In this document: piece by piece, positions 1-34,906 of the stretch | How the letters are laid out: each line of letters starts with the position of its first letter | Position numbering within the stretch: the first letter of the stretch is position 1 | Source of the DNA: Deltaproteobacteria bacterium | GTDB lineage: Bacteria > Myxococcota > Myxococcia > Myxococcales > 40CM-4-68-19 | Assembly (NCBI GenBank): GCA_025358085.1 | Contig: JANYKT010000169.1 | Span: 1 to 34,906 of the forward strand | DNA length: 34,906 nt | Reading direction: 5' to 3' | Notes under the pieces: generated by a model | The model's database searches: none | Told to the model about the DNA's origin: nothing | What the model saw: the letters and a program-made list of their open reading frames with translations, nothing else | Made by a program: the position numbers and the translations under genes

Positions 1-164
1 GGCGGCTTTCGCGAGCGTTCCAATCGAGCGGAGCTGTGGGCTTGGTATCGCGCCAGCGCGGTCGGCCAAGCAACCACCAGCTCCCGGACGGCCTTCGAGC
101 GACAGCGATCAACCTGGTCCGTGAGCGGTATGCCGACTTCGAGTGGCAAGTCCCCGTTGCTTGA
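1..164 (+). pseudogene. ISNCY-type transposase N-terminal remnant
   Basis: Reading from base 3, the frame gives a helix-turn-helix region with the motif GLVSRQRGRPSN, followed by LPDGLRATAINLVRERYADF and then a stop at 162-164. From family knowledge, ISNCY transposases have an RGRPSN stretch after the N-terminal HTH and continue YxDFGPTLAxEKL. Here the match stops right after YADF, and nine unrelated codons lead to the stop. The gene therefore appears broken by deletion or rearrangement, and its 5' part lies outside the window. No terminal inverted repeat can be seen. It marks the left edge of the RiPP locus and suggests past mobile-element activity. Confidence 0.65.
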
Positions 165-177
165 GCTCCTCGGCGCG

Positions 178-1392
178 TCAGCGGAAAAGCGGTTTCAAAA
201 GCTCGATTTCCCCGATTTGCGACGCTGTCTCCAGGATCGTCCGTTCCCCGCCGAGCGGAATCTCGAACTCCTTGCGCAGCTCGCAGAGAAGCTGGTTCCC
301 CTCGAGCCCGCGCAGCATCACCCGAAGGATGGCCACACCCGCTTGGTCCAGCGACGTATCCAACGCTTCCATCTCCCAGGCTTCTTGAAGCACCGTGACG
401 ATGTGGTCATGAACATCCGTCCCTGGAGAGCTCCTCGCGATCCATTCTTCAATTGGCCGCTTCTCCGAGTAGGTTAACAAGAGCGCGAGCAGCAGGCGGG
501 GTCCTTCTTCGCGCAGCGCGTCCCAGTCGACCGAGCGATGGAGCACGATCCCGCGAGAGACCGCCGGGATGCCTTCCACCCACGCTCCAAACTTGCCCCG
601 CATCTTCTCCAGCACGCGCGGAAGGAGGCTACTCTCCTCCAGGTAATTCCAATGATCCAGCAGGTGGGTTACGGCCGCCCACGCGTCCGCAGCAAGGATC
701 ATTTCCTGCAGGTACGCATTTGCCGAAGCGTGGCCCGCCTCGCGCAGGAACTCGAACATCTTCGAGCGTTTTTTATACTCCCACGGGATCTCAGGCCCAT
801 ACGGCGGTGGACGAACGATTCGGGTGGCCAAGCCGGGAGCATCGTATTGATATTGAATGACGCCGCGCGGTGCCTCGAGCGTGCGCGCCACCAACACGAT
901 GGTGGGGCGCCCGAGGTGCCAGACGCGGTGCGCGGAGGCAGAACCCGGCATGAGCGGAGCCACCATTCCGGGTCGCAGCAGCTCAGTCTTCCGCAGCTCG
1001 AGCTTGCCCGTGAGCACGCCCGGGCCGGGCTCGCCTTCGATTTGCAGCTCGAAAGAGCAATGCAAGCTATCGCCGGCGAGGTTGACGAAAGCGCCCGCAA
1101 AACCGTGATCATGAATAAATAGATCGGGCGTTAAGTAGAGATACAGATTCAGGACAAAGCGCTCGCCGCGAAAGACGGTGAACGCGGGCGGCCCTGCATC
1201 GCCGAATGGATTGCACTCTTCGGGGAATTCGTCCGTGGACAGTGTCCAGGCAGTCAGAGCCGCCAGATCGATCGCGCCGACGAGATCAGCTTTCCCCAGA
1301 GCCTGCACGGCGGCGCCGGTGAAAGCGGCGATGCTCCCGCCTCGCCACTCCCTTTCGATTTCCTTCGCCAGGCTTTTGATCTGCTCGCGCAT
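178..1392 (-). CDS. Cupin-like hypothetical protein, divergent from lanC
   Basis: A 404-residue protein with no recognised full-length family. Residues about 70-175 look like a cupin or cysteine-dioxygenase-like barrel: LFIHDHGFAGAFVNLAG supplies an H-x-H pair, and SAHRVWHLGRPTIVLVART supplies later histidines in the position expected of a second cupin motif. The remaining 200 residues are helical and leucine-rich with no motif I know. The ATG at 1392 has GGAAG eight bases upstream. Only about 60 bp separate its start from lanC, so the two may share a divergent control region. Whether it acts on the peptide, for example as an oxidase, or senses something is unknown. Metal binding is inferred from the His pattern only. 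Confidence 0.75.
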   Translation of the reverse strand: MREQIKSLAKEIEREWRGGSIAAFTGAAVQALGKADLVGAIDLAALTAWTLSTDEFPEECNPFGDAGPPAFTVFRGERFVLNLYLYLTPDLFIHDHGFAGAFVNLAGDSLHCSFELQIEGEPGPGVLTGKLELRKTELLRPGMVAPLMPGSASAHRVWHLGRPTIVLVARTLEAPRGVIQYQYDAPGLATRIVRPPPYGPEIPWEYKKRSKMFEFLREAGHASANAYLQEMILAADAWAAVTHLLDHWNYLEESSLLPRVLEKMRGKFGAWVEGIPAVSRGIVLHRSVDWDALREEGPRLLLALLLTYSEKRPIEEWIARSSPGTDVHDHIVTVLQEAWEMEALDTSLDQAGVAILRVMLRGLEGNQLLCELRKEFEIPLGGERTILETASQIGEIELLKPLFR

Positions 1393-1455
1393 GTGGCGTC
1401 TTCCATCGGGTTGGCAGGCTGACCTTGCCGCCCGAGTGTATGCTGCGCCGCCGTG

Positions 1456-2661
1456 ATGTCTACTCGCTGGGTGCCACTCCTGATCGGGCGCGATGCGGCG
1501 CGTGCGTGGGAGGCGATCGAGGCCATCGCCGCCGACCTCGACCGGGAATTACCCGACGTATCGCTTGCGATGGGCCACGCGGGGATCGCGCTCTTCTACG
1601 CATACCTTGCCCGCAGCTCCGGGCGGCCGGACCCGCGTGCCGGGCGGCACCTGGACCTCGCCATCGATGCTCTCCAGCACGAGGAACTCGACGCTTCCCT
1701 CTATTCCGGATTCGTCGGAGTGGCGTGGACTGCCGAGCACCTTCGCGGGGCGGAAAACAACGCTCAGAATCAAGCCGTCGATGCGGCGCTGGTGGAGCTT
1801 CTCGCGGATGGAGATTGGTACCCTCCTTATGATCTGATTGCGGGCCTGACCGGAATGGGCGTGTATGCGCTCGAGAGAGGCAGATCAGGCACTCTCTGCC
1901 TGACGAGGGTTCTCAGCGGCCTAGAGCGCGTGGCGGAACGCCACCAAGGCCGCACCACCTGGCGGGCCGCTCTCGATCTACTCGCCGACCAGCAGCTCGC
2001 CTCGTCAAGAGGTTACTACAATCTCGGTGTCGCCCATGGCGTGGGAGGCGTGATGGCGTTTCTGGCGTTCGCCGTGCAAGCGGGTGCGAACGCGCAAGCG
2101 CTGCTCGACGAAACCAAACATTGGATTGGGGCCTTTCGCGCGCAATCTGGCTCGCCTCGCTATCCTTGCCTGATCGACGTCGAAGATCTGCGGGGCCGGC
2201 AACTGCGCTCCGCCTGGTGCCATGGGGATCCAGGGCTCGCGGCGGCGTGGCTTTCGGCCGCGCGAGCAACCGGCGATGCAGCCTGGGAGCGCCAGGCCTT
2301 GGAGATGGCCCGGGGCTTCGCGGGGCGTTCGGAAAAGGAGCTTGGCGTGACGGACGCCGGGCTTTGCCATGGCGCAGCGGGCTTGGGACATTTGCTCAAC
2401 CGGCTTCACCATGCCTCCCAAGAACCCATCTTCGCGGACGCGGCAATGCACTGGTTCGTCCGTGCGCTCGACCTGCGGCGTCCCGGCTCGGGAACGGGTG
2501 GATTCCTCGCCGCGGGATTGGACCAAAAGGGCGGCCCGAGCTGGGACAGCGAACCGGGACTGCTGGTGGGCGCGGCCGGTGTCGGGCTCGCGTTGCTGGG
2601 GGCGGTCAGCACCATCGCTCCGTCCTGGGATCGCGTGTTGCTGGTGTCTTCCCGTGGCTGA
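1456..2661 (+). CDS. lanC: LanC-like lanthipeptide cyclase
   Basis: A 401-residue LanC cyclase, which adds Cys thiols to dehydroalanine or dehydrobutyrine to form (methyl)lanthionine. The family's alpha-toroid repeats are visible as recurrent Gly-rich segments (MGHAGIALFYAYLA, GLTGMGVYALERG, GVAHGVGGVMAFLA, GAAGLGHLLNRL). The expected zinc ligands are Cys255 in SAWCHGDPG and the Cys304-His305 pair in LCHGAAG. His194 in the AHG motif matches the acid/base histidine of NisC. Length matches the family (about 400-430). ATG 1456 is chosen; a GTG one codon earlier (1453) is equally possible because neither has a clear ribosome site. The 3' end overlaps lanB by 8 bases, which indicates translational coupling. 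Confidence 0.93.
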   Translation: MSTRWVPLLIGRDAARAWEAIEAIAADLDRELPDVSLAMGHAGIALFYAYLARSSGRPDPRAGRHLDLAIDALQHEELDASLYSGFVGVAWTAEHLRGAENNAQNQAVDAALVELLADGDWYPPYDLIAGLTGMGVYALERGRSGTLCLTRVLSGLERVAERHQGRTTWRAALDLLADQQLASSRGYYNLGVAHGVGGVMAFLAFAVQAGANAQALLDETKHWIGAFRAQSGSPRYPCLIDVEDLRGRQLRSAWCHGDPGLAAAWLSAARATGDAAWERQALEMARGFAGRSEKELGVTDAGLCHGAAGLGHLLNRLHHASQEPIFADAAMHWFVRALDLRRPGSGTGGFLAAGLDQKGGPSWDSEPGLLVGAAGVGLALLGAVSTIAPSWDRVLLVSSRG

Positions 2662-5600
2662 CGACCGCGGCTTCGAGCCTTCCGGGTTCTTCGTTCTCCG
2701 CAGCCCGCTTTTGCCGTACGCCTCCTTCCTCGAGCTGGGCGACGCGCTGACCGCGGCAGCCTGCGCGGACGACGGGGCTGCGCTCGAGCAGGCCTTGGCG
2801 GCGGACCGTGCGCTGGTGCGAACCAGGCTGCGCGCGCTGATACGCCGCTCCGTCGTTCGCGATGCGCTCTTTTTGGCCTCGCCGAGCCTGGAAGCGAGAC
2901 TCGATGTCTGGGTGTCGAATCCCGATTCCGAAGCAGGACGAAAAGTCGAGCGCGCCCTGATGCGCTACGTCCAGCGCATGGCGGTGCGACCTACGCCCTT
3001 TGGCCTGTTCGCCGGCTGTTCGACGGGCCTCCTGGCGGAAGAGACTTCGTTGCGCACCGAAGGTGCCTCGGAGCTGCGACGCTATACGCGCCTCGACATG
3101 CATTATCTCTGTGCGCTGGCCGAAGACCTTGCCGCGCTGAGCGAACTGCGACCGTCTCTGCGCTGGTTTCCGAACTCAAGCCTCTGCGGCCTGCCACTTC
3201 GTCCGCGCTACATCGAAGGTACGATCAACGGATCCGACCGCAACCGCACCTACCACCTGATCGGTCTGGCCGCGACCGAGTACCTGCAACAGACCCTGGC
3301 CCGCGCCCGGGATGGCAGCACCATTGACGAGTTGGCCGCTGCGCTGACTTCCAGCGACGTCTCGCTCGCAGATGCGCTCGCGTACGTCGAGGGGCTGGTG
3401 GACAGCCAGGTGTTGGTGCCTTCGCTGGAGCCATTTGTCACCGGTCCCGAGCCGCTCTCGGCGTTGATCTCGGCGTTGTCCACACCTGCTGCGGCACCGA
3501 TCGCCTCTCGATTGGCAAAAGTGCGCGACGAGCTGCAAGCCATCGACCAGGCCGGACCCGGCGCCCTTCCCGCGACGTACCGGCGGGTGGCGGAAGGTCT
3601 CGCCGCTCTTCCCACCGCCGTCGAGCTGCCCCGCCTGTACCAGGTCGACCTGCTGCGTCCCGCGCCTTCGGCCACGCTGGGTCGCGACGTGATTGCGAAG
3701 CTCTCACGCGCTGTCGGCCTGCTCGCGCGACTCGCACCCTCCAGTCCGCGGGAAGGCGCGTTGCGGGCTTTTCGCGAGTCCTTTCGTCAGCGATACGAAG
3801 ATCGCGAAATGCCCCTGATGGAGGTGCTGGACGACGACGTGGGGATTGGCTTTGGGTCCCTCTCCGAGCTTGGCACCGAGATCTCGCCGCTGCTCGACGG
3901 CCTCGACTTCCCTATCGACGTGGCGGTACCAGCGCGGTGGGGAGGTCGCGAAGAGATCCTGCTCAGGAAGCTGCAGGCCGTCCACGCGGCACGCGCGAAA
4001 GTGCTGGAGCTCACCGAAGCCGATCTCGATGAGCTGGCCTCCGGCGAAGATGCGCGGTTGCCCGACGCTTTCGCGGCGGTGGTGACGCTGGGCACTGACC
4101 GGACCTTGCTCCTGCATGCAGTTGCAGGTCCGTCGGGCGCCCTGCTGTTCGGGCGATTCTGTCATGGCGACCCCTCGCTGCTGGCGCACGTGCGGGCGCA
4201 CCTCGCAGCCGAAGAGCGACTGCGGCCAGACGCGGTGTTCGCGGAGATCGCCCACCTTCCGCAAGGTCGATCGGGAAACATCCTCTGCCGTCCGTTGCTG
4301 AGGCAGTACGAGCTTCCTTACTCGGGCCGTTCAGGGGCGGCGAAAGATCACCAGCTGAGGGCAGCGGATCTGCTCGTGTCCGTTCGCGGTGAGAGGGTTC
4401 TTCTTCGCTCGCGCAGCCTGGATAAGGAGATTGTTCCGCGCTTGACCACGGCCCACAATTTCGTCGATGCCGACGTGACTCTTTACCGCTTCCTGTGTGC
4501 GCTGCAGACACAGGATGGGACCGGCCTGAACTGGGATTGGGGCAGTCTGTCGAAGGCGTCTTTTCTGCCAAGGGTGGTGGCTGGCGACGTGGTCCTTGCG
4601 CTCGCCGCCTGGCGGCTTTGGGAAAGCGATCTGAAACCACTCCTGCAAGCCGATGCAACCGCATGGTTCCGCTGGGCGCAGGACCTGCGAACTCGATTGC
4701 AGCTTCCCCGATTCATCCTTTTTGCCGATTTCGACAACCGATTGCCCGTCGATTTGGACAACGTGCTGAGCGTCGAGGCGTTCTGCCAGCTCATCAAGGA
4801 GCGGAAGGAAGCTCTGCTGCTCGAAACGTATCCCGGAGCCGTAGTCGAGGCGCCGGAAGGCCTGCTCACGCACGAGCTGATCGTGCCTTTCGTCTGCACC
4901 CGAACCTCGGCGCCGGCTGCCAGGGTACGTTCCTCGGCTGGGGAGGTGAAGCGCTCCTTCGCCCCCGGCTCCGAATGGCTCTACTTGAAGATCTACACGG
5001 GCGTCTCCGCGGCTGATGACGTCTTGCGGTTGGTGGCGCCGGTGCTGGCTGCCGCCGTCCAATCGAGGCTTGTGGAGCGCTGGTTTTTTCTCCGCTATTC
5101 CGACCCCGATTACCATCTGCGCCTGCGTGCCGCGGGACCTCCTGAGCGACTGCTGCAGGCTCTGCTTCCGGCATTGACCACTGCGCTCGAGCCTTTAAAG
5201 ACCGACGGCCGGATTTGGCGCATGGCGCTGGACACGTACCAGCCGGAAGTGGAGCGGTATGGGGGCGATCGTGGGCTTGTCCTGGCAGAACGATTGTTTC
5301 ATGCCGACAGCGAAGCAGCGCTGGAGATCGTCTGCTCTTTGTCAGGTGAAGGAGCCGTGGATAGCCGTTGGCAGCTCTGCGTGCTGGGTGTCGAAGGGCT
5401 CCTGGATGCTTTTGCCCTGGACGATGACGCCAGGCGGCACCTGCTCCACGCCTTGCGGACGCAATTCGCCGCCGAGTTCCGCTCCACTGTGGCTTTCGAG
5501 CGGCAATTGGATAAGAAGTATCGCGCGGACCGACTAGCGCTCGAAACCCTGCTGGCGGGCGGATCGCCGGGACTGGTGGAGAATTGCCGCGAAATCATTC

Positions 5601-5839
5601 GCCGCCGCAACCATCGTCTGGGTGTCATTGCTGGCGAGCTTCGGCACGCGGAAGCCAGCGGCGACCTCGCCGTCCCCGTGAACGATCTGATCCAAAGCTA
5701 CATCCATATGTGGACGAATCGCATGTTCCGCTCTGCCGGCCGTGCGCAGGAGTTGGTGATTTACGATTTTCTGAGCCGGGTTTACGAATCGCGGCTCGCC
5801 CGACGACGGCAGCAGCGACCGCACGGCAAGAAGGAGTGA
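2654..5839 (+). CDS. lanB: Class I lanthipeptide dehydratase LanB (full length)
   Basis: A 1061-residue tRNA-Glu-dependent dehydratase that glutamylates Ser/Thr of the precursor and eliminates glutamate to give dehydroamino acids. The N-terminal glutamylation domain starts with the typical FFVLRSPLLPYASFLEL and continues to about residue 650 (AVRPTPFGLFAG near 115). The C-terminal elimination domain (SpaB_C type) runs from about residue 770, with SEWLYLKIYTG, then RYSDPDYHLRLR and DTYQPEVERYGG. Both domains sit in one chain, as in NisB and MibB, unlike the split enzymes of thiopeptide and goadsporin loci. GTG 2654 is chosen because it overlaps the lanC stop by 8 bases and gives the correct N-terminus; an open frame continues further upstream but there it only shadows lanC. 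Confidence 0.93.
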   Translation: MADDRGFEPSGFFVLRSPLLPYASFLELGDALTAAACADDGAALEQALAADRALVRTRLRALIRRSVVRDALFLASPSLEARLDVWVSNPDSEAGRKVERALMRYVQRMAVRPTPFGLFAGCSTGLLAEETSLRTEGASELRRYTRLDMHYLCALAEDLAALSELRPSLRWFPNSSLCGLPLRPRYIEGTINGSDRNRTYHLIGLAATEYLQQTLARARDGSTIDELAAALTSSDVSLADALAYVEGLVDSQVLVPSLEPFVTGPEPLSALISALSTPAAAPIASRLAKVRDELQAIDQAGPGALPATYRRVAEGLAALPTAVELPRLYQVDLLRPAPSATLGRDVIAKLSRAVGLLARLAPSSPREGALRAFRESFRQRYEDREMPLMEVLDDDVGIGFGSLSELGTEISPLLDGLDFPIDVAVPARWGGREEILLRKLQAVHAARAKVLELTEADLDELASGEDARLPDAFAAVVTLGTDRTLLLHAVAGPSGALLFGRFCHGDPSLLAHVRAHLAAEERLRPDAVFAEIAHLPQGRSGNILCRPLLRQYELPYSGRSGAAKDHQLRAADLLVSVRGERVLLRSRSLDKEIVPRLTTAHNFVDADVTLYRFLCALQTQDGTGLNWDWGSLSKASFLPRVVAGDVVLALAAWRLWESDLKPLLQADATAWFRWAQDLRTRLQLPRFILFADFDNRLPVDLDNVLSVEAFCQLIKERKEALLLETYPGAVVEAPEGLLTHELIVPFVCTRTSAPAARVRSSAGEVKRSFAPGSEWLYLKIYTGVSAADDVLRLVAPVLAAAVQSRLVERWFFLRYSDPDYHLRLRAAGPPERLLQALLPALTTALEPLKTDGRIWRMALDTYQPEVERYGGDRGLVLAERLFHADSEAALEIVCSLSGEGAVDSRWQLCVLGVEGLLDAFALDDDARRHLLHALRTQFAAEFRSTVAFERQLDKKYRADRLALETLLAGGSPGLVENCREIIRRRNHRLGVIAGELRHAEASGDLAVPVNDLIQSYIHMWTNRMFRSAGRAQELVIYDFLSRVYESRLARRRQQRPHGKKE

Positions 5840-5951
5840 TAAGCGTCGCTGCCGAGCAGACGCCCGGCGCGGTGTTGCCCGCGAAAAGAGGACGCGCTAC
5901 GTTCGCTGGGCGTCCGGAATCAATCCGGCGAGATCCCAAATGGGAGCCATC

Positions 5952-6086
5952 ATGAACGATGCCATGCCGATCGAAAGAGCCAAGCCGCTCATCATCGGGA
6001 AAGAAACGATCAAACGCCTGAAGGCGAAGTCGGCGATGAAGTCGTACAGGACGCAGACCAGCATCTGTTCGTACTGCACGCCCTGA
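5952..6086 (+). CDS. lanA: Lanthipeptide precursor peptide LanA
   Basis: A 44-residue peptide 112 bp after lanB. The leader contains PLIIGKETIKRL (residues 12-23), matching the L-x-L-x-KETI-xx-L pattern seen in many class I precursors, especially from Bacteroidota and myxobacteria. The C-terminus reads TQTSICSYCTP (34-44). It offers dehydratable T34, T36, S37, S40 and T43 and two thiols, C39 and C42, so at most two rings. Both cysteines lie in the last six residues, as expected for a core. ATG 5952 has GGAG five bases upstream (5943-5946); ATG 5940 is in frame but lacks a ribosome site. There is no Gly-Gly cleavage motif, so the leader/core border is uncertain (perhaps after R33). The minus-strand frame over this stretch is a shadow. 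Confidence 0.85.
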   Translation: MNDAMPIERAKPLIIGKETIKRLKAKSAMKSYRTQTSICSYCTP

Positions 6087-6128
6087 GACGGTGAATCCGC
6101 GCCGCGCGCCATTGTTTGCATGCGGCGG

Positions 6129-6182
6129 CCTCCTTCCCGGGCCCGATTTCCGGCCACTGGAATTCGGAGCCTGGGAAGGAGG
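6129..6182 (+). promoter_or_regulatory. Long stem-loop between lanA and ycaO
   Basis: The outer stem pairs 6129-6138 with 6173-6182 (10 perfect base pairs). It continues as 6139-6142 with 6169-6172 (one GU), a single bulged A at 6168, then 6143-6151 with 6159-6167 (one T-T mismatch) around a seven-base loop. That is about 23 pairs in 54 bases. No T-run follows, so it is not a standard terminator. By analogy with other RiPP operons, a hairpin after the precursor gene may stabilise lanA mRNA or partly stop transcription, giving more precursor than enzyme. That role is inferred. It lies inside the open frame upstream of the chosen ycaO start, which argues against a longer YcaO. Confidence 0.7.
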
Positions 6183-6221
6183 GCATCACGAGCCCTTCGC
6201 GCTTTTAGTCGCGGAGGTGGT

Positions 6222-7475
6222 TTGAAGATTTTCGGCGTCGACCAGCGACAGCCAAAGCATTTTCTCGCGGGGACCCACCGGGCGCGAAGCCCGCGTGAGA
6301 CGGTGGCCGACTACCGCCGTTTCATGCAGCAGATGGGAATTACCAGGCTTGCCAACGTCACCGGTCTGGACGTCCTTGGATTGCCGGTGTTCATGGCCAT
6401 CCGGCCCAACTCGCGTGTTCTCTCCGTGTCGCAAGGGAAGGGTTTGGATCGCGATGCCGCAGCGGCCTCGGCGCTGATGGAGTCCATCGAATATTGGCAC
6501 GCCGAGCGGATGGACCTCCTGCCGCTGCGCTTCGATTCTTTTCAATCCCTCTCGCGGCAAGCCAAGGCCGTCGTGATTCTGGAGGAGTTGCCCAGGTGCG
6601 TTGGCGCCGTGGTTTCGCACGATCGTCCTCTCCTCTGGGTCGAGGGGCACGATTTAATCAGCGGGGTGCGAACCTGGATCCCCGAAGAGGCGGTGGGACT
6701 GAACATGGTGCTCCCAGCCAGTCAAGAACCAATCTTTCTTCGCGGCGGCAATGGCCTTGCTTCGGGCAATCATCCACTCGAGGCCATTGTCCACGCGCTG
6801 CTCGAGGCGATCGAGCGCGACGCGGTCACGCTCTGGTATCTGGATGAAGACTCCGAGCGGACCAAAGCGACTCAGGTGGACCCTTTCACCATCGACGATC
6901 CATCGTGCCGTTCGGTCCTGGACCGGCTCGATGCGGCGCAGGTTCACGCAGCAGTCTGGGATGTGACGAGCGATTTGCGGATTCCAACTTATGTCTGCAC
7001 CATCTTTGACGATCCGGGGATGCACGCGTGCGGCGCCTTTTCCGGATACGGCAGCCATCTTGCCCCCGAAATCGCGCTGCTCCGGGCGCTGACCGAGGCG
7101 GTGCAAAGCCGCCTCACACAGATCAGCGGCAGCCGCGACGACATGCTCCCCGCGAGCTACCACCGGGGTCGCACCGACGAGCTGCTCCACTCCCTCCGCG
7201 AAGAAGTCGCCGAACCCGCCCCGCAATTGCGCTTCCGCGACCGGCACTCGCTCTCGACCGATACCTTCGAAGGCGATCTGGCGGTCCTGCTCGACGCCCT
7301 GGGGCGCGTCTCGTTGAAGCAGGCAATCGCGGTCGACCTGAGCCGGCCGGAAATCGGCATTTCCGTGGTCAAGGTAGTGGTCCCGGGGCTCGCCGCGTAT
7401 CACGGCCATCCCCATGCTCCGGCCTCACGCGAGCGGGCCCGCGAAAAGCACCTGGCGCAACTGGATGCATCATGA
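6222..7475 (+). CDS. ycaO: YcaO-family peptide backbone-modifying enzyme
   Basis: A 417-residue YcaO protein. YcaO enzymes use ATP to activate backbone amides, giving azolines or, with TfuA, thioamides. The three expected motifs are present: ASALMESIEYWHAER (Glu87, Glu90), HALLEAIERDAVTLW (Glu195, Glu198) and LRALTEAVQSRLTQISGSRDD, which supply nucleotide and Mg ligands in the family. The N-terminal GTHRARSPRETVADYR and VSQGKGLDRDAAAA are also typical. The C-terminus is not a PxPxP tail like that of azoline cyclodehydratases, and no separate E1-like or ocin-ThiF partner is present. TTG 6222 is chosen for GGAGG at 6213-6217 (4-base gap); an ATG at 6120 is in frame but falls before the hairpin and lacks a ribosome site. 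The stop overlaps tfuA as ATGA. Confidence 0.92.
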   Translation: MKIFGVDQRQPKHFLAGTHRARSPRETVADYRRFMQQMGITRLANVTGLDVLGLPVFMAIRPNSRVLSVSQGKGLDRDAAAASALMESIEYWHAERMDLLPLRFDSFQSLSRQAKAVVILEELPRCVGAVVSHDRPLLWVEGHDLISGVRTWIPEEAVGLNMVLPASQEPIFLRGGNGLASGNHPLEAIVHALLEAIERDAVTLWYLDEDSERTKATQVDPFTIDDPSCRSVLDRLDAAQVHAAVWDVTSDLRIPTYVCTIFDDPGMHACGAFSGYGSHLAPEIALLRALTEAVQSRLTQISGSRDDMLPASYHRGRTDELLHSLREEVAEPAPQLRFRDRHSLSTDTFEGDLAVLLDALGRVSLKQAIAVDLSRPEIGISVVKVVVPGLAAYHGHPHAPASRERAREKHLAQLDAS

Positions 7476-8215
7476 GCGTCTATGTCTTTCTCGGTCCCAC
7501 CATGCCGGTCGATCATGCGCGCGCAATTCTCGACGCCGCATACCTCCCGCCGGCAGCCGCTGGTGACATCTGCAAGCTCGTGTTGGGGCCTTCTCCCGTA
7601 AAGGCCATTGCGCTGATCGACGGGCTGTTCCAGCAAATGCCTGCGGTCTGGCACAAGGAGATCCTCTTTGCGCTCTCTCACCGGATCCCTGTGTATGGGA
7701 GCTCGAGCATGGGAGCATTGCGCGCCGCGGAACTCGCTCCCTTCGGCATGGTTGGTGTTGGCCACATCTTCGAGGCATTCCGCGATGGCGTCTACGAGGA
7801 CGATGATGAGGTCGCCGTCATCCATGGTCTCGGCGAGCACCAGTACATTCCCCTGTCGGATCCAATGGTCAATCTACGACACGGCCTCGACCTCGCGGTT
7901 GCGTCCGGCTCTATTTCAGAGACGACAAAGACGAGGCTCACCGGCTTGGCCAAGTCCTGGTTCTATCCTGATCGGTCGTGGAAGAAGCTGTTGCGCGAGG
8001 CGCCGCTGGCTGGTGTGCCCGAAGCGGAGATCGCGCGCCTTCGTGAGCTGGTGGAGCGCGTCCGTCCGGACATGAAGAGAGCCGACGCGGAGCTCCTCCT
8101 GCACCGGGTAAAGGACGATGACTTGCGCGGGTTCGCCTTCACGCCCCCCACCTTTGATTTCGAGCCGACCAAATATTGGCAGTCGCTCGTCGCTGCAATG
8201 ACGCCGGCGATTTAA
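7472..8215 (+). CDS. tfuA: TfuA-like protein, YcaO partner
   Basis: A 247-residue TfuA-domain protein. Family signatures are clear: VFLGPTMPVDHAR at the N-terminus, YLPPAAAGDICKL, then IDGLFQQMPAVWHKEIL, GSSSMGALRAAELAPFGM, and an acidic VYEDDDEVAVIHG. TfuA proteins accompany YcaO enzymes that install thioamides, in methanogen McrA thioglycine and in thioviridamide-type peptides, and are thought to recruit YcaO or help deliver sulfide. ATG 7472 overlaps the ycaO stop by four bases, so the two are made together. This pairing is the main reason to predict thioamidation rather than azoline formation on the LanA core. It is the last recognisable gene of the operon. Confidence 0.93.
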   Translation: MSVYVFLGPTMPVDHARAILDAAYLPPAAAGDICKLVLGPSPVKAIALIDGLFQQMPAVWHKEILFALSHRIPVYGSSSMGALRAAELAPFGMVGVGHIFEAFRDGVYEDDDEVAVIHGLGEHQYIPLSDPMVNLRHGLDLAVASGSISETTKTRLTGLAKSWFYPDRSWKKLLREAPLAGVPEAEIARLRELVERVRPDMKRADAELLLHRVKDDDLRGFAFTPPTFDFEPTKYWQSLVAAMTPAI

Positions 8216-8519
8216 CTCGAATGCCACCAGCCGTGCGGCGGCGTTCCGACGCTTCAGGAATAGGCCATCGCTTCTTTCCCGGGGAGACTGCTACAGCATT
8301 CTGCTACGCTCCAGTGGTGGAGTCGACCCGAGACAACGTGACAGAAGAAGCGTTGTCGGACCCAAAGGCTATCAGACCCAGACAGGCCAAGAACGGTAGA
8401 GCCGCGAAAGACGATCGTACGGGTCATCTCGAGCGACGTCGTTCGTTGTTACCATTCCTCGACCGGGGCGTAAGATACGGGAGACGTCGGGCGCCTTGTT
8501 TCGACGGGAAGGTCTGAAG
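8216..8519. other. Intergenic region after the RiPP operon
   Basis: 304 bases with no convincing gene. One plus frame from ATG 8221 stays open to 8517 (98 codons), but the product is Arg-rich, without a ribosome site or recognisable motif, and is probably chance. No hairpin with a T-run follows tfuA. The segment probably carries the promoter of the TPR lipoprotein gene. Confidence 0.5.
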
Positions 8520-10253
8520 ATGAAGTCGATGAGCTCGTTCGCCCGCCTCGCAAGCCTCGCCACGCTCATCGGGTGCGCTGCGGCGCCACCTCCGCCCCCG
8601 CACGGAAACACCCTCAACGTCGCGTCTTCGAAAGCCACGAACGCGCCGGCGTTGCCGCAGCTGGGTGACCTGCAAAAGGTCGGACATATCGAGCTGCCGA
8701 TCTCCTGCGCGGCGAAGGTGGGGCCGGAGTTCCAGCGTGGGGTGGCGCTCCTTCACTCCTTCTTCTACGAGGAGGCGCGTCGCGTGTTTACGGGAGTCGC
8801 TCTCACGGATCCGTCGTGCGCGATGGCCCAATGGGGGATCGCCATGACCTACTGGCATCCCATCTGGGCCGCTCCGGACGCGGAGGACCTCCAGCACGGT
8901 CTCGCGGCGTCTGACACAGCGAGCGCGATGACCACGTCACTCCCGCTCGAGCACGAGCTCGTTGCGGCCATCTCCGTCTTCTATCACTCGCAGGCCGCGG
9001 GCGATCCAGGCGCGCCCTCGCAGACGTGCCATGGCGTGATGGCGGGCGACATTCGCGGCCGCGCGCTCGCCTACGAGAAGGCGATGAGCGAAGTCCACGC
9101 GCGTCATCCCGAGGACGCCGAAGCGACCACGTTCTACGCGCTCGCGCTCCTCGCCACCGCGCCGCCGACGGACAAGACCTACGCGAACCAATTGAAAGCC
9201 ACGGCGCTCCTCGAGCCACTTTTCGTTACGCAGCCGAATCACCCGGGTGTCGCTCACTATCTGGTCCACGGTTACGACTACCCGGAGCTCGCCACGCGCG
9301 GTCTTCCCGCGGCAAGAGCGTACGCGGAGCTCGCCCCGTGGGTGCCGCACGCGCTCCACATGCCTTCGCACATCTTCACGCGGCTCGGGCTGTGGGATGA
9401 GTCCACGGCGGGCAACCTCGCATCGGCCGACGCCTCGCATCGCTACCAGCTCGCGCGCGGGCGGACCGCAACGGAGACCGAGGAGCTGCACGCGCTCGAC
9501 TATCTCGCCTATGCGTACTTGCAAACTGCACAGGACAAAAAAGCGCTTTCTGTCGTCGAGCGGATACGTGCCGTCACGGAGACCTACCCGGCGCGGGAGA
9601 TCGCCGGCTCGTATGCTCTCGGCGCCATCCCGGCTCGGTATGCCCTCGAGCGACATCAATGGGCAGAGGCGGCTGCGCTTCCCGACCCGTCGCCCGTCAT
9701 CGCGCAGTTCGCCTTCGCCGCGGCCAACATCGAGATGGCGCGCGCCATTGGTGCGGCGCGGTCGGGCGATCCGGTGCGAGCGGCGAGATCGGTCGAGAGG
9801 CTCCGTGTCCTTGGCGAGGGTCTGAAGGATCCACGATTTTCGTTCTTCGCGCGCCAGGTGCAAATGCAGACGATGGCTGCGGCCGCGTGGGTAGCCGAGA
9901 GTCGAGGTGAAGCGCCCACGGCGCTCGAGCAAATGCGAAAAGCGGCGGACCTCGAAGATCGTCTCGGCAAGAGCCCCGTCACGCCGGGCGCGATCATCCC
10001 GGCGCGCGAGCTCCTGGGAGAGATGCTCGTCGAGCAGCACCATCCTGCGGAGGCGCGCGTGGAGTTCGAAGCCGCGCTCCGCGATTTTCCGTCGCGCTTC
10101 ACTCTCCTCTACGGCGCAGGGCACGCCGCGGCGCTCGCAGGCGATACGGCAGGAGCCCGTACCCATTTCGCGGCGCTGCTTGCCCTCGCCGCGCGGGAAG
10201 ACGGTACCCGGCCGGAGGTCGCCGAGGCGCGCAAGGTCGTTGAGGGGCGTTAG
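8520..10253 (+). CDS. TPR-repeat lipoprotein
   Basis: A 577-residue exported protein. The N-terminus has a Lys start, a hydrophobic stretch and the lipobox LIGC, giving a lipidated Cys after SPase II cleavage, followed by a Pro-rich linker. The rest is Ala-rich paired helices, with tetratricopeptide-like units such as GVALLHSFFYEEARRVF, GIAMTYWHPIW and AYAELAPWVPHALHMPSHIFTRLG. I recognise this as the kind of TPR protein often annotated only as hypothetical; the partner is unknown. ATG 8520 is chosen because GGGAAGG lies seven bases upstream (8506-8512) and it places the signal peptide correctly; a TTG at 8496 is less likely. It converges on the ECF sigma gene. Confidence 0.85.
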   Translation: MKSMSSFARLASLATLIGCAAAPPPPPHGNTLNVASSKATNAPALPQLGDLQKVGHIELPISCAAKVGPEFQRGVALLHSFFYEEARRVFTGVALTDPSCAMAQWGIAMTYWHPIWAAPDAEDLQHGLAASDTASAMTTSLPLEHELVAAISVFYHSQAAGDPGAPSQTCHGVMAGDIRGRALAYEKAMSEVHARHPEDAEATTFYALALLATAPPTDKTYANQLKATALLEPLFVTQPNHPGVAHYLVHGYDYPELATRGLPAARAYAELAPWVPHALHMPSHIFTRLGLWDESTAGNLASADASHRYQLARGRTATETEELHALDYLAYAYLQTAQDKKALSVVERIRAVTETYPAREIAGSYALGAIPARYALERHQWAEAAALPDPSPVIAQFAFAAANIEMARAIGAARSGDPVRAARSVERLRVLGEGLKDPRFSFFARQVQMQTMAAAAWVAESRGEAPTALEQMRKAADLEDRLGKSPVTPGAIIPARELLGEMLVEQHHPAEARVEFEAALRDFPSRFTLLYGAGHAAALAGDTAGARTHFAALLALAAREDGTRPEVAEARKVVEGR

Positions 10254-10260
10254 GGACGTC

Positions 10261-10285
10261 GGTCGCGCAAAGGTTTGCGGCGACC
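10261..10285. terminator. Hairpin between convergent genes
   Basis: 10261-10266 pairs with 10280-10285, and 10267-10270 with 10275-10278, leaving a bulged G at 10279 and a four-base loop. Ten base pairs fill the 33-base gap between two convergent genes. There is no T-run on either strand, so termination is inferred from position and structure. Confidence 0.45.
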
Positions 10286-10286
10286 G

Positions 10287-11534
10287 TTACCGCGCCTCGC
10301 ACGCCCGCAGGCGCTGCTCCAGAAAGCGCTGCTCCATCGCATTGCGCGCCACAGCCAGCGCGGCCTGGAAGTGCTCGCGCGCCAGCGCGCTCCTGCCGCA
10401 GCGCAGCTGCAGCTCGCCCAGGGCGGCGAAATAGAAGGGATACCCGTTCAATCGCTCGCGGCCCGCGATCGCCAGCAGGTCTTCCAGCCCCCGCACAGGC
10501 CCCTGCAGCTGCGCCACCGCGATGGCCCGGCTCAGCGCCACCACCGGCGACGGCCCGATCTGCATCAGCGTGTCATAGAGCGAGACGATCGATGCCCAGT
10601 CGGTCTCGCCCGCTCTGGGCGCCCGCGCGTGCACGGCCGCGATCGCCGCCTCGACGTGCCACGGCGTCAGCTCGTCGCCGGTGGCCGACAGGTCGAGCAG
10701 CCGCGCTCCCTCGGCAGCCAGCGCCGGATCCCAGCGCGAGCGATCCTGATCGAACAGCGCGCTCAGGTTGCCCGCCGCGTCCATCCGCGCCGGCAGCCGC
10801 GCTGCGTGCAGGCAGAACAGCGCCGCTAGCGCGTGCGTCGCCGGCGTGGACGCCTGCGGATGCTCGAGCAGCAGCGCCGCCAGCCGCAGCGCCTCTTGGC
10901 ACAGCTCGGTGCGCACCGCCTGCGCGCCTGCGCCGTGGTAGCCCTCATTGAAGAGCAGATAGAGCGCGCGCTGCACCGAAGAGAGCCGCGCCGGGAAATC
11001 GGACTCCGTCAAATCAAAGAGCTTGTGAGAAGCAGCCAGGACCTTCTTCGCGCGCGAGAGCCGCTTCTCGATAGCGGCCTCGCCGCAGAAGAAAGCGGCC
11101 GCGAGCTCTCCCGCCGAGAAGCCGCAGAGCAAATGCAGCACGAGCGCCACCCGCGCCGGCTGGGGCAGGCGCGGGTGGCAGCACGAGAACATCAATCGCA
11201 GCACGTCGTCCTTGATGGCGCCCGGACCGAACAGCTCGTGGACCACCGGCGCGAGCGTCCACTCGCTCTCGAGCAGGCGACCCAGCTCGGGCGCGAAGGT
11301 GCGCACGGTGCGCTCGCGCCGGAGCACGTCGAGCGCGCGGTTCTTCGCCGCCGCCATCAGCCAGGCCGCGGGATTGTCCGGGACGCCGTTAAACTTCCAC
11401 ACCTCGAGCGCGCGGCAGAGGGCGTCCTGAACGACGTCCTCCGCGAGCGCGAGGTTGTGGGCCCCGAAGATGCGGGTGAGCGCGGCGACCATGCGCCCGG
11501 CCTCGCGGCGGAAGAGATGGTCGCCCTGCTCCAC
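10287..11534 (-). CDS. ECF42-type RNA polymerase sigma factor
   Basis: A 415-residue sigma factor. The N-terminal half has sigma-70 region 2 (LALAEDVVQDALCRALEVW, then NPAAWLMAAAKNRALDVLRR) and region 4 (VALVLHLLCGFSAGELAAAFF, EAAIEKRLSRAKK). The C-terminal 200 residues are a helical TPR-like extension ending in AREHFQAALAVARNAMEQRFLEQRL. This layout, plus an adjacent DGPF/YCII gene, defines the ECF42 group, where the extension is thought to replace an anti-sigma factor. The start is GTG 11534, directly after the TAA of the upstream DGPF gene, so the two form one minus-strand operon. The targets are not visible; ECF42 factors often control their own DGPF gene. Confidence 0.9.
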   Translation of the reverse strand: MEQGDHLFRREAGRMVAALTRIFGAHNLALAEDVVQDALCRALEVWKFNGVPDNPAAWLMAAAKNRALDVLRRERTVRTFAPELGRLLESEWTLAPVVHELFGPGAIKDDVLRLMFSCCHPRLPQPARVALVLHLLCGFSAGELAAAFFCGEAAIEKRLSRAKKVLAASHKLFDLTESDFPARLSSVQRALYLLFNEGYHGAGAQAVRTELCQEALRLAALLLEHPQASTPATHALAALFCLHAARLPARMDAAGNLSALFDQDRSRWDPALAAEGARLLDLSATGDELTPWHVEAAIAAVHARAPRAGETDWASIVSLYDTLMQIGPSPVVALSRAIAVAQLQGPVRGLEDLLAIAGRERLNGYPFYFAALGELQLRCGRSALAREHFQAALAVARNAMEQRFLEQRLRACEAR

Positions 11535-11879
11535 TTACATGCTCATTTGCATGATCGGTCTCACTTCGACGCTGCCATCCACACTGAAGATGGGGCAGCC
11601 GCGCGACAGCTCAACCGCATGATTGAGGTCCTTGGCCTCGACCAGCGAATAGCCGCCGACCAGGTCCTTTGCCTCGGCGAAAGGGCCGTCGGTGACGGTC
11701 CTGTCGCGGCCCTTCACGGTCTTGCCGGAGCGCTCGAGCGGGTGGCCGGGGCTCTTCAGGTGCCCCTTCTCGCCGAGCTCCTTCATCCAGGCGACCCACT
11801 TCTGCATCTGCTGCTGCATTTGCTCGGGCGAGCTGCCCGGCTGCATTCCGCCGCGGTACAGGTAAACGAATTCGGCCAT
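11535..11879 (-). CDS. DGPF/YCII-family protein
   Basis: A 114-residue YCII-related protein of the DGPF subgroup. It begins MAEFVYLYRGG and holds the signature VTDGPFAEAKDLVGGYSLVEAKD, ending with SVEVRPIM. AAGGAG lies about seven bases before ATG 11879. Members of this family are the constant neighbours of ECF42 sigma factors; the biochemical role is unsettled. The gene abuts the sigma gene, so co-transcription is near certain. The shorter start is preferred because an upstream extension would be Arg-rich and lacks a ribosome site. Confidence 0.9.
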   Translation of the reverse strand: MAEFVYLYRGGMQPGSSPEQMQQQMQKWVAWMKELGEKGHLKSPGHPLERSGKTVKGRDRTVTDGPFAEAKDLVGGYSLVEAKDLNHAVELSRGCPIFSVDGSVEVRPIMQMSM

Positions 11880-12017
11880 GATCAGCTCCTTCTGGGTTGG
11901 TGCTTCGACCCTTCGACGTCCGGCGCCAGCGCGGCCGGACATCTATTTATCCGCCTGCGCAGGATATCGCGCCGGGCTTTGCGAACCCTCCGGCGGGCGT
12001 TTTGTATCTCACCGTTC

Positions 12018-12206
12018 ATGTGCAGGCGAGTCACCTGTTCCAAATGTGGAAAGCCGTCCTACGCGGGCTGCGGCGCTCACGTCGAGCAGGTGCTGGGCGG
12101 CGTGCCCAAGGACCAGCGGTGCCAATGCCGGGAGAAGGCCCAGGCGGCGGCCAACGCTGACGGCCGCCCTGGGTTCTTCGCGCGCCTGTTCGGCGGCGAC
12201 GGCTAG
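12018..12206 (+). CDS. Small Cys-rich protein
   Basis: A 62-residue protein with six cysteines, starting MCRRVTCSKCGKPSYAGCGAHVEQVL, with CQC further on and a C-terminal FFARLFGG. The CSKCGK and GCGAH clusters suggest a small zinc-binding fold. From memory, proteins with the pattern TCxxCGKxxxxGCGxHVEQ are widely distributed in proteobacteria and actinobacteria as uncharacterised short genes. It is isolated, divergent from the DGPF gene and convergent with trxC. No strong ribosome site is visible before ATG 12018. Confidence 0.65.
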   Translation: MCRRVTCSKCGKPSYAGCGAHVEQVLGGVPKDQRCQCREKAQAAANADGRPGFFARLFGGDG

Positions 12207-12260
12207 AAGGCAGCGCTCAAAGCCGTCAGCTGCAGGCGCCGCTGCACGAGGGACCAGGTC

Positions 12261-12285
12261 GACCGGAGGCCTGTGCTCTCCGGTC
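12261..12285. terminator. Weak hairpin at convergent 3' ends
   Basis: 12261-12268 pairs perfectly with 12278-12285 around a nine-base loop. It lies after the small Cys-rich gene and touches the trxC stop. No T-run follows on either strand, so a terminator role is only suggested. Confidence 0.3.
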
Positions 12286-12808
12286 ACGCCACATCCGGAG
12301 AGGAGCGCTTACCTCTCAGGCGTGAGCTGCCGCTGGCGCAGCCAGGGTGGATGGCGGCGCGGACCCAGGACTCGAGCATGCCGTGAGGCAACAGGCCAAT
12401 CTGCCGCGACAACTCCTCGCCGTGCGCGAAGATGGCGAAGGTCGGGATGGCATAGATGGCGTGCGTTTCCGCGGCCTCTTCCGCCTCTTGTGTGTTCACC
12501 GTCAGGACGACGATCTCTCCCGCCAGCGTCGAGGCCAGGGCCTTGACGATGGGCGCTGAGAGGACGCACGGGCTGCACCACGGCGACCAGAAGTCCACCA
12601 GCATCGGCACCGGCGAGAGCGCGATGGCCCGCGCGAGAGAGAGGGCATCCGATTCCTGCGGCCTGCCGCTCAGGTCGAGCGTCGACTCGCAGGCGTTGCA
12701 GCGCGGCTCGAGCTTGCCCGCGTCGACCCGCGTAAACGCTTCGCAGATGTTGCAACGAAACGCGCCCGGGGCGACGGTGAGCAGCCCTGCTTCGGTTCCG
12801 ACTGGCAT
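12284..12808 (-). CDS. trxC: Thioredoxin 2 (TrxC-like)
   Basis: A 174-residue thioredoxin with an N-terminal zinc-ribbon segment, FRCNICEAFTRVDAGKLEPRCNAC, as in TrxC, followed by the thioredoxin fold. The redox motif is DFWSPWCSPCVLSAP, so the usual CGPC is CSPC here, and the cis-Pro loop is AIPTF. It reduces protein disulfides in the cytoplasm; the zinc ribbon in TrxC is linked to redox sensitivity. ATG 12808 has AGAGG six bases upstream. The C-terminal tail (about 20 residues, Arg/Ser-rich) is longer than usual. Single gene with no obvious operon partner. Confidence 0.88.
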   Translation of the reverse strand: MPVGTEAGLLTVAPGAFRCNICEAFTRVDAGKLEPRCNACESTLDLSGRPQESDALSLARAIALSPVPMLVDFWSPWCSPCVLSAPIVKALASTLAGEIVVLTVNTQEAEEAAETHAIYAIPTFAIFAHGEELSRQIGLLPHGMLESWVRAAIHPGCASGSSRLRGKRSSPDVA

Positions 12809-12873
12809 GGCGTCCTCTCGCGGCGGCCGGACGGCCGCGCGCAAGGTGAGAGGTGCCCGCCGCCTGAAAGGGT

Positions 12874-12911
12874 ACGGCTAAGCTTACGGCCTAAGCTTCC
12901 GGCCTAAGCTT
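12874..12911. repeat. Three tandem 13-bp repeats around AAGCTT
   Basis: Copies at 12874-12885 (one base shorter), 12886-12898 and 12899-12911 read ACGG(C)CTAAGCTT or CCGGCCTAAGCTT. Each holds the palindrome AAGCTT. The third copy contains the TAG stop of the neighbouring sigma gene. It could be an operator array or slippage product; no function can be assigned. Confidence 0.6.
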
Positions 12912-13569
12912 CCGACCGCGCGCCGAGCAGCGCGGACCGGACCGCTTCCCGCACCGCCGGCGGGATCTCGTCTGCCGGTTGCGGGTGGAGCGGCGGGTCG
13001 CCGAGCGGCTCCGAAGGTCCGAGCGTTTCGATCAGCTTCTCGCGCAGCTCCAGCCGGGCCCGGTGCAGCCGGCTCTTGAGCGCCCCGATCTCGATGCCGA
13101 CCACCTGGGCGGCCTCCTCGGCCGAAAGCCCTTCGATGTCCCGCAGGATCAGCGCCTCGCGCGGCGCAGGCGGGAGCGTCAGGATGGCGGCGTGCAGGAG
13201 CGACCCCATCTCACGCGCGTGGGCCATCGCGTCCGGCTGCTCCTGCCCGGAGGGGACGGCCGCGGCTTCCGGCTTGTCGAGCCGCTCGACGCGCTCGGGT
13301 TCCCCCTGTGTCCGGCGGCGGCTGCGGGCGCAGAAGTTGCGCGCGATCTGGTACAGCCAGGTGGAGAGCTGGGCGTCGCCGCGAAAGCCGGTCATGTTCT
13401 GGAAGGCGGCGAGCAGCGTCTCCTGGAGGACGTCGCGGGCGTCCTCTTCGTTTCCGCACATGCGCAGACCGTAGCGGAAGATCTGGCGCTCGTGCCGCGA
13501 GAGGATCTCGTCGACGGCGGCGCGGTCGCCCGTTCGCGCCCGCTCCAGGAGCTCCTTGTCGGTTCCCAT
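12904..13569 (-). CDS. ECF RNA polymerase sigma factor
   Basis: A 221-residue sigma-70 family protein of the ECF type. Region 2 reads GNEEDARDVLQETLLAAFQNMTGFRGDAQLSTWLYQIARNFC (positions about 40-80), and region 4 has LPPAPREALILRDIEGLSAEEAAQVVGIEIGALKSRLHRARLELR. A Pro-rich 40-residue tail follows. ATG 13569 gives the standard MGTDKELLERARTGD start; the longer open frame upstream does not look like sigma. No anti-sigma gene is adjacent, unlike many ECF loci, so how it is controlled is not evident. The last codons lie in the tandem repeat. Confidence 0.88.
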   Translation of the reverse strand: MGTDKELLERARTGDRAAVDEILSRHERQIFRYGLRMCGNEEDARDVLQETLLAAFQNMTGFRGDAQLSTWLYQIARNFCARSRRRTQGEPERVERLDKPEAAAVPSGQEQPDAMAHAREMGSLLHAAILTLPPAPREALILRDIEGLSAEEAAQVVGIEIGALKSRLHRARLELREKLIETLGPSEPLGDPPLHPQPADEIPPAVREAVRSALLGARSEA

Positions 13570-13714
13570 GATCACCAGCTTGGATGCAAGAACCCTTCCA
13601 TGTTTGCCTTGCTCCAACCTTCGATCAGCAGATGCAGGTGTTGGCCAGGCACGCAGGAGTGAATGGTTTTGATCCGGGTACATGTCATAACCTGCACAGA
13701 CGAGGCAGACCGAT

Positions 13715-14197
13715 ATGAAGAAGATGACCATCGCGGAGTTCATGACCCGCTCGCCGGCCTGCATCCAGAGAACGGCGACCATCGCCGAGGCTTACGGGTT
13801 GATGCGTTCAATGGTGGTGCGGCACCTGCTCGTGCTCGACGGTGAGCGGCTCGCGGGCGTCGTCTCGCAGCGCGATCTCTACCGGCTGGAGACCATCGAC
13901 TCGGTCGATCGCTCGCGCGATGTGGTCGGCGATGCGATTGGACAGCAGGAGCCCTATGTCGTGCCCCTCGACGCGGCCCTCGATGAGGTAGCGGAGCACA
14001 TGGCCGAGAGCCACCTCGGCTCGGCAGTCGTCACGGGGAGCGAGGGAGTCGCCGGCATCTTCACCAGCACGGACGCGCTGCTGGCTCTCGCGAAGCTGGT
14101 CAAGGCCGGGCCGCGCCACTCCTCGCTCGCCGACAAGATCGCGTGGCTGCGCATCGAGCTTCGCGAGTTGGAAGAGGTCCTCCCGCCCGTGGGCTGA
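13715..14197 (+). CDS. CBS-domain protein
   Basis: A 160-residue protein of two CBS motifs. The first is IAEFMTRSPACIQRTATIAEAYGLMRSMVVRHLLVLDGERLAGVVSQRDL; the second runs from VGDAIGQQEPYVVPLDAALDEVAEHM to GIFTSTDALLALAKL. Such stand-alone pairs bind adenine nucleotides and act as energy sensors; here the regulated partner is unknown. ATG 13715 and ATG 13724 are both possible. It is divergent from the ECF sigma gene across about 145 bases, with no clear promoter hexamers. Confidence 0.85.
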   Translation: MKKMTIAEFMTRSPACIQRTATIAEAYGLMRSMVVRHLLVLDGERLAGVVSQRDLYRLETIDSVDRSRDVVGDAIGQQEPYVVPLDAALDEVAEHMAESHLGSAVVTGSEGVAGIFTSTDALLALAKLVKAGPRHSSLADKIAWLRIELRELEEVLPPVG

Positions 14198-14527
14198 GTC
14201 GGCGGCCCTGCGCCCTTCCTGAAATGCGTGGGGCGGTTCTTGCGCAGCGCCTCGAGGAAGTCTTCCGGGATCTCCATGCCGGCGGAGCCTGAATACGCCC
14301 TTTCCCAACGGTCATCTTTCCGGGCCGCTTCGACGTGTACCCTCTACCCTTCGCCAAAGTTCTTCGCGGGGAGACCTACCACTTCGTCTCCCCTCCGATC
14401 TGGTTGATCGTGTCGATGTTGTCACCCTGCGAAAGTGGATTGAGCACAACCTGATCACCGCCGAATAACTCGACGCCGGGCCCTCTGATCGTGTTCTTCT
14501 CCGGCTTCCTTATCGAGGGGATTATCC
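14198..14527. other. Gene-free stretch, possible decayed coding DNA
   Basis: 330 bases without an intact gene. On the plus strand, one frame reads FDVYPLPFAKVLRGETYHF near 14328-14385, and a different frame reads DLVDRVDVVTLRKWIEHNL before a stop at about 14467. That looks like a frameshifted remnant, but neither piece matches a family I recognise. The 3' end contains the ribosome site (GAGGGG) of the next gene. Confidence 0.3.
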
Positions 14528-15019
14528 ATGCCGGAGCAAAAGATCGGATCGTTCGAGGCGTTGAAGACGGCCACGCTGTCGTCGGGCATCGTGTACCAAG
14601 CGTACGTCAGCGACCAGCGCATCGTCGCGGTCAAGACCGGCGGACAGCTCGACGGCGGAAAGGCAATCACCGCGCACTTCGGCGCGCTGGGCGCGGTCGT
14701 CGGCTATTTCCTCGAGAAGCGAGTCCAGAAGAAGCGCGCGATACTGCTCGCCTCATTCGACGGGAAGTCGCTTGACGAACTGCTGCTGCAGAATCCGAAG
14801 AACTTCGAGGTTCGCTTCGACGGGCTCGAGGGCGCCGAACTAAAGAAGGGCAGGCTTTCCTTTTTCGGAGGAACCAAGGCGAATTTGATCCTGAGCTCCA
14901 CGGGCCAAAAGCCGCTCGAACTGCAGCTCTCCACCAAGACGGCGGTGACCGCTGCGATGGGCGTGCTCGAGCAGGGCCTGCAGGGTCGCCTGAAGACAGA
15001 CCCCAAGCTGAAGTCTTAG
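14528..15019 (+). CDS. Hypothetical cytoplasmic protein
   Basis: A 163-residue protein with no family I can name. GAGGGG lies about seven bases before ATG 14528, so the start is sound. The N-terminal half is beta-rich (ATLSSGIVYQAYVSDQRIVAVKTGG), followed by a Gly/Ala stretch HFGALGAVVGYFLEKRVQKKR. The C-terminal half (FEVRFDGLEGAELKKGRLSFFGG, then LELQLSTKTAVTAAMGVL) resembles the lipid- or ligand-binding beta sheets of PH-like folds, but this is a guess. No signal peptide or strong membrane helix. It converges on gltA with nine bases between stops. Confidence 0.7.
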   Translation: MPEQKIGSFEALKTATLSSGIVYQAYVSDQRIVAVKTGGQLDGGKAITAHFGALGAVVGYFLEKRVQKKRAILLASFDGKSLDELLLQNPKNFEVRFDGLEGAELKKGRLSFFGGTKANLILSSTGQKPLELQLSTKTAVTAAMGVLEQGLQGRLKTDPKLKS

Positions 15020-15028
15020 CGCTCTGTA

Positions 15029-16318
15029 TTATCCGCGCTTTTCGAGCGGGACATAATGGTGCTCGCGCTCGCCGGTATAGATCTGCCGTGGCCTGCCAAT
15101 CTTCGTCGCCGGGTCTTCAATCATTTCCTTCCAATGCGCGATCCAGCCCGGCAGGCGTCCTAGCGCAAACATCACCGTAAACATCTGGGTCGGGATACCG
15201 AGCGCCCGATAGATGATCCCGGAATAGAAGTCGACGTTGGGATACAGCTTGCGCTCGACGAAGTAAGAGTCGCGCAGTGCCGCCTCCTCGAGCTCCTTGG
15301 CGAGGTCGAGCATGGGGTCTCTCACGCCCAGCTTCTCCAGCACCTCGTCGCAGGCCTTCTTGATGATCTTCGCGCGAGGATCGAAGTTCTTGTAAACGCG
15401 GTGCCCGAAGCCCATCAGCTTCAAGCCTGACTTCTTGTCCTTCACCTGGTCAATGAATTGCTGCGCCGACAGCCCACGCCTGCGGATGTCGGTCAGCATC
15501 TCGACCACCTCTTGGTTGGCGCCGCCGTGCAGCGGGCCCCAGAGCGCGCAGATGCCGGCGCTGATGGAGGCGAAGAGGTTGGTCTGCGCTGAGCCGACGA
15601 TACGCACCGTGCTGGTCGAGCAGTTCTGCTCGTGATCGGCGTGCAGGATCAGCAAGAGATTCAACGCGCGCGTGGCCACCGGGTCCGGCTGGTACGGCTC
15701 GGCCGGCACCGCGAACATCTCGTGAAGGAAGTTCGAACAGTAATCAAGATCATTGCGCGGATAAACGAATGGATGTCCAATGCTCTTCTTGTACGAGAAG
15801 GCCGCGATGGTGGGCATCTTCGCCAGCAGGCGCGCGATGGTGATGTCCCGATACTCGTCGGCCTTGGCATTCAATGCATATGGATAGAACGAGCTCAGCG
15901 AGGTCACCATCGACGACAGGATGGCCATCGGGTGCGCGGTCATCGGATATCCATCGAAGAACCGCTTCATGTCTTCGTGAATCATCGAGTGACGGGTCAG
16001 CAGCGTTTCAAACCGGGTCTTCTCGGTCAGCGTGGGCAGGTGACCATAGATGAGCAGGTAGCAAGTCTCGGTGAAGCTGCTCTTCTCGCCCAGCTCTTCA
16101 ATGGGGATGCCGCGGTAGCGCAGGATCCCCCGCTCGCCGTCGAGGAAAGTGATGGCGCTCGCGACCGAGGCGGTGTTCATGAACGCCGGGTCAATGGTGA
16201 CCGCGCCGGTCTTCGTGCGCAGGGCGGAGATGTCGATGCCCTTCTCGTTCTCCGAGCCGGTAACGACCGGAAGCTCGATCTCCTGGCCGTTGACTGTGAT
16301 GCGAACGTTCTCTCCCAC
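15029..16318 (-). CDS. gltA: Citrate synthase
   Basis: A 429-residue type II (hexameric-type) citrate synthase, condensing oxaloacetate and acetyl-CoA at the entry of the TCA cycle. The catalytic residues appear in their standard motifs: His in WGPLHGGANQEVVEML, His in GFGHRVYKNFDPRAKI, and Asp in LYPNVDFYSGIIYRALG. The N-terminal beta domain (VRITVNGQEIELPVV) is that of Gram-negative enzymes. GTG 16318 is chosen because AAGGAG lies seven bases upstream (16326-16331) and the length then matches the E. coli enzyme (427); the frame stays open further upstream without a ribosome site. Confidence 0.95.
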   Translation of the reverse strand: MGENVRITVNGQEIELPVVTGSENEKGIDISALRTKTGAVTIDPAFMNTASVASAITFLDGERGILRYRGIPIEELGEKSSFTETCYLLIYGHLPTLTEKTRFETLLTRHSMIHEDMKRFFDGYPMTAHPMAILSSMVTSLSSFYPYALNAKADEYRDITIARLLAKMPTIAAFSYKKSIGHPFVYPRNDLDYCSNFLHEMFAVPAEPYQPDPVATRALNLLLILHADHEQNCSTSTVRIVGSAQTNLFASISAGICALWGPLHGGANQEVVEMLTDIRRRGLSAQQFIDQVKDKKSGLKLMGFGHRVYKNFDPRAKIIKKACDEVLEKLGVRDPMLDLAKELEEAALRDSYFVERKLYPNVDFYSGIIYRALGIPTQMFTVMFALGRLPGWIAHWKEMIEDPATKIGRPRQIYTGEREHHYVPLEKRG

Positions 16319-16380
16319 GACCCATCTCCTTGCGGGGGTTCCGTAAAGCCCCGCCTCTTTCGCGCGCTGCGGCAAGAGAG

Positions 16381-17025
16381 TCAAGCAGGCAAATGCAGCA
16401 CGGTCTCCAGCTCTGCAACCGTGTCGCAGACAAAGTCAGCGGCAGCGAGGCTCGCCCGCTCGCCGAATCCCCAGCTGACGGCGCACACCCGCAGGCCGGC
16501 AGCTTTGGCTGTTGCGATGTCCACGCCGCTGTCTCCCACCAACAAAACTTGCTCCTTTGAGGCGCTGAACGCCGCGCAGATTCGCAGCAGATTCGCCGGA
16601 TCTGGTTTTCGTGCACCCTCGTCGCCGCCAATGACTTCTGCGAAGGCGTGCCCGACGCCGAGACCATCGACGATGGCGCGCGCGAAGCCGCCGGGCTTGT
16701 TGGTGAGCACCGCGCGCTGCAGCGGTGGCAGCCGCAAGAGCTCCGCGATACCGGGATAGAGGCGTGTCTTGCGCAAGAGGCACGCGCCATACTCCTCTAG
16801 CCAAAGCGGCAACGCCTCCGGGTAGCGTTGCTCGTGCGCAGTGCCGAGTGCACGGCGGATGAGGCGCTCGGCTCCATCGCCGACAAAACTCCACACCAGC
16901 GCCTCCGGGTGGCGCGGCAAGCCCAGGCGCGCGAGCATCTGGTTGACGCTGTCGGCGAGGTCGCCACGCGAATCCACCAGCGTACCGTCCAGGTCGTAGA
17001 CGACGGCGCGGAAGGCGGGCCTCAT
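16381..17025 (-). CDS. gph: HAD hydrolase, phosphoglycolate phosphatase-like
   Basis: A 214-residue HAD subfamily IA phosphatase. Motif I is VYDLDGTLVDSRGDLADSVNQMLARLGLP (Asp nucleophile and Asp acid/base), motif II lies in RAVLTNKPGG, motif III is the Lys in GARKPDPANLL, and motif IV is LLVGDSGVDIATAKAAG. The motif I and cap sequences match Gph, which clears 2-phosphoglycolate from DNA repair or oxygenase reactions; other HAD-IA substrates remain possible. ATG 17025 overlaps the stop of the amidase gene as ATGA, so the two are translationally coupled. Confidence 0.88.
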   Translation of the reverse strand: MRPAFRAVVYDLDGTLVDSRGDLADSVNQMLARLGLPRHPEALVWSFVGDGAERLIRRALGTAHEQRYPEALPLWLEEYGACLLRKTRLYPGIAELLRLPPLQRAVLTNKPGGFARAIVDGLGVGHAFAEVIGGDEGARKPDPANLLRICAAFSASKEQVLLVGDSGVDIATAKAAGLRVCAVSWGFGERASLAAADFVCDTVAELETVLHLPA

Positions 17026-18350
17026 CCGTACCAGCGCGGGGGCCTGCGGGGCCCGAAGGCCTGCTCGATGCGCCGGGCGGCCGCGAGCACAGTTGCCTCG
17101 GCGCCGTGGCGACCGATGATCTGGACGCTCATCGGCGCGCCCTCGCGCACGCAGGGGACCACGCAGCAGGGGTGGCCGGTCAGGTTGGTCACGAAGGTGA
17201 CCGCGGCCAGATTCGCGATCTTTCCGACGTCGAGCTCCCCGCATGCGAGCGCGCCTTTGTGCAGCAGCGGTGCCTGCGCGCCGACGGCGGGGCCGATGAG
17301 GACCTCGTACCGCTCGAGCAGCGCTCCGAGCTCGCGGCGCATGCCATTTCGAACGGCATCGGCGCGTGCGCGATCTCTTGCCGCGAGACCTCTGCCCAGG
17401 TTCAGGATGGTGCGCGTGTCGGCGCCCAGTTCGGCCGCGTGGTCGCGCAACAGATGCCCGCAGGTCTGCTGCGCGTCGGTGCCGACGATGACGAACTCGA
17501 CCGCCGTGGCCCAGGCGCAGAGTGGCGTCGCCACTTCGTCCACCGGCCCGAAGACTGCAAGCACCGCCTCGCGGGCGGCATTGACCAAAGCGTCTTCAGT
17601 GCCAATCAGGAAGTCGGCGAGGAGCGCGACTTTGCCGGTGAACGGCGCGCGAGCAAGAGGACGCGCCGCGAGGACCTCGAAGATGCGCGCGGCGTCTTCG
17701 ACGGTCCAGGCGATGGGCCCCGCGTGATCGAGATCGAGCGTGAGCCCGGCCACGCCGTCGAGCGGCACGGCGCCGAAAGTCGGCTTCAAGCCAACCAGAC
17801 CGTTGAGCGCCGCGGGGACACGCACGCTGCCGCCCGCATCGGTGCCGATTGCCACCGGCGCGAGGCCGCTCGCCACCGCGACCGCGCTGCCGGACGACGA
17901 GCCGCCTGGAATTCGCTTGGGGTCCCAAGGATTGACCGGTGTGCCCTGGATCGGGTTGACACCGGTGGGCTGGATTCCCAGCTCATGCATCGCGCACTTC
18001 GCGAAGACGATGGCGCCCGCCTTGCGGAGCCGCTGCACCAGGACCGCGTCGGCCGCCGCCGGCGTTTGCAAGAAGGAAGTGCCGTTGGTCGAGGGCAGGC
18101 CCTGCACGTCGATGCAGTCCTTGACCGCGATGGGGATGCCGTCGAGCAGACCCAGCGGCTTGCCGGCTGCAAGACGCGCGCGAGCGGCTTCGGCCTCGAC
18201 GGCCGCGCCCGGCACCTTGCAAAGGACGGCGCGGTCGCCTTCGCCCCGGTCAATGGCGGCGAGGCAGCGCAGCAGCGCGCGCACCGGATCGTCTTTGCCC
18301 GATCGGTAGGCATCGGCGAGTGCCTGGGCTCCCTCCGGAGACGAACTCAT
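17022..18350 (-). CDS. Amidase-signature family hydrolase
   Basis: A 442-residue amidase-signature enzyme with the Ser-cisSer-Lys triad: Lys in GIPIAVKDCIDVQGLPSTNG, cis-Ser in GGSSSGSAVAVASG, and Ser in IGTDAGGSVRVPAALNGLVG (Ala where most members have Thr). It hydrolyses a carboxamide; the substrate cannot be read from sequence. GatA is unlikely because gatB and gatC are absent. The gene is sandwiched by ATGA overlaps, with a 47-codon frame upstream and the HAD phosphatase downstream, so three frames form one operon. Confidence 0.9.
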   Translation of the reverse strand: MSSSPEGAQALADAYRSGKDDPVRALLRCLAAIDRGEGDRAVLCKVPGAAVEAEAARARLAAGKPLGLLDGIPIAVKDCIDVQGLPSTNGTSFLQTPAAADAVLVQRLRKAGAIVFAKCAMHELGIQPTGVNPIQGTPVNPWDPKRIPGGSSSGSAVAVASGLAPVAIGTDAGGSVRVPAALNGLVGLKPTFGAVPLDGVAGLTLDLDHAGPIAWTVEDAARIFEVLAARPLARAPFTGKVALLADFLIGTEDALVNAAREAVLAVFGPVDEVATPLCAWATAVEFVIVGTDAQQTCGHLLRDHAAELGADTRTILNLGRGLAARDRARADAVRNGMRRELGALLERYEVLIGPAVGAQAPLLHKGALACGELDVGKIANLAAVTFVTNLTGHPCCVVPCVREGAPMSVQIIGRHGAEATVLAAARRIEQAFGPRRPPRWYG

Positions 18351-18490
18351 TGAATGGGCAGCTCGTGGATACGCGCGTCTTTGCGCACTTTCGCGAGCAA
18401 CAGATTGCGGAAGAACGCGTGCGCCGTGAGACGCGAAAGGAGCCGCAGCAGCGCGCCGCGCAGTGGCGGCGAGGCCTTGGGGAGGTGCAT
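18347..18490 (-). CDS. Small hypothetical protein coupled to amidase
   Basis: A 47-residue frame starting MHLPKASPPLRGALLRLLSR and ending IHELPIQ. Its TGA overlaps the amidase ATG (ATGA), the same arrangement used between amidase and phosphatase. The product is basic and amphipathic, with an FFRNLLLAKVRKD helix. No family is recognised, and the ribosome site is poor. It may be a true short gene or a leader that controls amidase translation. Confidence 0.4.
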   Translation of the reverse strand: MHLPKASPPLRGALLRLLSRLTAHAFFRNLLLAKVRKDARIHELPIQ

Positions 18491-18582
18491 GGGGGAGTGC
18501 CTACCACACTGGCGAAGCCGCTTAACTTCCCCACGCGCCGCGGGGTCGTTGCTGCAGACTTCAACTCAAGGAGACGACTCCA

Positions 18583-19743
18583 ATGAACATCTCTCGATTG
18601 CTTCCCTTCGGTCTCGCGGCAGTGCTCGGTGCGTGCGGCGGATCCCAGGCTTCCAGCGCCGACTTCGCCAGCGCGGCGCCTTCCTACAGCAACCTGGCTC
18701 TCGCGCAGAACGACGGCGACGTGGTGCCGGCGACCGCGCCCTCCGGCTCCGACACGGCGACGCAGCAGAACGCCACCGCGCCCTCCTGCCATCCCCACCT
18801 GATGGATCGCGCCCACGACATCATGGCGCGCGTGAACCGGCACTTCCACAAGCACCTCGCGCACGTCGAGGACCTCGTCCAGGACCATGCGAAAATCGCG
18901 ACCGGGACCGCGGCCAGCTGGGAGAACATCAAGGATGGAATCGATCGCAAGTTCTCCATGACCCGGGCCGCCAACGCCGACGGCTCTGCGACGTTCACCT
19001 TCCAACTCGACCTCAAGCAGGTGACGGCCGCGAGCTTTACCACCGTGATGACCGGCACCGTGACCGCCACCGGCCACGCTGCCGCTGATGCGGGAGCCTC
19101 CCTGCGCGAGCGGTCCGGGTCCATCACCTTCGATTTCTCCGCGCTCAAGACAGTCATCCCCACCGAGGAGGCGGAAGGCAAGATCATCGACAGCTTCGAC
19201 AATCTGGACGACCCGGCCAAGGGCGAGAAGCGCATCGCCTCACTCGCGCTGGAAAACTTCGTCGCCGACGACGACGGCACCCGCACGGCCCGCAACGCCA
19301 ACTTCGTCTGGGAGCGCGAGCCGTCCATCGGCGGCAGCTTCGCCTTCCAGGATCAGGTTGACTTCGGCTGCTCGAAGGTCGCCAGCGGCTTGGCCACGGT
19401 GAACGCGGTCGCGCGCTGGTACAAGGTGGACGGCCAGACCGTGCACGGCCGCACCGACGCCAGCGCCGCGGGCGGCCCGTTCACCTCGGGCAAAGTGCTG
19501 GTCGGCGTGACCTGTGGCGCGGGCGGCACGGCCGGCAAGCCTGCTGAGGGCTACTGGATGTTGAAGGTCGAGAGCGCGACCGGCACCACGGTCTCCGGCG
19601 ACGCGGCCACCACCGGCAGCGCTTGCGATACCAAGCTCGATCCGAAGAACGGCGCGCCGCCGGCACTGGCCGACAACGCGACCGACTTCGACTTCAGCAC
19701 GCTGAACTTCAGCACGCCCTACCCGTTCCCCAACGAGTGGTGA
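18583..19743 (+). CDS. Secreted lipoprotein of unknown function
   Basis: A 386-residue protein with a signal peptide and lipobox LGAC, then a Gly/Ser/Ala-rich linker. AAGGAG sits about nine bases upstream of ATG 18583. Residues about 75-110 are His-rich (CHPHLMDRAHDIMARVNRHFHKHLAHVED), which could bind metal. The rest is Thr/Ala/Asp-rich and beta-like, with four more cysteines that could form disulfides in the periplasm. I do not recognise the family. It is followed by a strong intrinsic terminator, so it is probably a single-gene unit. Confidence 0.85.
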   Translation: MNISRLLPFGLAAVLGACGGSQASSADFASAAPSYSNLALAQNDGDVVPATAPSGSDTATQQNATAPSCHPHLMDRAHDIMARVNRHFHKHLAHVEDLVQDHAKIATGTAASWENIKDGIDRKFSMTRAANADGSATFTFQLDLKQVTAASFTTVMTGTVTATGHAAADAGASLRERSGSITFDFSALKTVIPTEEAEGKIIDSFDNLDDPAKGEKRIASLALENFVADDDGTRTARNANFVWEREPSIGGSFAFQDQVDFGCSKVASGLATVNAVARWYKVDGQTVHGRTDASAAGGPFTSGKVLVGVTCGAGGTAGKPAEGYWMLKVESATGTTVSGDAATTGSACDTKLDPKNGAPPALADNATDFDFSTLNFSTPYPFPNEW

Positions 19744-19775
19744 CCGTCGCTCCAAAGGCGGTCGGCATGATTTGA

Positions 19776-19813
19776 GAAGGGGCGCCCGCGCGAGCCGGCG
19801 CCCCTTCGCTTTT
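19776..19813 (+). terminator. Rho-independent terminator
   Basis: GAAGGGGCGCC (19776-19786) pairs perfectly with GGCGCCCCTTC (19797-19807), an 11-bp GC-rich stem with a ten-base loop, followed by GCTTTT. It lies 32 bases after the lipoprotein stop and ends that transcript. Confidence 0.85.
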
Positions 19814-19847
19814 GCCAGCTGCGGTAGGTTCGCAGAGTGAGGCCAGC

Positions 19848-20522
19848 GTGGAATTCGTGAAGATCGTGGCGGGCCGCTTCTGGATGGGGAGCGACCCTCC
19901 CGAGGGCAACGACGACGAGCACCCGCGCCGGCTTGCGGAGACGGCGGCGTACGAGATCGCAAGCGCGCCGGCGACCAATGCGGACTTCGCGCCCTTCGTC
20001 GAAGCCGGCTACCGCGACCGTGGAGTCTGGAGCGACGAAGGCTGGGAGTGGCGCGAGCGCGAGAAGATCACGCGACCCCGCTTCTGGGACGACAAGGCCT
20101 GGCGCGCCTACCAGGGCCCAGGGCATCCGGTGGTCGGCGCGAGCCATCATGAAGCCGAGGCATTCGCGCGTTGGCTGGACTTGCGCCTTCCGACGGAACT
20201 GGAGTGGGAGCACGCCGCGCGGGGGGCGGATGGGCGCCGCTACCCTTGGGGCGATGTCTGGGATCCTTCGCGCTCGCATCATCGCGGCGGCCCGCGGCAC
20301 ACGCTGCCGGTCGGCTCGTTTCCGGAGGGCCGCAGCCCGCACGGCCTGCTCGACTGCGCGGGCAACGTCTGGGAATGGTGCACGGACCTCTACGCGCCCG
20401 GACTGCGCAGCGCTCGCGGTGGCGGCTGGAACGCGCACCCGCCACAGCTGCGCTGCGCGAGCCGCAACGCCTGGCCGCCTTCCGCACGCTTCTCGAACCT
20501 CGGCTTCCGTCTGGCACGCTGA
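19848..20522 (+). CDS. FGE-like (sulfatase-modifying factor fold) protein
   Basis: A 224-residue protein of the formylglycine-generating-enzyme fold. Landmarks run in order: VKIVAGRFWMGSDPPEGNDDEHPRR, HPVVGASHHEAEAFARWLDLRLPTELEWEHAARG, RRYPWGD, GLLDCAGNVWEWCTDLY, RGGGWN and FSNLGFRLAR. True FGE uses two copper-binding cysteines near the end; here the region reads GGWNAHPPQLRCASRNAW, keeping only one. Catalytic FGE activity is therefore doubtful, and a binding or other oxidase role is possible. GTG 19848 is chosen because GAGG lies five bases upstream; an earlier in-frame TTG falls inside the terminator. Confidence 0.88.
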   Translation: MEFVKIVAGRFWMGSDPPEGNDDEHPRRLAETAAYEIASAPATNADFAPFVEAGYRDRGVWSDEGWEWREREKITRPRFWDDKAWRAYQGPGHPVVGASHHEAEAFARWLDLRLPTELEWEHAARGADGRRYPWGDVWDPSRSHHRGGPRHTLPVGSFPEGRSPHGLLDCAGNVWEWCTDLYAPGLRSARGGGWNAHPPQLRCASRNAWPPSARFSNLGFRLAR

Positions 20523-20563
20523 CCGCTTGCGAGACCGCTCCACTTGGTGCAGCTTGCCGAGCG

Positions 20564-21448
20564 ATGTCTTTTTCGACCAGCGACAGATTCAGTGCGCTCG
20601 ACCCGAAGGACCGCGACCGGCTCGAGGCACTGGCCAAGCTCGACGAGTTCAAGGCCGGGCAGGAGATCCTCACCAGCGGCAAGCCGGTCGAGTGGCTCTA
20701 CCTGATTGCCTCGGGCGGGGTGGACATCTGCGCCGGTGCGGTCACGCTGGTGTCGCTGCGGGCGGGAGATCTCTTCGGCGAACTCGCTTCCTTCGCGGAG
20801 CTGCCAGAAGGCATCCGCCATGTCGCGCGCGAAGACACCATCGTGCGCGTGGTGCCGAAGAATCCGCTACTGCAGGAGCTGAAGGCGCACCGGTCGCTCG
20901 CCACCGGCTTGCTCTCGGTCTATTGCCGCTCTATCTCGGAAAAACTCCGCGCCACCAACGAGGTCCTGGCGCAACTCGGACCGGTTAACTTCAGCCGCCC
21001 GCCGCCGCCGCTTCAGCCGGGGCTTCCGGCCGGGGCGCGTGCGCGGCATCTCTCGGCCGAGGAGTCCGCCTGGCTGCAGATGCTGGGGGTCCGGCTGGAC
21101 GTGGAGGACGGCTCGATCCTGGTAGCCGAGGGTGACACCACGCGCTCCTTCTTCGTCATCGAAGCGGGCGTCTGCGAAGTCCGCAAGCACGTCGCCGGCG
21201 GCGAGAAGACGCTGGCCACACTCGGCGCGGGAGATCTCTTTGGCTTCATGGCGTTCGCGGACGGCAAGCCGCGCTCGGCCTCGGTAGTGGCGGCCGGAGC
21301 GGTGCAGGTCTCGCGCATCGATCCGGACGCGCTCGACAAAGCGCTGCACCTCAACTTTACGGTCGGCTTCAAGTTTCTGGGCACGCTCTGTGGCGTGCTG
21401 GGCCGGACCTTCTGCGACACCGCGCGCGCGGTCATCGCCAACAGCTGA
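20564..21448 (+). CDS. Protein with two cyclic-nucleotide-binding-like domains
   Basis: A 294-residue protein with two Crp/cNMP-binding folds and no DNA-binding domain. Domain 1 (about 10-120) reads FKAGQEILTSGKPVEWLYLIASGGVDI and LRAGDLFGELASF; domain 2 (about 165-275) reads VEDGSILVAEGDTTRSFFVIEAGVCEVRK and LGAGDLFGFMAFADGKPRSASVVA. In classical cAMP sites the phosphate-binding cassette is GExAL followed by RxAT or RxAS; GELASF and PRSAS only loosely match, so ligand binding is uncertain. ATG 20564 starts 42 bases after the FGE-like gene, suggesting an operon. Confidence 0.85.
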   Translation: MSFSTSDRFSALDPKDRDRLEALAKLDEFKAGQEILTSGKPVEWLYLIASGGVDICAGAVTLVSLRAGDLFGELASFAELPEGIRHVAREDTIVRVVPKNPLLQELKAHRSLATGLLSVYCRSISEKLRATNEVLAQLGPVNFSRPPPPLQPGLPAGARARHLSAEESAWLQMLGVRLDVEDGSILVAEGDTTRSFFVIEAGVCEVRKHVAGGEKTLATLGAGDLFGFMAFADGKPRSASVVAAGAVQVSRIDPDALDKALHLNFTVGFKFLGTLCGVLGRTFCDTARAVIANS

Positions 21449-21457
21449 CCCTGACCC

Positions 21458-21706
21458 TCAAGCCTGGCGCGCCGCTCCCGAAAGCGCGCCCAGCGCGCTC
21501 TGCAGCTGCTGCAGGTCCGGCGTGAGCACCGCGAGACCCGCCTCCGCCGCCTCGAGGTCGCGTCGAGCCGCAGCCAGCTCGACCTGCAGCGCCGCAGTCC
21601 CTGTGCGCCGCCCACACAGCACTTCCGCCGAGGCTTTGAGCGAGTGCGCCTCCAGCCGCAGCGTCTTCCAGTCCCTGCGCGCGAGTGCACGCCTGATTTC
21701 GGTCAT
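21458..21706 (-). CDS. Orphan Hpt-like phosphotransfer domain, short
   Basis: An 82-residue protein containing the Hpt signature [14 protein letters not shown], where the His (residue 20) would carry the phosphate between a hybrid histidine kinase and a response regulator. It continues with [19 protein letters not shown], matching the helices of the bundle. The usual first helix (about 30 residues) before the His is missing, and an in-frame stop lies just upstream, so it may be a fragment of a larger kinase. It abuts a decayed catalase gene, in line with local decay. No kinase or regulator is nearby. Confidence 0.6.
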
Positions 21707-21734
21707 CCGGCGTCATCCGAGGACGCACACCAAG

Positions 21735-22110
21735 AACGCCTTGCCCATTCAGGTGAGCCGGAAGCCGAGGCGGCGAAGTCGAAGGTCAATCCATTCGACG
21801 TCACCAAAGTCTGGTCGCACAAGGCCTATCCGCGCATTGAAGTGGGCGAGGTGGTTCTCAATCGCAATCCGGAGAATGACTACACGGACGTGGAGCAGGC
21901 TGCCTTCGCGCCATCGACCGTGGTACCGGGCCTGGGCTTCTCGCCCGACCGCATGCTGCAGTGCCGGCTCTTTTCCTATGCCGACGCGCAGCGATATCGA
22001 TTGGGCGTGAACGATCACCAGATCCCACTTCAAAAAAGCCGACAAAGAGTAGGGCGAGCGCGTCGAGAAGGGTCTCGCGGCCGCCAAGCCCGGGGACCCG
22101 CGCTCACGCT
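21735..22110 (+). pseudogene. Catalase gene remnant (internally deleted)
   Basis: Bases 21761-22025 read in one frame as heme-catalase middle sequence: [59 protein letters not shown] and [12 protein letters not shown]. At about 22026 the frame changes to HFKKADKE[15 protein letters not shown], which matches the catalase C-terminus FxKADPEYGxRVAxGL, with a TAG where Tyr is expected. The stretch before 21761 (ALPIQVS) may be earlier catalase sequence in a third frame. The N-terminus with the catalytic His and Asn, and the block between the two pieces, are missing. This is a dead gene from at least two deletions. Confidence 0.85.
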
Positions 22111-22119
22111 CTCGTTGTT

Positions 22120-23901
22120 TCAGCGCAATGTCTGAGCCTTCTGCGCTGCCGTCCAGGCGGCAATTCGTGTCTCGAGCACGTCGAGCGGCATGGCCCCCCC
22201 GGACAGCACCTCGTCGTGGAAGCCGCGCAGGTCGAAGCGGGCGCCCAACTCCTGTTGAGCTTTCGCCCGCAGCGCCAGGATCTTCAGCTGGCCAATTTTG
22301 TAGCCAAGCGCCTGCGCGGGCCAGGCCATATAGCGGTCGGTCTCGCTCTGGAGATTGACCTCGTCGATGCCCGAGTTTGCGTGGAAGTAGTCCACGACCT
22401 GTTGCCGGGTCCAATGCTTGGAGTGGAAGCCGGTATCGACCACCAGCCGGATGGCGCGAAGCAGGTCATCCTGCAGGTGCCCATAGAAGCTATAGGGGTC
22501 CTGATAAGCTCCGACTTCTTCGGCCAGCCGCTCGGAGTACAGAGCCCAGCCTTCCACGAAAGCGATATAGAAACCGTGCTGGCGGAACGGCAGCAGGGTG
22601 GGAAGTTCCTGCGCCACCGAGATCTGCATGTGATGCCCCGGAACGCCCTCATGATAGGTAGTCGTCTCGATATCGAGTGTGGTGCGGTGTTCGAAGTCGC
22701 CGGTATTGACTTTGATATGTCCAGGCCGCTTGCCGTCCGACGTGCCTTCTTCGTATTGCGCCCCCGAGGCCTCTTTCTCCCGATAAGCCTCGACCGACAT
22801 GATCTCGACCTTCGCCCTGGGCAGCCGGCCGAACAGCTTCGGCAGCAGGGCCCACATCTGATCGGTATACTTGCGATAGAGATCAAGCATCTCCTGGCGC
22901 GACTTCGGGTGCAGCTTCGGATCCACCTTGATGGCGGCATCAAATGATTTCAGGTCCTGAAAGCCCATCTTCTGCGCAATCTTCAGCATGGCCGCCCGGT
23001 CGCGCGCCACTTCGGCCAGTCCAATCTGGTGAATCTGGTCCGGCGTCAGGTCGGTGGTGGTGGTGGTCTTGACGGCGAAGGCATAGCGCGCCTGTCCGTC
23101 TGGCAGAGCCCAGAGGCCCGGGTCTTTCCGGCCGGCCGGCGCATATTCGTCGGCGACGAACTTCGCGAACTTCACGTAGGCGGGCTGCACGCCGTCCCGG
23201 ATAGCGGCCAGCATGGCTGCATTCAATCGATCCTTATCAGTCTGCGAAAACGACTTCGGCAGCTTCTTCGAGGGCTCGACGAAGAACGGGCTCTCCTCCG
23301 GACTGATCTTGCCGAGGCCGGCCGCCTGCCGCGCCACCTGCTCGAGCAGGATTCTCGGCGGCACCAGCTTGTCGGCCATGCCTTTCCGCATCAGATCAGT
23401 TGTCTGGGCGAACGCCAGCGGGATGGCCTTCAGACGTGCGATGTAGTCCTCGTAATCCTTGACCGTCTCGAACGAAAGAATCGAGACCAGCTGCGGCGCA
23501 TTGATATGGATGCCGCCGAACTGGCTGACCGGCTGTTCCCAGTCCTTGAACTTCGCGCCCTCCAGGTCCAGGGCGAGCTTGCTCACCATCAGCTCCTGGT
23601 TGAGCATCTCCTGCTCGGGAAAGCCGGTGGTGTCGACAGCTTTGAAGCGGGCAAGAAACTGCTTTGATTGTTCCAGGTCGGCATAGACCGCCTTTTCAGA
23701 AAAGTCGGAGAGCTTGTCATTGAACCGTTGATCACCCAGCTGCGAGGCGAACTCCGGATTCGTGCGCAGGTTGTATTCCCACTGTTCGGCGAGCAGGCTT
23801 GTGAGCAGCTTGCGCCTTGTATCGAGCGACAATGACGGAGGAGTTGCCCTGGCGCCTGCACCCAGCAGAAGCGCCGCGAGGAGCGCGGGGACGATTTGCA
23901 T
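22120..23901 (-). CDS. DUF885 family exported peptidase-like protein
   Basis: A 593-residue DUF885 protein. Its zinc-peptidase-like core reads [20 protein letters not shown] (HExxPGHH), followed about 25 residues later by [17 protein letters not shown], which supplies the second Glu and the EGWALY signature of the family. An N-terminal hydrophobic segment ending GAGARA predicts Sec export and SPase I cleavage. ATG 23901 is chosen because it starts the signal peptide; ATG 23937 is also in frame. Family members are probable metallopeptidases of unknown substrate. Single gene, convergent with the catalase remnant. Confidence 0.9.
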
Positions 23902-24066
23902 GGTCGCTTGTACGCCGTTTCTGCGCGGACATTTCAACTGCCACGGACTTCACTCCGTTGACGAGCAGGGCCTCAGTCTGGGCCCGCTTGCTTTTCATTG
24001 GAAGATTGCGCTACGCGTCTTCGCGTTGTTTCCCGCCGTTATGCCCGCGACTCTGGAGGTTTACCT

Positions 24067-24927
24067 GTGAAGAAGATCAGCCTTTCGCTTCTCTCGCTCT
24101 TATTCGCCGCCTGCGGCGGCACCGCCAACTCGCAAGGTCCTGCTGCGGAAGAGTCCGCTCCACCGATGCTGGGCCTCCATATGGCCAAGGGCGAAGGCCC
24201 CGAGTTGTCGCGGAAGCCAGGCGGCGGCGGCGGCTCTAACATGATCTTTCACAACGGCGAGATCATGCCCACCACCTCCGTGCATGCCATCTTCTGGGGT
24301 TCGAGCTGGGCGGGGAATACCAGCGACAAGGTCTCTGGAATGGACTCCTACTATCAGGGGTTCGGCAACTCAACCTATGCCGCGGCCTCGAATGAATATA
24401 CCGGCACCAACGGCCAGGTATCTTCGGCCGTGGCTTATACCGGGCACACGACAGACGGCACCACTGCACGCGGCGGCCGCAATTCGAGCACCATCCTCTC
24501 CGAAGTGTGCAAGGTGATCGGCACCAGCGCGGTACACAACGGCTATTACCCCGTTTACGTGGACCTTCCTCGAGGTAGCGCGGGGTATTGCGGATACCAC
24601 AGCGCAGGCACCTGCAATGGCGTGACCGTGCAGTTCGCCTTCTTCTGGAATCTCGATGGCGATTCCGGCTGCGACCCGGTCGATACTTCAGGCCTGCACT
24701 CGCAAGGCCTTGCCGCCATCGCCAACACCAGCTCGCACGAGCTGTCCGAGGCCCGCACCGATCCGAACAACGGCGGCTGGTACGACAGCTCGGGACAGGA
24801 GAATGGCGACAAGTGCAACTTCCAGTTCCCACAGCCGCTGGTGACGTTCGCAAACGGCACGCAGTGGAAGGCGCAGTCCGAGTGGTCGAACGCGGCCAAC
24901 GCCGGCGCCGGCGGCTGCATCGAATAG
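24067..24927 (+). CDS. EXORDIUM-like secreted lipoprotein
   Basis: A 286-residue lipoprotein. GTG 24067 has GGAGG seven bases upstream (24055-24059) and begins a signal peptide ending in lipobox FAAC. A Gly-rich linker leads to a domain resembling the plant phosphate-induced/EXORDIUM family: NGEIMPTTSVHAIFWGSSW, then NGYYPVYVDLP, CGYHS and VTVQFAFFWNLDG. The C-terminal part reads SSHELSEARTDPNNGGWYDSSGQENGDKC, a conserved His-Glu motif that in related proteins might bind metal, though it lacks a second His in HExxH spacing. Cysteines suggest disulfides. Its role is unknown; cell-surface or secreted. Confidence 0.8.
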   Translation: MKKISLSLLSLLFAACGGTANSQGPAAEESAPPMLGLHMAKGEGPELSRKPGGGGGSNMIFHNGEIMPTTSVHAIFWGSSWAGNTSDKVSGMDSYYQGFGNSTYAAASNEYTGTNGQVSSAVAYTGHTTDGTTARGGRNSSTILSEVCKVIGTSAVHNGYYPVYVDLPRGSAGYCGYHSAGTCNGVTVQFAFFWNLDGDSGCDPVDTSGLHSQGLAAIANTSSHELSEARTDPNNGGWYDSSGQENGDKCNFQFPQPLVTFANGTQWKAQSEWSNAANAGAGGCIE

Positions 24928-25086
24928 TCTGGCTCGCGGGAGGCGCCCGCTCGCGGGAATGGTGCTGGCGCCTGACGCGCGGATTCTGGGAAAACGAAGG
25001 CCCGGTTGTTCACGAGCGCTGAGCTCAAGGTCCTTCCTTTTTCGCCTGAACCGCCTGCGAGAATACTCTCCGCGCGAAACGAATCG

Positions 25087-26832
25087 TCACGCGAGTCTGG
25101 CGAATCGTCGGCGCGAGTCGGGGAAGTCCACCCCAAGAGCCAACCAGGTAACCACGGCGCGGCCTACGCCCGAGAGCACGAGATAGATCCCGCAGAGGAA
25201 GTGCGCTTGGACATGCAGCGACCAGAGCCGCACGACGACCAGCGCGACGAGGCCGTTCCAGAGGACCGAATAGAGCGGCGTCGGGTGCAGCGGGCGATTC
25301 CCGAGGCCAGCCTTGCAAACGCGGGAGAGCGGCAAGCGGTAGCGGATGCCGACGACCTCGGGAGCGGGCGCGCCATGGCAACATCCTTGAACTAGACAGC
25401 GCACGCGCCCGAGCGATTGCACGAACGGCGCTGCGCAGCAGTAGCCGGCAAGCAACTCCCAGATCTGCTCGGGCAGCGTGCCGAAGAGTCGCGAGGCGCA
25501 GGCGCCCACGATGATCCCGAGGAGCCCGCCGTAAAAGCCGTAGGGCCGCATCTCGGGCGCGGGCCGCTCAAGAAGCTGCGCCCAGAGGAGCGAGCCGACG
25601 AGTCCCGAAGCGGCGGTGCCGAAAACCAGCGCCACATTCCCGGGTCCGACCATCGCCGCGACGATGGAGAGCGCGACTAGATTCCCGAGTGCCGCCCAGA
25701 ACCCATAGCCGAGCACGCGCACCGGGCCGATGCGCCATTCGAGCCAGAAGTTGGCCGCTCGCTCCGTCAGCGCGCGCAGCGCTTCCCAGAAGCGGGTTCT
25801 GCTCACGACGAGAGCGAACGCTGCTGCGCCCGCGAGCACGTCGAGGAGAGAGTGCATTCCGGTCGCGAGGCAGCTCGCGGCGATGAGCCACGCCCAGGAG
25901 CGCAGCGGCACGCGCAGGCGGGGCCACCGCGCGCTCCACGCCTCGGCTGCCAGGAGCGCCCAGAGTACGTGGAAGGAAGGGAACGCGCCCGCGGGCGTGT
26001 CGAGTGCGCGCTCCTGCGAGAGGAGCCAGCCCAGCGGTCCATGCGGCTCGAAGGGTTTCGGCGGTGCGATCAACGGGAGAGCGAAGTACAGCGGAAAGAC
26101 GAGCGCATTCGCCAGGAGGCCGCGCGCGATCAACTCGCGCGCCTGGGCGCGCGTGCGCGGAGCCAGGATTGCGAACAGCACAAAGGCATAGGTGCTCGCG
26201 TAGACGAACTCGGCCGCCTCAAGGACCGGAAGGCGCGTCTCGAAAGGCAGGAACGTCGAGATGGCATCGCGCGGCGGGCCTGCAAGCATCGCCAGCTCAT
26301 AGAGCGCAGCCCAGGGCACCGCCACGAGCAGTGTCGCGGCGATTAGCTCGCGCGCGCCTGCCGGCGAGGGCGAAGGCTCGGGCAGGGAAAAGACTGGCCG
26401 GGGCAGCGCGGGCCCGAAGCGCCGCCGCAGATCGTGCTCTTCGTAGCCCAGCACCAGCGCGGCGCAAGAGAGCGCCGTGATCGGAGTGACCAGCCAGAGG
26501 CCGCTTGCCGAACCCCAGGCCACAGCCCAGCCGCAGCAGGCAAGACAGAAGCCGACATAAATGGGATGCGCGAGCAACGCGTAGACGCTCGTCGAGACGT
26601 GTTTTGGCGGCGGAAAGGCGTTCATCGGGAGCCCGCCGCCGCGCTTCCAGAGCGCCACCCACCCGGACACCATGAGGGCGGCTCCCGCGACGATGAGCGC
26701 CGCGCCTGCCACCGCCGAATGCAGGGCCGGGAGCCGGACGGCACTCTCAGTCGCGCGGGCCCAGAGGACGAGCAGCGTAGGCAGCGCCAGGGCGAAAAGC
26801 GCGCCATAGGCGACTCGCGTCAAGGCGGCCAT
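25087..26832 (-). CDS. Fusion membrane protein: ICMT-like, PAP2, Lgt-like
   Basis: A 581-residue polytopic protein with three recognisable parts. Residues about 1-150 resemble isoprenylcysteine/phospholipid methyltransferases (LLAHPIYVGFCLACCGWAVAWGS, then EEHDLRRRFG). Residues about 165-355 form a PAP2-type phosphatase (GAFPSFHVLWALLAAEAW and GMHSLLDVLAG, with the family His and Asp). Residues about 395-575 resemble prolipoprotein diacylglyceryl transferase (GGLLGIIVGACASR, RVRCLVQGCCHGAPAPEVVGIRYRLP, HPTPLYSVLWN). The Lgt part lacks the usual RGExR end. ATG 26832 overlaps the upstream gene by 13 bases. It probably acts on membrane lipids; exact reactions are not readable. Confidence 0.85.
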   Translation of the reverse strand: MAALTRVAYGALFALALPTLLVLWARATESAVRLPALHSAVAGAALIVAGAALMVSGWVALWKRGGGLPMNAFPPPKHVSTSVYALLAHPIYVGFCLACCGWAVAWGSASGLWLVTPITALSCAALVLGYEEHDLRRRFGPALPRPVFSLPEPSPSPAGARELIAATLLVAVPWAALYELAMLAGPPRDAISTFLPFETRLPVLEAAEFVYASTYAFVLFAILAPRTRAQARELIARGLLANALVFPLYFALPLIAPPKPFEPHGPLGWLLSQERALDTPAGAFPSFHVLWALLAAEAWSARWPRLRVPLRSWAWLIAASCLATGMHSLLDVLAGAAAFALVVSRTRFWEALRALTERAANFWLEWRIGPVRVLGYGFWAALGNLVALSIVAAMVGPGNVALVFGTAASGLVGSLLWAQLLERPAPEMRPYGFYGGLLGIIVGACASRLFGTLPEQIWELLAGYCCAAPFVQSLGRVRCLVQGCCHGAPAPEVVGIRYRLPLSRVCKAGLGNRPLHPTPLYSVLWNGLVALVVVRLWSLHVQAHFLCGIYLVLSGVGRAVVTWLALGVDFPDSRRRFARLA

Positions 26833-27563
26833 CGCACGACCTCGTGGATCGCCCAGCCGTTCTCCACGGGCGCGCTTGCAAGCGTGAGCGCGCCGCGCGA
26901 GCGCCACTTAGTCTCCTCCAAGCCGACGATGCGTCCGGGAAAGACTTTCTCCAGGTCGGGGATGATCGAAAGCGCCGTCTCGCCGATGCGCCCGGAGCGG
27001 AGCACGCGGGACTCCGAGAGCCGCAACACCCCGTCGATCGATAGCTCGGCGGGCGCCCCGTCGATGAGCACCAGATTCACCGGATGCGGCCCCAGCCATT
27101 CGATCCACACCGCCCCGTGCTCAGCGCCCGCGAACCGCCCCCAGCGCAACTCGCGGATGGGCAGGCGCCACGGAGGGATGGTCAGCGTGAGGATTTCGAC
27201 GTAGCCCAACCCGAGCAGGATGCGGCCATCGGGGAGAAGCAGCTCCACCTGCGAGCGCGGCTGCACACATTCCCAGCGGACGCCCTCGGAGAGCTCAGCG
27301 GAGAAGGCGGACGCGCGCGCGTCCCAAGTTCCGGAGATCCCCAGCGCCGGCGTCACCCACGAGAGCCGTTGCCCTGCGAGTTCCGGCTCGGGGCAGGCGC
27401 GCAGCGTCGAGCGCACGCGCGTCCCTTGGGCGTCGTCGAGCTGAAGCAGGCTCGCGTACCTGAGCGCGAGCGCGCCCCAGCGCAACTCGGCGCAATAAGC
27501 CACCGCCACCTCGCCGTCCTCGGCTATGCAGTCCAGGTACCATTTGCGCAGCGAGAAGCTCAT
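26820..27563 (-). CDS. Hypothetical protein coupled to the fusion gene
   Basis: A 247-residue protein beginning MSFSLRKWYLDCIAEDGEVAVAYCAELRWG. The WYxD opening and tryptophan-rich beta pattern (GVRWECVQP, IPPWRLPIRELRWGRF, AVWIEWLGPHPVNLVL) recall the lipocalin-like CrtC/AttH hydratases, but similarity is weak and I do not assign function. No signal peptide. The shorter ATG at 27563 is preferred over an earlier in-frame codon at 27602. The gene ends inside the start of the membrane fusion, so the two products are likely made together and may act on the same lipid. Confidence 0.7.
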   Translation of the reverse strand: MSFSLRKWYLDCIAEDGEVAVAYCAELRWGALALRYASLLQLDDAQGTRVRSTLRACPEPELAGQRLSWVTPALGISGTWDARASAFSAELSEGVRWECVQPRSQVELLLPDGRILLGLGYVEILTLTIPPWRLPIRELRWGRFAGAEHGAVWIEWLGPHPVNLVLIDGAPAELSIDGVLRLSESRVLRSGRIGETALSIIPDLEKVFPGRIVGLEETKWRSRGALTLASAPVENGWAIHEVVRWPP

Positions 27564-27657
27564 CGCTCGGACGATAGGCTGATGAAACTGCGAATAGGTC
27601 AAGGCTCGCTGAGGGGTAGCGGCGAACTGGCTCTTGCGCTGGACTGCGCAAAGTGAA

Positions 27658-27696
27658 GCCCCTGACCCTTCTCACGAAGTGAGGAAGATCAGGGGC
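27658..27696 (-). terminator. Long hairpin after tRNA-Pro
   Basis: 27658-27675 pairs with 27679-27696: an 18-position stem with one mismatch and two GU pairs when read on the minus strand, around a three-base loop. It lies nine bases past the tRNA 3' end, followed on the minus strand by TTCACTTT. It is a likely terminator for the tRNA transcript. Confidence 0.75.
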
Positions 27697-27705
27697 CTCG
27701 GTGAG

Positions 27706-27779
<74 letters not shown>

Positions 27780-27898
27780 GTCTTCTTGAGACCGTCCCGC
27801 CGTTGGGGAGTTGAGCGGGCCGAGCCTCGTACCATCGGCCCGGAGCAACTTCAAGCAGGAACTCGTCTCGATTGCCGTGCTGGTTCAAGCCAGCGCAG

Positions 27899-28189
27899 CT
27901 ACTCGGCGGATTTCAAACCGTTGAGTGCGTTCTTCAGTACTTGCGACGGCCGGAAAGTCAGCACCCGGCGCGCGGAGATTTCGATCTCCTGGCCTGTCTG
28001 CGGGTTGCGGCCGAGCCGCGATTTCTTCTCGCGCACGACGAAGTTGCCGAAGCCCGAGAGCTTGATCTTTTCGCCCTTCTCGAGCGTGTCTTTCAAAGTG
28101 TCGAAGACCATCTCGACAACTTCGGCGGATTCCTTCTTGGAGAATCCAACCTCTTTGCACACGCTTTCGATGACGTCAGCCTTGGTCAT
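27899..28189 (-). CDS. ihfA: Integration host factor alpha subunit
   Basis: A 96-residue HU/IHF-family DNA-bending protein. It begins MTKADVIESVCKEVGFSKKE and includes the family signature GEKIKLSGFGNFVVREKKSRLGRNPQTG, with the Pro that intercalates into DNA, and RRVLTFRPSQVLKNALN near the end. Position directly after pheT is the conserved place of ihfA in proteobacteria, which favours IHF alpha over HU. It forms a heterodimer with IhfB (not in the window) and bends DNA at promoters and in recombination. It is probably co-transcribed with pheST. Confidence 0.93.
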   Translation of the reverse strand: MTKADVIESVCKEVGFSKKESAEVVEMVFDTLKDTLEKGEKIKLSGFGNFVVREKKSRLGRNPQTGQEIEISARRVLTFRPSQVLKNALNGLKSAE

Positions 28190-28286
28190 ACGGAAACTTT
28201 ACACGGAGGCTCCGAGCACGGTCAAACCATCCTGGCGGAGAATCCCGTTACCTTTCAGCGGAGTGCAACAAGCAAGCAGGAAGCGG

Positions 28287-30707
28287 TCAGGTCCGGATCG
28301 CGGCTCCCAGAACCTCGCGCAGTTGCTCCTTGATGGTGGTCACGATGCCGTCAGCCTCAGCGTCGGTCAGCGTGCGATCCGCAGCCCGGAGCGATAGCCG
28401 GTACGCAATGCTCTTCTTGCCCTCTGGCACCGGAGCGCCTTTGTAGACGTCGAAGAGCGCGACGTGCTCGAGCAGGCCGAACGTTTCCGCCGCGCGAATG
28501 GCCGCGAGCATCCGCGCCGCCAGCACAGACTCGTCGACCACGAAGGCGAGATCGCGCTCGATGCCGGGAAACCTGGGCACGCCATGCAGCTTGCGTTCGG
28601 GGCGCGCCTTGCCCAGCAGCAATTCCCAGTCGAGCTCCGCCACGAAGGTGTGGGCGGGCAGGTCGAAAGCCTTGGCGACCTGCGGGTGCAGTTGCCCGAA
28701 GAAGCCCGCCACCGTGCCGTCGACCGTGAGCGACGCGCAGCTGGCAGGGTGCAGCGTGGCGATGGGCGCCAGGGAATATTCGATCTGGGGCACGGCGAGC
28801 GCCGCCAGCACGTCTTCAATGGCGCCCTTGCAATCATAGAAGTCGAGGGCAGCCGGCGCGGACGTCCAGCGCTTCGCGGCTTGTCCGGTCAGAGCGAGCG
28901 ACAGCCGGCGCGGCTCGTGGTCAGGCCACGAAAGCAGTCCACGGGGATGCCGCGGGTCGGGGTGCGCGAGATAGACGCGGCCGAGTTCGTAGAGCATCAA
29001 TTCGCGCGCGCCGCGGGCCAGGTTGTGGCCCAGGTTCCGCAGCAGGCCCGCCAGGAGCGACCAGCGCATTGCGCCCTGCTCCACCGTCAGCGGATTGGCG
29101 ACGCGCATGGCGCGAGGCGCGCCTTCGTCGGGCCAGAGAGCGTCGAGATCCCGCTCGGCGACGAAGCTGTAGTTGAGCACCTCGTCGAAGCCGCGCGCCG
29201 AGAGGGCCGCGCGGGCCGCAGAAGTGGCCACGCGGTCGGGAGGCACGGCTGCAGTCTCGCCGACGCCTGCCTTGGGAACCTCGACAGGAATGGTATCGAG
29301 CCCGCGCTGGCGAGCGATCTCTTCCACGCAGTCGATCTCGCGCGTCAGGTCCCGCCGCCACGACGGCGCCTTCCACAAGCGGCGCTCGGGCATGCCGTCC
29401 ATCGGCTCCAGCCCCAGCGAGCGTAGGCGCTTGTCGACTTCAACCGCGTCGACGGTCGCGCCCAGAATGGCGGAGACCCGCGCGGGGCGCACCCAGATGT
29501 GAGCCGCCGGTCGCGGCGACGGGTAAAGATCGATCACGCCCGGCAGCACCGTCCCTCCCGCGAGCTGGACGATGAGTTCAGCGCAGCGATCCGCCGCCTG
29601 GGCCGCCATGCCCTCGTCGGCGCCGCGCTCGTAGCGGTGCGAAGCCTCGGTGTGCAGCGCCTGTCGCCGCGCGGTCCGGCGGATGCCCGCGCCTTCGAAC
29701 ACCGCTGACTCGAGCAACAGCCGCGTCGTGCCGGAAGACACCTCGCTGGTCTGGCCGCCCATCACGCCCGCCAGCGCCACTGGCTTCTCGCCGTCGGCGA
29801 TGACCAGGTCGTCGGCCGTCAACTTGCGCTCCTTGCCGTCGAGCGTGGTCAGCGGTTCGCCCTCGTGGGCGCGACGCACGATGATGCGCGCGCCGGCGAG
29901 CTGGTCGAGATCGAAGGCGTGCAGCGGATGCCCTAACTCGAGCAGCACGAGGTTGGTGGCATCGACAACATTGCTGATCGGCCGGATGCCGCAGGAGCGC
30001 AGGCGCTCCTGCAGCCAGAGCGGCGACGGCGCTATCTGCACGCCTTCGATCACGCGTGCCAGGTACCGCGGGCAGCGCTGCGCGTCCTCGACATCGACGC
30101 GCGCGGCAGCGGCAATGACCAGTCCGTGCGGCAGGCGCTGTGCGGGAAGGTTGATGGGAACGCCGGTCAGCGCCGACAGCTCGCGCGCGATGCCCAGGTG
30201 CGAGAGCGCGTCCGGCCGATTGGGGGTTACGTTGATCTCCAGCACCGTATCGGGCAGGCCCAGGAGCGCGTCGAGCGGCGTGCCTGGCCTGGTCTCGCGC
30301 GGCAACATCAAGAGCCCGCTGTGGTCGTCGCCCAGACCCAACTCGCGCGCCGAGCAGAGCATGCCTTCGCTCTCGACGCCGCGCAGTCGCGCGCGCTTGA
30401 TCTCCTTGCCGCCCGGCAGCACCGCGCCCGGCCGCGCCATCGGCACGAGATCTCCCGCGGCATAGTTGACCGCGCCGCACACCACCTGGTGCACACCCGC
30501 GCCGTCGTCTACCTGGCAGAGATTCAAATGGTCGCTGCCTTCGATAGGCGTCTTGACCGTGACCCGCGCCGCGACCACGCCGGCCGGGAGCGCGCGCTTT
30601 TCCGTGCCCTCCACCTCCAGGCCCGCGAGCGTCAGCCGTCGAGCAACTTCCTCGTCGGACAGGTCCACCGGACACAGCTCGCGCAGCCAATTGAGCGAGA
30701 GCTTCAT
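28287..30707 (-). CDS. pheT: Phenylalanyl-tRNA synthetase beta subunit
   Basis: An 806-residue PheT, the beta chain of the heterotetrameric enzyme that charges tRNA-Phe. The start MKLSLNWLRELCPVDLSDEEV is standard, followed by a tRNA-binding OB domain (about 40-150), the B3/B4 editing domain (about 210-385), the B5 domain, a catalytic-like core and a C-terminal ferredoxin-like anticodon-binding domain (RFPGIERDLAFVVDESV to the end). ATG 30707 has GAGGG about eight bases upstream. It starts ten bases after the pheS stop, so the two subunits are made from one message. Confidence 0.97.
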   Translation of the reverse strand: MKLSLNWLRELCPVDLSDEEVARRLTLAGLEVEGTEKRALPAGVVAARVTVKTPIEGSDHLNLCQVDDGAGVHQVVCGAVNYAAGDLVPMARPGAVLPGGKEIKRARLRGVESEGMLCSARELGLGDDHSGLLMLPRETRPGTPLDALLGLPDTVLEINVTPNRPDALSHLGIARELSALTGVPINLPAQRLPHGLVIAAAARVDVEDAQRCPRYLARVIEGVQIAPSPLWLQERLRSCGIRPISNVVDATNLVLLELGHPLHAFDLDQLAGARIIVRRAHEGEPLTTLDGKERKLTADDLVIADGEKPVALAGVMGGQTSEVSSGTTRLLLESAVFEGAGIRRTARRQALHTEASHRYERGADEGMAAQAADRCAELIVQLAGGTVLPGVIDLYPSPRPAAHIWVRPARVSAILGATVDAVEVDKRLRSLGLEPMDGMPERRLWKAPSWRRDLTREIDCVEEIARQRGLDTIPVEVPKAGVGETAAVPPDRVATSAARAALSARGFDEVLNYSFVAERDLDALWPDEGAPRAMRVANPLTVEQGAMRWSLLAGLLRNLGHNLARGARELMLYELGRVYLAHPDPRHPRGLLSWPDHEPRRLSLALTGQAAKRWTSAPAALDFYDCKGAIEDVLAALAVPQIEYSLAPIATLHPASCASLTVDGTVAGFFGQLHPQVAKAFDLPAHTFVAELDWELLLGKARPERKLHGVPRFPGIERDLAFVVDESVLAARMLAAIRAAETFGLLEHVALFDVYKGAPVPEGKKSIAYRLSLRAADRTLTDAEADGIVTTIKEQLREVLGAAIRT

Positions 30708-30717
30708 CGCCGGACCC

Positions 30718-31788
30718 TCATAGTTGCTCCAGGAAGCGCACGTCGTTCTCGAAGAGCGAGCGCAGATCGTCGATGCCGTAGCGGAGCATGGCGAGGCGGT
30801 CGATACCGACGCCGAACGCATAGCCGGTGACCTTTTCGGGGTCGTAGCCTACGCCCGCGAGCACGTCGGGATTGACCATCCCCGAGCCCAGCACCTCGAG
30901 CCAGCCGGTTTGCTTGCAGAGCCTGCAGCCCTTGCCTCCGCAGGCGGCGCAGCTCACGTCCACCTCGGCGGACGGCTCGGTAAAGGGAAAGTACGAAGGC
31001 CGCAGGCGCGTCTTCACGCTGCTGCCGAAAAATGCCTTGGCGAAGGCATCCAGCGTTCCCCGCAGGTGCGCCATGCTCAGTCCCTGCTCGACGTGGAGGC
31101 ACTCGACCTGGTGGAACATCGGCGTGTGCGTGATGTCCGAGTCGCAGCGATAGACCTTGCCGGGCGCAATGATCCGCACCGGCGGCGGCTGCGCGAGCAT
31201 GGTCCGCGCCTGCACCGGGCTGGTGTGCGTGCGCAGCAGGAGCTGTTTTTGCGCCCCCTCGGTGGGAGGCGATCCTGGCGGCGGCTCGGGCTGCGTGGCC
31301 AGGTCCAGATAGAAGGTGTCCTGCATGTCACGGGCGGGGTGATCGCTTGGGATCCCAAGCTTTTCGAAGTTGTAGAGATCCCACTCGATCTCGGGACCGT
31401 CGGCGACGTGGAAGCCGAGGCGAGCGAAGATCTCGACGATGTCGTCCAGCGCCTGCGAGACCGGGTGCCGATGGCCGCGCTTCTGCGAGCGGCCCGGCAG
31501 CGTCACGTCGAGCTTCTCGCGCGCGAGGTCCCTCTGCAGCGCCTGCTCGCCGATCTTGTGCTGCTGGTCCTTGAGCAACGACTCGAACCGGCTGAGGGCC
31601 TCGGAGACGAGCTTTCCCATCGCCGGGCGCTCGGCGGGCGCGAGCTTGCCCATCCCCTTGCGGAGCGCCGAGAGCGAGCCGCTCTTCCCCAGGTATTTGA
31701 CTCGCGCCGCTTCGACCTGTGCTTCGCTCGAGGCAGAGGCGAGCTCTGCCTTCCCTTCTTCGAGCAGCCGATTGATCTCGTCGATCAC
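30718..31788 (-). CDS. pheS: Phenylalanyl-tRNA synthetase alpha subunit
   Basis: A 356-residue PheS, the catalytic chain. It has an N-terminal coiled-coil (INRLLEEGKAELASASSEAQ and on) that grips tRNA, then class II motifs: SDITHTPMFHQVECLHVEQG as motif 2 and GYAFGVGIDRLAMLRYGIDDLR as motif 3, with the family's DPEKVTGYAFGVGI context. The CAACGGKGCRLC stretch is Cys-rich as in other PheS proteins. GTG 31788 is chosen since AGGAG lies six bases upstream (31795-31799) and the product length is typical. A terminator-like hairpin precedes it. Confidence 0.96.
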   Translation of the reverse strand: MIDEINRLLEEGKAELASASSEAQVEAARVKYLGKSGSLSALRKGMGKLAPAERPAMGKLVSEALSRFESLLKDQQHKIGEQALQRDLAREKLDVTLPGRSQKRGHRHPVSQALDDIVEIFARLGFHVADGPEIEWDLYNFEKLGIPSDHPARDMQDTFYLDLATQPEPPPGSPPTEGAQKQLLLRTHTSPVQARTMLAQPPPVRIIAPGKVYRCDSDITHTPMFHQVECLHVEQGLSMAHLRGTLDAFAKAFFGSSVKTRLRPSYFPFTEPSAEVDVSCAACGGKGCRLCKQTGWLEVLGSGMVNPDVLAGVGYDPEKVTGYAFGVGIDRLAMLRYGIDDLRSLFENDVRFLEQL

Positions 31789-31811
31789 GAACAGCTCCTG
31801 ACAAAAGCGAA

Positions 31812-31837
31812 GGCCGCGCCGGTTCCCCAGCGCGGCC
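31812..31837 (-). terminator. Terminator/attenuator-like hairpin before pheS
   Basis: On the minus strand GGCCGCGC (31837-31830) pairs perfectly with GCGCGGCC (31819-31812) around a ten-base loop, followed by TTCGCTTTTG. An A/T-rich run precedes it. Further upstream, 31846-31863, GCCGGGC and GCCTGGC can also pair. It lies only 24 bases before the pheS GTG. It either ends the rplT message in part or is an attenuator controlling pheST, as known for the E. coli operon. No clear Phe-rich leader peptide is seen. Confidence 0.6.
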
Positions 31838-31883
31838 AAATTTTCAAAGCCAGGCGACAGCCCGGCCTTAAAACTTTCAAGCC

Positions 31884-32228
31884 CTAAGCCGCGGCGCGCT
31901 TGACGATTGCGGCGAACGCCTGCGGGTCGACGATGGCGATGTCCGACAGAACCTTGCGGTCGAGCCCGATGTTCGCCTTCTTCAGGCCGTTGATGAAGCG
32001 AGAGTACGACATGCCCGACAGGCGGGTGGCCGCGTTGATGCGTGCGATCCACAGCGAGCGGAAGTCGCGGCGGCGAACGCGGCGACCCTTCGCGGACTGC
32101 ATCATGGCGCGCTCGACAGCTTCGGCCGCGCGCTTGTAGCAGCCGTTGCGGCGGCCGCGGAAGCCCTTGGCGAGCTTCAGTACCCGGTTACGACGACGAC
32201 GTGCTTTAAACCCACGCTTGACGCGCAT
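31884..32228 (-). CDS. rplT: 50S ribosomal protein L20
   Basis: A 114-residue L20, which binds 23S rRNA early in large-subunit assembly. The N-terminus [27 protein letters not shown] is a basic extension typical of the family, followed by [35 protein letters not shown] 32228 has a GAGGAG site about eight bases upstream. It follows rpmI in the conserved infC-rpmI-rplT order; in E. coli L20 represses translation of this operon, and the same may apply here. Confidence 0.97.
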
Positions 32229-32331
32229 TAGATTCTCTCCTCATTCCACCACCGGCTCTTCCGGAGGCCCGCCGCGGGCGTTGGTTTTGTGTTGCGGCGT
32301 GTGTGGCGCCCTACAGGTTGTAACGACGTGG

Positions 32332-32541
32332 TTACTTCGGCAAACCGTACGGGAGCGACTTCTTCAAGTGCTTCTCATCGCGGCGGGAAAGCACTTCGCT
32401 GCCACGGAGACCGCGCTTGCGCTTGCGGTTCTTGCCGAGGGACAGGTTGTGGCGCTTTCCCACGCGACCGGCCTTGATCTTCCCGGTTCCGGTGCTGCGG
32501 AAACGCTTTACGGCGCTCCGCTTGGTCTTCAACTTCGGCAT
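32332..32541 (-). CDS. rpmI: 50S ribosomal protein L35
   Basis: A 69-residue L35, a small basic protein of the large subunit. It starts MPKLKTKRSAVKRFRSTGTGKIK and includes RHNLSLGKNRKRKRGLRG, both diagnostic. It lies between infC and rplT, the usual order, and must be transcribed with them. The gap to infC is 58 bases and to rplT 103 bases. Confidence 0.97.
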   Translation of the reverse strand: MPKLKTKRSAVKRFRSTGTGKIKAGRVGKRHNLSLGKNRKRKRGLRGSEVLSRRDEKHLKKSLPYGLPK

Positions 32542-32599
32542 CGCGAAAATCCTTTTGCGAAAATCGGAGGGCGCCTTCTACAGGAGCACGAATCTGAAA

Positions 32600-33328
<729 letters not shown>

Positions 33329-33474
33329 GGTAGACTCCCAGGCAGGTGAAGAAACGGTGCTCCGACTTCTTCCGGCCCGCCGGATAATCGAAAAGCGGTC
33401 GGATGTAAAGAGCGGGCGCATGGTAGCGACCGCGCGCGGACTGTCAAGGCCGGTCTGACGTCAACGGCGTGAGG

Positions 33475-33933
33475 TCATCGACCGGCAGAAGACGCGGTTT
33501 CAAGCCCGCGCGTGCCCTCAAGATCGACGAAGTGGTAGCGCAGCGGATCGACGTCGTCCACCCAGACCACGACGCGCTCGCCCTCTGCCACAGGGGGCCG
33601 CGCTCGGACCAGGGCGCTGTCGAAGTGAAACTCGCGGCCCTGGTCGTTGCGCCAGCGGGCCCGCACACGCCACTTGCGGCGGACCGGGTCAATGCTCTCG
33701 ACGAAGCCCTGCAGGCGCTTGCCCCGGAGCCGCGCCCGACGCTGCCAGCGGAAGGCCGAAAGCCTGAACCCCGCAATCGCCGAGCCGACGAACACCATCA
33801 GCAGCGACGGCCCAAGAGCCAAGAGGCGCAGCGGCACTTCAATATGCGCGCGGAAGAGCGCGGCGACGAGCAGCACGCCGAGCGCCATCAACGAGACACC
33901 CGAGAGAAAGCCGCTGGCGGGAAAGGGCGGCAC
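33475..33933 (-). CDS. Small membrane protein of unknown function
   Basis: A 152-residue protein starting at GTG 33933, one base after the thrS stop. Two hydrophobic helices (GVSLMALGVLLVAALF and LLALGPSLLMVFVGSAIAG) are followed by a basic, beta-rich soluble domain: LQGFVESIDPVRRKWRVRARW, then EGERVVVWVDDVDPLRYHFVDL. The layout, two helices plus a small OB-like domain, is that of NfeD-type or DUF3592-type proteins, but I cannot assign it firmly. Sitting between thrS and infC, it likely shares their transcript. Confidence 0.65.
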   Translation of the reverse strand: MPPFPASGFLSGVSLMALGVLLVAALFRAHIEVPLRLLALGPSLLMVFVGSAIAGFRLSAFRWQRRARLRGKRLQGFVESIDPVRRKWRVRARWRNDQGREFHFDSALVRARPPVAEGERVVVWVDDVDPLRYHFVDLEGTRGLETASSAGR

Positions 33934-33934
33934 G

Positions 33935-34906
33935 CTAGTAAGGCACGGTTGCTTCGGCCGCGATCTTTTCCACGAAAGCCGCTGCATCCATGAAGCCGAG
34001 CTCAGCGTCCTTGCCTTCACCGTGCTTGCGCGGCGAAACGCCCTTTTGCTCGACCTCCTTGTCCCCGACCACGAGCGTGTACGGAACCTTGGCCAACTGC
34101 GCGAGGCGGATCTTGGCGCCGAGCTTTTCATTGGTTTCATCCAGCTCGACGCGCAGGCCGCGCGCCCGCAGAAAAGCCACCACCTCGCGCGCCCACGGCT
34201 CCTGCCGGTCGGAGATGGGCACCACGCGTGCCTGCACCGGCGCCAGCCAGACCGGGAAATTTCCGGCGAAGTGCTCAATCAGGATCGCAATGAAGCGCTC
34301 GAAAGAGCCATAGATGGCGCGGTGGATGATGACCGGCCGGTGTTCGGTATTGTCCTCGCCAACGTAGTTGAGGTCGAAGCGCTCCGGCGCGAGGTAATCG
34401 AGCTGGATGGTGCCGAGTTGCCATTTGCGACCAATTGAATCGCTGACATCAAAATCGATCTTCGGTCCATAGAAGGCGCCGTCACCGGGCTTGAGCTCCC
34501 ACTGCAGGCCGGTCGCCTCCAGCGCCGCCTTCAGCGCTCCCTCGGCGCGATCCCAGGTGGCATCGTCGCCCAGCCGCTGTTCGGGCCGGGTGGAGAACTT
34601 GGCGGTGAATTCAAGCCCGAACGCCGAATAGACCTTGCGCAGCAACTCGGTGAGTCGCGTGACCTCCGCGGTGATCTGCGATTCCATTACATAGATATGC
34701 GCGTCGTCTTGCTGGAACTGCCGCAAGCGGGTCAGTCCCGAGAGGACGCCGGTGGCTTCATTGCGATGGAGCACATCCTGGGTGTGATATCGAATGGGCA
34801 GCTCTCGATATGAGTGCTTCTTCATTTGATAGAAAAGGTGGTGGCTGGGGCAATTCATCGGCTTCAGCGAGAAGTCATGCTCACCCGTCTCGCTGTTCTG
34901 CAGCAA
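33935..34906 (-). CDS. thrS: Threonyl-tRNA synthetase (C-terminal part, runs off edge)
   Basis: The last 323 codons of ThrS; the N-terminal half lies beyond the right edge. The three zinc ligands are in view: Cys in [13 protein letters not shown], His in [12 protein letters not shown], and His in [15 protein letters not shown]. Motif 3 is [25 protein letters not shown], and the anticodon-binding domain runs from [17 protein letters not shown] to the end. It charges tRNA-Thr. Position upstream of infC is the conserved operon order. Confidence 0.97.

Follow-up and report, generated by a model that had tools for sequence, protein, structure and literature searches.

Does the gap between a lanB and a ycaO gene in this myxobacterial contig contain the gene for the peptide on which the neighbouring enzymes act, and if so, what would they make of it? 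The window (the whole stretch of DNA that was analysed, 34,906 nt) is one entire contig of a 5.4 Mb genome. A short frame at positions 5952-6086 on the forward strand very probably encodes a class I lanthipeptide precursor. This reading, already put forward in an earlier note on this DNA, is well supported, while the core structure given there should be taken as predicted.

The probable precursor frame and its operon

Translation of 5952-6086 (+) gives MNDAMPIERAKPLIIGKETIKRLKAKSAMKSYRTQTSICSYCTP, which is 44 residues and a stop, the very short frame of 45 codons that the earlier note had described. The mechanical ORF begins 12 nt upstream, at the ATG at 5940, but we prefer the ATG at 5952 as start because the ribosome-binding site that had also been pointed out, GGGAG (5942-5946, +), is located 5 nt before it. 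The segment LIIGKETIKRL, previously named as leader motif, is present in the translation and, based on a leader matrix and on the equivalent block in relatives, we assign KPLIIGKETIKRL (5982-6020, +) as the recognition block. The tail TQTSICSYCTP (6051-6083, +) has the two Cys and five Ser/Thr ascribed to it, and thus the Cys and Ser/Thr expected of a class I core; its proposed boundary was placed by comparison with GG-less cores of relatives. GC3 of the frame is 84%. Neither GG nor a cleavage signal of another known type is present in the peptide, and no exporter or protease was identified in the surrounding gene cluster. Close copies of the peptide were found in none of 147 genomes of the class and in no plasmids.

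The gene order is LanC, full-length LanB, precursor ORF, a strong hairpin, YcaO and TfuA, with all five genes co-directional and with gaps of 112 nt (after LanB) and 135 nt (before YcaO) beside the precursor. Pfam thus bears out the placement between lanB and ycaO, and adds LanC ahead of LanB and TfuA after YcaO, both of which were absent from the earlier note. The LanC-like cyclase (1453-2661, +; Pfam LANC_like, E 1.8e-35) keeps the WC(Y/H)G and CHG motifs when aligned to NisC, its WCHG and CHG matching the zinc-holding motifs, so that a Cys-Cys-His zinc site is present. The class I dehydratase LanB (2654-5839, +) probably starts at the GTG at 2654; if a start near 2660 is taken, the alignment with relatives begins at about residue 4. 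It has both the glutamylation and the elimination domain (Pfam Lant_dehydr_N, 4e-149; Lant_dehydr_C, 2.5e-62), retains the active-site motifs RPTPFG, RYSDPDYHLRLR and ERYGG in an alignment to MibB (5ehk), and carries HMWTNR close to its C-terminus. Judged from these motifs, the enzymes appear intact. YcaO (6222-7475, +; probable TTG start; Pfam YcaO, 6.3e-78; best PDB match MJ1094) is of the TfuA-associated type, its relatives adjoining TfuA, and TfuA itself (7472-8215, +; Pfam TfuA, 3.7e-44; PDB 6xp8, E 4e-38) overlaps the YcaO stop, so that the adjacent YcaO and TfuA expected for a thioamidated RiPP are found. Divergent from LanC, a frame of 404 residues (178-1392, -) is without a Pfam or NCBIfam match.

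The hairpin between precursor and YcaO (6129-6182, +) has a fold z-score of -6.2 against shuffled sequences, lacks a U-tract and received no terminator call. It occurs in a single copy in the genome, which rules out a repeat element. A scan for sigma-70-type and U-tract signals found no promoter-like or terminator-like site between the two genes. We suspect that the hairpin has a stabilising or attenuating function, and that it probably holds the short precursor transcript above the enzyme message in abundance.

The leader block and its relatives

In many relatives, short frames next to LanB/LanC share K-x-L-x-[LIV]-x-x-E-T-[ILVM]-x-x-L as their leader block and have variable cores. From 21 such leader-motif frames near LanB/LanC of relatives, corresponding to 16 distinct leader blocks, a matrix of 13 residues was built that used only precursors beside myxobacterial LanB genes and left the window out. 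The window peptide, which carries a block of the type KxLxLxxET(I/L/V)xxL next to LanB/LanC, scores 18.3 bits at position 5982, the top of all six frames of the window (runner-up 8.9 bits). This score was attained in 1% of 200 simulated windows and was equalled nowhere in ~520 kb of other myxobacterial DNA scanned on both strands.

The peptide is nevertheless weaker than every other member, as the relatives reach 24-46 bits in leave-one-out scoring, compared with its 18 bits. A profile of the full precursor gives it merely 5.5 bits, and a genome-wide search with a leader profile did not list it at E 10. On account of these values we regard the window peptide as a divergent member, recognised from motif plus location. 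None of the curated models detects it. The model NF038153 (cut-off 22 bits) has no match to it or to anything else in the genome. The three GG-type relatives tested all pass this model (38, 27.1 and 38.6 bits), whereas all GG-less relatives tested stay below the cut-off, as does the window peptide; curated models therefore miss peptides of this kind.

In G002, a genome of the same family but of a different genus, LanC and LanB are directly followed by MLRKNASKKLRLSTETLATLNSKEPQVSVGAKTKHCPSVGCTYGCTTTFICY, in the same order as in the window. The leader motif is kept and the core is different, with four Cys in G002, which is as expected for RiPP precursors. This precursor was found genome-wide by the leader profile (E 1e-5), a profile that itself includes the G002 leader. 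A hairpin as strong as that of the window was not found after it (z -2.3). Frames of KLTLERETIRNL and KTLPLKRESIRDL type also occur in Cupriavidus and Rhizobium, whose LanB loci are more distant. In these loci (L160, 6826, +; L161, 7348-7644, -) the leader motif is followed by VW[ED]RLL and SLWTC, and the C-terminal region has a single Cys.

The earlier note had suggested aligning short frames beside homologous lanB/ycaO pairs, and had named conservation of both KETI-xx-L and the two C-terminal cysteines as confirmation. The first part of this holds: the leader block is conserved, the cores vary, and the G002 frame lies directly 3' of LanB. The cysteines, however, vary in number and spacing and are not a constant of the family. 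Nor was the pairing as envisaged, since in relatives LanB is usually accompanied by LanC and not by YcaO, which makes LanBC, rather than lanB/ycaO, the conserved partner.

Proposed product of the operon

We propose that the leader segment around KPLIIGKETIKRL is the part recognised by LanB, which would then dehydrate Ser/Thr of the C-terminal core. Ring closure by LanC at the two Cys would give one small thioether ring or two, such as Thr3-Cys6 and Ser7-Cys9 in TQTSICSYCTP. A backbone thioamide may next be installed by YcaO-TfuA, which are encoded in the same direction. If YcaO-TfuA does act on the peptide, a product of ~11 residues would combine thioether rings with a backbone thioamide, both of them hallmark sulphur modifications, with a plain LanB and LanC as the ring-forming enzymes. 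That the operon yields such a thioamidated class I lanthipeptide, with LanB/LanC rings and a YcaO-TfuA exchange of backbone oxygen for sulphur on the same short peptide, is a tentative reading to which we assign slightly less than an even chance.

The peptide may equally be made by LanB and LanC alone, with YcaO-TfuA a separate unit that acts on another substrate and is adjacent by chance, a view that comes close to an even chance in our judgement. G002 has LanC, LanB and precursor with no YcaO or TfuA nearby. None of the YcaO-TfuA relatives examined adjoins LanB; their neighbours are cyclase, TPR or sigma-54 activator genes, and the shortest distance to LanB is ~10 kb (L142). The hairpin could divide two units. 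On the other hand, the run of five co-directional genes, the gaps of 112 and 135 nt around the precursor and the empty scan for sigma-70-type promoters and U-tract terminators before YcaO all speak for a single unit. When LanB and YcaO positions were compared by eye in 195 genomes of the phylum, the window was the only case, among the matches listed, with the two <5 kb apart; a limited number of candidates was scored per genome, so that further LanB/YcaO neighbours may exist. Relatives of the YcaO-TfuA pair at 44-52% identity occur at other locations with other neighbours, which leaves thioamidation of the peptide at roughly even chances. A search of genome contigs with YcaO returned only relatives of 44-45% identity in actinobacteria and one of 33% in Rhizobium, none of them flanked by a LanB match.

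In a myxobacterium (L128, 4264-8433) and in Azospirillum (L163, 2788-5961), pairs of the same YcaO-TfuA clade have adenylate/guanylate cyclase genes close by and possibly play a different, non-lanthipeptide role. The source genome has a second, more divergent YcaO-TfuA pair (L066; G000:C153:32817-34408).

Alternative readings of the short frame

Codon usage alone leaves the strand undecided: the forward frame scores 12.3 bits and one reverse frame 17.4 bits, in a test where true gene pieces have a median of 15.5 and wrong frames a 90th percentile of 3.2, which puts the forward frame inside the range of real genes. We favour the forward strand based on leader, synteny and ribosome site.

It is unlikely that the forward frame is a chance ORF within an intergenic gap. 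Being short, divergent and undetected by curated models, it does resemble one, but its first rank in the leader matrix against an empty background argues for a gene, as do its ribosome site, its position and its GC3. Highly improbable is a further alternative, that the true gene is the 86-residue frame on the opposite strand (5897-6157, -), the longer shadow frame correctly reported in the earlier note, with the forward frame as a by-product: although its codon score is no worse, it was rejected as a gene on finding no family match in Pfam or NCBIfam, it opposes the operon direction and overlaps the hairpin, and leader similarity and synteny attach to the forward frame.

Relation to known systems

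As a class I lanthipeptide precursor, the window peptide resembles those described by NF038153 (lant_leader_L1a), which have the block K-x-L-x-L-x-[KR]-E-T-[ILV]-R-x-L, LanB/LanC neighbours and a variable core of Cys/Ser/Thr. It differs in that GG is missing before the core, the core is shorter, the KK-L part is degenerate (KPLII) and the model is unmatched. Also similar are short GG-less precursors beside myxobacterial LanBC (e.g. L077, L078, L082 and L084, with T(S/T)PxCTxx...C), which likewise have the leader motif, no GG and a short core in which T-(S/T) precedes the first of two Cys. Unlike that of the window peptide, their genes lie on the opposite strand, upstream of LanC, are sometimes multicopy and have no YcaO-TfuA nearby. 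GG-less class I precursors elude curated leader models, and more of them may hide beside LanB genes.

Adjacent YcaO and TfuA are also characteristic of thioamide-forming pairs, as in McrA thioamidation, thioamitides and thiovarsolins (PMC8120280), and the best NCBIfam matches of the window YcaO and TfuA are models for McrA-glycine thioamidation, below the cut-off. Among the TfuA clusters of that survey, those of thiopeptide and LAP type are described with split dehydratases, whereas the pair in the window adjoins full-length LanB plus LanC. YcaO (PF02624) has been reported in some class I LanB clusters (PMC7268733), which in this respect are like the window; in contrast to it, TfuA is unmentioned in the main text of that paper, and no product is given for the YcaO-containing clusters. 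PMC12328550 cites a myxobacterial lanthipeptide paper (J Am Chem Soc 2023, 145:16924). A literature phrase search, with subscription journals mostly outside its reach, returned no paper on thioamidated lanthipeptides, and no characterised product was found for the combination of LanB/LanC with YcaO-TfuA.

Next to a single LanB, some loci contain two or three adjacent precursor genes whose leaders are almost identical (L077, 12672-13130; L078, 6588-6817; L063, 6362-7288).

Follow-up and report, generated by a model that had tools for sequence, protein, structure and literature searches.

A candidate two-gene lipid-modification unit combining a methyltransferase-PAP2-Lgt-like fusion with a partner of predicted double-lipocalin fold

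The fusion gene and its overlapping partner

The window analysed here is a stretch of 34,906 nucleotides (contig JANYKT010000169.1, positions 1 to 34,906) from a Deltaproteobacteria bacterium assigned to the Myxococcota. It harbours two overlapping genes on the minus strand, which are listed with their domains and motifs in Table 1; the preliminary description had placed the pair at 25087-27563, and this interval does enclose both genes. If read from a GTG codon, the downstream gene is a single open frame of 606 aa (25087-26907, minus strand). The ATG at 26832 is preferred as start, judging by how the chain aligns with its relatives and by its spacing from the partner gene. Pfam models for PEMT, PAP2_3 and LGT match along the chain in this order, every one above its cut-off and all in one frame, which confirms the initial view of three enzyme domains in a single protein. 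The first domain had been labelled ICMT-like. This label is right at the level of the PEMT/ICMT superfamily, but the window protein passes the Pfam model for PEMT, and no match to Pfam ICMT was listed for it. The NCBIfam equivalog models for Lgt score the fusion far below their cut-offs (42.6 versus 334 bits and 27.3 versus 118.9 bits), and a sequence search against solved structures found no chain that matches the fusion or the partner.

Table 1. Features of the two-gene locus (positions refer to the window; aa numbering of domains refers to the 606-aa ORF)
Feature	Position	Strand	Details
Partner gene	26820..27563	minus	247 aa, directly upstream of the fusion; predicted AttH/CrtC-type double-lipocalin fold
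Partner stop/fusion start overlap	26820..26832	minus	13 nt
Fusion gene	25087..26832	minus	likely ATG start, 581 aa; PEMT/ICMT-type + PAP2_3 + Lgt-like
PEMT (PF04191) domain	26413..26712	minus	aa 66-165; E 1.5e-7, 32.2 bits, cut-off 25
PEMT motifs	26605-26634; 26551-26568; 26413-26448	minus	GLPMNAFPPP; HPIYVG; GYEEHDLRRRFG
PAP2_3 (PF14378) domain	25810..26217	minus	aa 231-366; E 1.8e-14, 54.5 bits, cut-off 27
PAP2_3 motifs	25969-25983; 25840-25854	minus	FPSFH; HSLLD
LGT (PF01790) domain	25150..25737	minus	aa 391-586; E 5.1e-14, 52.6 bits, gathering cut-off 24.9
LGT motifs	25525-25548; 25372-25410	minus	RPYGFYGG; GRVRCLVQGCCHG
Gap junction	25153..25158	minus	about 59 model positions (561-619) absent, in frame, among them the counterparts of EcLgt E243 and R246, and TM7

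From the overlap of the two genes we infer that their translation is coupled. No match to Pfam or NCBIfam was obtained for the partner, and no Pfam family was found even at an E value of 10. A signal peptide is not visible by eye in the partner or in its aligned relatives, and the protein is therefore taken as cytosolic. The structural model of the partner (pLDDT 96.6) resulted in full-length matches to the AttH/CrtC-type double-lipocalin group only, with Z scores of 16.0-21.1, while the next unrelated row reached 7.9. This fold match supports the earlier suggestion that the upstream gene encodes a lipocalin-like protein. The predicted fold resembles that of Diels-Alderases (7e5t, 6kaw), AttH (2ich), a 25-phosphosteroid lyase (9fzn) and kievitone hydratase (7a0q). 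Members of the AttH/CrtC-type group with known chemistry are hydratases, lyases or cyclases of terpenoids or polyketides.

Residues W97, Y121 and E123 are invariant in the partner alignment. Compared by eye, their spacing is nearly that of Trp241, Tyr266 and Asp268, named as catalytic residues of CrtC in the available part of the source (PMC4717167), while a counterpart of CrtC His239 was not seen by eye. The partner is also smaller than the AttH/CrtC-type proteins and has no match to them at the sequence level (PF07143 and kin). Membership of the partner in the CrtC family by sequence was rejected, since comparison of its profile with the CrtC-family profile by hhalign was not significant (probability 7.6%).

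Distribution and genomic surroundings of the pair

The full-length chain is present in the genome from which the window derives and, among 60 related genomes, in G002, G005, G019 and G041, with about 50-71% identity. A scan of named genomes revealed 45 loci that encode this chain or one closely related to it, and further genomes do so as well. These loci belong to Myxococcota, Acidobacteriota, Planctomycetota, Verrucomicrobiota, Gemmatimonadota, Bacteroidota and others, including one labelled as a beta-proteobacterium; the phylum labels are those submitted, and most of the genomes are metagenome bins. The complete genome of an isolate, Minicystis rosea (L017), also contains the fusion. Whether close relatives share the fusion had been raised in the preliminary description, and it is indeed present in 2 of 11 genomes of the same family as well as in several phyla. 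An artificial join of separate genes through faulty sequencing or assembly has practically no chance of being the explanation: nothing was found in its support, and many independent genomes, that of Minicystis rosea among them, carry the same chain.

The partner lies beside the fusion in 43 of the 45 loci, and the other two (L023, L056) are contig edges. At 32 of these 43 loci the stop of the partner overlaps the start chosen for the fusion; the overlap spans 1-31 nt and is most commonly 4 nt. L045 and L058 are outside the 32; their large negative distances arise because the frame of the partner, or the choice of start, enters the fusion. A search with the partner only gave matches, some of them weak, in 11 of 195 genomes of the same phylum, 11 of 395 genomes of the L055 phylum, 6 of 297 genomes of the L021 phylum and 3 of 288 genomes of the L037 phylum. 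Nine genomes of the window's phylum have a long match to the fusion, and all nine have the partner. In the reverse test, which started from the partner in the L055 phylum, a PEMT-LGT chain was found downstream in 8/8 loci (immediately downstream in seven, one gene further on in one). This test covered 8 of the 11 positive genomes and left out G202 (the genome of L055), G308 and G347; the partner matches of G308 and G347 are weak (E values of 7e-4 and 1e-4) and lie in longer frames. Judged from these searches, the pair is rare but phylogenetically wide.

In a tree of 43 fusions the clustering by phylum exceeds that of shuffled labels, and three Bacteroidota and two Acidobacteriota labels are grouped with full support. 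Horizontal transfer of the fusion among phyla is possible, but the tree does not prove it, because bins can be mislabelled. The conservation counts are based on 44 rows, which include the window and L002-L005 and leave out L024, L047, L054, L057, L059 and L060. For the motif counts over 40 rows L047, L054, L057, L059 and L060 were omitted (cut, broken or aberrant frames), and the tree was built additionally without L045. L024 and L005, whose contigs have the same length (51869), are apparently one contig and thus not independent.

ABC exporter genes join the locus in five divergent cases (G118, L055, L056, L060, G576), while at most loci ABC genes are not found next to the unit. In G118 a PEMT-LGT chain, the partner, an ABC ATPase and a fusion of ABC permease and PAP2 lie together. 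ABC genes are located ahead of the fusion in L055, L056 and L060; the assignment of both genes in L056 and of the ATPase in L060 is based on clustering with L055, and the permease of L060 has only a weak Pfam match. The order in G576 is partner, P450, PEMT-LGT chain, ABC ATPase, a membrane protein without clear Pfam match, and a decarboxylase. A link of AttH-type proteins to ABC transporters is described in the accessible part of an earlier study (PMC2954199). Neighbours related to lipids or isoprenoids occur at one or two loci each: UbiA (L022), a fatty-acid desaturase (L110), a sulfotransferase (L056) and a phytoene-synthase-like protein (L055, L139). The latter gave no match in the sequence search against solved structures and was dismissed as a core part of the unit, since a search of 28 genomes, 27 of them partner-positive, found its gene in just two. 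At one locus (L136) a gene for an Rce1-like CAAX protease is located upstream.

Clustering of the neighbours at the 45 loci argues against a wider conserved operon: no family beyond the unit could be distinguished from antisense ORFs, which blur the clustering at high G+C, in more than six loci. The most widely shared neighbour family is the ABC ATPase cluster, with six loci. As judged from gene content and order, partner, methyltransferase domain and Lgt-like domain form the core of the unit, while PAP2 and the exporter are linked to it but movable. This re-wiring is the best clue to function.

Domains of the fusion protein

In the structural model of the Minicystis rosea fusion (pLDDT 91.1) residues 363-598 match E. 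coli Lgt (5azb) with a Z score of 16.5 and an rmsd of 3.4 over 224 aligned residues. The third domain of the fusion has the fold and the Pfam LGT family in common with EcLgt. It differs from EcLgt by Cys in place of N146 and E151, by a short arm-2 and head, and by its position behind two other domains. The motif G-R-x-R-C-x-x-x-G-C-C-H-G is found in 44/44 aligned chains, aligns with EcLgt G142-R-L-G-N-F-I-N-G-E-L-W-G154 and ends at aa 512 of the window fusion. The GCCHG part had been read as a hint that the acceptor has changed, but this reading does not hold. Besides the fusion, the genome has one strong and one weaker Lgt, and its best Lgt (C88, 359 aa, 204 bits), which is likely the housekeeping enzyme, contains GRLGCFSAGCCWG with GCCWG, and has Tyr at the position of H103. 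Since C88 shares the Cys and Tyr changes, these belong also to the ordinary Lgt of the organism. The available part of PMC13251419 moreover describes distant Lgts with Cys in place of N146 and of E151.

According to the same part of that source, six residues are absolutely required in EcLgt (Y26, H103, R143, N146, G154 and R239). The fusion family keeps the equivalents of R143, G154 and R239, and also those of E243 and R246. The arginines concerned with phospholipid handling are retained. In the fusion rows shown, H103 is replaced by Tyr or Phe, and N146 by Cys in all of them. Y26 is His in most members and Tyr in the window. Three of the six required residues (Y26, H103, N146) are thus replaced in most members. 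The changes H103Y/F and N146C and one case of Y26H occur in other Lgts as well, as far as the available text of PMC13251419 goes, which also states that arm-2 and head of Lgt determine the specificity for the protein substrate. An altered acceptor of the Lgt-like domain is still plausible because of the short arm-2 and head and the His for Tyr26 in most members.

The preliminary description also stated that the C-terminus lacks typical Lgt residues. This is true for the window copy, which has an in-frame gap (Table 1) but retains the equivalents of R143, G154 and R239. The gap is private to this copy. EE..RGE, located past the conserved arginine and absent in the window, is present in four near relatives and in 39 of 40 further relatives, the 40th (L027) being cut by the contig end; C-terminal loss was therefore rejected as a trait of the family. 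Mutants of E243 and R246 failed in complementation according to the accessible part of Mao et al. (PMC4728403), while that of a 2026 study (PMC13251419) reports growth like the wild type for E243A. Since these sources disagree, the requirement for E243 is disputed. If the gap is real, the window copy would probably be unable to perform the Lgt step. Comparison of the window with G005 gave pN/pS values of 0.36 for the whole fusion and 0.35 for the LGT domain; as there is no relaxed constraint in the LGT part, the loss is either recent or an assembly error. That an assembly error in this genome produced the gap, the true gene being full length, has in our view an even chance. In favour of an error, the gap is in frame with both flanks conserved, the LGT domain is under unrelaxed constraint, no other place in the genome yielded the missing part, and the assembly (G000) is split over 217 contigs, but a recent real deletion would appear identical.

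For the middle domain, the Minicystis rosea model matched IPC synthase (9vj4, Z 12.5), SMSr (8ijq, 12.4), Aur1 (9ivc, 12.1) and LpxE (11.7). Sphingolipid synthases of the PAP2 superfamily are thus the best fold matches, but phosphatase and phosphotransferase are indistinguishable, because LpxE is within one Z unit. The motifs PSxH and HxxxD, which we take to be the catalytic motifs of PAP2, are represented in the window by PSFH and HSLLD. Both occur in most members, and 31 of 40 relatives have PSxH. In L020 and L025 HxxxD is kept and the PSxH string is missing; L053 and L058 have no PAP2 domain at all. In L046, L049, L051, L055 and L056, which form one clade in the tree, the space for PAP2 is kept without PAP2 motifs. 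As several relatives have a degenerate PAP2 domain or none, it cannot be central everywhere.

The N-terminal part of the same model had steroid 5-alpha-reductase (7c83) as the sole related fold match listed, with a weak Z score of 8.5. A solved ICMT chain is absent from the fold matches listed, which is no evidence against the fold. The domain shares the near-invariant motifs HPIYxG and E..RF with the PEMT/ICMT methyltransferases (PF04191, PF04140). It differs from these by its own signature GLPMNAFPPP and by the fusion to PAP2-Lgt, whereas cousins are fused to PlsC; in three genomes a PEMT module is fused to a PlsC-type acyltransferase. Some relatives of the fusion have ICMT Pfam scores.

A model for the function of the unit

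SAM is cytosolic, and the active sites of Lgt and membrane PAP2 proteins face the periplasm. A chain that combines domain kinds of the inner and the outer face is consistent with a modification in two steps on opposite sides of the membrane, separated by a flip. Fusion and partner probably build or finish a membrane lipid; the view that the pair forms one lipid-modification unit is probably correct. That this two-gene unit acts at both faces of the inner membrane has, in our estimate, about an even chance. At the inner face, a hydrophobic substrate would be processed by the methyltransferase domain together with the cytosolic partner, and an ABC exporter, encoded in some loci, may then flip it. 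At the outer face, the Lgt-like domain would move diacylglycerol from phosphatidylglycerol onto the substrate, and the PAP2 domain, where intact, may remove or move a phosphate head group. It counts against this model that neighbours beyond partner and fusion are not conserved and that ABC genes adjoin the unit at a minority of loci. The replacement of three required EcLgt residues in most members, the degenerate or missing PAP2 of several relatives, and the lack of a sequence-level match of either protein to a solved chain or of the partner to the CrtC profile also speak against it.

A small lipid, perhaps an isoprenoid, is a more likely acceptor than ordinary prolipoproteins. Prolipoproteins are less likely because they can be served by the Lgt of the genome itself, while the shortened arm and head, the fold of the partner and the lipid-related neighbours point to a lipid. 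The idea of an isoprenoid is weaker still, as the hints for it are single cases.

It is unlikely, but deserves consideration, that the unit belongs to a specialised lipoprotein pathway analogous to CAAX processing, with the Lgt-like domain lipidating a cysteine of particular proteins and an ICMT-type domain methylating a protein carboxyl group. The retained Lgt fold with its arginines, the ICMT scores in relatives and the Rce1-like protease at L136 would fit such a pathway. However, Rce1 was seen once, no conserved acceptor protein is encoded near the unit (ORFs of at least 80 aa), and the genome already has its two further Lgts. Arm-2 and head, the specificity determinants according to the available part of PMC13251419, are also shortened in the family. 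Even less probable is a lipid-transport or scaffold unit with non-catalytic domains that would bind lipids on behalf of an ABC exporter and the AttH-type partner. The co-occurrence of AttH-type proteins and ABC transporters, here and in the accessible part of PMC2954199, is consistent with this, as are the loss of the PAP2 His in several relatives and the partial replacement of Lgt residues. Such a role is at odds with the lack of adjacent ABC genes at most loci and with the PEMT and Lgt motifs, which are near-invariant in the 44 aligned chains and suggest catalysis.

We therefore favour the two-step lipid modification. More tentatively, and with some doubt, it may lead to an undescribed class of diacylglycerol-linked membrane lipids, possibly with an isoprenoid core. 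These would be made by a membrane-spanning assembly line with methylation at the inner face, an Lgt-type reaction on a lipid at the outer face, a cytosolic partner of hydratase/lyase/cyclase fold and, in some lineages, a dedicated ABC exporter.

All parts of the unit come from known superfamilies, while their arrangement and pairing were not found described: a search of the open-access literature, judged by titles and the starts of abstracts, found no description of the fusion or the pair. Lgt is known as a lipoprotein enzyme, and the Lgt-type reaction is known only for proteins. The combination of an Lgt-like domain with a methyltransferase, a PAP2 domain of the sphingolipid-synthase type and a partner with the fold of terpenoid enzymes, thinly spread over phyla, suggests that diacylglyceryl transfer may serve other acceptors as well. 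With Minicystis rosea, a cultured carrier with a complete genome, this reading is directly testable.

Possible variant forms of the unit in relatives

Two loci may carry the unit in an altered form (table). In genome G019 the lipocalin-fold partner is present twice, and the first copy is followed by a broken start of the fusion gene; the doubling is either a tandem duplication or an assembly repeat. At L059, the short ORF behind the partner represents either a split form of the fusion or a frameshift.

The domains of the fusion also occur in other combinations. In genome G118 (L110), an ABC ATPase, a diverged partner and a diverged PEMT-LGT chain, which lacks the PAP2 domain, adjoin the permease fusion. 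A cousin architecture, in which a PlsC-type acyltransferase and the PEMT module are joined in one chain, was seen at three loci (L111-L113). Next to the L111 cousin lie genes for a PLP decarboxylase and a radical SAM protein, along with a small ORF that looked ACP-like by eye.

Features recorded in the window and in the compared genomes
Feature	Location	Strand	Remark
Partner, two copies	G019 C66:1133-2225 and 3113-5820		equal score
Partner, then 168-aa ORF	L059 7414-9381		ORF with PEMT domain only
ABC-2 permease fused to PAP2_3	L110 (G118) 7607-9178
PEMT-PlsC cousin	L111 (G065) 3844-9246
PEMT-PlsC cousin	L112 (G070) 2502-4268
PEMT-PlsC cousin	L113 (G182) 5008-6585
Phytoene-synthase-like	L055 3450-4307
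Phytoene-synthase-like	L139 6462-7376
Lgt (L062)	G000 C88:78691-79476		GCCWG replaces usual motif
Second Lgt-like protein (L063)	G000 C169:30731-31429		shorter, no CCxG motif
309-aa ORF	window 23998-24927	+	no Pfam match
tRNA-Pro, HU/IHF-type protein, PheT	window 27705-28189 and 28287-30821	-	upstream of unit

A phytoene-synthase-like family

Present in 2 of 28 genomes (loci L055 and L139), this family had no Pfam match, and its sole library hint was NCBIfam CrtB (E 0.059). It carries a DDxxD-like and a second Asp-rich motif, which resemble those of squalene/phytoene synthase.

Genomic setting of the unit

By eye, the 309-aa ORF shows a possible resemblance to secreted EXORDIUM/phosphate-induced-type proteins. 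The genes upstream of the unit are ordinary housekeeping surroundings, and L062 is likely the housekeeping Lgt of this genome (G000).
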